Source: Thiomicrospira aerophila AL3 (lineage in GTDB: Bacteria; Pseudomonadota; Gammaproteobacteria; Thiomicrospirales; Thiomicrospiraceae). Taken from it: a DNA stretch of 64,000 nucleotides. Location: positions 62,001 through 126,000 of the forward strand of contig NZ_CP007030.1 in the NCBI RefSeq assembly GCF_000227665.2, given 5' to 3'. Each line of letters opens with the position of its first letter. Positions within the stretch are counted from its first letter, which is position 1. The position numbers and the translations under genes were made by a program. This document shows, piece after piece, positions 1-64,000 of this stretch. The notes beneath the pieces were generated by a model. The model worked only from the letters and a program-made list of their open reading frames with translations, searched no databases and was not told the origin of the DNA.

Positions 1-209
1 AAGCCTAGATTGGCGCTGCTCCCCTTGAGCAAATGTGCCAAATCCTTAACCTGCGTCGTATTTTCCGCTTTGATCGCCCGCTGCAACTTATTCAGCGTAA
101 TGGGCGTGTGTTTTAAGAAGGTGACAATAATGGGTTTTAAGTCGTCGTTTAGGAGTTCTTTTAACGATACTAAGGTTTCAAAAGAGTCAAGTGTGTTAGG
201 GGACGTCAT
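1..209 (-). CDS. Hpt (histidine phosphotransfer) domain protein, 5' part only
   Basis: The gene starts at the ATG at 209-207 and runs off the left edge of the window after about 69 codons. The visible protein has the helical pattern of an Hpt domain and contains AHLLKGSSANLG, the conserved phosphoacceptor motif (HxxKGSSxxLG) with the candidate His near residue 60. Hpt domains relay phosphate between hybrid sensor kinases and response regulators in the cytoplasm. Its ATG overlaps the TGA stop of the upstream peptidase gene (ATGA), which suggests translational coupling. The first ~30 residues precede the domain. Whether more domains follow cannot be seen. The motif makes the domain call firm; the partner kinase is unknown. 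Confidence 0.8.
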   Translation of the reverse strand, partial: MTSPNTLDSFETLVSLKELLNDDLKPIIVTFLKHTPITLNKLQRAIKAENTTQVKDLAHLLKGSSANLG

Positions 210-1159
210 ACTATATTCCTTAGTTGATCGGTCGCGTTAAGTAACGCATGGGTGATTTCCGCTTCAAAGGCCGAGTGACCACTATTTGAACAAATAATTA
301 ATTCTGCCTGTGGCCAGGCTTGGTGCAACGCATAAGCCTGCTCAATCGGACACACCACATCATAGCGGCCATGAATAATCCAGGCCGGCACATTGGGTAG
401 TTTATGTGCGTCGTCTAAAAGTTGATTTTGGCGCAAAAACGACTTGTGCATAAAGTAGTGGCATTCAATCCGTGCCATTGCCAGCGCATGGTGTGGATCA
501 GCAAAGTGCGCCACAATATCTGGGTTACTCACCAATGTTGAGGTGCGCCCCTCCCAGACGGACCAAGCTTCAGCCGCACGCATTCTGGCGACTTCATCGT
601 CACCGGTAAGTTGTTGATAATAAGCAGAAATCAGGTCATTTCGTTGTGCTTGGGGTATGGGGGCAAGGTAATCTTGCCAGTAATCTGGGAAGAGCGCGCT
701 CGCCCCTTGCTGGTAAAACCAAGCAATATCTTGATCACGACAAAGGAAGATCCCGCGAAGGATTAAACCCCGAACGTGTTGTGGATAAGTCTGTGCGTAA
801 GCTAATGATAAAGTCGAACCCCAAGAGCCACCAAAGAGCAGCCATTGTGTAATCGCTAAATGTTGGCGCAAGGCCTCCATATCGGCGAGTAGATGATCTG
901 TGGTGTTATGGTCTAAACTGGCATGAGGGGTAGAACGCCCAGACCCGCGTTGATCAAATAAAATGATGCGATAGGTCTGGGGGTCAAAAAATTGTCGGTG
1001 CACGGGCGAACAACCGCCGCCGGGGCCACCGTGGACAAACAATACCGGAATACCCTGTGGGTTACCGGATTGTTCATAATAGATTTGATGTCCCTCACCA
1101 ACAGGCAACCAGGCCTGCTGATAGGGTTCAATCGGAGGGTAGAGCTTGCGTAAGCTCAT
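206..1159 (-). CDS. pip: Proline iminopeptidase (alpha/beta hydrolase, S33)
   Basis: A 317-residue cytoplasmic peptidase that removes N-terminal proline from peptides. HGGPGGG near residues 43-49 forms the oxyanion region. GGSWGS at 110-115 is the nucleophile elbow with Ser112, and Asp267 (GRYD) and His295 (SGH) complete a triad in the expected order. Length matches the family (about 310-320). The gene lies 5 bases below typA and its stop overlaps the Hpt start, so the three genes probably form one operon. An iterated CAGGCCTG site at 1110-1117 encodes Gln-Ala-Trp near the N-terminus. The family is secure; the exact substrate range is inferred. Confidence 0.93.
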   Translation of the reverse strand: MSLRKLYPPIEPYQQAWLPVGEGHQIYYEQSGNPQGIPVLFVHGGPGGGCSPVHRQFFDPQTYRIILFDQRGSGRSTPHASLDHNTTDHLLADMEALRQHLAITQWLLFGGSWGSTLSLAYAQTYPQHVRGLILRGIFLCRDQDIAWFYQQGASALFPDYWQDYLAPIPQAQRNDLISAYYQQLTGDDEVARMRAAEAWSVWEGRTSTLVSNPDIVAHFADPHHALAMARIECHYFMHKSFLRQNQLLDDAHKLPNVPAWIIHGRYDVVCPIEQAYALHQAWPQAELIICSNSGHSAFEAEITHALLNATDQLRNIV

Positions 1160-1164
1160 TAGGC

Positions 1165-2988
1165 TTAGCTAGCCTTGGTGCGACTGTGACGCTTACGGTC
1201 GTTTTCAGTCAGGTGCTTTTTACGAATACGGACTGATTGTGGCGTGACTTCAACCAATTCGTCATCGTCAATAAACTCAAGCGCTTGCTCAAGTGTAAAG
1301 CGAATCGGGGGGGTTAGCACAATCGCTTCGTCAGTACCCGAAGCACGCATGTTAGTAAGCTGCTTGCCTTTCAAAGCGTTAACCGTTAGGTCGTTTTCAC
1401 GGCTATGCAAACCGATGACCTGACCTTCATAGACTTCATCACCATGACCAATAAATAAACGACCACGCTCTTGTAGGTTAAAGAGCGCAAAACCAAGCGC
1501 TTTACCAGTGCTCATCGCAATCAATACGCCACGGCTACGTTCACCGACGCTACCGTCAAACTTAGGGCCATAATGCGAGAAGCTGCTGAAGATTAGGCCA
1601 TTACCTTGGGTCGCGGTCATGAACTCAGTACGGTAACCAATCAAGCCACGTGAAGGAATCATAAAGTCAATACGAACGCGACCTTGGCCGTCCGGAACCA
1701 TGTCTGACATAATTGCTTTACGCATACCTAGTTGTTCCATGACGGTGCCCTGGTTTTCTTCTGGGACATCAACGGTGAGGGTTTCATAAGGTTCACAGAC
1801 TTCGCCATCAATTTCACGGAAGATAACTTCTGGACGAGATACGCCTAGCTCGAAGCCTTCGCGACGCATGGTTTCAATTAAAACGGATAAATGCAGTTCA
1901 CCACGACCTGAAACACGGAATTTATTGGCATCTTCGGTGTCTTCAACACGTAACGCTACGTTAGTGAGCAATTCTTTATCCAGACGCTCACGGATTTGGC
2001 GCGAAGTGAGTAATTTACCTTCCTGACCCACAAACGGTGAGGTGTTGACTTGGAAGGTCATGCTCACTGTAGGTTCATCTACCTTCAGCGCAGGCAAGCC
2101 TTCTGGGTGGTTGATATCACACAGGGTATCGGAAATATTCATTGGGTCTAAGCCACTGAATGCCACGATGTCACCGGCATGGGCTTCGTTCACGTTTACG
2201 CGATCTAGGCCATGGAAACCAAATAATTCGGCAATTTTAGCGTTACGCTTGTTACCGTCCTTATCAACTACGGCGACCGACATACCTGATTGCACCGCAC
2301 CACGCTTAATACGTCCAGTACCTATAACGCCTTTGTAGGTGTCATAAGCTAGCGAAATACACTGTAATTGGAAAGGGCCGGCTAAATCAACATCCGGCGC
2401 CGGTACCTTTTCAACGATGGTTTCAAAAATCGGCGTCATGTCACCTGAGCGTACATCAGAATCACGACCGGCGTAGCCGTTAAAGCCAGACGCAAACAAA
2501 ATAGGGAAATCCATTTGTTCATCGGTCGCGCCTAAACGATCAAACAAGTCGAAGGTTTGGTCTACTACCCAGTCAGGACGGGCTGCATCACGGTCAACCT
2601 TGTTAACCACAACAATCGGTTTTAAACCTTGCTGTAAGGCTTTTTGGGTTACGAAACGGGTTTGTGGCATCGGGCCTTCAACCGCATCCACCAACAACAA
2701 CACCGAATCAACCATCGACAAAATACGCTCTACTTCACCACCAAAGTCAGCGTGTCCAGGGGTGTCCACGATGTTAATTCGGTAACCATTCCAGTTTACC
2801 GCGGTGTTTTTAGACAGAATCGTAATGCCGCGTTCGCGTTCTTGATCGTTAGAGTCCATGACGCGTTCCCCCAAGTCTTTACGCTGATCGAGCGTACCTG
2901 ACTGGCGAAGAAGTTGGTCAACAAGGGTGGTTTTGCCATGGTCAACGTGAGCGATGATGGCGATATTGCGGATATGGTCGGTGGACAT
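1165..2988 (-). CDS. typA: Ribosome-associated translational GTPase TypA/BipA
   Basis: A 607-residue ribosome-binding GTPase of the EF-G-like translation factor family, with roles in ribosome assembly and stress or low-temperature growth. The G1 motif HVDHGKTT is at residues 14-21, RGITI near 54, [10 protein letters not shown] near 75-84 and NKVD near 129, followed by the beta-barrel domain II, EF-G-like domains and the TypA-specific C-terminus ending in a basic tail ([21 protein letters not shown]). Length is normal for the family (about 605). It is probably the first gene of typA-pip-hpt, with pip following after 5 bases. Identification is secure. Confidence 0.97.
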
Positions 2989-3061
2989 GATAAGCCTTAC
3001 AGTAAAACATTAAAAAAATCGCATTATACTGGAAATTTGGCTTGACTTGAGATTATGTTGC

Positions 3062-3090
3062 AAAAACAGTGGCCTAGCTAACCAGGCCTG
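3062..3090 (-). terminator. Probable terminator below the YeeE pair, built on a CAGGCCTG copy
   Basis: On the minus strand, just below the stop at 3109, GGCCT and AGGCC pair around an 8-base loop (3071-3088). A five-base T run follows at 3066-3062, a few bases after the stem. The 3' half on the plus strand is part of a CAGGCCTG site at 3083-3090. The stem is short and the T run is displaced, so this is a moderate call. Confidence 0.45.
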
Positions 3091-3108
3091 TTAATAAAGG
3101 ACAAGAGT

Positions 3109-3561
3109 TTAACTGCTGCTGGACTCTTTGGCATGGAGTAAATAGGTTTTTAAAATCCCATAAGCTAGGGTGCCTAAGATTAACCCTAGGAAGGTAAAGA
3201 GTGCGCCAATTTTACCTTCCGCGATCATCGCCGGAATCGTACCAGGACAGGCGGCGGTCATGCCCCAACCAATCCCAAACAACATCGCGCCTAAAATAAG
3301 ACCCTGTTGATAGGGCTTTTTAACAAAGTCGACCGGTGTTTTAGTGGTAATAGAGCGGACATTAAAGCGTTTGAGTAGGTAGACGCCTAACATGGCAACT
3401 ATGACGGCCGTGACAATGACTTTCATTAGTTGCATGTCTTCGAACATAAACATTTTGACATGAAAGTCATAGGTGGTCGCGCCCGCACGACTCATTAAAA
3501 AGCCAAACAAGGCGCCCATGCCCAGTGCTAAAAAATTCGGGTTTTTAATAAATTGCCACAT
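3109..3561 (-). CDS. YeeE/YedE-type sulfur transport half-protein (DUF6691-like)
   Basis: A 150-residue integral membrane protein with about four hydrophobic segments. It carries the family signature GMTAACPGTIPA with its conserved Cys near residue 106. Half-size YeeE/YedE proteins occur as adjacent pairs that together correspond to one full-length thiosulfate/sulfur-compound importer (TsuA-like fold). It follows its partner gene by only 3 bases, so the two are co-transcribed and probably form a heteromer. Proximity to a SulP transporter fits an anion/sulfur transport module. The transported species is not determined by sequence; thiosulfate-type sulfur compounds are the best guess in a sulfur oxidizer. 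Confidence 0.82.
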   Translation of the reverse strand: MWQFIKNPNFLALGMGALFGFLMSRAGATTYDFHVKMFMFEDMQLMKVIVTAVIVAMLGVYLLKRFNVRSITTKTPVDFVKKPYQQGLILGAMLFGIGWGMTAACPGTIPAMIAEGKIGALFTFLGLILGTLAYGILKTYLLHAKESSSS

Positions 3562-3564
3562 GAT

Positions 3565-4053
3565 TTAAAGTCCAAATAAGAGGTGAGTGGTAATCAGCGC
3601 GCTGGTAAAAAAAACCGCGCCGGCAATCAAGCTGGCTGGATTAAGCATCGCGCCACCGACCAACGCATGACCGGTTGTGCAGGCCCCGGCTAAACGAGCG
3701 CCAAAACCTAACAGCATACCGCCAAAAATAAGCCATATCGCTTTGGCAGAATAGGTTTGCGGCAATACCTGCTCATAGAGGCCCATATCAAAGCTTAGAT
3801 GCCAACTCTCGACCGATGTCAGCGCCGAGATTAAGCCACCAAATGGAATGCCGATTAAAAACCAAAGTTTTGAGTTATTCAGATTGCTGTATTCGCCAAT
3901 ACGAAAAAACTTCACCTTGGGAAAAGCCAAGCCGCACAGATTGCCATAACCGGTTGAACACCCAGCGGGTTTGCCCAGCAGCCAAAAGTGTAAAATGACA
4001 AACAGACCAATTGCAAAGCCTGCGACATAGCCGTTCCATATTGATATTTCCAT
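3565..4053 (-). CDS. YeeE/YedE family sulfur transporter half-protein
   Basis: A 162-residue inner-membrane protein with four to five hydrophobic helices. Conserved Cys-containing loops are visible: CSTGYGNLCG near residues 32-41 and ARLAGACTTGHALVGG near 119-134. Such cysteines pass thiosulfate along the pore in characterised YeeE proteins. It is the upstream member of the pair with the 150-residue half-protein. The ATG at 4053 is preceded by GAGTGACCTC, with a weak ribosome binding site. The family assignment is strong; the substrate is inferred from family and organism. Confidence 0.85.
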   Translation of the reverse strand: MEISIWNGYVAGFAIGLFVILHFWLLGKPAGCSTGYGNLCGLAFPKVKFFRIGEYSNLNNSKLWFLIGIPFGGLISALTSVESWHLSFDMGLYEQVLPQTYSAKAIWLIFGGMLLGFGARLAGACTTGHALVGGAMLNPASLIAGAVFFTSALITTHLLFGL

Positions 4054-4143
4054 GAGGTCACTCCATAAACTATTTTTATAGTATTTTGCCTGAAAACCCA
4101 GTATTGCTAAAGCTTGAGGATTTTTACAGGGTATAAATTTATT

Positions 4144-5907
4144 TTATTGTGAAAGTCGTGCTGGAGCGTCAGCAGATGCCTTGTCTGGTGCTGATTCGGG
4201 CAGGTTATCTGCGAGGCGTTTGGCCGCTATTTGGGCATCATCCAGGTTGGCAAATAGTTGAAAATGCGCGCCAAATTTATCTAGACCATAACGAGCCAAG
4301 GTGCGTAAAGGTTGAAATTGCAATTCACTTAAATAGATTTCAACGCCTTGCGCTTGCGCACTGGACACAAAACGGCGTAACGCGGATAAGCCACCGGAAT
4401 CCAGAATCGTCACTGCATCCATTTGAATAACGATTCCTTGTTGATGTGGGAGATGGCTGGCGAGCTCTGCAAAAATTCGGTCGGCAGCGGCAAAAAATAA
4501 TGGTCCTTGAATACGATAAATCGACCAGTGTTCGGGGAGGCTGTCTGCTTTGTAGCGTTTGCTTTCGCCGATGTTTTGTAACTTGGTCATTTCGGCAATT
4601 TCTTTAATAAATAAAATTGACGCCAGCACCATTCCCACAATGACGGCATAGACAATATCGACCAAAATAATGACGCTAAAACAGGCGATATAAACCAGTT
4701 TATCGCCTCGTTCGGCATTGCGAACCAGTTCAATGGCGCGTGGAAACTCGCTCATGCGCCAAGCCACCAAAATAAGCAAGGCTGACATGGCCGGCAGCGG
4801 TAAATGCACCAGCAGGCCTGCTAAGAAGAAAATGGCAAACAGTACCACGATGGCATGAACTATCGCCGCGACGGGTGACACGGCACCGGCGCGTAAATTC
4901 GTAATCGAGCGAGCAATCGCGCCACTGGATGCAAAGCCACCAAACAGTGCCGACGCAATATTACCGACCCCTTGTCCCATCAGTTCGCTATTGGGTGAAT
5001 GGCGGGTACCGGCCTTGCTATCGAGTACCGCTGCGCAAAACAGCGATTCCATCGCAATCAAAATCGCCAAAGCAAAGGCAATGGGCAATAAAAATTTGAC
5101 CATATCCCAGATGTCGCGCACCGCCATCTCTTGTAGCTGCTCTACCATTAACAGGCCTTGGAATATGGGAAAGTGGTGCGGAATTTCACCAAAGAGTTGC
5201 CCTACTGTCAGTACCTCGGCGCCATACTGATTCCAAAAAAAGGTCACGATACTTGCCGCGACCAAGCCTGGTAGATGGCCCGGAAATTTAAACCCCATTT
5301 TTAGCCAAAGCGTCATAAATAGCAGGGTAAAGCCGCCAATCGCGGCTGAAGGCCAATGGACTTGGGTGAGTAGGCTTTGTAACATAATCCCTAAGCGCTC
5401 TAGAAAATTGCTCGGTAGATTGCTGAGCCCTAAGCCAAAGAAAAAATTGATTTGCAGCAGAATAATCACCGCAGCAATCCCGGTGGTAAAACCGAGGGTA
5501 ATGGTTTCTGGGATATATTCGATCCAGCGTCCAAACCGATAGTAGGCCATCATCATTAATAACAGGCCGGTGAGCAAGGAGACGGTGATGATGCCCAGCA
5601 GACCATAGGTTTCAGTGACAGGAATGAGTAAGATAACCAGTGATGCGGTGGGGCCGGCAACACTAAACCGTGAGCCACCTAATAATGCGGTCACAAAGCC
5701 GGCCACAATCGCGGTGTAGAGGCCGTAGATTGGCGAAATACCAATACCGGTAGCCAATGCCATTGAAACCGGAATGGCTAAGATGCCCACAGTGACACCG
5801 GCCACAATATCTTTGGTCAGATGCTGGCGGTTATAGCCTTCTTTTTGCACGAAATCGCGCAGGCCGTAACCAAATTTTATGCTTGTTAGATGATTGCGTT
5901 GTGACAT
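4144..5907 (-). CDS. SulP family anion transporter with STAS domain
   Basis: A 587-residue secondary transporter. Residues ~25-440 form the multi-helix SulP core, including the N-terminal signature region IYGLYTAIVAG and GGSRFSVAGPTAS. Residues ~450-560 form a cytoplasmic STAS domain (DAVTILDSGGLSAL). SulP proteins move sulfate, bicarbonate or dicarboxylates. In Hydrogenovibrio/Thiomicrospira relatives some SulP proteins act in bicarbonate uptake for carbon concentration, so both sulfate and bicarbonate are plausible here. It is transcribed in the same direction as the YeeE pair but separated by 90 bases. A CAGGCCTG site at 4813 encodes Ala-Gly-Leu in a membrane helix. Confidence 0.9.
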   Translation of the reverse strand: MSQRNHLTSIKFGYGLRDFVQKEGYNRQHLTKDIVAGVTVGILAIPVSMALATGIGISPIYGLYTAIVAGFVTALLGGSRFSVAGPTASLVILLIPVTETYGLLGIITVSLLTGLLLMMMAYYRFGRWIEYIPETITLGFTTGIAAVIILLQINFFFGLGLSNLPSNFLERLGIMLQSLLTQVHWPSAAIGGFTLLFMTLWLKMGFKFPGHLPGLVAASIVTFFWNQYGAEVLTVGQLFGEIPHHFPIFQGLLMVEQLQEMAVRDIWDMVKFLLPIAFALAILIAMESLFCAAVLDSKAGTRHSPNSELMGQGVGNIASALFGGFASSGAIARSITNLRAGAVSPVAAIVHAIVVLFAIFFLAGLLVHLPLPAMSALLILVAWRMSEFPRAIELVRNAERGDKLVYIACFSVIILVDIVYAVIVGMVLASILFIKEIAEMTKLQNIGESKRYKADSLPEHWSIYRIQGPLFFAAADRIFAELASHLPHQQGIVIQMDAVTILDSGGLSALRRFVSSAQAQGVEIYLSELQFQPLRTLARYGLDKFGAHFQLFANLDDAQIAAKRLADNLPESAPDKASADAPARLSQ

Positions 5908-5936
5908 GCTGATGGTTAAGAATTAGGTGGGTGCCA

Positions 5937-5965
5937 TTTATCATTATCATCTATTGTTTTATAAT
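5937..5965 (+). promoter_or_regulatory. Candidate sigma-70 promoter for the ArfA-like gene
   Basis: A perfect TATAAT is at 5960-5965, with only a weak -35 (TTTATC, 17-base spacer). It lies 36 bases before the ATG at 6001 in the gap between the divergent SulP gene and the small gene. Seen by eye only. Confidence 0.4.
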
Positions 5966-6000
5966 AGATAGGGTAATGAAATTTAAGGAGATTATACACT

Positions 6001-6180
6001 ATGGCTAAACGTAAAGCGCAGCACAAACAGCAACGTAATATTGTGTTTATCGAAATGATGCAAAAATTTGCGGGCAAATCAGTGGGGCATAAATCGAAAA
6101 AAGATTATCGCCGACAACCGAAACATCGCCATGCAACAGAGCAAAAAGGCTGGGATTCCCAGCCTTTTTTATTGGCGTAA
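6001..6180 (+). CDS. Small basic protein with an intra-ORF terminator; candidate ArfA-type ribosome rescue factor
   Basis: A 59-codon gene with a strong Shine-Dalgarno (AAGGAG at 5985-5990, 10 bases before the ATG). The product is very basic, with Lys/Arg/His runs in the second half (GHKSKKDYRRQPKHRH). A perfect Rho-independent terminator lies inside the last codons, before the TAA at 6178-6180, so most transcripts should end without a stop codon. This is the known architecture of proteobacterial arfA genes: the truncated peptide is made only when trans-translation is overloaded, and ArfA then recruits RF2 to stalled ribosomes. Similarity to E. coli ArfA is limited to the basic KxxYxRxxKHR-like segment, so the family call rests mainly on gene architecture. 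Alternatively it is an unrelated small basic protein. Confidence 0.6.
   Translation: MAKRKAQHKQQRNIVFIEMMQKFAGKSVGHKSKKDYRRQPKHRHATEQKGWDSQPFLLA
6143..6171 (+). terminator. Rho-independent terminator inside the small ORF at 6001
   Basis: AAAAAGGCTGGGA (6143-6155) is complementary to TCCCAGCCTTTTT (6157-6169). The GC core is GGCTGGG/CCCAGCC with an ATT loop, followed by a six-base T run at 6165-6170. It sits before the stop codon of the gene it terminates. With its A run on the 5' side it could also terminate the convergent toxin transcript from the other strand. Confidence 0.9.
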
Positions 6181-6186
6181 TTAAAT

Positions 6187-6505
6187 TTATAGCAATGTGT
6201 GTTTATTTGATTTTGCTGATAGCCAATTTTCTCGGCTATGGCGAACACGAACAATTAAAACATCGTTCCGTGCTTGAAGTGAATAAAGAATCACATGTTT
6301 TTTGAAAGGATAGATTCGAATGCCACCTCCAAATCTATCTGATAGCGGTGCCGTTTCAGGGAAATCACTTAAAAGCTGAAAGGACTGGGTTAAAGCTTGA
6401 TGGTAGGCTTCGGCTTGTGCGAATCCAAACTTTCGTGTGCCATCAATAATCAGCTTAACGATGTCCTGCTCGGCTTTAGCTGTAAGAAAATAAGCCGTTA
6501 AACAT
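6187..6505 (-). pseudogene. ParE/RelE-type toxin reading frame without a usable start
   Basis: Translation of the minus strand from about 6501 to the TAA at 6189-6187 gives ~104 residues typical of a RelE/ParE toxin: an N-terminal YFLTAKAEQDI, a middle RFGGGIRIYPF segment and a C-terminal VRVRHSRENW. The frame has no ATG, GTG or TTG near its beginning. The only suitable ATG (6505-6503), which overlaps the antitoxin stop as usual, is one frame off and closes after nine codons. A one-base indel near 6498-6503, a sequencing error, an unusual start codon or ribosomal frameshifting would explain this. The rest of the protein looks intact, so the damage is recent or artefactual. Confidence 0.7.
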
Positions 6506-6740
6506 AGCCTAGTTCAGCTTTTGCTTTGTTCATTAAGTCCTGCATAGAAGCACAACCAATGCCACTGGCTAAGCCTTCATCAATTAAAGCCTGAAGCTTA
6601 GCTGTTTGTTGGTCTACAAAATCAGTTTCATCCAGTTTATGAATGGCGATATCGACCTTGGCATGAGTGAACTGTTTTTTTAATTTTGTAATGAACTCAT
6701 CATCGAGCTCATCTAAATTGCAGTGGTAAACAGCGTGCAT
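6498..6740 (-). CDS. Antitoxin-like protein paired with the ParE-type toxin
   Basis: An 80-residue acidic protein immediately upstream of, and overlapping, the toxin frame. A good ribosome binding site (GAGGTGATGAA) precedes the ATG at 6740. The C-terminal part (VDQQTAKLQALIDEGLASGIGCASMQDLMNKAKAEL) resembles the toxin-wrapping tail of ParD/RHH-type antitoxins, in which QxLxxLIxEGLASG-like segments are common. The N-terminal 40 residues do not show a DNA-binding motif I can name. Antitoxin-first order with an overlapping toxin fits type II modules. The family is assigned from tail and context. Confidence 0.65.
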   Translation of the reverse strand: MHAVYHCNLDELDDEFITKLKKQFTHAKVDIAIHKLDETDFVDQQTAKLQALIDEGLASGIGCASMQDLMNKAKAELGYV

Positions 6741-6790
6741 TTCATCACCTCTAACCCAATGTTTATTAATGAAGTTTTATCATAACTAAA

Positions 6791-6807
6791 TTGCTTACCT
6801 TAAGCAA
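6791..6807 (-). terminator. Possible weak terminator after metH
   Basis: TTGCTTA (6791-6797) and TAAGCAA (6801-6807) are perfect complements around a 3-base loop, 4 bases below the metH stop. On the minus strand only a short T-rich tail follows. The stem is AT-rich, so termination may be partial and let metH transcripts run into the toxin-antitoxin pair. Confidence 0.35.
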
Positions 6808-6810
6808 AAC

Positions 6811-9800
6811 CTAGTTAAAATCTTCCGGGTCGTAACCCAAGTTCGGTGCGAGCCATTTTTCGGCTTCGGCGATAGTCCAACCTTTGCGGTGCGCATAGTC
6901 TTCGGCTTGGTCACGACCAATTGAGCCGACACCGAAATATTTGCTTTGCGGATGCGCAAAATACCAGCCTGAAACTGCGGCAGTGGGCGTCATTGCATAG
7001 CTGGAGGTCAGTTCTAAACCAATTTCTTGATCTGGCTGCAACAGTTCCCAAAGTGTACCTTTTTCGGTGTGTTCCGGATTGGCCGGATAACCGGGTGCCG
7101 GACGAATCCCTTGATATTTTTCTTTGATCAGCTCTTCGTTCGATAGCTGTTCATCGGCGGCATAACCCCAGAAGTCTTTACGCACTAACTCATGCATGTG
7201 CTCGGCCAAGGCTTCGGCTAAACGGTCGGCCAGCGCTTTAACCATGATTGAGTTATAGTCATCATGTGCAGCTTCAAAACGAGCGATATGCTCGTCAATG
7301 CCAATACCGGCGGTGACGGCAAATGCGCCGATATAATCGTTTAGTACCAGGCCTGCTGAACTCGTTTTCGGTGCAACATAATCACTCAAACACTGATTGT
7401 ATTGCCCTGGTTTTTTCTCCGCTTGTTGGCGTAGATGATGCAAACGGGTTAATGGCGTGGTGCGGCTATCATCGGTATAAAGCTCAATATCATCGCCCAC
7501 CGCATTGGCCGGATAAAAGCCAATCACGGCACGGGCGGTTAGCCATTTTTCGTCGATGATCTGTTTAAGCATGGTTTGCGCATCGGCAAACACTTTTTTC
7601 GCTTCTTCGCCCACAATCTTATCGTCTAAAATGCGCGGATAGAGGCCATGCAAATCCCAGGATTGGAAAAATGGCGACCAGTCGATGCGGGGTAAGAGGT
7701 CTTCTAAGGCAATGTTATCGAATACCTTTTTGCCGAGGAATTTGGGTTTTGGCGGCGTGTAATCCGTCCAATCAATCGGGATCGCATTGTCACGTGCTTT
7801 ATTAAGTGGTACACGTTTAACTTGTTGCGCACGTGCTTTACGCTCTTCGCGCAGCTGCACATATTCTTCACGAATTTTGGCTGCAAAATCGACTTTCAGT
7901 TCGTTGGAAATCAGGCTTTGCGCCACACCGACCGCACGCGAGGCGTCTTTCACATAGACCACCGGATGCTCATATTGCGGTTCGATTTTGACTGCGGTAT
8001 GCGCTTTGGAGGTGGTCGCACCTCCGATTAATAACGGAATCGACATGCCGCGACGCTGCATTTCTTTGGCGACATGCACCATTTCTTCCAGTGAAGGCGT
8101 AATCAAGCCCGACAAACCGATGACATTCGCGCCTTCAGCCAGCGCGGTATCGAGAATTTTTTCTGCCGGCACCATGACGCCCAGGTCAATCACTTCAAAG
8201 TTATTACACTGCAGCACCACGCCGACAATATTTTTACCGATGTCATGCACATCGCCTTTGACGGTTGCCATCACAATCTTGCCTTTGGCTTGACCGGAGG
8301 ATTTTTCCGCTTCTAAGAAGGGTTGTAAATACGCCACCGCACGTTTCATCACACGGGCGGATTTCACCACCTGCGGCAAGAACATTTTACCCGCGCCGAA
8401 TAAATCGCCGACCACATTCATGCCATCCATTAACGGCCCTTCGATCACTTGCAGCGGCGAGCCGAGTGTGGTGCGCGCTTCTTCAGTGTCATCTTCAATA
8501 AAATCGGTAATACCCTTAACCAGCGCGTGTTCTAAGCGCTTTTCAACCGAGGCTTCACGCCACTTGATGTCAGATTCTTTGCCTTGTACCGAGCCGTCAC
8601 CACGGAATTTTTCCGCCACTTCCAGCAAACGGTCGGCTGCTTCCGGGTCTTTGTTGAGAATTACGTCTTCAACCGCTTGTTTCAGCTCTGGGTCGAGGTC
8701 GTCATAAATCGCCATTTGCCCTGCGTTGACAATCCCCATATCCATGCCTTGCTGAATCGCGTAATAGAGGAAAACTGAGTGAATCGCTTCACGCACCGGG
8801 TTATTACCACGGAACGAAAAGGATACGTTTGACACGCCGCCGGATACCATGGCATAAGGCAGGTTTTGTTTAATCCAACCGGTGGCTTCGATAAAGTCCA
8901 CCGCGTAGTTATTATGTTCTTCAATGCCGGTGGCCACGGCAAAAATATTCGGGTCGAAAATAATGTCTTCCGGCGGGAAGCCATTCGCCACCAATAAGTC
9001 ATACGAACGCTTACAAATTTCCTTTTTACGCGCAAAGGTATCGGCCTGGCCGTCCTCATCAAACGCCATGACAATCGTCGCCGCACCATAGCGCTGAATC
9101 AATTTGGCTTGGGCTAAAAAGTTGGCTTCACCCTCTTTGAGTGAAATTGAGTTAACAATGCCCTTGCCTTGAATACATTTTAAACCGGCTTCAATCGCTT
9201 CCCATTTTGATGAGTCAATCATCACCGGCACCCGCGCGGCATCCGGTTCACCAGCCATCATATTTAAAAAGCGCGTCATGCAGGCCTTGGCATCCAACAT
9301 GCCTTCGTCCATGTTGACATCAATTATCTGTGCGCCGTCATTCACCTGCTTAACCGCGATTTCAACCGCTTGTTCGTAGTTATCTTCAATAATCAAACGT
9401 TTAAACAGCGCTGAACCGGTCACGTTATTACGCTCACCGACGTTAACAAACAGGGTGGTGTCGTCAATCGTCATTGGCTCCAAGCCAGACAAACGACAGG
9501 CTTTTTTAATCGCTGGAATAGTGCGTTGTGGATGGGCGAGTGCCGCCTGAGCCATCGCTTCAACGTGATCAGGGGTGGTGCCGCAACAGCCGCCGATAAT
9601 ATTCAGCCAACCGGCTTGCGCCCAGGTTTGTACTTCAGCTGCCATTTGCTCTGGGGTTTCGTCATATTCACCAAACTCATTCGGCAGGCCTGCATTCGGA
9701 TGCACCGATACATAACATTCAGCAATACGGCTGAGTTCTTCAACATACGGGCGTAATTCTTTCGGGCCAAGCGCACAGTTGAGGCCAACCGATAGCGGTT

Positions 9801-10518
9801 TGGCATGACGAATTGCATTATAGAAGGCTTCGGTGGTTTGGCCGGATAATGTACGACCGGAGGCGTCAGTGATGGTGCCGGAAATCATAATCGGCAATTC
9901 TTCACCCAGCGCGTCTTCGACCTGTTTGACGGCAAAAATCGCGGCTTTGGCATTAAGGGTATCGAAAATGGTTTCAATCAAAATCACATCCGCACCGCCT
10001 TCTAATAAGGCTTCGGTCGCTTGCACATAAGCACCGACCAGCTCATCAAAGCTGGTGTTACGAAAGCCCGGGTCATTCACATCCGGTGAAATGGAGGCGG
10101 TGCGGTTTGTTGGGCCGAGCACCCCGGCGACAAAACGCGGTTTGCCGTCTTCGGATTCGGCGATGTCACACGCCTCACGCGCGACTTTGGCAGCACAAAT
10201 GTTAATGTCGCGCACCTGATCCTGCATATCGTAATCGGCTTGCGCAATGGTGGTGGCGTTAAACGAATTGGTTTCAAGAATATCGACGCCTTGGCGCAAA
10301 AAGCCTAGATGAATATCGCGAATTACGTCGGGTTGGGTGATGACCAAAATATCGTTATTGCCTTTGATATCCATGTGATAGTCAGCAAAGCGTTCGCCAC
10401 GAAAATCGTCTTCAGTTAGGTTTAAGCCCTGAATCATTGTGCCCATTGCGCCATCTAATACGACCACACGTTCGGTAAGAAGTTGTTTTAATTGGGCAAT
10501 TCGTTGTAAACGCGTCAT
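6811..10518 (-). CDS. metH: Cobalamin-dependent methionine synthase
   Basis: A large cytoplasmic enzyme that transfers methyl from 5-methyl-THF to homocysteine through B12. Domains in order are homocysteine-binding (zinc ligands in GLNC and GGCC), pterin-binding ([10 protein letters not shown]), B12 cap, B12-binding ([11 protein letters not shown]; the His is residue ~758, matching E. coli His759) and the C-terminal SAM-dependent reactivation domain. Start choice: the longest frame begins with TTG at 10542. An ATG at 10518, with a GGGA-like element upstream, gives 1235 residues, close to E. coli (1227); another ATG lies at 10524. No cobalamin riboswitch is visible in the ~80-base leader. CAGGCCTG sites are at 7348 and 9685. 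Confidence 0.97.
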
Positions 10519-10623
10519 AAGCATCCCATCAGTTGGTATCAAAAAGTATCAAAGAAAAGTCGTGTATTTTAACGCAAAAGCGTGCAAAAAGGGTGAGAGT
10601 GAGTTTAGGACTGCGGCAGAGGT

Positions 10624-12669
10624 TTAAAAGGCCTGCCGGTAACGCACTAACCAGGCCTGGTCAAATTGGTCTTGTTGCCAACGAATTTGCCAGTTGGGGT
10701 GTTGAAGTTGCAGGTTCACCCCTTCATTTTGCATGGCCGTACGCAGGTTTTGGCGATAAAAGCGCAGGCGTCCGTCCCCAATAGATTCGCTAATAGCTGC
10801 GGTAAAGTTGAGTTGGTTTTGTTGTTGATAGATATCCATTTGGGCATGAAACCCCATAATGCGATAGGGGCTATGTAGGCTTAGCCATTGGCTGGTTTGG
10901 GTTTCGGTAATATGGGTGAGTAATTGTGTGCCGGGTTCTTGCGCTTGTTGCCAGTTATAGCCAACACTGAGCCAATCTTGAGTGAGTGCGGGTTGCCAAA
11001 TGGCAAACACGCCCTGTTGGTTGCGTTGGTTCAGTCCCGACCAGTTGAGTAGGCTGTCGCCTTGAGTTTGATAGCCACCCCATTGCCAGCGTCCTTGCTG
11101 ACGGGCGATTAACCAGGCCTGCTGATTGGTTTGGCTTGATTGCGCGACACTGGCCTGCCAACCGGTTTGCTGTGTGGGCTGATAGAGTCCAATATTGAGC
11201 AGGGCGAGTTGTTGATCTTGCGTAAACTGGTTAAAGCCCAGTTGGCCGTGTTGAATCATGGAATGGCGACTATTGAGTTGGGTTTGTGGGCTAATACTTA
11301 ATGACAGCAGGCTGTTGTCAAATGAGTAAGTCCGTGGCGATGTCGGCCAGGCCTGGTTAAACGCTTGTCTAAAATGACCTTGACGCGGTTGATTAATACT
11401 GCTCATTTGAATAGCAAAATCGCGTTGATAACTATCCACGATAGCGGTATTGAGCGTAACGGGCTCATAGCCGGCTGGCAAACTCACTACCAGTGACTGC
11501 ATAGAATAGGTTTGGTCTTCAAATGCAATTGATGTGGTGCCGACAGGGCTAAAGGCGGCATGGGCATCTAGCATACCCATGCCATGTAAACTGGCGCTGT
11601 AATTGGGAAAATCTCTATTGGCGGTATCTAAGAGTATTTGAGTGAGCTCGCGCCCACCAAGATGCTGCCAACGTTGCTGCATCACCGTTATGAGACCACT
11701 GACATTCGCAGCCGCACCAGAGGTGCCAAAACTGGTATAGTCCGCAACTTGAGTGGCCCCTGGCCCAACAATAAAGCGAACTTGAATAGCGCTATCATTT
11801 CCCGGGGTGTTTGAGAAGTCTGCTAAAGTCTGGTTATCATAGCTAGCCCCGACGATTATGAGTTGTTTGCCCAGTTCTAGTCGAGTTGCGTCTGCAAAGT
11901 CGGCGTCATTATAAACTTCAGTAGCTAAGCTAAGAGCATCGTTACCCGCTGAATGAACGATTGCGATGTTTTGATTGATAAGTTTCTTGCTGATATTGCG
12001 AATTTCTTGTTCTGCTGCAGACAGTTGATTATTGCGAAGATGATCACGTGCTACAAGCAGTGCACCATAGTTAAATGATAGATTTACGACGGAAACATCT
12101 CTGCCTAGGTTATTAAGATTGTTAGCCCACTCTAGACCCTTAAAGATTGATATTCGATTCGTAAAACCCTGGCTATCCGCAATCACACCATGGGCAATAT
12201 TGGCACGAATCGCAATCCCATACTCAAAGGATGCTGCAATTTGTGCCATATCATCTCCGTGAGTGCCGTTACTTAATGAGGTGTCATTTACTTTCACAAC
12301 CTGACCATTCACTATTTCGTAACGCTGGTTTGAAGCGATGCTTGTTTCATACAACACACGGTCTTGATTGTCTGTGCGTAACCCTGTGTCAAGGATTGCA
12401 ATAGTTTGCCCACTGCCATCATAACCCGCTTCATACCATTGGTTCATTTCCCAACGCAATGTCTCAGCTGAAAGTAGTGCCGTGCTTCCTGAGGGGGGCG
12501 GATTTATTCTCGGCCCATCTGGTGGACTGAATGGGATGAGTATTCCTTCAGGTTCTGGGTCAGGCCGCACATTACTGCCACCGCCGCCGCCTCCTCCGCC
12601 ACAGCCAACTTGTGTCAGTAGAATGTTGACCAGTGCCAATGGAATATAGTGTTTTAGTGCTAGTTTCAT
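10624..12669 (-). CDS. Subtilisin-like (S8) serine protease, probable lipoprotein autotransporter
   Basis: A 681-residue exported protein. The N-terminal signal peptide ends at a lipobox-like VGC (Cys23), followed by a run of eight glycines that would act as a flexible tether. The peptidase domain (~70-370) shows the triad in subtilase order: AILDTG, a His in NGTHGDD and GTSGAAANVSG. The C-terminal ~280 residues lack obvious helices, are rich in Gln, Trp and alternating hydrophobics, and end in Phe, which fits an outer-membrane beta-barrel as in NalP/SphB1-type autotransporters. It would act on the cell surface on unknown targets. Three CAGGCCTG copies lie in the C-terminal part. The barrel is inferred, the protease is clear. 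Confidence 0.85.
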   Translation of the reverse strand: MKLALKHYIPLALVNILLTQVGCGGGGGGGGSNVRPDPEPEGILIPFSPPDGPRINPPPSGSTALLSAETLRWEMNQWYEAGYDGSGQTIAILDTGLRTDNQDRVLYETSIASNQRYEIVNGQVVKVNDTSLSNGTHGDDMAQIAASFEYGIAIRANIAHGVIADSQGFTNRISIFKGLEWANNLNNLGRDVSVVNLSFNYGALLVARDHLRNNQLSAAEQEIRNISKKLINQNIAIVHSAGNDALSLATEVYNDADFADATRLELGKQLIIVGASYDNQTLADFSNTPGNDSAIQVRFIVGPGATQVADYTSFGTSGAAANVSGLITVMQQRWQHLGGRELTQILLDTANRDFPNYSASLHGMGMLDAHAAFSPVGTTSIAFEDQTYSMQSLVVSLPAGYEPVTLNTAIVDSYQRDFAIQMSSINQPRQGHFRQAFNQAWPTSPRTYSFDNSLLSLSISPQTQLNSRHSMIQHGQLGFNQFTQDQQLALLNIGLYQPTQQTGWQASVAQSSQTNQQAWLIARQQGRWQWGGYQTQGDSLLNWSGLNQRNQQGVFAIWQPALTQDWLSVGYNWQQAQEPGTQLLTHITETQTSQWLSLHSPYRIMGFHAQMDIYQQQNQLNFTAAISESIGDGRLRFYRQNLRTAMQNEGVNLQLQHPNWQIRWQQDQFDQAWLVRYRQAF

Positions 12670-12804
12670 CGCAGTTTGAACGTCTTATTTCAACAACTTT
12701 TGATTATACCTACTTCCTTAATACTCAAATGCGCAACTCTAGGGTCAAAAAATGCAAATATTTAATTAATAGTTTTGATTTATCGGTGACTTATAAATAT
12801 TTAA

Positions 12805-12834
12805 TTGGCTGGCTGTATAACTTTTGTGTAAGAT
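12805..12834 (+). promoter_or_regulatory. Candidate promoter for the orphan terminator transcript
   Basis: TTGGCT (12805-12810) and TAAGAT (12829-12834) are separated by 18 bases, with TG just before the -10. It lies about 70 bases before a strong plus-strand terminator and no plus-strand gene lies between. Weak on its own; supported by position. Confidence 0.35.
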
Positions 12835-12840
12835 TCAAAT

Positions 12841-12934
12841 CGTGACAAGTTAAGCGATGTCGCAACGTAGGTTGAGGTTAGGCCCCTTCGTAGGGCCGTT
12901 GCCCCGGATTGTAGGTTCAATCCGGGGTTTTTTT
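12841..12934 (+). ncRNA. Candidate intergenic small RNA of ~94 nt
   Basis: The 276-base gap between the minus-strand protease and ubiC genes holds a plus-strand Rho-independent terminator but no plus-strand gene. A plausible promoter at 12805-12834 would start RNA near 12841. The predicted transcript contains a small CAAC/GTTG hairpin (12863-12874), a GGCCC/GGGCC hairpin (12881-12897) and the terminator stem (12902-12927). I recognise no known RNA family. A cis-antisense or read-through role cannot be excluded. Confidence 0.45.
12902..12934 (+). terminator. Strong orphan Rho-independent terminator
   Basis: CCCCGGATTG (12902-12911) pairs perfectly with CAATCCGGGG (12918-12927) over a 6-base loop, followed by seven T at 12928-12934. 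The T run is on the plus strand only, where no upstream gene is annotated. Confidence 0.9.
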
Positions 12935-12945
12935 ATGGCCGTTTT

Positions 12946-13539
12946 CTAGTCATGTGTTGAATGAAAGCCGCCTAAACTGCGCCAAAAAGCAGGCAAAAAT
13001 AGCTCACTGAGCAGCAAGGGGGCGTTGTGCCGGTGATAAATACAATGGCGCGCTAGCAGCGGTGGTGCAGGGCTGTTTATGTCTGTCATCTTAGTTATAT
13101 GTGGCCAGTGCCAGCGGCTAAATAAAAAACGATCGCGCTGAATGCTAGCGTCTTGAAACAGGCGCTGACCCAAGGGTTGTTGTCCTTGTTGGCGCAAAAA
13201 CGCCCAGGGTTGGCCTTGCGCAACCCCTGGTGTAACGCTGCGGGCAAAAATCCACGGTGTTGGACCACAACACAACATGACTTCGCGAATCCAAACCCGC
13301 TGGGCGTAGGATGCAGGTCTGCATGATGCTGTGCCGCTGGCCACAGCCGGCTGTTCAAACGGATAGGTTAATCCCCAGCCTTCAAATAAGGGTTTGACTT
13401 GCAATTGAGTACAGCGTGCCTGCAATTTAGCGGTCAGTGATGCCCGGTCTAATAACCAGGCCTGCTGCTGCGGCTGTAGCGTTAGGCGGTTTAAATCCTC
13501 TGCGGCATAGAGGCGTTGTGCTAGGCGTGTGTAGGGCAT
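12946..13539 (-). CDS. ubiC: Chorismate-pyruvate lyase
   Basis: A 197-residue soluble protein of the UbiC family, which cleaves chorismate to 4-hydroxybenzoate and pyruvate, the first committed step of ubiquinone synthesis. Family landmarks are the central RVWIREVMLCCG, PWIFARSV and the FLFSRW-type C-terminal region. Length is slightly above E. coli UbiC (165) because of a longer N-terminus and inserted residues around 75-80. It is the last gene of rpoZ-spoT-ridA-recG-ubiC, 18 bases below recG. A CAGGCCTG site at 13457 encodes Gln-Ala-Trp. Sequence divergence is high, as usual for UbiC, but the motif set is convincing. Confidence 0.85.
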   Translation of the reverse strand: MPYTRLAQRLYAAEDLNRLTLQPQQQAWLLDRASLTAKLQARCTQLQVKPLFEGWGLTYPFEQPAVASGTASCRPASYAQRVWIREVMLCCGPTPWIFARSVTPGVAQGQPWAFLRQQGQQPLGQRLFQDASIQRDRFLFSRWHWPHITKMTDINSPAPPLLARHCIYHRHNAPLLLSELFLPAFWRSLGGFHSTHD

Positions 13540-13557
13540 AGTTTGTTTCGCATGATA

Positions 13558-15663
13558 TTAAGCATGGTGATAGTCCAGACGATGGGCAAGCCAGCGAGCT
13601 TCTAATCCAGCCAGGTCGCCACTTTGTTGCAATGTTTCGAGCCAGTCGTGTGCGGCGGGTTGCAGCTCGGTTAACCAGGCCTGGTCGCGGCTTATATCCG
13701 CGATGCGAAAGCTAAGACCACCGGTTTGGCGCGTGCCTAGTACTTCGCCAGGACCACGAATTTTGAGGTCTTCCTCAGCAATCACAAAGCCGTCCTGGCT
13801 TTCGCGCATAATGTTTAAGCGGGCTTTCGCCGTTTCAGATAGCGGCGCTTGATAGAGCAGCACGCAGTGACTTTTTTTACTGCCGCGCCCGACCCGCCCC
13901 CGTAATTGGTGCAGTTGTGCCAAGCCTAGGCGTTCAGCATTTTCAATAATCATCAGGCTGGCGTTAGGGACGTTGACACCGACTTCTATGACGGTTGTGG
14001 CAACCAAAACTTGTAGTTGTTGTGCTTTAAAGTCGGCCATCAGTTGTTCTTTTTCAGCCGGTTTAAGCTTGCCATGGATTAAGCCCACTTTTAAATCCGG
14101 CCATTGTTGCTGAAATTCGGCCAGGGTGCTGGCAGCAGCTTGGGCATTGAGTTGTTCAGATTCTTCAATCAACGGACAGACCCAATAGGCTTGCACCCCC
14201 TGTTGACAGGCTTGGTAAAGATGTTCCATGACTTCATAACGTTTGCTATTGCTAAGAACGGCGGTATCAATGGCTTGTCGTCCCGGTGGCAGTTCATCGA
14301 TGACCGATAAGTCTAAATCGCCGTAAGCGGCCATTGCAAGGGTGCGTGGGATCGGCGTGGCGGTCATGGTAAGTTGATGAGGTTGCCAAGCAGACTGGTT
14401 GGGGTCTGAGGTTTGATTTTTTTGGGTGAGCGCGAGGCGTTGATGCACCCCAAAACGATGTTGTTCATCAATAATCACCAAGCCGAGTTGCTTAAACACG
14501 ACACTGTCTTGAAATAGCGCATGGGTGCCAACAATCACTTGGGCTTCACCTGAGGCAATCGCGGCCAAAATCTGTTGGCGTTCACTCGGTTTGTGCCGAC
14601 CACTCAGGCTAGTCAGTTGCAGACCTAGCGGTGTTAACCAGGCCTGCATCGCTTGGCGATGTTGTTCGGCCAGAATTTCAGTCGGCGCCATGATCGCAAC
14701 TTGATAGCCCTGTTCGGCACAAACTTGGGCGGCCATGGCTGCAATCACGGTTTTGCCCGAGCCGACATCACCTTGAACGAGTCGTTGCATGGGTCTGGCT
14801 TGCGCCAGGTCTTGGCTAATTTCTTGCCAGACGCGCTGTTGTGCTAGGGTGAGTTGGAACGGTAGATTCGCAATAAGCTGGTGTAAGCCGCGACTGGTTT
14901 GACTGTTAAAGGCCGGTGCCGGAATGGCTTGTTGACTTTGGCGCAAGCGTTGCAAACTGAGTTGGTGGGTAAAAAGTTCTTCTACTATCAGCCGTTGTTG
15001 TGCGGGCGTTTCCACTCGGCTCAGTGCACCGGTATCACTGCCGGCCGGCGGCTGATGAAGGGTGAGTAGGGCTTCGTTAATTCCTGGCAGTTGCCATTGG
15101 TCGCATAATTGGCGGGGTAAATGTTCGGCGAGCGGGTATTGTTCGAGTTGTAAGCAGGCCTGCTTAATCAGCTTTTGTAAGGTTTTTTGGCCCAAGCCTT
15201 CGGTAGTGGGGTAAATAGGGGTTAAAAACGGCGACAGTGGCGGCGGTTCGGCACTAAAGACTTCGCAGTCAGGATGCATCATTTCCCAGCCCTGCATGCC
15301 GAGTTTACATTCGCCAAAGGCACGCAGTCGCTTACCGCGTTGATAAAACCGTGCTTGGTTGGCATTAACATGGAAAAAACGTAGGCTGACAGGGGTTTGG
15401 TCGTGACTTAGGCAATCGACCCATAGACCCGGCGCACGCCCACCGACAAAGCGACTTTGTAAAATCTCGGCCTCAATCAGCCCTTCACTGCCAGGTAAGC
15501 ACTGACTTAACTGCGTCAGTTGGGTTTTATCTTGGTAGCGCAGCGGTAAATGAAACAGTAAGTCAAGCAAGCTATGCAACTGCAGTTTAGCTAGTTTTTC
15601 AGCGAGTTTAGGGCCCACTCCCTTGAGTCCGCTGACTTGCAGTTCACTGAGTGGGCTGGACAT
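13558..15663 (-). CDS. recG: ATP-dependent DNA helicase RecG
   Basis: A 701-residue branched-DNA helicase that reverses stalled replication forks and processes recombination intermediates. The N-terminal wedge (OB fold, ~55-180) is followed by the helicase core, with Walker A GDVGSGKT near 298, DEQHRFG (DExH) near 400, TATPIPRTL near 434 and motif VI QLRGRVGRG near 590. The C-terminus keeps the conserved accessory region. Length equals the family (about 690-700). In gammaproteobacteria recG commonly follows spoT, as here, with ridA between them. Three CAGGCCTG sites occur (13676, 14639, 15155). Confidence 0.97.
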   Translation of the reverse strand: MSSPLSELQVSGLKGVGPKLAEKLAKLQLHSLLDLLFHLPLRYQDKTQLTQLSQCLPGSEGLIEAEILQSRFVGGRAPGLWVDCLSHDQTPVSLRFFHVNANQARFYQRGKRLRAFGECKLGMQGWEMMHPDCEVFSAEPPPLSPFLTPIYPTTEGLGQKTLQKLIKQACLQLEQYPLAEHLPRQLCDQWQLPGINEALLTLHQPPAGSDTGALSRVETPAQQRLIVEELFTHQLSLQRLRQSQQAIPAPAFNSQTSRGLHQLIANLPFQLTLAQQRVWQEISQDLAQARPMQRLVQGDVGSGKTVIAAMAAQVCAEQGYQVAIMAPTEILAEQHRQAMQAWLTPLGLQLTSLSGRHKPSERQQILAAIASGEAQVIVGTHALFQDSVVFKQLGLVIIDEQHRFGVHQRLALTQKNQTSDPNQSAWQPHQLTMTATPIPRTLAMAAYGDLDLSVIDELPPGRQAIDTAVLSNSKRYEVMEHLYQACQQGVQAYWVCPLIEESEQLNAQAAASTLAEFQQQWPDLKVGLIHGKLKPAEKEQLMADFKAQQLQVLVATTVIEVGVNVPNASLMIIENAERLGLAQLHQLRGRVGRGSKKSHCVLLYQAPLSETAKARLNIMRESQDGFVIAEEDLKIRGPGEVLGTRQTGGLSFRIADISRDQAWLTELQPAAHDWLETLQQSGDLAGLEARWLAHRLDYHHA

Positions 15664-15690
15664 ACTGATTAAGTGCCTGTTTATTTAGGT

Positions 15691-16077
15691 TTAATAGTGT
15701 GAGAGTACCATGACGCCATCCATCTCTACGTCGGTGTCTTTAGGCAATTGCTTAACCGCGACGGCGGCACGCGCCGGATAGGGTTGCTGAAAATACTGCG
15801 CCATAATTTCGTTAACCTTGGCGAAGTGGCTCATGTCGGTTAGGAATATATTGAGTTTGGCAATATCTTGTAAGCTGCCGCCGGCTGCTTCACACACCGC
15901 ACTCAAGTTTTTAAACACTTGATGAATGCGTTCACTAATATCGCCTTCAGCCAGCGCCATGGTGTCTGGAATCAGCCCAATTTGACCGGATAGATAAACG
16001 GTATCGGCAACACGAATGGCTTGTGAATAGGTGCCAATCGCGGCTGGGGCTTTATCTGTATGGATGGTTTGGCGCAT
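15691..16077 (-). CDS. ridA: RidA family enamine/imine deaminase
   Basis: A 128-residue cytoplasmic protein of the YjgF/YER057c/UK114 family, which hydrolyses reactive enamines/imines such as 2-aminoacrylate released by PLP enzymes. It keeps GPYSQA-like IGTYSQAIR near residues 15-23, the conserved SGQIG, and [12 protein letters not shown], whose Arg near 105 binds the substrate carboxylate. It sits 30 bases below spoT and 27 above recG in the same operon, a common gammaproteobacterial position. Family assignment is secure; the RidA subfamily rather than Rid2-7 is inferred from the conserved Arg and the gene neighbourhood. Confidence 0.92.
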
Positions 16078-16107
16078 AAGTTAAGTCCTTTATTTGACTG
16101 ACAATAA

Positions 16108-18285
16108 TTAGTGGGAATCGACCCTAAAGGCCTTTTCAATAAGTGGAATACGGCGTAAGTGACGTAGCAAATCTTCTAGATGTTCGCGGTTGCGCACGCT
16201 AAGTACAAAATGCATCACGCTATAGGTTTCATCTTTGTCTTCTGAACGCACTCGCTGAATATCGGTTTTCGTATTGGCAATTTCAGAGGCGACCATCGCT
16301 AGGGTGCCGCGCTGATTTTTCGCTTCAATTTGGACATCAACTGAAAAGAGCTGTTCTGAATCGGCAGACCATTCGACATCGAGCCATTTGTCGGGCTGAT
16401 TTTGATAATGGCGCACGTTTTTGCACTCTTGACGATGGATTACTAAGCCCTTACCGGATGACATAAAACCAATAATTTCATCGCCGGGTATCGGGTGGCA
16501 GCATTGGGCATAGTTGACCACCAGCCCTTCGGTGCCTGAAATGGCTAGAGGTTGATGTGCGCCTGCGGATGCTTGAGCCGTTTGCTTGGTTTCACTTTCT
16601 TGAGTAGCATCAGCATCGGTTTTGGGTGGCAGGGTGTCTGCAATTTGTTTAGCCACTAAACCGGCCATGCGGCGGCCTAGGCCAATGTCATTAAGCAGTT
16701 GTGACCAGTTCTCTAAATGCAGTTGTGCAATCAAGGTAATCAAATGCTGCTCAGTTAGCTGATTGTAGCTTAGGCCATGTATCAGTAATGCTTTAGTGAG
16801 GAGTTTTTGGCCCAGCTCTTCAGCCGATTGGTCATGCTGATTTTTAAGGAAGGAGCGAATCTGTGCGCGGGCTTTGGCGGTGGTTACAAAGTTTAACCAG
16901 TTTGGATTAGGCTGGGTTTCTTTGGACTTGATAATTTCAACGGTTTGACCACTTTCAAGTGTGGTGCGTAACGGCATCAATTGGCGATCAATGCGACAGC
17001 CGACGCAAGCATGGCCAAGATTGGTGTGAACGGCATAGGCAAAATCAACCGCTGTTGCGTTACGCGGCAAGGTCACAATATCCCCCTGTGGGGTAAACAC
17101 ATAGGTCACGTCGGGGAATAAATCAATCTTTACATTTTCTAGGAAGTCTAGGGAGTTGCCTGCGCTTTGTTGAATTTCAAGGAGGTTACGGACCCATTCC
17201 TGCGCGCGCTCATCAATGGCATGGGTTTGCGCAGCACCTTCACCGCTGAGTTTATAGTGCCAGTGGGCCGCAATACCATGCTCGGAAACTTCGTGCATGG
17301 CGTCGGTGCGAATTTGCACTTCAATGTGCACGCCAAAAGGACCGAATAATAAGGTGTGCAGCGATTGATAGCCATTGGCTTTGGGAATCGCAATATAGTC
17401 TTTAAATTTGCCTGGCAAGGGTTTGTAGAGTGAGTGGACTAGGCCAAGAGCGCGGTAACAGTCATCGACATGGGGCACAATAATTCTGAAAGCAAAGATG
17501 TCTAATACTTCAACAAAGCTTAGGCGTTTAGCCCGCATTTTTTTATACAGGCTAAATAAGTGCTTTTCACGGCCTAGCACTTTGGCATCATAGCCCTCTT
17601 GTTTAAGGCGAGCCGTTAGCGCATCACTGATTTGGTCAACCACTTCTTTACGATTACCACGGGCTTTTTTGATGGCTTTCTCAAGCGCAGCATAACGTTT
17701 GGGGTACATGGCTTTAAAGCCGAGGTCTTCAAGTTCAATACGAAAAGAGTTGATGCCTAGACGGGCGGCAATTGGCGCATAAATGTCGAGTGTTTCGCGC
17801 GCAATGCGTCGCTGTTTGTCCGGTCGCATGACGCCAAGCGTGCGCATATTGTGCAGGCGATCGGCTAGTTTGATGAGTATGACCCGAATGTCTCGCGACA
17901 TCGCCAACATCATTTTGCGAAAACTTTCGGCCTGGGCTTCCTGCGGATTATCAAAAGCGAGTTTGCCTAACTTGGTGACCCCGTCAATAATGTCTGCTAC
18001 TTTTTCGCCAAAGCGATCGATGATGTCTTGTTTGGTGTAGGGAGTGTCTTCAATAACATCGTGAAGGATGGCCGCAATTAAGCTTTCGTGGTCGAGTTGA
18101 ATTTCAGCTAGAATTTCGGCTACAGCCACTGGGTGCCAAATATAGGCGCCCCCGGCTTTACGCGTTTGGCCGGCGTGCGCCAAATCGCCAAACTCAAACG
18201 CCGCGATGATTTGTTGAACCTGTGCGGGTTTGAGGTAGGCTTCGGCTTTACTGATGAGTCCGTCGAGCGAGCGAGGTGTCGCCAT
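16108..18285 (-). CDS. spoT: Bifunctional (p)ppGpp synthetase/hydrolase SpoT
   Basis: A 725-residue stringent-response enzyme. The N-terminal HD hydrolase is intact (HDVIEDT near residues 74-80, RLHNMRT near 142). The synthetase domain is at ~200-350 (REKHLFSLYKKM), followed by TGS at ~385-450 (VFTPQGDIVTLPRNATAVDFAYAVHT region), a helical linker and a C-terminal ACT/RRM domain (~650-725). Intact HD motifs support hydrolase activity; whether the synthetase is weak, as in E. coli SpoT, cannot be read off. The gene is directly below rpoZ (12 bases), the classical arrangement. Identification is secure. Confidence 0.97.
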   Translation of the reverse strand: MATPRSLDGLISKAEAYLKPAQVQQIIAAFEFGDLAHAGQTRKAGGAYIWHPVAVAEILAEIQLDHESLIAAILHDVIEDTPYTKQDIIDRFGEKVADIIDGVTKLGKLAFDNPQEAQAESFRKMMLAMSRDIRVILIKLADRLHNMRTLGVMRPDKQRRIARETLDIYAPIAARLGINSFRIELEDLGFKAMYPKRYAALEKAIKKARGNRKEVVDQISDALTARLKQEGYDAKVLGREKHLFSLYKKMRAKRLSFVEVLDIFAFRIIVPHVDDCYRALGLVHSLYKPLPGKFKDYIAIPKANGYQSLHTLLFGPFGVHIEVQIRTDAMHEVSEHGIAAHWHYKLSGEGAAQTHAIDERAQEWVRNLLEIQQSAGNSLDFLENVKIDLFPDVTYVFTPQGDIVTLPRNATAVDFAYAVHTNLGHACVGCRIDRQLMPLRTTLESGQTVEIIKSKETQPNPNWLNFVTTAKARAQIRSFLKNQHDQSAEELGQKLLTKALLIHGLSYNQLTEQHLITLIAQLHLENWSQLLNDIGLGRRMAGLVAKQIADTLPPKTDADATQESETKQTAQASAGAHQPLAISGTEGLVVNYAQCCHPIPGDEIIGFMSSGKGLVIHRQECKNVRHYQNQPDKWLDVEWSADSEQLFSVDVQIEAKNQRGTLAMVASEIANTKTDIQRVRSEDKDETYSVMHFVLSVRNREHLEDLLRHLRRIPLIEKAFRVDSH

Positions 18286-18297
18286 AGCAGCCTTCGA

Positions 18298-18522
18298 TTA
18301 GCTAAAGTAAGGCGGGGTGTCTGGGTCAGCTAGGATAACCGATGGCTCAACGAGGTTTTCAGCCAATTCACGCAAAGCGACAACGGTAGGCTTGTCATTT
18401 TCCCAGGCCACACAGGCATCGGCACCATTGCCTAATTGACGGGCGCGCTTGGCACTTACTAATACGAGTTCAAAGCGGTTTTCAACATTTTGTAAGCAGT
18501 CTTCGACGGTTACGCGAGCCAT
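18298..18522 (-). CDS. rpoZ: RNA polymerase omega subunit
   Basis: A 74-residue protein with the omega signature [10 protein letters not shown]...[16 protein letters not shown], which binds the beta' C-terminus and helps polymerase assembly and ppGpp response. It heads the rpoZ-spoT-ridA-recG-ubiC operon. A ribosome binding site (AAAGGATGCTGCC) precedes the ATG at 18522. In enterobacteria gmk lies just upstream, whereas here gmk is about 33 kb away, in the Kdo8N operon. Slightly shorter than E. coli omega (91), which is common in this group. Confidence 0.95.
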
Positions 18523-18620
18523 GGCAGCATCCTTTGTAAGAAATTAGAAAAAACATAACACATTATTATAAGGTATATTAGTGTCAGATTGTATTTTAAG
18601 CTAAGTATCCGGGAGGAATA

Positions 18621-19445
18621 ATGAATTTCGAGCTAATAATGTATGACTATGTGGTGCCTTTCAGCATCAAGATTATTGTCGCGTTGATTGCGTTTTATGT
18701 GGGCCATAAACTGATTAATTACGCTATGCAGCTGCTGCAAAAGGCGCTGGCGACGTTTAAAGTAGAGCTAATATTGCAGGAGTTTGTGAAGTCGATTGCG
18801 CGAGTGCTCTTGTACGTTTTGCTCGCACTGGCTGTTTTAGGCTATCTTGGTTTTGATACCACGTCAGTCATTGCTTTATTAGCGGCCGCAGGCCTGGCGG
18901 TGGGCTTGGCACTCAAAGACTCGTTGAATAATTTTGCATCTGGTGTGATGTTAATTTTAACCCAGCCTTTTAAAGTCGGTGACTTTGTTGAAGTGGCCGG
19001 TCAAATGGGGGTGGCAGAAAAAATTACCCTGCTTAATACCGTGATGCGCACCGGTGACAACCGTGAGATTACTGTGCCGAATGGTCAAATCTATCGTGAT
19101 AAGCTGGTTAATTATTCTGCACGCAGCACCCGTCGTATTGATTTGATTTTTGGCATTAGCTATGACAGCGATTTGCGTAAAGCGAAGCAAATTTTGTTAG
19201 ATTTAATTGCTGCCGAGCCACGTGCGCACACCGACCCTGAGCCACTGGTCGTTGTGTCGGAGTTGGCCGATAGTAGCGTTAACTTTACCGTGCGTATTTG
19301 GGCGGACACCGCGGATTATTGGCCGGTACGTTTTGATTTTATTGAAAAAGTGAAATTAACCTTTGATGAGCAGGGTATTGTGATTCCTTATCCACAAATG
19401 GATGTACATATTCAAACCACGGCTGCGACAGAGGGCGTCAAATGA
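18621..19445 (+). CDS. MscS-type small-conductance mechanosensitive channel
   Basis: A 274-residue inner-membrane channel with an N-terminal helix, a second helix and the pore-lining TM3 (ALLAAAGLAVGLALKDSLNNFASG, ~90-113), then the cytoplasmic beta and alpha/beta domains, as in E. coli MscS (286). Opens under membrane tension to release osmolytes. The start follows GGGAGGAATA, an excellent ribosome binding site. Its TGA stop overlaps the next gene's ATG, so it is co-translated with a gamma-carbonic anhydrase. A CAGGCCTG site at 18889 falls exactly in TM3 (Ala-Gly-Leu). Confidence 0.93.
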   Translation: MNFELIMYDYVVPFSIKIIVALIAFYVGHKLINYAMQLLQKALATFKVELILQEFVKSIARVLLYVLLALAVLGYLGFDTTSVIALLAAAGLAVGLALKDSLNNFASGVMLILTQPFKVGDFVEVAGQMGVAEKITLLNTVMRTGDNREITVPNGQIYRDKLVNYSARSTRRIDLIFGISYDSDLRKAKQILLDLIAAEPRAHTDPEPLVVVSELADSSVNFTVRIWADTADYWPVRFDFIEKVKLTFDEQGIVIPYPQMDVHIQTTAATEGVK

Positions 19446-19958
19446 CGCTGCGCAGTTATAAGGGCATGCTGCCTGAGTTGGCGGCATCCGCATGGGTCGA
19501 TCCGTCGGCTCAGGTGATTGGTTCATGTCAGTTGGCGGAGGATGTGAGTATTTGGCCCTGTGCGGTACTGCGTGGTGATGTCAGTGCCATTGAGGTTGGT
19601 GCGAGGTCAAATATTCAGGATGGTGCGGTCGTGCATGCGACCCATGCGTCCGAACGTACCCGCGGCTCCATGACGCGTGTTGGTTGTGATGTGACGGTGG
19701 GGCATAATGTGGTGTTGCACGGCTGTATTCTAGAGGACGAGTGTCTGATTGGCATGGGCGCCATTGTTTTAGATAATGCGGTCGTGCAAAAACATGTGTT
19801 GGTTGGCGCGAACAGTTTAGTGCCAGCAGGCAAGGTGTTGAAAAGCGGTTATTTATATTTAGGTTCACCGGTAAAGCAGATGCGTCCGCTTACCGATGAA
19901 GAAAAAGCCTTTTTTAAATACTCCGCAGCGCATTACGTTAAGTTGAAGAACGAGTTTG

Positions 19959-19981
<23 letters not shown>
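19442..19981 (+). CDS. Gamma-carbonic anhydrase family protein (YrdA-like)
   Basis: A 179-residue left-handed beta-helix protein with hexapeptide repeats (for example ISIW-type turns and LVGANSLVPAG). The candidate zinc His residues are in VVHATH and VGHNVVLHG. Many YrdA-like members keep the metal ligands but have uncertain carbonic anhydrase activity. Start overlaps mscS by four bases. The 3' end overlaps the convergent aroE by 23 bases. In an autotroph a role in carbon handling is tempting, but the gene neighbourhood does not support it directly. Confidence 0.88.
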
Positions 19982-22187
<2,206 letters not shown>

Positions 22188-23543
22188 ATGACAGATAAAG
22201 TAGTAGAAAAAGTCGCGGTTCAGACTGAAGAAAGTCGTTCACAAAGCCGTCGTGCTTTCTTAAAAGGGGGCGCTGCTGTTGCAGGGGGTGTTTTATTTAC
22301 TCAAGCAGCTAGCGCTCGTGAAATCCAATTTGACCCAAAGCGTGCAGTTGCACCTTACGCGGGTCGTGAAGAAATTACCACGGTATTGCAAGACCAAAGC
22401 GCGCGTAAAGCGTTGGGCTGGGGTGTTCGTCAATATCCATATGGTATGCCTTCACCTTTCGAGAAAGAAGTACAACGTCGTACCCTTGAGTGGTTGACGC
22501 CTGACTCAATGGCTTCTATCACCATGACACCGTTGCAAAGCTTGCACGGTATGATTACGCCGAACGGTCTTCACTTTGAGCGTTACCATGGTGGCGGTAT
22601 CAACATCAACCCAGATGAGCATCGTTTAGTTATCCATGGTTTAGTTGAGCGTCCATTGATTTTCACTATGGATGATCTAAAGCGTTTCCCAGCAGAATCA
22701 CGCGTTCTTTTCGCTGAATGTCCGGCTAATGGCGCGATGGAGTGGAAAGGTGTTCAGTTGAACTCTGTACAGTGGACCCACGGTATGATGTCTTGCGTTG
22801 AGTGGACAGGTGTTCGTTTGTCTACGCTATTAAAAGAAGCGGGTATCCGTCCTGAAGGCACCTGGTTAATCCCAGAAGGTGCTGATGCTTCTGGTATGGC
22901 GCGTTCAATTCCTGTTGAGCTAGGTATGGATGATTGTATGATTGCTTACGCGCAGAACGGCGAAGCACTCCGTCCAGAAAACGGCTATCCAATCCGTTTA
23001 GTCGTACCTGGTTGTGAAGCGAACATGTGGGTTAAACACATTCGTCGTATTCAGGTTACTGACAAGCCACTTCAACACCGTGAAGAAACCTCTAAGTATA
23101 CTGAGTTAATGCCTGACGGTACTGTTCAGAACATGTCTTTCTACATGGAAGCTAACTCGGTAATTACTTACCCATCTCCAGACTTCAAAATGCAAGGCCC
23201 AGGCCGCTATGTAGCTAAGGGTATTGCTTGGTCAGGTCGTGGTAAAGTTGATCACGTTGACATCACGTTCGACGGTGGTCGTAACTGGACTGAAGCGAAA
23301 TTAACGTCAGCGGTATTGCCAAAAGCTTGGACTCGTTTTGAGCTTGAATTTGACTGGGACGGTAGCGAGTTACTCATGATGAGCCGTACAACGGATGAAA
23401 CAGGTTATGTACAGCCAAACATGCCGCAAATGCGTGAAATTGAAGGTACTAACAACGTTTACCACCGTACTGCGATGGTTACTTGGAAAATCCACGCCCA
23501 CAACAGCGAATTTGGAGGCATGATTGAAAATGTTCAATTCTAA
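22188..23543 (+). CDS. soxC: Sulfane dehydrogenase molybdenum subunit SoxC
   Basis: A 451-residue periplasmic molybdopterin enzyme of the sulfite-oxidase family. The Tat signal SRRAFLKGG (residues 20-28) is followed by a hydrophobic stretch and the AxA site QAASA. The molybdenum-ligating Cys is Cys178 in FAECPANG, and the C-terminal dimerisation domain is present (GIAWSGRGKVDHVDITFDGGRNW). SoxCD oxidises the protein-bound sulfane sulfur on SoxY, letting thiosulfate go fully to sulfate. It is followed directly by soxD with overlapping ends. AAGGAG lies 9 bases before the ATG. Codon use is strongly biased with no CAGGCCTG sites, consistent with high expression. Confidence 0.93.
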   Translation: MTDKVVEKVAVQTEESRSQSRRAFLKGGAAVAGGVLFTQAASAREIQFDPKRAVAPYAGREEITTVLQDQSARKALGWGVRQYPYGMPSPFEKEVQRRTLEWLTPDSMASITMTPLQSLHGMITPNGLHFERYHGGGININPDEHRLVIHGLVERPLIFTMDDLKRFPAESRVLFAECPANGAMEWKGVQLNSVQWTHGMMSCVEWTGVRLSTLLKEAGIRPEGTWLIPEGADASGMARSIPVELGMDDCMIAYAQNGEALRPENGYPIRLVVPGCEANMWVKHIRRIQVTDKPLQHREETSKYTELMPDGTVQNMSFYMEANSVITYPSPDFKMQGPGRYVAKGIAWSGRGKVDHVDITFDGGRNWTEAKLTSAVLPKAWTRFELEFDWDGSELLMMSRTTDETGYVQPNMPQMREIEGTNNVYHRTAMVTWKIHAHNSEFGGMIENVQF

Positions 23544-24639
23544 AAAGACCCTTGTTGCATCAGCGGTTTCTGGTGCGTTATTAATGTCTGGCATGGCATT
23601 TGCCATGTCTGACAAGCCAGCCGAAGGTGCTCAAGTTGGCGCTTTTGTTACACCCGATGCCAGTGCTAACCCTGAATTAACAGGCGTACGTGGTTTTCCA
23701 GAAAACTGGCGTGAAATTGTTGACGCAGCAGATGGTCGTTACCTAGATGCGCAAGTTGTGCGCGCAATTCTAGGTGACAACACGCGTCAGCGTTTGGTTG
23801 AAAAAATGGACCCAGCTAACCCCTACTCTTTTGAAGTCCATGATTCAATCGACGGCGGTCCACACGGCAACATGCAGTGTAAAATTCCTGAAGCATTCGT
23901 AGATGTTTGGGCGCGTGCAGAAGAAAACTACTACAACGATACAACATTTGTTGCTTATGGGTTTGGTACGCCAATCGCTGAAGAAGCCTTGTCTGTATGG
24001 AAAATTCATGTTGACGCAAGTGGTAATGGTTTACCTTCATTAGACGTGGGTATGACTGTTCAGCAGGGTGGCGATATGTACATCCAGTTCTGTGCAGTTT
24101 GTCACGGTGAATTTGGTGAAGGTGCACGTGGTTATCTTCCGCTTTCTGAGGGGGATCCATTACCATTGGTTACTTCAGACTTCAACGACCCAGCACCGAT
24201 TAAGACAGTAGGCAACTACTGGCCATACGCCACGACCTTGTTTGATTACAACCGTCGTGCTATGCCTTTCTGGACGCCTAACATGCCAGCCATTGGTGAC
24301 GCAGGTTACATGGGTATTACCGGTTATATCCTTCAAATGAACGATATTCCGTTAGATGATCAAGGCACGCGTATTCAGGATGATGATTTCTTTAACGCAG
24401 AAATGTTAATGCAGGCTAACAAGTATATGCCTAACGCAGGTAACTTCTTCTGTGATCACCGTCCAGTTATCGCGAACGACCGTTGTATGAGTGATTGCCC
24501 AGACTACATGGTGGGTGATGGTACAGGTGATATCACTAGCTACCGTACAGCAAACCGTCTGCCAGATGGTACGCCACAGTACAACGTTGAACAGCGTATT
24601 GGTGTTGACGCACCAGGCGTTGGTCATCACGGAATGTAA
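23530..24639 (+). CDS. soxD: Sulfane dehydrogenase cytochrome c subunit SoxD, single haem
   Basis: Periplasmic c-type cytochrome and electron-accepting partner of SoxC. The signal peptide (~residues 1-26, ending MAFA) is followed by a ~150-residue N-terminal part without a haem motif, then one CAVCH at 188-192 in a cytochrome c domain. Paracoccus SoxD has two haems, so this is a reduced form. The C-terminus adds a Cys cluster (Cys308, Cys319, Cys323). The start is either ATG 23530 (369 residues) or TTG 23524; GGAGG at 23514-23518 serves either. It overlaps the last 14 bases of soxC. A strong terminator follows. The rest of the sox set is not in this window. Confidence 0.9.
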   Translation: MFNSKKTLVASAVSGALLMSGMAFAMSDKPAEGAQVGAFVTPDASANPELTGVRGFPENWREIVDAADGRYLDAQVVRAILGDNTRQRLVEKMDPANPYSFEVHDSIDGGPHGNMQCKIPEAFVDVWARAEENYYNDTTFVAYGFGTPIAEEALSVWKIHVDASGNGLPSLDVGMTVQQGGDMYIQFCAVCHGEFGEGARGYLPLSEGDPLPLVTSDFNDPAPIKTVGNYWPYATTLFDYNRRAMPFWTPNMPAIGDAGYMGITGYILQMNDIPLDDQGTRIQDDDFFNAEMLMQANKYMPNAGNFFCDHRPVIANDRCMSDCPDYMVGDGTGDITSYRTANRLPDGTPQYNVEQRIGVDAPGVGHHGM

Positions 24640-24691
24640 GTACTACATTCTTACGTAATATCGTTATATTTTATAACACCTCTCTAGCAAG

Positions 24692-24722
24692 AAAGCCCGC
24701 CCCGAACAGCGGGCTTTTCTTT
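24692..24722 (+). terminator. Rho-independent terminator after soxCD
   Basis: AAAGCCCGC (24692-24700) pairs with GCGGGCTTT (24709-24717) across an 8-base loop, followed by a T-rich tail (TTTTCTTTTTC). It lies 53 bases after the soxD stop. Confidence 0.9.
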
Positions 24723-24805
24723 TTCAACAAGACGCCCAGCTCCTAGCAAATAGGCTTGCTAAATGTGCTAGAATGTCTGTATTTCATGGTTGGGAATGCC
24801 TGTCA

Positions 24806-25771
24806 ATGTCTGTTTATACCAAGGTTGCACCTGAGCAACTCGTTGAGTTTTTAGCAAAATATTCTGTCGGCAAGTTAGTAAGTTACCAGGGCATTAGTGC
24901 AGGAATAGAAAATACTAATTATTTTGTTGATACTGATCAATCTAGATTTGTGTTAACAATTTTTGAGCATCACCAGGCGGACGAGTTAAGTTATTTTCTC
25001 AATATTATGGCGTTTATGGCCGAACAAGGTATTCCAACTGCACACCCTCAGGCAGATTTAGCGGGAAATTATCTTAACCATCTCTGCGGCAAGCCTGCGG
25101 CACTAGTAGAGCGTCTGCCCGGTAATACCTTAACCCAGCCTAATTTGAAGCAATGTCAAGTGATGGCTAGTACCCTTGCAAGGTTTCACCAAGAAGGCAT
25201 GACCTTTCCCTTTTATCGAGCTAATGATCGTAGTCTTGATTGGGCGCAGCAAACCTTCGAGTTGATAAAAACTGCGATAACAGAGCAACAATTAGCATTA
25301 ATTAATGATGAGATTGCTTTTCAGCAGCAAATAGATTGGACTCCGATGCCTCAGAGTGTTATCCATGCTGATTTATTTACCGATAACGCCATGTTTGATG
25401 GTGAGAAGCTAACTGGTATTATTGATTTGTATTATGCTTGCCAAGGCGCTTGTTTGTATGATTTAGCAGTTATGGTAAATGACTGGTGTAGAAATTCGCA
25501 ACATGACCTGGAGCCCACAAAAGTAGAGGCCGTATTGACGGCCTATGACAAGGTGAGACCGCTAACAGACCAAGAACAGGCCTGCTGGCCAGCTGCATTG
25601 CGCTTAGCCGCTCTGAGGTTTTACCTTTCGCGTTTAAAAGATGCCATAATGCCAAGGGAAGGCGAGATAACCATGATTAAAGATCCTAAGGTGTTCGAAA
25701 CCTTATTGATTGCGCATCGCAAGAAAGCAAAAAGATTGCCCCTAAACGGAGATTTAAAACCATGTCACTAA
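24806..25771 (+). CDS. thrB: Homoserine kinase, aminoglycoside-phosphotransferase-like type
   Basis: A 321-residue APH-fold kinase that phosphorylates homoserine in threonine synthesis, as in pseudomonads, and unrelated in fold to the GHMP-type E. coli ThrB. It shows the ATP-binding [18 protein letters not shown] segment at the N-terminus, catalytic [12 protein letters not shown] (HxDxxxxN) near residues 190-201 and the metal-binding IIDLYYA. I start at ATG 24806, which gives the family N-terminus [12 protein letters not shown]. An in-frame ATG at 24773 would add 11 residues. The 3' end overlaps the next gene by 10 bases. A CAGGCCTG site lies at 25577. Confidence 0.93.
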
Positions 25772-26661
25772 GCTTGCCACTTGTTCTGATTGTGGATGAT
25801 ATGAAGTCGAATCGACAAATTTTAGCCAGTGCATTGGATGAAGATTATGAAGTTGTTACGGCCGAGTCTGGAGCTGAGTGCGTAGAATACTGTCAGAAGA
25901 CCCTGCCCGATTTAGTATTGTTAGATATTGTGATGAAGGACATGGATGGTTATGAGGTTTGTAAGGAATTAAAATCAAATAGCAAAACTCAGGCAATACC
26001 GATTATTTTTGTTACGGCACTAACAGAGCCAGACCAAGAAGAAAAAGGGCTGAATCTTGGTGCAGTCGACTATATCACCAAGCCTTTTCACTTGCCTATT
26101 ATAAAGGCTCGTGTTCGTAATCATATGATGTTAAAAAAGAAAACGGACATGCTAGAAGCCCTATCAAATATTGATGGTCTTACGCATGTTGCTAATCGCC
26201 GTAAAATGACTGAGGTTTTTAATGCTGAGAAAAATCGTTGTAAACGAAGCAATTTACCTTTGTCTGTAATTATGTTGGACATCGATTATTTCAAAATGTT
26301 TAATGATCATTATGGTCATGGTTTAGGTGATCAATGTTTGGAAAAAGTCGCAGCGGCTATTTCTGATACGATCAAACGCCCTGCCGACTTAGTCGCTCGT
26401 TATGGTGGTGAGGAGTTTGCAGTTATTCTTCCAGAAACAGCGCTTGATGGTGCGAAGAAAGTGGCTGAAAAAATTCAACGTGCCATTTTAGACCTAAAGA
26501 TCTCTCATGCGCCCTCTCCTGTCGGCCCCCATGTCACAGCCAGCTTAGGTGTTGCATCCAGTGAGTTAGGCGAAGGTGAGTATGAATTTATTCTAAAGCG
26601 AGCAGACTTTGCGTTATATGAGGCTAAAAAATCAGGGCGCAACCGCGTATGTGTTACCTAA
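25762..26661 (+). CDS. Response regulator with GGDEF diguanylate cyclase output
   Basis: A 299-residue cytoplasmic regulator. The N-terminal receiver domain has the acidic pair Asp12/Asp13, phosphoacceptor Asp55 (LLDIVMKD) and Lys107. The C-terminal GGDEF domain has an active GGEEF at 215-219, so it should make c-di-GMP on phosphorylation. RPAD at 206-209 sits exactly five residues upstream of the active motif, the canonical I-site, so product inhibition is expected. No cognate kinase is adjacent. It overlaps thrB by 10 bases, which implies co-transcription without an obvious functional link. The domain call is secure; the stimulus is unknown. Confidence 0.95.
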
Positions 26662-30591
<3,930 letters not shown>

Positions 30592-30595
<4 letters not shown>

Positions 30596-31272
30596 AGTGG
30601 TTGAATCCGCTCGGCTGGTAGGCCGGCGGCGATGCAATCCGCCTTTACTGTTTTAATCATTTCCCATGCACCACAGACATAGACTTGGGCGTTGTTCAAG
30701 TCTGGATGGTCTGCTAATGCAACCTGATGTACCAGCCCCAGTTTTCCTTGCCAATTGACAGTTTTGGCTTGTTCGTCATTAGACAGCACGGGCACAAAAT
30801 GGACACGTTCATGCAGGCCTGCGGGCCACCATTGCGGATCACGTAAATAGAAATCTTCTACATAGCTGGCGCCCCAATATAGCCAAGTTGGTTGGGTTAA
30901 TCCTTGCGCGAGGCGTGCTTCAATCATCGCTTTAATCGGCGCGAGTCCCGTACCACCAGCAATATAAATATTGAGTGGCTGTTCGGGCATCAGTTTCATT
31001 TGGTTATGCGGCCCATCAATCCATAGATGATCACCTACCTGTTGTTGGGCCAATTCCTGCAGCCAATCATCGTTGTTAAGACGAATGTGCATTTCTATTA
31101 GGCCATCTTCACGTGGTGCATTGGCAATTGAAAAAGGCTTCACGCTATCTGGATGGACCCCCATCATCAAATAATCCCCAGGTGCGTAATTAAATTCGCC
31201 TTCGGTTTTGACCCACAACAACAGGGTGTGATCAACCACAAGTTCGCGTTGCATAATTTGGACTGAAATCAT
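30592..31272 (-). CDS. FNR-like NAD(P)H-flavin reductase
   Basis: A 226-residue soluble protein of the ferredoxin-NADP reductase superfamily, similar in size and layout to Fre. The N-terminal flavin-binding barrel has KPFSIANAP (RPYSxAN-like, near 45-53). The C-terminal nucleotide-binding half has [15 protein letters not shown] near 104-118 and VYCGAWEMI-like VYVCGAWEM near 197. It lacks a 2Fe-2S domain, so it reduces free flavin or acts with a separate partner. It lies 24 bases below xthA, possibly in the same unit. The physiological acceptor cannot be told. Confidence 0.85.
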
Positions 31273-31296
31273 GATATTTTCCTTCGAAGCGGTGGT

Positions 31297-32124
31297 TTAA
31301 TTAAGGTCAAAATCCGACCAAACTGGCGCATGGTCAGAGGGTTTTTCAAGGCTGCGAATGCTATAGCCAATATCGCTGGCGACCACTTTGGCGGCTAAGG
31401 GTGCGGTGGCTAATAGCGTGTCAATGCGCAGCCCACGTTTAGGTGAATCTTCAAAGCCTTTGGAGCGGTAGTCAAACCAGCTAAACTTGTCGTTTGAATC
31501 AGGGTGGCAGCAACGATAAGTATCTTGCAAGCCCCAGTTTAGTAGGTTTTGCCATAATTCGCGTTCTTCTGGTAAAAAACTAGTTTTGCCGGTTTTTAGC
31601 CAGCGCAAACGATTAGCTTCGCCGATGCCAATGTCTATGTCTTGCGGTGAAATATTAAAATCGCCCATCACAATCAGGTTTTGCTCGGGTGAGCAATCGG
31701 TGTTTAAGTACGCCATTAAATCAGCATAGAAAGCCAGTTTGGCGGGAAACTTAATCGGATGTTCGCGGTTTTCACCCTGTGGAAAATAGCCGTTAATGAC
31801 GCGCAGGTTGTCACCTGCTGGCGTGGTAAAGTCGCCAATAATCATCCGTTTTTGGGCGCTGTCATCATCGGTTAGCCAGCCTTTTTGTAGCTTGGTCAGG
31901 GTGAGGTGCGGTTTATATAGCATCGCGACACCATAGTGGGTTTTTTGGCCACAAAATTCGGCACGGTAGCCTAGAGCTTCAATGGCCTCGAGTGGAAATT
32001 CATGGTCTTGCACTTTGGTTTCTTGCAGACCAATTATATCTGGCGCTTGTTCTGCAACTAGCGCTTCGAGTTGATGTTGGCGCATCCGCACACTGTTGAC
32101 ATTAAATGAGACGACTTTGAGCAT
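31297..32124 (-). CDS. xthA: Exodeoxyribonuclease III
   Basis: A 275-residue base-excision-repair enzyme (AP endonuclease and 3'-5' exonuclease). Conserved residues are visible: FNVNSVRMR at the N-terminus, LQETKVQD with the metal-binding Glu near 36, NGYFPQGENREHP, MGDFNISPQDIDIG near 152-165, and the C-terminal SDHAPVWSDF with the catalytic His near 267. Length matches E. coli Xth (268). It is divergent from purU with a 124-base shared upstream region. Identification is secure. Confidence 0.95.
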   Translation of the reverse strand: MLKVVSFNVNSVRMRQHQLEALVAEQAPDIIGLQETKVQDHEFPLEAIEALGYRAEFCGQKTHYGVAMLYKPHLTLTKLQKGWLTDDDSAQKRMIIGDFTTPAGDNLRVINGYFPQGENREHPIKFPAKLAFYADLMAYLNTDCSPEQNLIVMGDFNISPQDIDIGIGEANRLRWLKTGKTSFLPEERELWQNLLNWGLQDTYRCCHPDSNDKFSWFDYRSKGFEDSPKRGLRIDTLLATAPLAAKVVASDIGYSIRSLEKPSDHAPVWSDFDLN

Positions 32125-32248
32125 AAGAATAGGGTTTTATTGTTAAATTAAACTAATTTGTGAGTATAACATAGAAGAAAAGCGCGAAATGAGTAGCCAT
32201 TTGCTATCATGTGCTGATTTTACAGCATGATGTTTTAGGAGTAGTGGT

Positions 32249-33106
32249 GTGGAGCGTGTTTATCGTTTAGTGATGTCTTGTCCAGATCAGGTCGGCATTG
32301 TGGCCAAAGTCGCCGGTTTTATTGCCGAACAGGGTGCCAACATTGTGGAGGCGAATCACCATACCGATGCTGGCAATGGTTGGTTTTTTATGCGCCATGA
32401 GATTTTGGCCAGCTCAGTGCCTTTTGAGCTTGCCGAGTTTGAAGCCAAGTTTGCACCGATTGCTGAACAGTTCCAAATGAGTTGGTTTATCAGTGATTCA
32501 GCTCGACCTAAGCGTATTGCGCTGTTTGCCAGTAAAGAGGCGCATTGTTTGGCGGATTTGCTTTATCGTTGGCATGATGGCGATTTACCGGGTGATGTGG
32601 TCTGTGTTATTGCCAATCATAATGATTTACGGGCGATGGTAGAGTGGCATCAGATTCCGTTTCACCATGTGCCGGTGACGCCGGATACCAAGCCCGCGGC
32701 CTTTGCTGAAGCCGAGCGTTTAGTCGCGCATTATCAGGTCGATGTGATTGTGTTAGCACGTTATATGCAAATATTGCCGCCGCAAATGTGTGCCGATTAT
32801 GCGGGTCGGGTGATTAATATTCACCATAGCTTTTTGCCCTCTTTTGTGGGCGCAAAACCCTATCATCAAGCCTATGAGCGCGGCGTAAAGCTGATTGGAG
32901 CAACCTGCCATTATGTGACTGAAGAGTTGGATGCCGGGCCGATTATTGAGCAGGATGTGATTCGAGTCAGCCATGCCCATTCAATTGAAGAAATGCGCCG
33001 TTTAGGTCGCGATGTGGAAAAAACCACTTTGGCGCGCGGGCTGCGTTTTCATTTAGAAGATCGCGTATTAATTCACGGTAACAAAACGGTGGTCTTTAGT
33101 CAGTAA
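32249..33106 (+). CDS. purU: Formyltetrahydrofolate deformylase
   Basis: A 285-residue enzyme that hydrolyses 10-formyl-THF to formate and THF, balancing one-carbon pools. The N-terminal ACT domain (~5-85, CPDQVGIVAKVAGFI) is followed by a formyltransferase-type catalytic domain with NIHHSFLPSFVGAKPYHQAYERG near 191-213, GATCHYVTEELDAGPIIEQ and a conserved Asp (near 231). The start codon is GTG at 32249 with AGGAG at 32237-32241. The 3' end overlaps the convergent tmcA by 11 bases. Identification is secure. Confidence 0.96.
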   Translation: MERVYRLVMSCPDQVGIVAKVAGFIAEQGANIVEANHHTDAGNGWFFMRHEILASSVPFELAEFEAKFAPIAEQFQMSWFISDSARPKRIALFASKEAHCLADLLYRWHDGDLPGDVVCVIANHNDLRAMVEWHQIPFHHVPVTPDTKPAAFAEAERLVAHYQVDVIVLARYMQILPPQMCADYAGRVINIHHSFLPSFVGAKPYHQAYERGVKLIGATCHYVTEELDAGPIIEQDVIRVSHAHSIEEMRRLGRDVEKTTLARGLRFHLEDRVLIHGNKTVVFSQ

Positions 33107-35345
33107 GGCTTCTTAGAAGGCGCGTTTTTAACAGCCCTTCTAAACCCTTACGTCCCAGTGGTTGTTGGCCGGGCTGTAGTGTCCAGGCCTGGCGCGTGCG
33201 CGACCAATCCCATCCTTGTGCTTTCCACTGCCACAAGGCCGCCTCTGGCCATTGCCATTTTGCTTCGGGTTGTTGCTTAAACCAGTCTATCAACAGACCA
33301 CTTATTGCTTCATAAGGTCGCAGACCTTGTGCATAATCTTTCAACGCGTGCTGGCGTTGTGAATTTGAAATCTTTTGCCAAGGGTGGCTTTGCCAGTCTG
33401 GCTGTGTGTGCCAAATGAATTGCCAGGCCTGCTGTTCCGCGTTGCTGACTAAGTCATGGCTGAGTGGGTGATATTCGTGCTGCAGCGCTGGCCACTGTGC
33501 TTTAAACCAATCTTGGATTTGTTGATAAGCCTTGGCCAAGTTGGTTGCTTTAGGGGGTGTCATCATCATCAGGTTGCAACGCCCCGATGCGGCATCAGGT
33601 TGCACACCGAGATGCAGGGTGTGAAAGCCGCAGTCAGACCAAAAACGCCATAATGCCGGCGTGGCACCAAAACTGACAGTAAAACTATCTATTGAGCTGT
33701 TTGTGGGGTGACTTTGCCAATAGGCGACCAGTTGCTTGCCTAAGCCTTGGTGGCGATAAGGATTGGCAATCGCTATACGGGTACAGCGAGCATAGCGTCC
33801 ACTGTAGAGTTCAGGTGTTTGGTGGTGTTGGCGCAGTTTTTGGGTGACAAGATGACCTTGCAGGCGTCGGTGTGGTCCCCAATCGGGTAAAGGGCCTTCT
33901 AAAATGGCCCAGAGTGCACCGGTGAGTTGCGTACCTTGCCAAATCAGTGCGAGTTGCAAGTTAGGTGCACTGCACAGCAGTTGCCAATCGCGTGGGCGGG
34001 TCTGATAGTGACTGTCGGTAAGAAGGGCAAAAACCTGCGCCCGTTGCGTGTGTGATAATGCCTGCGGGGTAACACATTGCCAACTCAGCCGATTTAAATC
34101 AAGCTTTGCACAGTCTGGATTTGGTCTTGCAGATTGATTTATCTTTCGCGTGTGACCGCTTAATAAGCCGACCAAATGTTCTAAAGGGTCGTTGGCTTGC
34201 CAGCGTAACGGCTGGGCGAGCTGATAGCCTTGCCAGTTGGGATAATGATGGTTTAGCCAAGGACGTAAATGCTGTTGCCAGGCCTGCCCCGAGCCTTCAT
34301 AACCGGATTCGGTACTGCTGATGATACAAGCCGGATAGCGACCTATCAGGGTTTGCAACTGTGGCCAAGGCAAATAGGCGGCCTCATCAATAATTAACAA
34401 ATCAAGCCTAGGTTGCTCGTTGATGAGCGTATCCGGTGCCCAGCGCGTGACGCGGGCTTGGTGTGGCGATGTGAGTGTTAACCAGGCCTGCTGATGTTGA
34501 TCGGGGCGCGCACTACAAAGGGCGATAGCATAGTCTTTATCAGCACTGTCTTTGTAAGGCTGGTGCACAAACAACCGGTTGATTAAATGACCTAATAACG
34601 TTGATTTACCCCGCCCTCGTTCACCAGTCAAAACTAGCGGAGCGGGTTGGTTGACTTGCGTATTGTGTTGCAGCTGATCAAGCATGTGTTTGAGAAGCTG
34701 CGCTTGCTCCTCAGTGAGATCAGGGTGTGAGTGAGATAGGCTGGAGTTCTGCGCTGGCTGAGGCACTAGCACCGGATAAGTAAGCTGCGTAGTGTTTGGG
34801 GACGGGTGCAGGGTTTTATCTTCATAAATGACTAAGCTATGCTGCGGGTCACTGACAAGATCGCGCACCCAGGTTTCAAATGCCGGAGCTAAGTGTTCCG
34901 TTTGCCAGGGAAAGCTGAGTAGGTTGGCAAGTGGATGCGTTGAGGTGTGGGTGGCTTGGGCTAAATCGCTTGGCTCAGCAGGCATTAGCCAGCAACACAC
35001 GCCGCCGCCCGGTAATAAACCGGTCGCGATGGCTACACTTTCAATATCTATGCCGCTCTTTAAATCGATCACTAAGCCGGCCTGGTTGGCGGTAAGTGTT
35101 TGCCCAAGCTGATGGCGCAGGCTTTGCCGATTCGTTTGATGATTGAGCCAGCAGATGTCGCTTGGCCAGCCAACTAGGTTGTTGGCTGTGGCCTTAAGCA
35201 ATGCTGTTTGCCAGCCTCGGCTACCGACTAGCGTGATAGAGCTGCGCTGATATGCTTGGTGTTGTGCGAACCAATAAGATTGGATTTGCGTTAATGCAAA
35301 GTTTTCATTAATAGCCGTGTTAGAGTCGGTAGAATAATTGGGCAT
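33096..35345 (-). CDS. tmcA: tRNA(Met) cytidine acetyltransferase TmcA
   Basis: A 749-residue enzyme that makes N4-acetylcytidine at the wobble base of elongator tRNA-Met. It has an N-terminal DUF1726-like region, an RNA helicase-like ATPase module with Walker A TGERGRGKST near 242 and DEAAY near 320, a GNAT acetyltransferase domain (~430-580, with IANPYRHQGLGKQLV binding acetyl-CoA) and the C-terminal tRNA-binding tail. Longer than E. coli TmcA (671) but in the same order. Four CAGGCCTG copies (33184, 33424, 34279, 34483), all Gln-Ala-Trp, make this one of the densest genes for the repeat. Divergent from the MnmC-like gene. Confidence 0.93.
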   Translation of the reverse strand: MPNYSTDSNTAINENFALTQIQSYWFAQHQAYQRSSITLVGSRGWQTALLKATANNLVGWPSDICWLNHQTNRQSLRHQLGQTLTANQAGLVIDLKSGIDIESVAIATGLLPGGGVCCWLMPAEPSDLAQATHTSTHPLANLLSFPWQTEHLAPAFETWVRDLVSDPQHSLVIYEDKTLHPSPNTTQLTYPVLVPQPAQNSSLSHSHPDLTEEQAQLLKHMLDQLQHNTQVNQPAPLVLTGERGRGKSTLLGHLINRLFVHQPYKDSADKDYAIALCSARPDQHQQAWLTLTSPHQARVTRWAPDTLINEQPRLDLLIIDEAAYLPWPQLQTLIGRYPACIISSTESGYEGSGQAWQQHLRPWLNHHYPNWQGYQLAQPLRWQANDPLEHLVGLLSGHTRKINQSARPNPDCAKLDLNRLSWQCVTPQALSHTQRAQVFALLTDSHYQTRPRDWQLLCSAPNLQLALIWQGTQLTGALWAILEGPLPDWGPHRRLQGHLVTQKLRQHHQTPELYSGRYARCTRIAIANPYRHQGLGKQLVAYWQSHPTNSSIDSFTVSFGATPALWRFWSDCGFHTLHLGVQPDAASGRCNLMMMTPPKATNLAKAYQQIQDWFKAQWPALQHEYHPLSHDLVSNAEQQAWQFIWHTQPDWQSHPWQKISNSQRQHALKDYAQGLRPYEAISGLLIDWFKQQPEAKWQWPEAALWQWKAQGWDWSRTRQAWTLQPGQQPLGRKGLEGLLKTRLLRSLTD

Positions 35346-35404
35346 ATTTAACTGATTTATTTTGAATTTTTGACACTAACTTTAAACTCTTATTTTGAAC
35401 TCTA

Positions 35405-36709
35405 ATGAGACCTCATTCTAACATGATGGCTGATAAGGCTAAACCGAAACCCATGTTGCCCTGGTTTGCGCCGCCTGCACCGCGAGCTTGGCCAACTACA
35501 CCGCACTTGTTGGTGATTGGAGCGGGTTTAGCCGGCAGTGCGGTGGCACAGGTGATGGCCCAAGCAGGCTGGCTGGTAACAGTGGTGGATCAAGCCGAAC
35601 AACCCGCGCAAGCGGCATCGGGTAATTTAGCTGGTCTGGTGCATCCATTACTCACCGCTGATTGGAATATTCGCAGTCAGTTTTATTGGCAAGGTTTGCA
35701 AGCAACCTGGCGCTGGGTAGCCGACTGGGTGGAGCAAGGTCAGGTTATCGGTGATTTATCAGGTTTGCGCCAAGCCTTGCTTAGCGATGAGGATCTACAG
35801 ATAAGCACCAAATGGCTAACACAACTGGATATACCCAGGGAGTGGGTTAGGGTGGAGGCGGCATCGAGTGCTAACCAACCAGCAGGCCTGGTGTATCGAC
35901 AAGCGGGTTGGTTGAGTCCACCGTCATTAGTGCAGCGTGCGTTGGATCATCCTTCGATTCGGTTTCAAGGTGGGTTAGAGGTAGAGGCATTGGTCTGGCA
36001 TGCCTCTTCGCAACAATGGCATATTCGTAGTGGCGCTACGACTTTAAATGCCGATGCAGTGGTCATTGCCACGGGCGCCTTGTCGCGGCTTAACCAGGCC
36101 TGGCAACTGCCTATCCGACCGCTTAAAGGTCAAGTAAGTTATATGAATCAACAGGATTGTCCTTATCCCTTAACCGGTGCCATGGCGCATCAAGGTTATA
36201 CTACCCCGCCAGTAAACGGCTATTGGGTGACGGGGGCGACTTTTGAAGCACCGGATGTGTCGCAAACGACCTCCTTGGCCTCGCATCAAAGCAATGCCGA
36301 GAAACTGGCGGCGGTGATACCTGACTGGGGTCTGCCAGCGGCTAGCTTGTGGCAAGGTCGCGTGGGTTTTCGGCCTACTACAGCAGATCATTTACCGATT
36401 ATTGGTGCCTTACCTGATGCGGATTGGGTTGAGAAAGCCTATTTATCTCAACCGCATAATAAAGCCTTATTCCAATATCCGGCGCAACGCTATCATCCAG
36501 CTTTGTGGGTATCGCAAGGGCATGGTGCAAGGGGATTAATGTCAGTGTGGTGGGCGGCCGAGCGTATTCGTGATCAAATACTGGGTGTTTCGTCTGCAGC
36601 TGCTGATGCGGAGTCTGAGATGAATAGGTTGGATGCAGCGGTGCATCCGGGGCGTTTTAGGTTGCGTCCTTGGCGCAAAGGTCAACTATCAGGACACACA
36701 CTATGCTGA
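35405..36709 (+). CDS. MnmC-type FAD-dependent tRNA-modifying oxidase domain protein
   Basis: A 434-residue flavoprotein with an N-terminal dinucleotide fold (VIGAGLAGSAVA near residues 37-48), the MnmC-specific SGNLAGLVHPLL and a C-terminal RPTTADHLPIIGALPD block. It corresponds to the C-terminal half of MnmC, which removes the carboxymethyl group from cmnm5s2U34 in tRNA. The N-terminal methyltransferase half of E. coli MnmC is absent, so this is a stand-alone oxidase unless a methyltransferase lies elsewhere. The start is uncertain: no clear ribosome binding site, and several in-frame ATGs near 35405-35426. The next gene starts within its last codons. Confidence 0.8.
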   Translation: MRPHSNMMADKAKPKPMLPWFAPPAPRAWPTTPHLLVIGAGLAGSAVAQVMAQAGWLVTVVDQAEQPAQAASGNLAGLVHPLLTADWNIRSQFYWQGLQATWRWVADWVEQGQVIGDLSGLRQALLSDEDLQISTKWLTQLDIPREWVRVEAASSANQPAGLVYRQAGWLSPPSLVQRALDHPSIRFQGGLEVEALVWHASSQQWHIRSGATTLNADAVVIATGALSRLNQAWQLPIRPLKGQVSYMNQQDCPYPLTGAMAHQGYTTPPVNGYWVTGATFEAPDVSQTTSLASHQSNAEKLAAVIPDWGLPAASLWQGRVGFRPTTADHLPIIGALPDADWVEKAYLSQPHNKALFQYPAQRYHPALWVSQGHGARGLMSVWWAAERIRDQILGVSSAAADAESEMNRLDAAVHPGRFRLRPWRKGQLSGHTLC

Positions 36710-38331
36710 TCGCTATGAAGGGCGTAATGCTAATGCTGGCGGTGATGCTATTGCATGGCTGTGCTAGCTACAAACAACAAACTGAGCCAGCCAGACAAGC
36801 CTTGCTAGTGCAAGATTGGGCGCAGGCAGAACAGGCGTTGGTACGTGATTTAGATGGTCAGCGGCGTGAAAAAATTCTGCTGAATTTAGAACTCGGTATG
36901 CTGCGCCATTTGGCCGGTGATTATCAAGCCAGTCATGCCTTGTTTGAGCAAGCCAAAGCCGATGCGGAGCTGGCCCAAACCACTTCGCTAACCGAAGAGT
37001 TGCGCGTACTGATGACCAGTCCACGACAACGCATGTATCGTCCGCAAACCTTTGAACGTTTGTTTATTGAATATATCCAAACACTGAATTTCCTTGCCTT
37101 GAGCGAAGCTGCAGCAACGTCTGATGAGCAGCGACAAGCGTTAATAGATGCGCGTGTTATGGCGCGTCAAATGGAAGTGCAGCTGAATGATTTAGCCGCG
37201 CAAGTGCTGGATTTTCAGGCCGCCGCCGAACAGCGCGAAACGCCTTTTTATCGTCTGCTGGCGATTTTGCGTTTGTTGAATGGCGACTTGTTCGATCGCA
37301 GTGACTATGTGTTGCGAGATAACGCGTGGCTGCGCTATGTCACTGGCATGGTCTATGAGCAGCGAGGCGAGTGGTCACCGGCGCGGGTGGCCTATCAACA
37401 GGCCGCTCAGCTATATGAGCAGGGTTATAGTGCGCAAATGGGCTTAAATGAGCAGGCGGCACAGCAGGCCTGGTTTGATACCTTGCGCATGATGAAGCGT
37501 TTAGGTCAATCGGATTGGCCAAGCCTTGCGGAACAAAAATTATCAACCAAGCAGCAAGCGCTTCTCCAGGCCTGGCAAACGGACTGGGTTGAACTAGTGC
37601 AGGTGGTTCATCAAGGCTGGATTCCGCAACGGGGTGAAATGAATGCGATGTTGATTGTAAACCATCGCACCCAGAATATGGAGGTCTATCCGATTATCCT
37701 GGCCGCAGGCGATGAAGGGCTTGCGCAGTCGATATGGTTTTATTTGATGTACACCGATAAAGGCCTTGCTCGCTTGGCGCTCAATATTTATCAGGATGGC
37801 TTACGCGGGATAGTACGCGGTGCGATTGGCAGCAAAACTTTATTTTTAGGACCGATTTGGCCGCAAGTGCAAGCGGTGGGCTTGGATCGTGCTGCGCAAA
37901 CCCCCTTGCGGGTGACGATTCCTTATTATGATTTATTGGCTTGGCCGCAGCCAGTTCAACCCAATTTGATGCTGAATGAGCAAGCCTTATCGGCGGTGAT
38001 GATGGATGCACCTGCCGTGCAGGCGGTGTATGCGCAATTACTCGCGGCAAATGAAGATTTTTATGCCGCCTTGGCGCGTGCCATGATTAAACGTTTAGGG
38101 GTGCAGGCCGTAACCCAAGATAATGTCTGGCTGCGCTTAATAGGTGATGTGGCGACATCGGCGACTGAAGCCGCTGAAACACGAAACTGGCAAACCTTGC
38201 CGGCTTATATTCATCTGCACCGCCAATGGGCAGAGCCTGGTCAGGTGAGTTGGGTGGATAAGCAGGGACAACAGCAGCAACGCAACCTCGCGCCAGGTGA
38301 ACGAGTTTGGTTGCCGGTAACTCGTCAGTAA
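36703..38331 (+). CDS. COG3014-type outer-membrane lipoprotein of unknown function
   Basis: A 542-residue predicted lipoprotein. The signal peptide ends MLLHGC (lipobox L-H-G-C), then a mostly helical protein with TPR-like segments in the first 250 residues (RQALLVQDWAQAEQAL, ELGMLRHLAGDYQASHALFEQA). The C-terminal half is more beta-rich. Sequence style and neighbourhood match the COG3014 lipoproteins that sit next to lpoB in many gammaproteobacteria. I start at ATG 36703, which overlaps the upstream stop (ATGCTGA); the frame is open back to 36670. It probably acts in the periplasm in cell-envelope synthesis, by association with lpoB only. CAGGCCTG at 37465 and 37567. Confidence 0.75.
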   Translation: MLIAMKGVMLMLAVMLLHGCASYKQQTEPARQALLVQDWAQAEQALVRDLDGQRREKILLNLELGMLRHLAGDYQASHALFEQAKADAELAQTTSLTEELRVLMTSPRQRMYRPQTFERLFIEYIQTLNFLALSEAAATSDEQRQALIDARVMARQMEVQLNDLAAQVLDFQAAAEQRETPFYRLLAILRLLNGDLFDRSDYVLRDNAWLRYVTGMVYEQRGEWSPARVAYQQAAQLYEQGYSAQMGLNEQAAQQAWFDTLRMMKRLGQSDWPSLAEQKLSTKQQALLQAWQTDWVELVQVVHQGWIPQRGEMNAMLIVNHRTQNMEVYPIILAAGDEGLAQSIWFYLMYTDKGLARLALNIYQDGLRGIVRGAIGSKTLFLGPIWPQVQAVGLDRAAQTPLRVTIPYYDLLAWPQPVQPNLMLNEQALSAVMMDAPAVQAVYAQLLAANEDFYAALARAMIKRLGVQAVTQDNVWLRLIGDVATSATEAAETRNWQTLPAYIHLHRQWAEPGQVSWVDKQGQQQQRNLAPGERVWLPVTRQ

Positions 38332-38421
38332 TAAAATCGTGAAAATGAGAAGGATTTGCAGGTAAAGTAAATAAATATTGGTAAAATGCATTAACTTAAT
38401 CACCTTTGTGGAGGTCGTAAA

Positions 38422-39054
38422 ATGAAACAGACAGGAACATGGTCCCCCCTTACGCGAGCAGGTCTGTTGCTGGGTGTGTTAGCCCTGGGACTAGGCATTC
38501 AGGGTTGTGCTGGCACGAAGGTCGAACGCGTCGATGCTGCAGAAGAAATCGCCCTAACTGATCAATGGAATGCAACCGATTCTCGCTTGGTTGCGGATTC
38601 AATGATTGATGACATGCTGAGCTTTCCTTGGATTGAGCGTTTCCAAACTGAAACCGGTCAAATACGTCCGGTGGTGATTATTCAAACGATTGACAATCGC
38701 TCTCACCAACAAATTCCGGTAGAGACCTTCGTCAATGACTTACGTCGGGCCGGTATTCGTTCTGGTCGGGTTGATTTTGTCGCGGCGGCAGATCAGCGTG
38801 GTGAAATCCGTGAAGAGCGTACAGAGCAACAACAGTTCTCTCGTCCTGATACCGCCAAGCCGTTTGGTGAGGAAATTGGCGCTGATTTTGCTTTAAGCGG
38901 CACGATTACTTCGATTGTTGATCAGTTAAATAATCGTCGTGTGACTTTTTATCAAACGGACTTAGTGTTGATTGACCTCAAGACCAACCGTCAAGTTTGG
39001 GCCGGTCAAAACAAAATTCAGAAAATTCAACAACGTTCACGGTTTGGATTTTAA
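38422..39054 (+). CDS. lpoB: Penicillin-binding protein activator LpoB
   Basis: A 210-residue outer-membrane lipoprotein that reaches through the periplasm to stimulate PBP1b. The signal peptide ends in a lipobox (GIQGC). The mature part has the LpoB fold (RPVVIIQTIDNRSHQQIPVETFVNDLRRAGIRSGRV near 85-120, GADFALSGTITSIVDQ). Length fits E. coli LpoB (213), but the disordered linker after the Cys is short. GGAGG precedes the ATG. The next gene begins directly after its stop (TAAATG). Confidence 0.9.
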   Translation: MKQTGTWSPLTRAGLLLGVLALGLGIQGCAGTKVERVDAAEEIALTDQWNATDSRLVADSMIDDMLSFPWIERFQTETGQIRPVVIIQTIDNRSHQQIPVETFVNDLRRAGIRSGRVDFVAAADQRGEIREERTEQQQFSRPDTAKPFGEEIGADFALSGTITSIVDQLNNRRVTFYQTDLVLIDLKTNRQVWAGQNKIQKIQQRSRFGF

Positions 39055-39255
39055 ATGTTTTTTATTAAATCGCTTATTTGGACCGCGCTGATTGTGCTCT
39101 GGATTGCCGCTATTTTGTTTGATTGGGGTCCCGTACGAGATTATTCAATAATCGTCCTCGAAGCGCTCATTAGTTGGGTCGAGCAGTTGAGTAATTTTGG
39201 TGATTGGATCACTGCTCAATTTCAACAGTCACAAGATGCGTCAATACAGCCTTAA
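39055..39255 (+). CDS. Small membrane protein of unknown function
   Basis: A 66-residue protein with one strong N-terminal hydrophobic helix (SLIWTALIVLWIAAILF, residues 5-21) and a second amphipathic stretch (VLEALISWVEQL). The C-terminus is Gln/Asp-rich and polar. It starts immediately after the lpoB stop, which implies translational coupling and a possible envelope role with LpoB. I recognise no family. The frame is kept open and has the codon use of its neighbours, so I consider it real. Confidence 0.6.
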   Translation: MFFIKSLIWTALIVLWIAAILFDWGPVRDYSIIVLEALISWVEQLSNFGDWITAQFQQSQDASIQP

Positions 39256-39284
39256 ATTTATGATGGTAATTACAAGGAGTTAAA

Positions 39285-39863
39285 ATGAAAAAGATTTTTC
39301 AGGTCTTAGCAACCTCTGCTTTAGTCAGTGCCAGCATTCCGTTTGCCGTGCAAGCTAATGAGATGGGGGTCAATGCTCAAATTGCAAATGACTCGGCTAA
39401 ATTTGGTGTTTTTAGCAGTGATGTATGGATGCAAGAAACCTATCGATTCGACCTAGGCTATCAATACAACAAGGACAAGGATTATGTTATTGATACCTCA
39501 CTAGCCTATATTGGTAAAGGTGTATTAGACCCGAATTTGGATTTAGGCGTGAAGGGTAAGTTTGCTTATGCCAAGGCAAAGGATATCGATAAAGTAGGCA
39601 CGGGGATTTTATTGGGCGTTCATGCCGCTTATTGGTTGCCAACTGCCACACCGACGAATGTGACGGTTGAATACTTGGTCGCTCCCGAAGTCCTAGCTTT
39701 TACGGATGCTGAAAATTTGAATGAGCTGTCTGTTCGCGCCAATATTCGTTTGCTCCGTAATCTACAAGGCTTTGTTGGCTATCGCCGATTTGAAGTAGAG
39801 TATAAAGAAGCGAAAGTCAAGTTTGATGATGGCGCGCACATCGGTTTTGAATTGGCATTTTAA
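39285..39863 (+). CDS. YfaZ-family outer-membrane beta-barrel protein
   Basis: A 192-residue exported protein. The signal peptide is residues 1-24 (cleavage after VQA). The mature chain shows alternating hydrophobic beta strands and ends in Phe (GAHIGFELAF), the usual signature for BAM insertion. Sequence landmarks fit YfaZ-like proteins (VEYLVAPEVLAFTDAENLNELSVRANIRL). The function of the family is not established. AAGGAG precedes the ATG. It lies in the lpoB gene group, all on the plus strand. Confidence 0.8.
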   Translation: MKKIFQVLATSALVSASIPFAVQANEMGVNAQIANDSAKFGVFSSDVWMQETYRFDLGYQYNKDKDYVIDTSLAYIGKGVLDPNLDLGVKGKFAYAKAKDIDKVGTGILLGVHAAYWLPTATPTNVTVEYLVAPEVLAFTDAENLNELSVRANIRLLRNLQGFVGYRRFEVEYKEAKVKFDDGAHIGFELAF

Positions 39864-39942
39864 TATTAGTATAATCTAATGTTGCTGTGTTGTTAGCCGG
39901 TTTAGTTAACAACACTTATTTGATTTCATAAAGGTTAGTAAC

Positions 39943-41265
39943 ATGTCTTCTCTATCGGTTCTTAGCGGACTTAATCGCCGCAAATTCCTGTTAAGCGGTG
40001 CGGCAGCTATGGCGGCTGTGGCTGGCTTGGGGGCTATTCCAGCGCGTGCAGCGAATACGCGCGCCAATATTGTCATTACCGGCGCGGGTGCGGCGGGGAT
40101 TAGTTTGGCGAATCGTCTGACCAAAGCCTTACCTAATGCGAATATCACTATTGTTGATCGTCGTGAAACTCATTACTATTGGCCTGGCCTGACATTAGTA
40201 GCGACCGGCGCGTGGCAAAAAAGTAAAGTGCTTGAGCGTAATGCCAGATTTATACCCGCTAAGGTCAATTGGATCAAGGAAATGGCGGAAGTTTATGAGC
40301 CGGATAACAAACGTGTGATTACCGACACGGGTCGTGTAGTGGATTATGACTATTTGATCGTCGCAACCGGTGTTGAATATCATTATGACGCGATTGAAGG
40401 CATGGATGTTAATGCGATTGGTCAAAATGGCTTGGCGAGTGTTTACAATAGCCCGGATGCGGCAGCCCAAACCTGGGATGCGATTCGTAAGTATAGTGTA
40501 GAAGGCGGTAATGGCATTTTTACCCTACCAAGTACGCCGATTCGCTGTGCTGGGGCACCATTAAAAATGACGTTATTGACCTTAGATCGTTTGCGTCAGA
40601 ATGGTGGTATGGATAAGGCGCAAATGAACTTTTATTCCGCGACAAACAATGTGTTTGGTTTGCCTTGGTTTAACCAGTTTGTGCTTGATCGTTATGAAGA
40701 AGCTGGTATGGATGTTAAATTCCGCACGGAGCTAACTGCAGTGGATATTGGTGCGCGTAAAGCGACCTTTACACAAGAAGATGGCAGTCAGTTCACCACA
40801 GATTATGATTTACTCCATGTGGTACCGCCTATGCGCGCTCCGCGTTCTGTGAGAGAGTCTAATCTTGCTTGGACTGAAGGGAATATGGCCGCCGGTGGTT
40901 GGTTAGCCGTTGATCGTGATACTTTACAACATAACACCTATCCTGAAGTATTTGGTTGCGGGGATGTCAATGGTACACCGCGTGGCAAAACGGCTGCAAC
41001 GGTTAAGATGTCGGTTCCAATTGTGGTGCAAAACCTGATTTCAGTCATTGCGGGTGAGGAACCTGTTGCCAAATTTGATGGCTATACCTCATGCCCATTG
41101 TTAACGCGTTTTGGCGCGGCCATGTTAATTGAATTTGATTATGCCGGTAACTTAACACCGACCTATTCGTTTATTGATCCGAAACAAGAGTCGTGGTTTG
41201 CATGGATTATGAAAGATCAAATGCTTAAGCCCACTTATTTGCAAATGTTAAAAGGGAATGTGTAA
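39943..41265 (+). CDS. Tat-exported sulfide:quinone oxidoreductase-like flavoprotein
   Basis: A 440-residue FAD enzyme. The N-terminus carries a Tat signal (NRRKFLLSG at 11-19, cleavage near PARAA), so the enzyme is predicted on the periplasmic side. The dinucleotide fold is ITGAGAAGISLA near 45-56. Cys202 (TPIRCAGAP) and Cys384 (YTSCPLLTRFG) match the redox Cys pair of type II-like SQRs in spacing, with an additional Cys339 in GCGDVNGTP. It should oxidise sulfide, passing electrons to quinone and forming polysulfide or persulfide. It is followed after 6 bases by a small membrane protein that may anchor it. Flavocytochrome c (FccB) is the alternative, but no cytochrome partner is adjacent. 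Confidence 0.82.
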   Translation: MSSLSVLSGLNRRKFLLSGAAAMAAVAGLGAIPARAANTRANIVITGAGAAGISLANRLTKALPNANITIVDRRETHYYWPGLTLVATGAWQKSKVLERNARFIPAKVNWIKEMAEVYEPDNKRVITDTGRVVDYDYLIVATGVEYHYDAIEGMDVNAIGQNGLASVYNSPDAAAQTWDAIRKYSVEGGNGIFTLPSTPIRCAGAPLKMTLLTLDRLRQNGGMDKAQMNFYSATNNVFGLPWFNQFVLDRYEEAGMDVKFRTELTAVDIGARKATFTQEDGSQFTTDYDLLHVVPPMRAPRSVRESNLAWTEGNMAAGGWLAVDRDTLQHNTYPEVFGCGDVNGTPRGKTAATVKMSVPIVVQNLISVIAGEEPVAKFDGYTSCPLLTRFGAAMLIEFDYAGNLTPTYSFIDPKQESWFAWIMKDQMLKPTYLQMLKGNV

Positions 41266-41271
41266 AGGATT

Positions 41272-41610
41272 ATGGAAGGTTTAAGTTTAGGTTTTTTTAT
41301 GATGGTGGGTTATGCACAAGCTCACTGGTTAGTTATCACGTTATTTCTGATAGGTGCACTGGTGTTAAATGCTTATGCGATGCTTAAATTAGGTGGTCTA
41401 ATTAGGGTGGCGGCTTTAAGAGTGACATTAATGGCAGGAGCGGTTGTGGCCACCCTGTTATTCTTAGCCATTCCTTACTTAACGGGCTCATCTTTTGCCT
41501 TTATGGGCTACTGGTTGGACTGGGCACTACTTATTTTTATGGCGGTAGGTTATGCTGTCGCAAGTTTAGTTTGGTTGCATCCTATTGTGCGTTTGGTGAA
41601 AGGCGTCTAA
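41272..41610 (+). CDS. Small membrane protein cotranscribed with the SQR-like gene
   Basis: A 112-residue hydrophobic protein with three predicted membrane helices (about residues 14-34, 48-68 and 78-100) and few polar residues. It starts 6 bases after the flavoprotein stop with AAAGGATT as ribosome binding site, and a terminator follows, so the two genes form a bicistronic unit. A membrane anchor or quinone-interaction subunit for the periplasmic flavoprotein is a reasonable inference from position. No family recognised. Confidence 0.65.
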   Translation: MEGLSLGFFMMVGYAQAHWLVITLFLIGALVLNAYAMLKLGGLIRVAALRVTLMAGAVVATLLFLAIPYLTGSSFAFMGYWLDWALLIFMAVGYAVASLVWLHPIVRLVKGV

Positions 41611-41638
41611 GCTGATTAGTATTTGGCGTCATTTAAGT

Positions 41639-41664
41639 AACGGCCACGGAAGTGGCCGTTTTTA
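41639..41664 (+). terminator. Rho-independent terminator after the SQR-like operon
   Basis: AACGGCCAC (41639-41647), a GGAA tetraloop and GTGGCCGTT (41652-41660), followed by TTT. Perfect stem, 29 bases after the stop of the small membrane protein. Confidence 0.9.
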
Positions 41665-41689
41665 TATCGGATTTTAGCAGGGTTTAGTC

Positions 41690-42454
41690 ATGGCAGGCAT
41701 TGGCTTGGTGGTCATTGGCGACGAAATTCTCTCGGGAAAACGTCAAGATCGACATTTAGCGAATTTGAGTCGCTTGTTAAAAGCGCGAGGATTGGGGTTA
41801 AGTTGGGTGCGTTTTTTGGGTGATAATCCATACATTTTGCGCGAGCAACTCAGTCAAACCTTGGCGTCAGGCGATCAGGTGTTTTGTTGTGGCGGTATTG
41901 GTGGCACACCCGATGACCGCACGCGTCAGTGTGCAGCTCAAGCGATGAGCTTGCCATTGATGGTTCATGAAGAAGGACGTGCCATCCTTGAGCAGCTGTT
42001 TGGTGAACACACCTATCCTAACCGTATCAAAATGGTCGAGTTTCCAGAGGGTGCGCAGCTGATTCCAAACGCCTTCAATGGTGTGCCAGGTTTTTATTTG
42101 CAGAATCATTATTTTATGCCGGGTTTTCCACAAATGGCTGAGCCAATGATGGATTGGATACTGAGTCATCCACTGGCACATTTAGTGGGTCGGCATACTA
42201 TTGAACAGGCGATTCGCTTGATTGATGGCAGTGAAGCGGATTGGATTGAGTTAATGGTAGAGCTAGAAACACACTATCCGACAGCGCGTATTTTTAGTCT
42301 GCCCCATTTTGATCAACAACGCCGCCGTTCAATTGAAATGGGTGTTGAGGCTGAACCAGCCTTGGCTGAACAGATCATTCAGCGCTTTAAGGATGAGGCT
42401 GATGCCCGTCAGCAGGCCTGGGTGCCTTTGGGGTCTCGGGAGCAAAATCCGTGA
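41690..42454 (+). CDS. MoaB/CinA-like molybdopterin-binding domain protein
   Basis: A 254-residue cytoplasmic protein with the MoCF/CinA N-terminal fold: GLVVIGDEILSGKRQDRHLANLSRLLKARG at the N-terminus and CCGGIGGTPDDRTRQ near 65-80, the conserved GGxGxTxDD turn with Thr. Stand-alone proteins of this kind occur without the CinA C-terminal deamidase domain. The true substrate is uncertain (molybdopterin or a nucleotide compound). The TGA stop overlaps the GTG start of the next gene. CAGGCCTG at 42413 near the C-terminus encodes Gln-Ala-Trp. Confidence 0.82.
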   Translation: MAGIGLVVIGDEILSGKRQDRHLANLSRLLKARGLGLSWVRFLGDNPYILREQLSQTLASGDQVFCCGGIGGTPDDRTRQCAAQAMSLPLMVHEEGRAILEQLFGEHTYPNRIKMVEFPEGAQLIPNAFNGVPGFYLQNHYFMPGFPQMAEPMMDWILSHPLAHLVGRHTIEQAIRLIDGSEADWIELMVELETHYPTARIFSLPHFDQQRRRSIEMGVEAEPALAEQIIQRFKDEADARQQAWVPLGSREQNP

Positions 42455-43635
42455 CGCAGTTGCATTACGATGTGGTGATTATTGGTGCCGGCGCCGCAGG
42501 GATGGTGTGTGCAATTCAAGCGGGCTATCGAGGTTTAAACGTGCTATTGCTTGACCATGCGCCTAAGCCTGGTGCCAAGATTCGGATTTCAGGTGGCGGA
42601 AAATGCAATTTCACCAACCGACGCGTTGAACCGAAGCACTTTATTTGCGCTAATCCGCACTTTGTTAAATCAGCCTTAGCACGTTATCAACCTGAAGCAT
42701 TTATTGAGTGGGTGGAACGACACAATATCGCCTATGAAGAGCGGGATAATGGCCAGCTGTTTACGCTGGAGGGTGCAGGCCAGATTGTGGCGATGTTGCG
42801 AACAGAGTTAGATTGGGCGGGTGTTGAATTACAACTAAATTGTGATGTCGTAGCGGTGATTAAACAGCATGAAACCTGGTCAATAAGTACGTCACAAGGG
42901 CAGTTAACCAGTGCCAAATTAGTGGTTGCAACGGGAGGTCTGTCATATCCAAAGCTACGCGCCAGTGATTTTGGGATGAAACTGGCTAAGCAATATGGTC
43001 TGGAGGTTATTCCTTCACGTCCTGGTTTAGTGCCGTTACAAATGCCAGCGCGCCAGCGGGCCTGGTGGTCAGACTTAAGCGGTCTGAGTTTAGAGGTGGC
43101 GGTAACAGCGCAACGCGGGCCAAGGTTTGAAGGGGCGATGTTGATTACTCATCAGGGTTTAAGCGGGCCCTGTATTTTACAGGTCTCAAACTACTGGCAG
43201 CCAGGTGAGCCCATAAGTCTTAACTTGTTGCCTGACGTTAAAAATGTCGCTGAGTGGTTATTAGATTTGAAGCAAAACGCACAAAGTCTTTCCGGTGCAC
43301 TCAAACAGCATTGGCCAAAGCGTCTGGTGCAGGCCTGGCAAACCAAGTTTGAATTTGATGATCATTTGGCTAACTATACCCAGCTTCGACTTGATCAGCT
43401 GGGCACAAGCCTAACTGCTTGGTCAATTTATCCGGATGATACGGCTGGTTACGCGAAGGCTGAGGTCAGTTTGGGTGGTGTATCTACCGATGAAGTGTCT
43501 TCAAAAACTTTCGAAACGCATAAGGTCTCTGGTTTGTATTTTATTGGTGAAGTCTTGGATGTTACAGGTCATCTAGGAGGTTTTAATTTTCAATGGGCGT
43601 GGGCATCGGCTCATGCCTGTGCACAGGATTTGTAG
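42451..43635 (+). CDS. YhiN/HI0933-family FAD-binding protein
   Basis: A 394-residue flavoprotein of the HI0933-like family. It has an N-terminal FAD fold (VVIIGAGAAGMVCAIQAG near 9-26), the family signature KIRISGGGKCNFTN near 46-59 and a C-terminal GLYFIGEVLDVTGHLGGFNFQWAWASA near 363-389. The biological role is not settled for the family. Start is GTG at 42451, overlapping the previous TGA (GTGA), so translation is coupled. CAGGCCTG at 43330. Confidence 0.9.
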   Translation: MTQLHYDVVIIGAGAAGMVCAIQAGYRGLNVLLLDHAPKPGAKIRISGGGKCNFTNRRVEPKHFICANPHFVKSALARYQPEAFIEWVERHNIAYEERDNGQLFTLEGAGQIVAMLRTELDWAGVELQLNCDVVAVIKQHETWSISTSQGQLTSAKLVVATGGLSYPKLRASDFGMKLAKQYGLEVIPSRPGLVPLQMPARQRAWWSDLSGLSLEVAVTAQRGPRFEGAMLITHQGLSGPCILQVSNYWQPGEPISLNLLPDVKNVAEWLLDLKQNAQSLSGALKQHWPKRLVQAWQTKFEFDDHLANYTQLRLDQLGTSLTAWSIYPDDTAGYAKAEVSLGGVSTDEVSSKTFETHKVSGLYFIGEVLDVTGHLGGFNFQWAWASAHACAQDL

Positions 43636-43660
43636 TATTTAAAAAGGTTTGAAGGGAAGC

Positions 43661-44110
43661 ATGGCATTATTTAGCGCAGATACAACATTACGCGAACCAT
43701 TTAGTCTTTTGGTCGGCAAGCTATTGTCTGAGGAGGGGATTAAGGCCGAAGATGTTTTTTTTCATGCCTTAGAGAGTGAGGCCGATGCGCAAATGAATTA
43801 CTGGGTAGTGAGACTGCTAATAGAGCGCAAGGCGGTTGATCCCTTATTAGCTATTTCTCAAGATGCAGTGGGTGCAGCCGTTAAACCCTTACACGCAGCT
43901 TGTTTATTACATAATATTGGCGCTTTAGCGGCTCTACTTGATATTAAAGCCTATGAGGCAAGTCCGCTAGGAAAAGATTACCTCGCCGCACTGCGTATTT
44001 GTCAAAAACAAGGCTTTGACCAGGGGGCAGGACTTATGATGGCACATGCAAAAAAATTGGATTTTTTGGATGCACTTTTGATGACTTTACAGGGTTTAAA
44101 GCCGCATTAA
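43661..44110 (+). CDS. Conserved-looking hypothetical protein, DUF6931-like
   Basis: A 149-residue, mostly helical, soluble protein. The start is ATG 43661, preceded by AAGGGAAGC; an in-frame TTG at 43649 is less likely. The sequence alternates short amphipathic helices (LLVGKLLSEEG, MNYWVVRLLIERKAVDPLLAI, LHAACLLHNIGALAALL) in the style of helical-repeat adaptor proteins. It resembles small proteins labelled DUF6931, but I cannot assign this with confidence. It is followed by the OmpA-like gene after 109 bases with its own promoter, so a link to it is not implied. Confidence 0.65.
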   Translation: MALFSADTTLREPFSLLVGKLLSEEGIKAEDVFFHALESEADAQMNYWVVRLLIERKAVDPLLAISQDAVGAAVKPLHAACLLHNIGALAALLDIKAYEASPLGKDYLAALRICQKQGFDQGAGLMMAHAKKLDFLDALLMTLQGLKPH

Positions 44111-44167
44111 AAACGTGATAAAAAATGGGTAAGTTGCGATATAAATGCTTTTTTTATCACAGTCTTA

Positions 44168-44176
44168 TGCTAGAAT
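44168..44176 (+). promoter_or_regulatory. Candidate extended -10 promoter of the OmpA-like gene
   Basis: TGCTAGAAT (44168-44176) matches an extended -10 (TGnTATAAT with one mismatch), 44 bases before the ATG. No good -35 is seen at standard spacing. Confidence 0.4.
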
Positions 44177-44219
44177 TTTGTTAAAGAAAATTAATAACCT
44201 CGTTTCTAGGAGAAACACC

Positions 44220-44834
44220 ATGAAATTAAAATTAACCGGCGTTGCAATTGCAAGCTTATTAGCTATGAGCATGAACGCTCATTCAGGCGATATTCATCAT
44301 AATGGCTCACCAGCCTATGTGATTAACTCAGAAGGTAACATTGTTCGTACCACTTGGGGTGGTTGCGTACGTAGTATCCACTGGTCTAAAGAAACGGCTA
44401 TTGCTAAGTGTGAAGGCTGGGAAGAACAGGTTGCAGATAAGGGTGCATCAGTTGCACCAGCTCCTGCGCCAGCGCCAGCACCTGTAGCGGTATCTTCAGC
44501 GCCTGAAAAAATTGTTGGTTTGTTCAGTTTTGATCGTGCTGACCTAGATTCAAAAGATTTTGAGCGCTTAGAACGTTTTGCCGCATTTTTAAATGCTAAC
44601 CCTAACGAGCGTGCAGTTGTTCATGGTCATACTTGCACTATTGGTACACCTGCTTACAACTTAGCTTTGTCTGAGCGTCGTGCTAATGCTGCAAAAGCAT
44701 ATTTATTAAATCAAGGCGTGCCTGCAGATCGTATTGAAACAGTTGCATTTGGTTTAACCCAACCAGCAGCGAGTAACGATACTGAAGCAGGCCGCATTCA
44801 AAACCGTCGTTTTGAATTAATGCTAGCTGAATAA
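44220..44834 (+). CDS. OmpA/Pal-like peptidoglycan-binding envelope protein
   Basis: A 204-residue exported protein. Start is ATG 44220 (TAGGAG upstream), which leaves a clear signal peptide (~1-22, KLTGVAIASLLAMSMNAHS). A 50-residue N-terminal part with two cysteines (Cys44, Cys59) is followed by an Ala-Pro linker near 78-92 and an OmpA-like C-terminal domain (~100-204) with the peptidoglycan-binding NxxLSxxRAxxVxxYL pattern (YNLALSERRANAAKAYLLNQGV) and NRRFELML. No beta-barrel and no lipobox, so it is probably a soluble periplasmic wall binder. Flanked by its own promoter and terminator, with high-expression codon use. Confidence 0.88.
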   Translation: MKLKLTGVAIASLLAMSMNAHSGDIHHNGSPAYVINSEGNIVRTTWGGCVRSIHWSKETAIAKCEGWEEQVADKGASVAPAPAPAPAPVAVSSAPEKIVGLFSFDRADLDSKDFERLERFAAFLNANPNERAVVHGHTCTIGTPAYNLALSERRANAAKAYLLNQGVPADRIETVAFGLTQPAASNDTEAGRIQNRRFELMLAE

Positions 44835-44855
44835 GTTAGTTTGCAACCAATCGCC

Positions 44856-44891
44856 TAGGGGCGATAGTTTTTAACTATCGCCCCTATTTTT
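44856..44891 (+). terminator. Rho-independent terminator after the OmpA-like gene
   Basis: TAGGGGCGATAGTT (44856-44869) pairs perfectly with AACTATCGCCCCTA (44873-44886) over a TTT loop, followed by five T. Confidence 0.93.
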
Positions 44892-44921
44892 ATAATTAAT
44901 TATGCAAAAAATAATTCTCGC

Positions 44922-44948
44922 TATAATTGCTTATAACTTAATAAGTTA
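44922..44948 (+). promoter_or_regulatory. Promoter with adjoining dyad upstream of the peroxiredoxin-glutaredoxin gene
   Basis: A perfect TATAAT at 44922-44927 is followed by TAACTT-AAT-AAGTTA (44934-44948), a perfect 6-base inverted repeat overlapping the expected transcription start. The dyad may be an operator; no regulator is adjacent. The -35 element is poor. Confidence 0.4.
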
Positions 44949-44982
44949 AATTTATTGTCTATCGTTAACTAGGAGTAAAGCT

Positions 44983-45732
44983 ATGGCATTAGTCAACAAA
45001 GAAGGTCAGAAAGTTCCAAACGTAACCTTTCCTACGCGTCAGAACGGCGAATGGGTTAATGTGACTTCAGATGAGTTATTTAAGGGTAAAACGGTGATTT
45101 TGTTCGCACTTCCTGGTGCGTTTACTCCTACCTGTTCATCAACCCACTTACCACGTTACAATGAGTTAGCACCGGTTTTCTTTAAAAATGGTGTGGATAG
45201 TATTGTGTGCTTATCTGTTAACGATACCTTCGTTATGAACGAATGGGCCCGTGATCAAGAAGCTGATAACGTCATTTTGCTACCTGATGGCAATGGTGAG
45301 TTCTCTGAAGGCATGGGTATGTTGGTTGATAAAAACAACCTAGGCTTTGGTAAGCGTTCATGGCGCTACTCGATGTTAGTCAAAGATGGTGTTGTTGAAA
45401 AAATGTTCATCGAGCCAGAAGTAGAGGGCGATCCATTTGAAGTATCTGATGCCGATACAATGTTACATTACATCAACCCTAATGCGGCTAAGCCACCTGT
45501 TGCAACCATTTTCACCAAAATCGGTTGCCCATTCTGTGCTAAAGCTAAAGCGGCATTAGAAGATGCGGGCATCAAGTACGAAGAAATTATGATTAGCAAC
45601 AGTGGTTTAACGTCTCGCACCTTGCGCGCTGTAGCAAATCGCGACACCGTACCGCAAGTATTTATCGAAGGCCAGCACATTGGTGGTTCCGATGATTTAG
45701 AAGTTTACTTGGCAAAACAAAAAACCGCATAA
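44983..45732 (+). CDS. Peroxiredoxin-glutaredoxin fusion (hybrid Prx5)
   Basis: A 249-residue two-domain thiol peroxidase. The Prx5-type domain is at residues ~1-165 with the peroxidatic Cys in [13 protein letters not shown] (Cys49). A short linker precedes a glutaredoxin domain (~172-249) with the CPFC active site and the GSH-binding [18 protein letters not shown]. The fused glutaredoxin recycles the peroxidase with glutathione, as in Haemophilus influenzae hyPrx5. A glutathione reductase gene lies immediately downstream, giving a complete NADPH-GSH-peroxide pathway. GGAG precedes the ATG. Its upstream region carries a promoter and a dyad. Confidence 0.95.
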
Positions 45733-45765
45733 TTTCGGCCGTTTTGTTAATAACTAAGTAACAAG

Positions 45766-45807
45766 CAGGGAGTAAAACCTCATATTAGGGTTTTGCTCCC
45801 TGTTTCA
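45766..45807 (+). terminator. Terminator between the peroxiredoxin fusion and gor
   Basis: CAGGGAGTAAAACC (45766-45779) pairs with GGTTTTGCTCCCTG (45789-45802), with one G-U pair, over a 9-base loop, followed by TTTCATTT. It separates the two redox genes, so gor probably has its own promoter or relies on read-through. Confidence 0.85.
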
Positions 45808-45846
45808 TTTCTAGCCTTTAATAGATAGGCGCTATAAGGATAATAG

Positions 45847-47202
45847 ATGAAATACGATTATGATTTGATTGCGATTGGTGGCGGTAGCGGCGGTTTGTCG
45901 GTAGTTGAACGCGCAGCTGAATACGGTAAAAAATGTGCGGTAGTTGAAGCTAAAAAACTGGGTGGCACTTGTGTCAATATCGGTTGTGTGCCTAAAAAAG
46001 TTATGTGGTTTGGTGCGCACATTGCGGAAGCGCTGCGTGATGCGCCTGATTATGGATTTGATCTTGATGTTAAAGGATTTTCGTGGGCCAAGTTAGTCGA
46101 GCAGCGTGAAACTTATATTAAAAATATCAACACCTGGTTTGGTGGCTACATGGAAAAACTGGGTGTCGATGTACTACAAGGCTGGGGTCGGTTTGTTGAT
46201 GCCAATACCATTGAAGTTGATGGTAAACGTTATACAGCTGAGGTGATTGTGATTAGTCCTGGTGGTGTACCGGATATTCCACAAGAAACCGAAGGGGCGG
46301 AATTGGGCCTGACTTCAGATGGTTTTTTTGCGTTAACCACACAGCCTAAAAAAGTCGCGGTTATTGGCAGTGGCTATATTGCGGTTGAATTGGCTGGTGT
46401 ATTTCAAGCCTTAGGTACAGATGTCAGTTTATTGAGTCGTAAAGACTTGGTGCTGCGCGGTTTTGATGACATGATTCGTGAAACCCTAACAGACGCGATG
46501 ATTGAAAGCGGTATCCACAAGGAATACCATTTCCGAGTTAAAAAACTAGAACGTGTCGCTGATGGTACGATTACCGTGATCAGTGAGGATGGCCAATGTC
46601 TGACTGGTTTTGACGAGGTGGTCTGGGCAGTGGGTCGCCGTAATTTGCTTGAGCCTTTGGCGCTTGAAAATGTCGGCATTGAACCAACTAATCGCGGCAC
46701 CATTGAGGTGGATTCTTGCCACCATACAGGTGTGGCGAATATCTATGCCATCGGTGATGTAACCGGTCAACCCCAATTGACCCCAGTGGCGATCCGAGCT
46801 GGACGTTTCTTGGCCGAGCGTTTATACAATGGTAAGCCTCATTTAAAGCTAGATCTACATGCGGTGCCAACGGTCATTTTCTCGCACCCTCCGGTTGGTA
46901 CGGTGGGCTTAGCGGAGCATGACGCGCGTAAAGCCTATGGTCATGATAATGTAAAAGTTTATACCTCGGTATTTACCCCAATGCGTTATGCCTTTACGCA
47001 ACACCAAATCAAAACCGCTTTAAAGCTGGTGGTATATGGGCCTGAGGAGCGAGTGGTCGGCATTCATATTGTGGGTGATGGTGCTGATGAAATGTTGCAA
47101 GGTTTTGCGGTTGCCGTGCAAATGAACGCGCGTAAATCAGATTTAGATGCAACGATCGCGATTCATCCGAGCTCAGCAGAAGAGCTGGTGACGATGCGTT
47201 AA
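45847..47202 (+). CDS. gor: Glutathione-disulfide reductase
   Basis: A 451-residue homodimeric flavoenzyme that reduces GSSG with NADPH. It shows FAD binding IGGGSGGLSVVERAA near 11-25, the redox disulfide GGTCVNIGCVPKK near 39-51, NADPH binding GSGYIAVELAGVF near 177-189 with the following SRKDLVLRGFD basic patch, a second FAD site YAIGDVTG near 301, and the catalytic HPSSAEE (HPTxxE) near 441. Length is that of E. coli Gor (450). It supports the upstream peroxiredoxin-glutaredoxin fusion. Its stop is 7 bases from the convergent waaA stop. Confidence 0.96.
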   Translation: MKYDYDLIAIGGGSGGLSVVERAAEYGKKCAVVEAKKLGGTCVNIGCVPKKVMWFGAHIAEALRDAPDYGFDLDVKGFSWAKLVEQRETYIKNINTWFGGYMEKLGVDVLQGWGRFVDANTIEVDGKRYTAEVIVISPGGVPDIPQETEGAELGLTSDGFFALTTQPKKVAVIGSGYIAVELAGVFQALGTDVSLLSRKDLVLRGFDDMIRETLTDAMIESGIHKEYHFRVKKLERVADGTITVISEDGQCLTGFDEVVWAVGRRNLLEPLALENVGIEPTNRGTIEVDSCHHTGVANIYAIGDVTGQPQLTPVAIRAGRFLAERLYNGKPHLKLDLHAVPTVIFSHPPVGTVGLAEHDARKAYGHDNVKVYTSVFTPMRYAFTQHQIKTALKLVVYGPEERVVGIHIVGDGADEMLQGFAVAVQMNARKSDLDATIAIHPSSAEELVTMR

Positions 47203-47208
47203 GCTTGA

Positions 47209-47243
47209 GTTAACGGCCTAGCGCAAGTCGGTAGGCCGTTAAC
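47209..47243. repeat. 12-base perfect inverted repeat at the gor/waaA convergence
   Basis: GTTAACGGCCTA (47209-47220) and TAGGCCGTTAAC (47232-47243) are exact complements around 11 bases. The repeat includes the waaA stop codon and its last ten or so codons. No T run follows on either strand, so it may be a Rho-assisted or bidirectional transcript end, or an RNA 3' end stabiliser. Confidence 0.8.
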
Positions 47244-48421
47244 ACATCCGGTTGTTGCGCAATAAGTTGGGCTGCGCGAGTGCCATAACGCTCGCGCAAC
47301 GTAGCGTTAGTCAGTAGCTGATTAAGTCGCTGTTGCAGTTTTTCATAATTAGGGCAAATAATCAGCCCACCTTCCTGTTCAAACAAGGTCGCTTCAGGCG
47401 CAAAGTCACGATTATCAGGGCCGGTTAGAATGCATCGTCCGTACGCAGCGGCCTCTAAAAAGTTATGCCCTCCTTTCGTTACAAAAGATCCTCCCATAAC
47501 GACGATTTTGGCATGTTCAAACCAAACTAATAGCTGACCAAATCGATGCTCAATACACACCAGGCCTGGTGGCGGTGTTGCGGGGAGTGCGTCAGCCAAA
47601 CAGACCATAGCACCGTGTTGCTGCAGGGTTTTAAACAAGCGTTGCGCGTGATGTGGATGGCGGGGTGCCACAACCAATAATTCGGTGCGACCCAAGGCTA
47701 ACCAATGTTCAATCAAGGCGATATCCTCACCTTGATGCGTTGAGGCCATAACGACGTAGTCTGCACTAGTCGGTGTCGGTTGATGTCGAGGCTGTTGAAG
47801 GTTACTGAGTTTTAGATTACCCACTACCTGTATTTTGTCAGCGCCAGCACCTAGGTTGATAAAATCTTCTTTATCAGTAGGGTGACGTACCATGATGATA
47901 TCGCAGGCATTAAAGCAGGCCTGGTAAGCCTGTTTGAGCCAGGCTGGTGCTCGCAGGCTTTTGGCTGAAAGGCGACCGTTAATTAAATGAATGGTCAGGC
48001 CTGCTTTTTTGGCGGTTTGATATAAATTAGGCCAAAGTTCCGTTTCTACTACCCACAGCGCTTGCGGTTGCGCTTGAGCTAAAAAGCGCTGAATAGCACT
48101 GGGATAGTCGAGGGGTAAATAAGCGAGTTGAAGCAGTGGATGGCTAATCGACTGCGCAGCACGCATTCCGGTAGGGGTATTGCAGGTGATAAGCCAGGCC
48201 TGCTCAGGTTCAGCTTGGATTAATGGCGTGACTAGACGAACCTCGCCCACTGAGGCACAGTGAATCCAAATAGGTTGAGCAGGCCTGCTGGTGAAGCGGT
48301 AGTCAAAGCCTAACCGCTGAAAAATAAAGCGCCAGCCCCCTTGTCGCTTAACCGCCTCCCAAGCTAGCCAAATGAGTAGCAGCGGTGCGATTAAGCGAAT
48401 AAGCAGTTGGTAGCGCCACAT
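47210..48421 (-). CDS. waaA: Kdo transferase (WaaA/KdtA)
   Basis: A 403-residue GT30 glycosyltransferase anchored by an N-terminal hydrophobic segment (LLIRLIAPLLLIWLAWEAV). It attaches Kdo-type sugars to lipid IVA at the inner membrane. It shows the conserved HCASVGEV near 55 with the acidic catalytic region, FVETELWPN-like WVVETELWPNL near 125, LINGRLS, and GGSFVTKGGHNFLEAAAYG near 313-331. It is the last gene of the gmk-kdnA-kdnB-kdsB-waaA run, so it may accept CMP-Kdo8N. Five CAGGCCTG copies lie in this one gene, the highest count in the window. The C-terminal codons form half of a long inverted repeat. Confidence 0.93.
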   Translation of the reverse strand: MWRYQLLIRLIAPLLLIWLAWEAVKRQGGWRFIFQRLGFDYRFTSRPAQPIWIHCASVGEVRLVTPLIQAEPEQAWLITCNTPTGMRAAQSISHPLLQLAYLPLDYPSAIQRFLAQAQPQALWVVETELWPNLYQTAKKAGLTIHLINGRLSAKSLRAPAWLKQAYQACFNACDIIMVRHPTDKEDFINLGAGADKIQVVGNLKLSNLQQPRHQPTPTSADYVVMASTHQGEDIALIEHWLALGRTELLVVAPRHPHHAQRLFKTLQQHGAMVCLADALPATPPPGLVCIEHRFGQLLVWFEHAKIVVMGGSFVTKGGHNFLEAAAYGRCILTGPDNRDFAPEATLFEQEGGLIICPNYEKLQQRLNQLLTNATLRERYGTRAAQLIAQQPDVLTAYRLALGR

Positions 48422-48432
48422 CCGAACAGGAC

Positions 48433-49178
48433 CTAATGACCCGATAACAACAAGGCTTCCATGATCTCTAGATCACCCGGCACATCAACCTCGGGGGAAT
48501 CGTAGCGACTTTCAACCACCTTGATTTTATGCCCCTGCTCCAATACGCGCAATTGCTCTAACTTTTCAATATCCTCTAAACGACCCAGTGGCCAGCGCGC
48601 ATATTGATCGACAAAAGACTTGGTGTAAGCATAGACGCCAAGATGCTTGTAGGAGTCGTGATCCCAATAATCACGGCCATGCGGGATGGTTGCACGTGAA
48701 AAGTACAGCGCAAAGCCATGAATGTCGGTGACCAGTTTGACATCTTTAGGGCTGGTGATTTCGGCTTCGTTGATGATTTTGAATGAGAGAGTGCTCATCG
48801 CAAATGAGCCATCATAATCGGCTGATTTAAACGGCGCAATCACCGACTCAATCGACTCGTGATGCACTAACGGCTGATCACCCTGTACATTGACGATCAA
48901 ACAATCATCGGGCAAATTCAATGCCGCTGCGGCGGCCGCAATACGGTCAGTGCCTGATGCCGCTTCTAACGGTGTCATCACCACATCACCGCCAAAGTCA
49001 CGCACCACGCTTGCAATGCGTTCATCATCGGTTGCTACATAGACACCGGCTAAGCCCTCTGCTTTAGCAATCCGCTCATAAACATGCTGAATCATCGGTT
49101 TGCCGGCAATCAGTTTTAACGGTTTGCCCGGCAGTCGTGAGCTGCCGTAACGCGCGGGAATAAAAACGACCGTTTGCA

Positions 49179-49179
<1 letters not shown>
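48433..49179 (-). CDS. kdsB: CMP-Kdo (probably CMP-Kdo8N) cytidylyltransferase
   Basis: A 248-residue cytidylyltransferase. It shows the N-terminal IPARYGSSRLPGKPL (CTP loop), VATDDERI near 50, VNVQGDQPL near 96-104, FSRATIPHGRD near 152 and the C-terminal YDSPEVDVPGDLEIM. E. coli KdsB activates Kdo; in Shewanella the orthologue next to kdnA/kdnB activates the 8-amino sugar. The neighbours here favour the amino-sugar substrate, which sequence inspection alone cannot prove. Its ATG overlaps the kdnB stop by one base (TAATG). Confidence 0.92.
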
Positions 49180-51462
<2,283 letters not shown>

Positions 51463-52077
51463 TCAGGTTGGTATAAGTTGGGTTAATAAACTGGCGTGTT
51501 TAACTTGTTGATAGCCTAGGGTTTGCCGCTTGGCCACAAAAATACTATGCAAATGCATGAGCGCGCTATCAAAGTCATCGTTAATAATGAGGTAATCAAA
51601 TTCGTGATAATGGCTTAACTCGCTGACCGCTTCACTCATGCGTTTCGCAATCACTTCTGGGGCGTCGGTACCGCGACCTTTCAAGCGACGTTCTAGCTCG
51701 CTAAACGACGGCGGGGCGATAAAGATGCTAGTGAGCTGAGTAAATTGTTGTCGAATTTGTTGCGCACCTTGCCAGTCGATTTCTAAAATAACATCCAAGC
51801 CGGCATCTAATTGTTGCATCACCGTGGTGCGACTGGTGCCATAGTAGTTATCAAACACCTTGGCGTGTTCTAAAAAAGCACCATCAGCCACTTGTTGTTC
51901 AAAGGTGGTTTTATCGACAAAATGGTAGTTTACGCCATCACGCTCTCCCGGTCTGGGTGGACGTGTAGTGGTGGACACCGATACTTTAATCATCGGGTCT
52001 ATTTCGAGTAAACGGGTGACGAGTGAGGTTTTGCCAGCACCTGAAGGTGCTGAGATAACATAGAGTTGACCTAACAT
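51463..52077 (-). CDS. gmk: Guanylate kinase
   Basis: A 204-residue nucleotide kinase converting GMP to GDP. P-loop SGPSG-like [11 protein letters not shown] is at residues 9-19, with the GMP-binding [19 protein letters not shown] near 35-53 and [11 protein letters not shown] near 94. Length is typical (207 in E. coli). It is the first gene of an operon that continues with kdnA, kdnB, kdsB and waaA, an unusual coupling of a housekeeping nucleotide kinase with LPS sugar genes. In enterobacteria gmk is instead next to rpoZ. Divergent from aroK. Confidence 0.96.
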
Positions 52078-52179
52078 AACAATACACTAATGATAAATAG
52101 TCTAACAGTTTATCAAAAAAACCATCATTTTCCTGTAGGTTTTGCGCCGCAATGCATAAATTTTGGATACAATTTCCTC

Positions 52180-52707
52180 ATGAATAAACAAAGTATTTTT
52201 TTAGTCGGGCCGATGGGCGCCGGAAAATCGACCGTTGGGCGGATTTTGGCCGAAAAATTGGGCTATGAGTTTATTGATAGTGACCATGAAATCGAGGCAC
52301 GCACCGGTGTCACCATTCCGGTCATTTTCGATATTGAAGGCGAAGGCGGATTTCGGGCGCGTGAATCCGCAGTGATTGATGATATTACCCAATTACCAGG
52401 CCTGGTGCTCGCAACCGGTGGCGGTGCGGTATTGTCTGCCGATAATCGCCGACACCTGGCCGCACGCGGGTTTGTGGTGTACTTGCGTTCTACCGTACCA
52501 GCTTTAGTGCAGCGTACTAAAAATGATCGCAATCGTCCGCTATTGCAAACTGATAATCCTGAAGCGGTGATTGCGCACTTACTAACAGAGCGAGGCCCGC
52601 TTTATGAAGAAGTCGCAGACCTGATTGTAGATACGCAACAGGCATCCGTGTTTCGTGTGGTGCGCCATATTCAGGATCAGTTGGTGCGCGAAGGCGTTGT
52701 AGCCTAA
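52180..52707 (+). CDS. aroK: Shikimate kinase
   Basis: A 175-residue enzyme phosphorylating shikimate at O3. Walker A is [11 protein letters not shown] near 9-19, shikimate-binding [11 protein letters not shown] near 32-42 (DxD and the following Arg), GGEGGFR-like [11 protein letters not shown] near 53-63, ATGGGAVL near 77-84 and the LID region [11 protein letters not shown] near 111. The start is ATG 52180, giving the family N-terminus; the frame is open to 52090. aroB follows after 57 bases, the usual aroKB arrangement. CAGGCCTG at 52397. Confidence 0.95.
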
Positions 52708-52764
52708 ACGAGCTGATTACTCAATGCTATTTTCGAACCTTTAACCGAATCTTAGGACAGTCCA

Positions 52765-53844
52765 TTGATAACCTTAACCGTAGATTTAGCCGAACGCAGT
52801 TATCCGATTTATATCGGCCAAGACTTGTTGCAACAACCTGAATTGCTGCCCCCTTTTGTTAAAGGCACGCAGGTGATGATTGTGACCAATACCACCGTCG
52901 CGCCTTTATATTTGGAGGCCTGTAAGGCGTTGTTTGCCGGGTTTAAAGTGGACGCGGTGGTGTTGCCGGATGGTGAAGCCTATAAAAATCTTGAGATTTT
53001 AAACCGTATTTTTGATCAGCTGATTGGCGGCCATTTTGATCGCAAATGCACGCTGGTGGCATTAGGTGGCGGCGTGATCGGCGATATGACCGGTTTTGCG
53101 GCGGCGGCCTATCAGCGTGGTGTGCCGTTTATTCAAGTGCCGACCACGCTCTTGTCGCAGGTGGATTCGTCTGTCGGCGGCAAAACCGGGGTGAATCACC
53201 CGCAGGGTAAAAATATGATTGGTGCGTTTCATCAGCCACAAGCGGTGCTGATTGATACCAATACCCTAAATACGCTGGAAAACCGTCAACTATCAGCAGG
53301 CCTGGCGGAAGTGATTAAATATGGCCTGATTCGTGATTTGCCGTTTTTTGAATGGTTGGAGCAGCATCTTGAAGGTTTGATGGCGCGTGACCCAGCCTTG
53401 TTGGCCGAGGCGATTGAGCGTTCGTGCCGGAATAAAGCCGAGATAGTGGCGGCGGATGAAACCGAGCAAGGCCAGCGCGCGCTGTTGAATTTAGGCCATA
53501 CCTTTGGGCACGCCATTGAAGCGGGCATGGGTTATGGTGCGTGGTTGCATGGCGAGGCGATTAGCGCCGGGATGATGCAGGCGGCCTATATGTCGCAGCT
53601 GTTGGGCGACTTGAGCGCGGCGGATGTGGCGCGGATTGCGGCCTTGTTTAAACGCGCTAAACTGCCGATTTATCCGCCAAATGAACTGAGCAACGCGCAG
53701 TTTATGCAGTATATGGCGGGTGACAAAAAAGTGCAGGCCGGGGTGGTGCGTTTGGTCTTGATGAAGTCAATCGGTCAGGCTTATATTAGTGGTGATTACC
53801 CGGCAGACACGCTGAGCAAAACCTTGACGGATTGGCGTAACTAA
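52765..53844 (+). CDS. aroB: 3-dehydroquinate synthase
   Basis: A 359-residue Zn- and NAD-dependent enzyme of the shikimate pathway, converting DAHP to 3-dehydroquinate. Motifs: [10 protein letters not shown] near 73-82, [45 protein letters not shown] near 99-143 (quoted region contains the active-site Lys and Asp residues), and zinc ligands in [12 protein letters not shown] near 243-254 and LHGEAIS. The start codon is TTG at 52765, supported by AGGA 8 bases upstream and by alignment with the family start. Forms aroK-aroB. CAGGCCTG at 53297. Confidence 0.96.
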
Positions 53845-53882
53845 GCGGGTTCATTTCTGCTCACTCAATGCCAGTTAAATTC

Positions 53883-53955
53883 AGCCTTAGCTATCCCTGA
53901 ACGCCGCCTCTTTTTGCGCAGCAAAAATCGAAGGCGGGAAGGGATAGTTAAGGCT
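53883..53955. repeat. 73-base nested inverted repeat between aroB and the mutarotase gene
   Basis: AGCCTTAGCTATCCCT (53883-53898) pairs with AGGGATAGTTAAGGCT (53940-53955) with one G-U. Inside, CCGCCT (53904-53909) pairs with AGGCGG (53932-53937) and TTTTTGC (53911-53917) with GCAAAAA (53921-53927) around a GCA loop. The whole element folds into one long stem-loop. No T run follows, so it is not a simple terminator; a mobile-repeat (REP/MITE-like) or RNA-processing role is possible. I saw no second copy in the window. Confidence 0.85.
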
Positions 53956-54013
53956 CTCAAATGTGTTTCTTAACAACTTGCTATCTGCTTCCAACATACT
54001 TTAAGGACCTACC

Positions 54014-54916
54014 ATGCTCGACTATTTACAACAGCGTTTTGACCACCCTAATGTGCGCTTTTATCAGCGTGACCAATTAATCATGATTGAATTAAAGAAC
54101 GGTTATGGTCAAGCGACCTTAACCACTCATGGCGGGACCTTATTAAGCTATATTCCCGCTGGTGGGCAGGACCTATTGTGGGTGAGTGATACCGCTATTT
54201 ATGATGGCAGCAAGCCCGTGCGTGGTGGCGTGCCAGTATGTTGGCCGTGGTTCGGCGGCTATGATGCCAGTAAGATGGGTGCACATCCAACTGATGCGGC
54301 TAAAAAGGCCCATGGTTTTGCGCGCTATGAGTTGTGGGAGGTTGAATCACTGGAAAGTGTGGGCGATGCCACTCAGTTGGTGTTAAGCCTTGTACCGAAT
54401 GAACGGATTCAGCAGGCCTGGCCGTTTGATTTTAAATTGAGCCTAGCGGTTACCTTGGGTAAGCAATTGCGTGTTGAACTGATTGGCGAAAATCGCAGTG
54501 ACCAGGCCTGGTTTGTAACCGAAGCCTTGCATACCTATTTTAAGGTCGCCAAAGCACCAGGCATGGTGATTGAAGGTTTAGAAGGCATTACTTATTATGA
54601 TAAAAACCAAGATTTTGCACCTTTCACTCAAGCAGATACTCTAAAAGTACAAGCGCCGATGGATTGCGTCTATGTCGATCATAGCGTTAGCGTGGTGTTA
54701 AAGGATCACGACCGTGATATCCATATCGATAAAACTAACAGCGCCAGCACCATTGTGTGGAATCCGGGTGCCGAAGGCGTCAAAGCCTTTGCCGATATGC
54801 CCGATGATCAGTATCAACACATGGTGTGTGTTGAGGCGGGCAACGCGCTGCAAAACGGCTACGAATTGGCAGCGGGAGAGCGTCATACCATGAGTATGAC
54901 CTTAGCGGCCCGCTAA
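54014..54916 (+). CDS. D-hexose-6-phosphate mutarotase (YeaD family)
   Basis: A 300-residue aldose-1-epimerase-fold protein. It shows GGTLLSYIPAGGQDLLWVS near 42-60, RGGVPVCWPWFGG near 72-84, the catalytic HGFARYELWEV near 101 and EALHTYFKV near 173, and the C-terminal VWNPGAEGVKAFADMPDDQY near 252. It interconverts the alpha and beta anomers of glucose-6-phosphate-type sugars. AAGGAC precedes the ATG. The gene stands alone between the long inverted repeat and a convergent phosphatase gene whose stop is 4 bases away. CAGGCCTG at 54413 and 54503. Confidence 0.92.
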   Translation: MLDYLQQRFDHPNVRFYQRDQLIMIELKNGYGQATLTTHGGTLLSYIPAGGQDLLWVSDTAIYDGSKPVRGGVPVCWPWFGGYDASKMGAHPTDAAKKAHGFARYELWEVESLESVGDATQLVLSLVPNERIQQAWPFDFKLSLAVTLGKQLRVELIGENRSDQAWFVTEALHTYFKVAKAPGMVIEGLEGITYYDKNQDFAPFTQADTLKVQAPMDCVYVDHSVSVVLKDHDRDIHIDKTNSASTIVWNPGAEGVKAFADMPDDQYQHMVCVEAGNALQNGYELAAGERHTMSMTLAAR

Positions 54917-54920
54917 ACTA

Positions 54921-55487
54921 TTACTCAAACACTTCAATCGCGATTAAATCAAACAAACCATCACCCATTGGTTGCAACACGGCCACATAGCCAGGTTGCA
55001 CCCGTTGGTGAATCAATTCACCAATATTCGGGCGATGGGTCACCATAATCAAATTACCTTCACCCTCATAATCCCCAATCAACTGTGCCAGTTGGCGAAG
55101 GTTGGCTTTGGCTTGTTCTTCAGTCAGAGCGCGAATTAAGCGTAAAATGGGTTGCACCTCATAGTCACCAAATGCCAATTCAGCGGTGTCTTTAGTGCGA
55201 CAGTGTGGGCTGGCCCATACTGCGGTAATTGGAACCTGCTGTGCCTTGAATGCTTGCCCAATCGCTGTAGCTTGCGCGCGGCCTTCGTCAGATAAATTGC
55301 GCTCAATAAAACAGGAAGGATCTAGTGAAAAAGGATCACCAACAGCATCATCATCCAGTTTCGCGTGTTGCATTAGCACCACTTTGCCCCCTTCTTGTAA
55401 CGCCTGCCAAAAAGGCGAGGCCGCTAAACTGTGGCTGCTGAATATAGCGAGCAGTATGCCTAAAGTAACGTGATAATGCTTTACCAT
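54921..55487 (-). CDS. Exported histidine phosphatase-family protein with altered RHG motif
   Basis: A 188-residue protein of the phosphoglycerate-mutase/histidine-phosphatase fold. Starting at ATG 55487 (AAGGA upstream) leaves a signal peptide (MVKHYHVTLGILLAIFSSHSLAAS), so it is periplasmic. The usual RHG is replaced by QHA (VVLMQHAKLD near residue 40); the His nucleophile remains. The later ASPHCRTKDTAELAFG and MVTHRPNIGEL (second catalytic His) are kept. Members of this exported subgroup often have QHA or RHA and unknown substrates. It could be an active phosphatase of changed specificity or a lytic/binding protein. Confidence 0.85.
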   Translation of the reverse strand: MVKHYHVTLGILLAIFSSHSLAASPFWQALQEGGKVVLMQHAKLDDDAVGDPFSLDPSCFIERNLSDEGRAQATAIGQAFKAQQVPITAVWASPHCRTKDTAELAFGDYEVQPILRLIRALTEEQAKANLRQLAQLIGDYEGEGNLIMVTHRPNIGELIHQRVQPGYVAVLQPMGDGLFDLIAIEVFE

Positions 55488-55577
55488 TGTTAATCCTTGG
55501 GATTTAATATGTAACATAAATGAGTTTATGTTTATTTTAGCCTAGAACCTTCGTCGGTTTTCAAGTGGAGCAGGTAA

Positions 55578-55916
55578 ATGATTAATGAACTGGTCAGTGG
55601 GGTTTTAACCGGCTTTTCCGAATTATTGCGCCCTTATTTGAGTGAGTTGGGATTAGCGATGATGGCCTCTTTGTTGGTCATTTATGGCAATGACATTATG
55701 GACTTGCTTAAACAACAAATTGGCGGATTGAACTTTGTGCTTAAATTAACCCTATTTATTGTTTTTTGTGCGGTTGGGTTTGGATTGTTAACCAGCTTGG
55801 TTACGCCTTGGTTGATTTCACTGTTAGCGGAGTTAGACAATTTGTGGTTAGGTTTAGCGGTATTGGGCTTGTTTTATTTGATAGGCTTTTTGGCTAAAAA
55901 ACGTGGGGTGCTTTAG
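55578..55916 (+). CDS. Small inner-membrane protein, DUF3392-like
   Basis: A 112-residue protein with three hydrophobic helices (~25-41, 52-78 and 90-106) and an N-terminal amphipathic part (LVSGVLTGFSELLRPYLSELG). It ends in the basic AKKRGVL. The layout and sequence style match the short DUF3392 proteins of marine gammaproteobacteria; function unknown. GAGCAGG precedes the ATG. The stop is followed by the CAGGCCTG-based hairpin shared with sodA. Confidence 0.75.
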   Translation: MINELVSGVLTGFSELLRPYLSELGLAMMASLLVIYGNDIMDLLKQQIGGLNFVLKLTLFIVFCAVGFGLLTSLVTPWLISLLAELDNLWLGLAVLGLFYLIGFLAKKRGVL

Positions 55917-55934
55917 TTAGAAGTTGTTAATCAT

Positions 55935-55961
55935 AACCAGGCCTGCAGATCAGGCCTGGTT
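55935..55961. terminator. Hairpin made of two inverted CAGGCCTG copies between convergent genes
   Basis: AACCAGGCCTG (55935-55945), loop CAGAT, CAGGCCTGGTT (55951-55961): an 11-bp perfect stem, 18 bases after the DUF3392-like stop and 10 before the sodA stop on the other strand. T runs are short on both sides (GGTTATT), so its strength as an intrinsic terminator is uncertain, but the position fits a bidirectional terminator. Confidence 0.75.
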
Positions 55962-55971
55962 ATTGTCAGGC

Positions 55972-56580
55972 TTATTTGTTTAATTGATACAGGTCTGCAG
56001 CTTTGTTCCAATTAACCACGTCCCACCAGGCATTAATGTAGTCTGGGCGACGGTTTTGGTAGCGCAAATAATAGGCGTGTTCCCATACATCTAAACCAAG
56101 AATCGGTGAACCTTTCACCTCAGCAATGTCCATTAAAGGGTTGTCTTGGTTAGGTGTCGAGGTAATTTGTAATTTACCTTCACCGTTGACAATTAGCCAC
56201 GCCCAGCCCGAACCAAAACGGGTTAAACCGGCTTGGGTAAATTGAGTTTTAAAGGTATCAAAGTCGCCAAAGGTGGCTTTAATGTCATCCGCTAACTCAC
56301 CCGTAGGTGCGCCCATGCTATCTGGGGTCATCAAGTCCCAAAAAAAGCTATGGTTCCAGTGACCACCGCCATTGTTACGTACCGCCGGTGAAATCGCACC
56401 AGCATGACGAACCAAATCCTCTAGATCTTTACCTTCATGCTCGCTGCCAGCCAGTGCATTATTTAAGTTGGTGATATAGGTGTTGTGGTGTTTTGAGTGA
56501 TGGATTTCCATCGTTTGTGCATCAATTGCAGATTCGAGCGCGTTGTAGTCATAGGCTAGATCGGGCAGTTTAAAACTCAT
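55972..56580 (-). CDS. sodA: Superoxide dismutase, manganese type by sequence
   Basis: A 202-residue cytoplasmic enzyme dismutating superoxide. Metal ligands are His near 27 ([13 protein letters not shown]), His near 79 ([11 protein letters not shown]), and Asp and His in DVWEHAYY (~163-167). GGGH rather than the AAQ of E. coli SodB, and a Gln in [10 protein letters not shown] where Fe enzymes have Ala, both point to Mn or cambialistic use. GAGGA precedes the ATG. The gene is separated from ycgL by its own hairpin and so is probably transcribed alone. Metal use is inferred from residues only. Confidence 0.93.
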
Positions 56581-56669
56581 AGTGTGTTCCTCTGATTAAA
56601 ATTAACGGGTAAATCCAAAACATAATACAGACGTTATACATTCTATATGTAAATGGCGTCGGGTTAAAG

Positions 56670-56688
56670 CCCTAGTGTTTTACTAGGG
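56670..56688 (-). terminator. Hairpin between ycgL and sodA
   Basis: CCCTAGT (56670-56676), a 5-base loop and ACTAGGG (56682-56688) form a perfect stem 24 bases below the ycgL stop on the minus strand. Only CTTTAA follows, so termination may be weak. The plus side has TATTAAAAA. Confidence 0.5.
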
Positions 56689-56712
56689 TATTAAAAACCC
56701 AACTAGCGCTAG

Positions 56713-57021
56713 CTAGTAAATATTGTCCAAGCGTTCTGGTGGTGGCGCCATATCACTGAGTTTTTCAATTTCTTGTGGTGGCAGTTGAATAAAATAGCCT
56801 TTGGTCTGAAGCGCATCCCACACTTTTTGGGGGTCTTCACGGCCCATTTTGCGCGTTGGCGTCATCTCAAAATTCAGCACCAACTTAGGGTCACCGAACA
56901 TGACTAATAATTCTTGTGGTAATTCATTCAAGGCGGTTGTTTGTGGAATGATGAGGTAGAGTTCGTCTTTTTTGCTGCTTTTGTAAGCTGAAACCGGCAA
57001 GCTGGATTGCGCTGAGGCCAT
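56713..57021 (-). CDS. YcgL-domain protein
   Basis: A 102-residue protein of the YcgL family (about 90-110 residues). It contains VSAYKSSKKDELYLIIP near 11-27, LPQELLVMFGDPKLVLNFEMTPTRKM and VWDALQTKGYFIQLPP, which are family landmarks. The role is unknown. The gene stands alone, divergent from the NDUFA9-like gene. The stop lies in a CTAG-rich palindromic stretch (56703-56717). Confidence 0.88.
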   Translation of the reverse strand: MASAQSSLPVSAYKSSKKDELYLIIPQTTALNELPQELLVMFGDPKLVLNFEMTPTRKMGREDPQKVWDALQTKGYFIQLPPQEIEKLSDMAPPPERLDNIY

Positions 57022-57206
57022 AGTATCTCCGAATTTGACTAGATAAATAAATCGTTACGCGCTATTGTAACGCATTAGCAGCAAGGTTTTCTGGCTTGAC
57101 CCGCGAAGGCCTTTTCCTTAAGATGCTGCAACATTTTTTAACACGTTATCACAATGACTAGACTAAGCTCTTAGAATACAAATACATAATTAGGGTTGCA
57201 TAACAG

Positions 57207-58178
57207 ATGATGAAATTTGGTAATAAAGTCGTGGTGCTAGGCGCCGGCGGCTGGGTAGGGCGCGAAGTCATTGCTCGCTTAAGTGAACAAAAATATCAGG
57301 TAACTGCCGTGGTCAAGCGGGCCTCGCGTAATCGTGAGCTTGCGCTCTATCCAAATGTCAAAGTACGCGATGTGCTGGATTGGTCATTAGACAAGGTAGA
57401 GGGTTATTTAGCCGACCAAGATATTGTGATTAATCTATTAACCGATCAGTCGAATAACAACGAAGCTTGTCCAGATGATCGTTTGCGTGAGTTGCAAGCA
57501 GGCCTGGTGTTGGCAGCCGAAGAGCAGGCGATTGCGCGCTGGGTGCAGTTATCTCATTTAGGGGCCGGTGTGCAGGCTGCGACGCCTTGGGCACAATTAT
57601 GTGCCATCCTTGATGATATGGTGCAGGCCTCTCGCTCAATGTTAGTGACCATTATGCGACCAGGCCTGCTGATTGGTCAGGGTGATGACACGACCACGCT
57701 TTATAATGCCCAGCTTCAGCGCGCAAAGTTTATGATGCTGCCGTATGCTGAACGTCAAGTTCAACCGCTCTGGATTCGTGACTTTGCACGCGCGCTAGTC
57801 CTAGCTATTAAGCAAGCGGCTAGTTATGGCAAGGTTTGGGAGTTGGCGGGTGATGAGCCTATGTCAGTTCAAGATCTCGCCAGCTGGGTTGCTCAGTTCC
57901 AGGGTATTGATAATCCTACGCTCTTACCAATGTGTCAAATGAACGCTAAGTTTATGGCACTGCTTGGGCCTTTAGCGCCTTTCAGAGTCACCACGTCTTA
58001 TCAAAATAAACGTTTAGCCAATGACCAATTGACGGAGCAGGAATTTGCGGCCTTGACCGGTTTTAAACCACGCCAGATTGAAGCGGTACTCAGTGACTAT
58101 ATCAGTCAAATGAAAACCCGCCAGCGTTATGACTTCTTGCGTCGTAATGCGGGTCGTAATTCGACACCGAGTGCTTAA
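57207..58178 (+). CDS. NDUFA9-like atypical SDR / NAD(P)H-binding protein
   Basis: A 323-residue extended-type short-chain dehydrogenase relative. An N-terminal nucleotide-binding loop (VVLGAGGWVGREVIARL near 9-25) and SHLGAG near 114 are seen, and the canonical YxxxK is not clear, which fits the atypical group that includes mitochondrial NDUFA9. Bacterial members are often annotated as complex I NDUFA9-family proteins; function open. It lies 2 bases upstream of cca, so the two genes form an operon. CAGGCCTG at 57499 and 57661. Confidence 0.8.
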   Translation: MMKFGNKVVVLGAGGWVGREVIARLSEQKYQVTAVVKRASRNRELALYPNVKVRDVLDWSLDKVEGYLADQDIVINLLTDQSNNNEACPDDRLRELQAGLVLAAEEQAIARWVQLSHLGAGVQAATPWAQLCAILDDMVQASRSMLVTIMRPGLLIGQGDDTTTLYNAQLQRAKFMMLPYAERQVQPLWIRDFARALVLAIKQAASYGKVWELAGDEPMSVQDLASWVAQFQGIDNPTLLPMCQMNAKFMALLGPLAPFRVTTSYQNKRLANDQLTEQEFAALTGFKPRQIEAVLSDYISQMKTRQRYDFLRRNAGRNSTPSA

Positions 58179-58180
58179 GA

Positions 58181-59425
58181 ATGGACGTCTACCTAGTCGG
58201 CGGTGCGGTTCGGGATGCGTTGCTCGATATTCCAATTGCCGATCGTGACTGGGTGGTCGTCGGTGGCAGTGTCGAGCAAATGCTTGAGCTCGGCTGTCAG
58301 CAGGTCGGTAAAGATTTTCCGGTGTTTTTACATCCGGTCAGTCGTGAAGAATATGCGCTTGCACGTACCGAGCGCAAACAGGGACGTGGCTATCATGGTT
58401 TTGAAGTCAATGCCGATGCCAGTGTCACGCTTGAAGAAGATTTGTTGCGTCGCGATTTAACCATCAATGCCATGGCTGTGGCGGAAAATGGCGACCTGAT
58501 TGACCCTTATGGCGGTAAGCGGGATTTAGATGCACGCATTTTGCGTCATGTTTCGCCTGCTTTTCAAGAAGACCCCTTGCGAGTGCTGCGGGTGGCGCGC
58601 TTTCGTGCTCAATTAGCGGAAAAAGAGTTTGTCATTGCGCCTGAAACCCTCTCGTTGATGCAAGACATGGCGCAGAGTGGCGAATTGCACGCGTTGGTGC
58701 CTGAGCGAGTATGGCAAGAGGTAAGCAAGGCATTAATGACGGCTAAGCCCAGTTTGTTTTTTGATACCTTGCATCAAGTGGGTGCGTTAGCGGTGTTGAT
58801 GCCGGAGTTAGATGTGTTGTTTGCAGTGCCACAATCACCCCAACACCATCCTGAGGGCGATGCCGGCACCCATAGTTTAATGGTGCTCGATGCCGCCGCA
58901 CGTTTACGTGATGACTTGGCGATTCGCTTTGCCGCCTTAGTGCATGACCTGGGCAAAGGAGTGACACCGGAAGACTATTGGCCGTCACACCCTCAGCATG
59001 AGATGGCTGGGGTGCCGCTCGTAAATGCACTATGTCAGCGCTATCGTGTGCCAAAAACAATTCAGCGCTTAGCGGTTCGGGTGACCGAATGGCATGGTCA
59101 AATTCACGCTGGTGGCCCTAGCATGCCATTGTCTGATCAATTAGCGGTGTTAAAAGGTTGTGATGCGTTTCGTCAGCCGGATGAATTTGATGCCATCTTG
59201 ACGGTGTGTGAGGCAGATAGTCGCGGCCGACTTGGTTTTGAGAATCAGTCTTATGAACAAAAAGCCTATTGGCGAGGTGCGTTGTTGGCGGTGCAGGGCG
59301 TGGACGCACGCAGTTTAGTATCTGCAGGCCTGCAAGGCGAAGCGATGGCGCAGGCGATTGAGCAATTGCGTTTAGCCTGTTTGGATAATTTTTGTACCCG
59401 CTGGTTGGACGAGCAAGATTCATAA
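58181..59425 (+). CDS. cca: Multifunctional CCA tRNA nucleotidyltransferase
   Basis: A 414-residue class II nucleotidyltransferase that adds or repairs the 3' CCA of tRNAs. The head has YLVGGAVRDALL near 4-15 and the catalytic DRDWVVVGG (DxD) near 21-29, then RRDLTINAMA near 90 and the EDPLRVLRVARF neck motif near 129-140. A C-terminal HD domain (ALVHDLGKG near 251) gives phosphatase/phosphodiesterase activity, as in E. coli Cca (412). Gap of 2 bases to the upstream SDR. CAGGCCTG at 59325. Confidence 0.96.
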   Translation: MDVYLVGGAVRDALLDIPIADRDWVVVGGSVEQMLELGCQQVGKDFPVFLHPVSREEYALARTERKQGRGYHGFEVNADASVTLEEDLLRRDLTINAMAVAENGDLIDPYGGKRDLDARILRHVSPAFQEDPLRVLRVARFRAQLAEKEFVIAPETLSLMQDMAQSGELHALVPERVWQEVSKALMTAKPSLFFDTLHQVGALAVLMPELDVLFAVPQSPQHHPEGDAGTHSLMVLDAAARLRDDLAIRFAALVHDLGKGVTPEDYWPSHPQHEMAGVPLVNALCQRYRVPKTIQRLAVRVTEWHGQIHAGGPSMPLSDQLAVLKGCDAFRQPDEFDAILTVCEADSRGRLGFENQSYEQKAYWRGALLAVQGVDARSLVSAGLQGEAMAQAIEQLRLACLDNFCTRWLDEQDS

Positions 59426-59498
59426 AGTATTCATCATGGCTTGGACATTGTTTTGCACACTAGCCGCACTTAATTCTCAAAATATTAAAAGGTAGGCC

Positions 59499-60758
59499 AT
59501 GAAGGCAACACGCTCTTTTGCTTGGATAATCAAAACGATTGTTGTGCCACTACTCATTCTGTTGCTTGGCTTGGGTGTATTCAATTACCTTAAAAGCACC
59601 AAGCCTGTCGCCGAAGCAATTGATATCGAAGAGCGCGCTTGGCCTGTCGAAATCCTGTCTTTAACCCAGCACCAAACAGATTCGCAACTAGCCCTGGTGG
59701 GTCGTGTTGAGACCCAGCAACGGATTCGTTTGCATGCACCTTTAAATGCCGATCTTGTCCGTTTACCCTTGCAAGTAGGTGAGGAGTTTGAGGCGGGTGC
59801 GGAGTTGATGGCATTTGATGATAATCAAATCAGCTGGCAGCTGCAATCAGCGCAAGCTGATTTGAGCGAGGCGCAAGCCTTGTTTGTGGCTGAGCAAACC
59901 CAGCAAGCTAGTGAGCGCGAAAAACTGGCGCGGGAAGCGGCGTTGTTGGCGCTTAAACAAACAGATGTTGCGCGCAATCAGCAATTGGTTGCGCGTGAAC
60001 TGGCGTCTCAGCAGGTGGTTGATCAAGCCCAGGAAGCCTTGAATCGTCAGGAACTCACTTGGCTGAACGCCAAGCTTCAAGTGGAGCAACAAGCGAGTCG
60101 TTTAGCCCAAGCGCAGGCGCGTTTAGAACGTGCACAGGTGCAGCTAGATACGGTGCAACGTCAAGCGGGTCAGGCGCGTTATCTTGCGCCAATGGCGGGT
60201 CGGGTGATGGCACGGCATGCGGCTGAAGGTGAGCCGCTCACTCAAAATAGCCCAGTACTCGATTTTTACAGCCTCGATAGTTTGGAGTTGCGAGTGACTC
60301 TGCCATTGGAACAGGTGGCGGCGATTCGCCAGGCGGTGACCAGTCATCAGCCCATAATCGGACGAGTGTTGCCGAATGAAGAGGCAGTGGTGTTTTCGAG
60401 GTTTGATGCGTCCGCCAGTGTGCGAGGGTTAGATGCCTGGCTGGCTTTTGCCAACCCAAGTGATAGCAGGCCTGGTGAAATGCGTGAAATTATTTTATCT
60501 GTTCCGCTGGCGGAATCCGCCTTTGCGGTGCCTTACAGTGCACTTTATGGTCAAAATCGTGTTTATGTTATAGATGGCGAGCGTTTAGCGGCACGCAGTG
60601 TTCAGCGCGTTGGCGATTGGATGCAGGGCAGTCAGCGTTGGGCGCTGGTTGTGGGTGAATTGGCATTGGGTGAGCAGGTTCTTGTAACACAGCTGCCCAA
60701 TGCGGTTGGGGGATTGCGGGTTCGGGTGCTGAATCAGCTTGATGGAGTCACGCCATGA
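59499..60758 (+). CDS. RND efflux periplasmic adaptor (membrane fusion protein)
   Basis: A 419-residue protein anchored by one N-terminal helix (IKTIVVPLLILLLGLGVFNYL, ~10-30). It then has the biotinyl-lipoyl half-motif, a long coiled-coil hairpin (~110-215, Gln/Ala/Glu-rich), the second lipoyl half (YLAPMAGRVMARHAAEGEPL) and beta-barrel and membrane-proximal domains. It bridges the inner-membrane pump and an outer-membrane channel. Its stop overlaps the pump start by four bases. No TolC-like gene or local regulator is in the window, so it probably uses a shared channel. CAGGCCTG at 60467. Confidence 0.92.
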   Translation: MKATRSFAWIIKTIVVPLLILLLGLGVFNYLKSTKPVAEAIDIEERAWPVEILSLTQHQTDSQLALVGRVETQQRIRLHAPLNADLVRLPLQVGEEFEAGAELMAFDDNQISWQLQSAQADLSEAQALFVAEQTQQASEREKLAREAALLALKQTDVARNQQLVARELASQQVVDQAQEALNRQELTWLNAKLQVEQQASRLAQAQARLERAQVQLDTVQRQAGQARYLAPMAGRVMARHAAEGEPLTQNSPVLDFYSLDSLELRVTLPLEQVAAIRQAVTSHQPIIGRVLPNEEAVVFSRFDASASVRGLDAWLAFANPSDSRPGEMREIILSVPLAESAFAVPYSALYGQNRVYVIDGERLAARSVQRVGDWMQGSQRWALVVGELALGEQVLVTQLPNAVGGLRVRVLNQLDGVTP

Positions 60759-63700
60759 GCAAGCGCAGTCGTCGCGGCTTAATTGGTTTGTTTACCTATC
60801 ACAAGGTCGCTGCCAATTTGTTGATGTTGCTGATGATGTTGGCCGGTGCGGTGGCGCTAATGCGCTTAAATGTGCAGTTCTTTCCAAATTTTGATTTAGA
60901 TTATGCGCAGGTGCGGGTGATTTGGCCTGGTGCCAATGCGCAGGATGTGGAGCAGAGTGTCACTAATCCGATTGAGCGTGTTTTGAGGACCGTTGAAAAT
61001 CTCGATGAAATGACGTCGACCTCCGCACTCGGTTCATCGTTAGTGACGCTTAAGTTTAAAGAAGGCACCAACATGATTGAGGCGGTCGATCAAGTGCGTC
61101 AGCGGGTCACCGAGCTGCGCAATCTACCGCAAGATATTCAAACCCCCATTATTGAGCGCATTCTGCGTTATGAGCCCATTGCTAAAGTATTGTTGTTAGG
61201 CCAGCCAGGTGATGCGGAGGGTTTGCGTGAAATGGCGCGGCAATTTGAACGAGAGTTATTGGATCGCGGTGTTGATCGCGTAACCTTTCGTGGTCGTCCA
61301 ACGGAAGAGCTGGCCATAGAGTTACCGCTGGCGGCGCAACAAAGTTATCAATTAAGTATTGCGCAGGTTGCCGAGCAAATCAGTGGTTTAAGCCGCGATG
61401 TGCCGGCAGGTCAAATAGGTTTTAATGATGCGACCCGTGATGTAAGAGCGTTAGAGCAACGTCGTGAAGTCAATCATTTTGCCGATTTACCTTTGCAGGT
61501 CAGTGATACCGAGCAACTGCGTTTGGGCGATGTGGCACACGTCATTTTGCGTCCTGTACGAGAAGCGACCTATTTAACGGTCGATGAGCGTCCTGCCATT
61601 GAATTGTATCTGCAGCGTTCTGAAACCGGCGACACACTCGCCTCGTCACGGATTATGCAGGCCTGGTTGGATGATACCTTGCCCCATTTGCCGCAAGGGG
61701 TTGATTTGCTGGTCTATGACGAAACTTGGTCGCTGGTTAAAGAGCGGATTATGCTGCTGGTGAAAAACGGGCTGGGTGGTTTGCTTCTTGTGCTAGCGAT
61801 TTTGTATATTTTCTTAAACGGACGGGTCGCTTTTTGGGTGGCCGTCGGTATTCCGGTGTCGTTTTTAGCAACCCTGATGGTGCTCTATTTGGCCGGTGGC
61901 AGTATCAACATGATAAGTCTGTTTGCGTTGATTATGGCGCTGGGAATTATTGTCGATGATGCGATCGTGGTGGGTGAGGATGCGCTAACCCATTATGAAC
62001 AAGGCGAGTCACCCGGAGAAGCGGCCGCTGGCGGGGCGAAACGCATGTTTACGCCGGTTATGGCCTCATCCTTAACTACTATTGCCGCCTTTTTACCCCT
62101 AATGATCATTGGCGGTGAAATTGGTGGCATTTTAGTGGCTATTCCGATGGTCATTATTTCAGTCATTTTAGTGTCGCTGGTGCAGTGCTTTTTAGTCTTG
62201 CCTGGTCATTTACGTTTTGGTTTGGGCTTATTTAACGGTGCAGAGCCTGCCTGGCGTAAGCAATGGGATAGCGCATTTGGACGTTTTAGACAGGTCTATT
62301 TCCGTGCTGTGATACGCTGGGTGCTGAATAATCGGGTCAGTATGGTAGCGATGACCTTTAGTTTGATTCTGTTGATTATCGGTTTAATTGCCGGTGGACG
62401 ATTGAGTTTTACCTTCTTCCCGTCGCCTGAATCGAATCGAATCAATGCCTCTGTGCAATTTGTATCGGGCACGCCAGAACAAGTCACGGCTGATTTTATG
62501 CGTGACGTCTATCAAGCTTTGCGTGATGTTGAACAAGCTTTAGAGCCTGGTATCGTTAAAACAGCGGTATTGGCCTACAATCAGGGGTCTAGTGCCAGCA
62601 GTGGTGTGTATGGTGCGATTCAGATTGAGCTTATTCCATCCGATCACCGCCAAACCCGTAATATTACGCTGATGCAGGCCTGGCGCGAACGCGTGCCTAG
62701 TGCGCCGGGATTAGAAAATTTTAATATTGCCGCGCAAACCGGTGGGCCGCCTGGGCGTGATATACAAATTCAATTTACCGGTGCCGATGCTGAACGACTG
62801 AAACTCGCTTCGGAAGCCTTACAGGCGGTGATAGAGGATCTGCCGGGTGTCAGTGGCGTGGCGGATGACTTGCCCTATGGCCGTCAGCAAATGGTCTATC
62901 AACTCACTCCTTATGCACAAGCTTTGGGTTTTACGACCAGTTCGATTGGAACACAATTGAGTAGTGCGTTTTCTGGTCAGCTCGCGCAGATTTTTACCCT
63001 GGGTGAAGACGAAATTGAAGTGCGAGTCATGTTGCCGCGAGAAGAACAGGCGCAATTAGCCTTGCTTAATCAGTTGCAGTTAGTGGCACCTAATGGTGAG
63101 TTTGTGAATTTGTCGCAGTTGGTCGAGTGGCGAACCCAGCAAGGCTTTGATGTATTGCGCCATTTCAATGGTCAGCTTGCGGTGACCGTTCTTGGTGACG
63201 TCGATCGTAGTCAAAACAATGCTAATCAAATTCTGGCCAGCTTACGCGAAACTACCCTGCCAGATATTCAACAGCGTTATGGGGTGAATTATAGTTTGGA
63301 AGGCACCGCCAAAAACCAAAGCAACACATTTGGTGATATGCTTATCGGGTTAATGCTAGGTTTGGTGCTGATTTATATTGTGCTAGCCTGGGTGTTTCAG
63401 TCTTATGGCTGGCCGCTTGTGGTGATGCTCGCCATTCCATTAGGACTGATTGGCGCGATTTTAGGCCATTATGTAATGGGTATTGGACTCACTATTTTGT
63501 CCTTATTTGGCTTGTTTGGTTTGGCTGGCATCGTGGTGAATAATGCCATTATTTTAGTGAGTTTTTATCAGCGGCTATTGGCGGAAGGCCTCAGTGTTAA
63601 TGAAGCGCTTGAAGAGGCGTCGGTGCAGAGGTTACGTGCAGTATTAGTCACCAGCTTAACGACCATTGCAGGTTTAACCCCGTTATTGTTTGAAACCTCG

Positions 63701-63871
63701 TTGCAAGCGCAGTTTTTAATTCCGATGGCCGTATCCATTGCTTTTGGTTTAGCCTTTGCGACAATTTTAATTTTGCTAGTCATTCCGGCCTTACTATCCC
63801 TATATGAAGGCGGTGCGCGACGTGTTGGGCGCTGGTTTGGGCGTCCTAATGTCACCTCAATGTCAGGCTAA
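60755..63871 (+). CDS. RND efflux pump inner-membrane permease
   Basis: A 1038-residue, 12-helix proton-driven exporter with the two large periplasmic loops of the AcrB/MexB superfamily. TM4 has ALIMALGIIVDDAIVVGED near residues 388-406, with two consecutive Asp residues of the proton relay. Two similar halves are visible (second half starts with a helix near 530). Substrate is not readable from sequence; the overall type is HAE-1-like/uncharacterised rather than heavy-metal. Translationally coupled to the adaptor (ATGA). CAGGCCTG at 61658 and 62675, both Gln-Ala-Trp. Confidence 0.94.
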   Translation: MSKRSRRGLIGLFTYHKVAANLLMLLMMLAGAVALMRLNVQFFPNFDLDYAQVRVIWPGANAQDVEQSVTNPIERVLRTVENLDEMTSTSALGSSLVTLKFKEGTNMIEAVDQVRQRVTELRNLPQDIQTPIIERILRYEPIAKVLLLGQPGDAEGLREMARQFERELLDRGVDRVTFRGRPTEELAIELPLAAQQSYQLSIAQVAEQISGLSRDVPAGQIGFNDATRDVRALEQRREVNHFADLPLQVSDTEQLRLGDVAHVILRPVREATYLTVDERPAIELYLQRSETGDTLASSRIMQAWLDDTLPHLPQGVDLLVYDETWSLVKERIMLLVKNGLGGLLLVLAILYIFLNGRVAFWVAVGIPVSFLATLMVLYLAGGSINMISLFALIMALGIIVDDAIVVGEDALTHYEQGESPGEAAAGGAKRMFTPVMASSLTTIAAFLPLMIIGGEIGGILVAIPMVIISVILVSLVQCFLVLPGHLRFGLGLFNGAEPAWRKQWDSAFGRFRQVYFRAVIRWVLNNRVSMVAMTFSLILLIIGLIAGGRLSFTFFPSPESNRINASVQFVSGTPEQVTADFMRDVYQALRDVEQALEPGIVKTAVLAYNQGSSASSGVYGAIQIELIPSDHRQTRNITLMQAWRERVPSAPGLENFNIAAQTGGPPGRDIQIQFTGADAERLKLASEALQAVIEDLPGVSGVADDLPYGRQQMVYQLTPYAQALGFTTSSIGTQLSSAFSGQLAQIFTLGEDEIEVRVMLPREEQAQLALLNQLQLVAPNGEFVNLSQLVEWRTQQGFDVLRHFNGQLAVTVLGDVDRSQNNANQILASLRETTLPDIQQRYGVNYSLEGTAKNQSNTFGDMLIGLMLGLVLIYIVLAWVFQSYGWPLVVMLAIPLGLIGAILGHYVMGIGLTILSLFGLFGLAGIVVNNAIILVSFYQRLLAEGLSVNEALEEASVQRLRAVLVTSLTTIAGLTPLLFETSLQAQFLIPMAVSIAFGLAFATILILLVIPALLSLYEGGARRVGRWFGRPNVTSMSG

Positions 63872-63985
63872 ATGCAGCCCCCACTTGAAGAATTTAGCAA
63901 ATTAAGCGAAAATAACCGACCATTTGTGTTTAGAAGCAAGGCGCAGGCCTGCTTACTCGGTTTTAAACACCCCGAATTTTTTTAA
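63872..63985 (+). CDS. Short open frame directly after the RND pump gene, doubtful
   Basis: A 37-codon frame beginning one base or less after the pump stop (TAAATG) and ending at TAA 63983-63985. Polar, with no recognised motif and no separate ribosome binding site apart from coupling. It contains a CAGGCCTG copy (63944) read as Gln-Ala-Cys. The 15 bases that follow to the window edge show nothing. It may be chance. Confidence 0.25.
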   Translation: MQPPLEEFSKLSENNRPFVFRSKAQACLLGFKHPEFF

Positions 63986-64000
63986 TGATTGAGGACGTTG

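Follow-up and report, generated by a model that had tools for sequence, protein, structure and literature searches.

Why genomes accumulate short repeated words is an old open question. To our knowledge, uptake sequences are firmly known from just two families of bacteria, and iterated palindromes of the HIP type essentially from cyanobacteria.

Work on uptake sequences has shown that they exist as species dialects (PMC3630211), and that facing pairs of them occur in terminators and are concentrated between convergent genes (PMC1852404). The extended uptake sequence of Haemophilus follows the pattern core-n-rwwwww-nnnnnn-rwwwww, with its phased tracts on one side (PMC1852404), and no known uptake sequence is palindromic (PMC1939737). 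For iterated palindromes, the standard account needs a cognate methyltransferase (PMC4390886).

Here, we describe a palindromic octamer, CAGGCCTG, two facing copies of which form a hairpin between convergent genes in the window (the whole stretch of DNA that was analysed, 64,000 nucleotides). The whole is best explained, with a probability of roughly 0.5, as an uptake-like palindromic repeat that has been locally reused as a terminator. A literature search, which could miss subscription papers, turned up nothing on CAGGCCTG nor on any uptake sequence of Thiomicrospira or Hydrogenovibrio. As read here, the repeat would be a clear case of a genome-wide word reused as RNA-end hairpins, and the close relatives within one family, carrying the word, a changed word or none, provide a natural experiment on the factor that drives it.

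The hairpin at the sodB junction

An earlier note on this DNA had placed two facing motif copies at 55935-55961, in an 11-bp stem between convergent genes. The copies lie as placed, with 55935-55945 reading AACCAGGCCTG and its exact complement at 55951-55961 beyond the spacer CAGAT, and the stem actually extends to a perfect 13 bp (55933-55945 with 55951-55963, 100% complementary, 5-nt loop). Domain matches also bear out the two convergent genes. The features of the junction are as follows:

55578..55916, + strand: gene for a DUF3392 protein, upstream of the hairpin (PF11872, E 7e-30)
55933..55963, no strand: perfect 13-bp inverted repeat ATAACCAGGCCTG-CAGAT-CAGGCCTGGTTAT (sequence, folding and comparison with relatives)
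55938..55945, no strand: CAGGCCTG copy 1, a palindrome (word search)
55951..55958, no strand: CAGGCCTG copy 2, a palindrome (word search)
55972..56580, - strand: gene for an Fe/Mn superoxide dismutase (sodB), convergent, with the hairpin at its 3' end (PF02777, PF00081)

The inverted repeat is separated by 16 bp from the DUF3392 gene and by 8 bp from the 3' end of sodB, which is encoded on the opposite strand. Folding gave -22.7 kcal/mol for the + strand (z -3.9 against shuffles) and -24.1 kcal/mol for the - strand (z -5.6), and the adjoining U-tract is poor on both strands. We propose 55933-55963 as an RNA 3'-end hairpin or weak bidirectional terminator. A role as a 3'-end hairpin is probable; termination we infer from its structure and position. 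Since the U-tract is weak in the window's genome (G000), the hairpin may either stabilise the RNA end or act as a weak terminator.

The strongest evidence that the motif pair holds a terminator's place comes from comparing the sodB junction among relatives. A stable hairpin, built from CAGGCCTG or a decayed form of it, is found at the sodB 3' end in seven of the nine congeners. Facing CAGGCCTG pairs stand directly past the sodB stop codon in G000, G002, G003, G007 and G008, with one arm degenerate in G002 and G008 and a U-rich tract present in G007, and the hairpins of G004 and G006 contain a decayed motif. In the remaining two congeners, G001 and G005, sodB is followed by a plain GC hairpin and a T-tract, an arrangement shared by six genomes of other genera (G011, G019, G020, G023, G028 and G033). 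Inspection by eye found no clear equivalent hairpin past sodB in three further genomes of other genera (G013, G029 and G031). In all six relatives the motif-type hairpin is more stable than its shuffles (z -3.4 to -8.8), and the stem sequences differ between species.

As to the superoxide dismutase itself (55972-56580), a search of named genomes, from which near genomes may be left out, gave one Piscirickettsiaceae MAG as the top match (76%), followed almost entirely by Bacteroidota (60-69%). This distribution suggests an ancient lateral acquisition of the gene.

The repeat in the genome and its relatives

The octamer CAGGCCTG is a perfect, GC-rich palindrome, and no other 8-mer of the window comes near it in over-representation, with 49 copies against 0.83 expected. 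Across the 2.16-Mb genome it occurs 1,128 times, or about once per 1.9 kb, compared with a single occurrence of the reversed control word. Genome statistics were drawn from whole-genome counts and a 464-kb sample. About 90% of copies are intragenic, and the sample holds 249 of them, about 223 in genes (0.52/kb) and 26 between genes (0.69/kb) by a home-made gene caller that counted as intergenic at least one copy (13457) actually inside a chorismate lyase ORF. The base beside the core is C or G in 94% of cases and the next is A in 77%, giving a preferred form A[CG]CAGGCCTG[CG]T; the copies are alike over only about 10-12 bp, and their flanks are unique. Coding copies fall mostly in two of the three phases. 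The longest copy-free stretches either hold ORFs sized like EF-Tu and the rpoB cluster or are free of ORFs, and from size only we infer that they are those genes or, where ORF-free, rRNA operons. Outside the sodB junction, the copies of the window are distributed as follows:

1110..62682, no strand: 45 further CAGGCCTG copies, nearly all within predicted ORFs or gene regions (word search)
3083..3090, no strand: intergenic CAGGCCTG copy lying 18 nt beyond the 3' end of a Sulf_transp (YeeE-type) gene (3109-3561), forming a 5-bp stem with 3071-3075
63944..63951, no strand: intergenic CAGGCCTG copy lying 73 nt beyond the gene for an AcrB-type transporter

All four intergenic copies (3083, 55938, 55951 and 63944) lie just past a gene's 3' end. 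A second hairpin that the earlier note named at 3071-3088 fared less well: the 5-bp stem GGCCT/AGGCC exists, but the region is no more stable than its shuffles (-13.0 kcal/mol, z -1.3).

Conservation of the sites was gauged against GC- and phase-matched 8-mers. In DNA aligned with G002 (86.5% identity), 44 of 53 copies were retained where 20.5 were expected, and with G006 (81.6% identity) 50 of 73, where 16.8 were expected. Against stricter controls sharing the last codon, retention still gave p = 2e-3, 1e-8, 4e-10 and 5e-19. The repeat has also altered protein sequences genome-wide. The tripeptide Q-A-[C/W] occurs 120 times against 30.3 expected in G000 and 32 times against 7.2 in G006, compared with about 1x expectation in four motif-free genomes, and because this excess is confined to carriers the bias runs from DNA to protein.

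The word is present in all nine genomes of the genus, at 840-1,128 copies each. Other genera of the family either have it, lack it or use a different word, and its distribution is patchy even within genera: counts of CCAGGCCTGG are 367-677 in the carriers of genus g6 and 0-1 in the rest, and range from 0 to 856 in genus g3. Dialects within the family include ACCAGGCCTGGT, ASCAGGCCTGST, ACCGGCCGGT or no word. In G001 the dialect is ACCAGGCCTGGT; G000, G002 and G006 tolerate C or G beside the core; G023 is less strict in its flanks and has few CCAGGCCTGG; and G029 lacks CAGGCCTG and has ACCGGCCGGT instead (47 CCGGCCGG in 100 kb). No dominant alternative word was found in the non-carriers G010, G016, G034, G035, G063 and G066.

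Some relatives carry longer flanks. In G011, A/T-rich tracts lie on both sides of the core at a spacing of about one helical turn, in coding and intergenic copies alike, with a periodic amplitude, measured on 23 copies, of 0.118 against a random maximum of 0.033. The amplitude in G020 is 0.044 against a random maximum of 0.022, G028 and G031 are borderline, and the periodicity test found no phased A/T flanks in G000, G001 or G029.

Other repeats were seen along the way. G030 and G032, which are without CAGGCCTG, hold a dispersed, longer, mostly intergenic repeat like AATCTRCCAGGYTGGGG (CCAGGCTGGG or CCAGGTTGGG); it resembles the motif with a lost base and may be unrelated. G016 holds a longer repeat containing GGCAGCTAAGAAA and CGCCAAGG, about 98 times in 100 kb sampled and apparently clustered. 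At L031:17455 and L031:18862, near-identical upstream regions, ttaccagtcaatc[tc]ttatacCAGGCCTGctatgaccga, each have a motif copy overlapping the gene start, and the two look like a duplicated gene.

Readings of the repeat and its facing pairs

The leading guess for the repeat, though a tentative one, is an uptake-type self-recognition word, ahead of a site for a nucleoid or repair protein and then of a methyltransferase-driven word. A sequence-specific DNA-binding factor would recognise CAGGCCTG, and the repeat would thereby be maintained across the genus and patchily in the family. Such recognition could serve to identify self-DNA in natural transformation, making the word a palindromic counterpart of the uptake sequences with their species dialects. 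Because many copies exist, two of them could come to face each other downstream of a gene and provide a ready-made hairpin, and pairs of this kind would be kept at the 3' ends of RNAs, as at the sodB/DUF3392 junction, where other genera hold ordinary terminators.

The likeness to uptake sequences drawn by the earlier note finds more support than anticipated. Dialects, conservation, convergent pairs, the phased A/T tracts of relatives and the want of a shared methyltransferase all agree with it, but its palindromic form sets the word apart from the uptake sequences known so far. One-mismatch variants of CAGGCCTG number 181 against 147 expected, only 1.23x, a thinner halo than expected from uptake drive, and this counts against the uptake reading. 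The lack of phased A/T flanks in G000, G001 and G029 and the poor U-tract of the 55933-55963 hairpin weigh against the overall explanation as well. The gene for the uptake channel, comEC (PF03772), is present in 34 of 36 genomes and does not discriminate, because it is equally present in motif-free relatives. A search for a receptor marker with PF12019 (minor pilin or pseudopilin) matched only in G010 and G016, both motif-free, and the marker was dropped for lack of a useful pattern.

Another reading, which we consider unlikely but which survives best among the alternatives, is a chromosome-organising site: a palindrome bound by a dimeric nucleoid, segregation or repair protein and unrelated to uptake, with paired copies co-opted as terminators. 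The perfect dyad symmetry, the symmetric extended flanks and the phased A/T tracts in some relatives are all like dimeric binding sites, and site conservation and the depletion of copies between divergent genes described below fit as well. SlmA, Noc and MatP sites are far fewer per genome, however, than one per 1.9 kb; no candidate protein was identified; and the motif is dispensable, because relatives with intact genomes are without it. Polar elements such as Chi or KOPS were rejected, since the symmetry of the word rules out polar roles.

A less probable reading is that two common copies came to face each other at 55933-55963 by chance and have no RNA role. The weak U-tracts of this hairpin would fit, as would the whole-genome count of motif pairs with a 0-25 bp gap, which at 12 against about 16 expected led us to reject a genome-wide enrichment of pairs. 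The deficit lies in coding pairs (5 against 13.7 expected). Intergenic pairs, which the earlier note had proposed to check against chance, are commoner than chance predicts (7 against 1.4-2.1 expected, P 0.0006-0.006). All seven map past a gene's 3' end, and in four cases the two neighbouring genes converge. The stems are mostly extended, reaching about 18 bp at the longest, and clear T-tracts accompany three of the pairs (L002, L004 and L006). Further, the sodB hairpins persist in seven of nine congeners despite their changing stem sequence, which counts against a chance meeting.

Over the nine genomes, intergenic copies reach a density of 2.5 events per kb between convergent genes, 0.81 between co-directional and 0.29 between divergent ones, the convergent excess having p = 2e-7 and the divergent depletion p = 1e-4, values that are optimistic because some of the nine genomes share orthologous regions. 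The earlier note had linked the repeat to RNA 3' ends or termination. For the intergenic minority the link is supported, on the strength of the intergenic pairs, the convergent enrichment and the sodB hairpins, but it is not supported as the repeat's general role, with about 90% of copies coding and pairs overall below expectation.

Lone copies can occur in hairpins as well. At L016:10952-10983, between convergent genes, a single CAGGCCTG sits at the apex of a 16-bp hairpin (AACCCCCACGCACCAGGCCTGGTGCGTGGGGGTT, -32 kcal/mol), so that the palindrome serves as the loop end and not as two arms. In G028 (L117-L121), several intergenic copies centre near-identical bidirectional terminators, AAAAAAACCGCCAGGCCTGGCGGTTTTTTT.

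Slightly more doubtful again is a HIP1-type origin, by which an orphan DNA methyltransferase with mismatch repair would have made and kept the palindrome, on the model put forward for cyanobacteria (Elhai 2015), the hairpins being incidental. The word is a palindromic octamer of similar density, some relatives have alternative palindromes like the alternative HIPs (PMC4390886), and its core GGCC is a typical methyltransferase target. Yet none of the four families searched (PF00145, PF01555, PF02086 and PF07669) supplies a DNA methyltransferase common to all carriers. PF00145 (C5 methyltransferase) is missing from the whole genus (nine genomes) and most other carriers, PF01555 from at least seven carriers (G002, G003, G011, G020, G023, G024 and G033) and PF02086 from nearly all. 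PF07669 has matches in all genomes, but those in G011 and G033 are the protein methyltransferases PrmC and PrmB, with PrmB of G033 named by resemblance. Site retention fits any maintenance process and is of no help here. With no methyltransferase shared in the searched families, the cyanobacterial explanation does not fit, and the model is not supported by these four Pfam families.

Finally, an artefact of codon or dipeptide bias, or a mobile repeat scattered in the manner of REP/BIME elements, is highly improbable. The mostly coding copies in two of three phases would fit, but the copies have only about 10-12 bp in common within unique flanks, Q-A-[CW] is enriched in carriers only, and the reversed control word occurs once in the genome.

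Comparison with known systems

With HIP1 and the alternative HIPs of cyanobacteria, the repeat shares its nature as a GC-rich palindromic octamer, its hundreds to thousands of copies and the existence of alternatives in relatives (PMC4390886). It differs in its non-cyanobacterial host, in having no shared methyltransferase in the four searched families, in the reuse of copies in 3'-end hairpins and in the long phased A/T flanks of some relatives.

The facing pairs resemble intrinsic (Rho-independent) terminators in that GC-rich stems of 9-18 bp closely follow stop codons, for the most part between convergent genes, and some are accompanied by T-tracts. They differ in that two copies of a word repeated across the genome make up the stem, and that at 55933-55963 the U-tract is weak.

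The USS of Pasteurellaceae and DUS of Neisseriaceae share with this repeat a density near one per 1-2 kb, coding copies, dialects, facing convergent pairs at gene 3' ends and, in G011 and G020, A/T tracts in helical phase. The present word differs in its perfectly palindromic core with symmetric flanks, its different bacterial family and its thin one-mismatch halo. It could, slightly more speculatively than the uptake reading itself, represent a third independent family of uptake sequences and the first palindromic one. Such a family would have species dialects, would be gained and lost within genera and would in some species be flanked symmetrically by phased A/T tracts; it would have shaped proteins genome-wide and would supply terminator stems.
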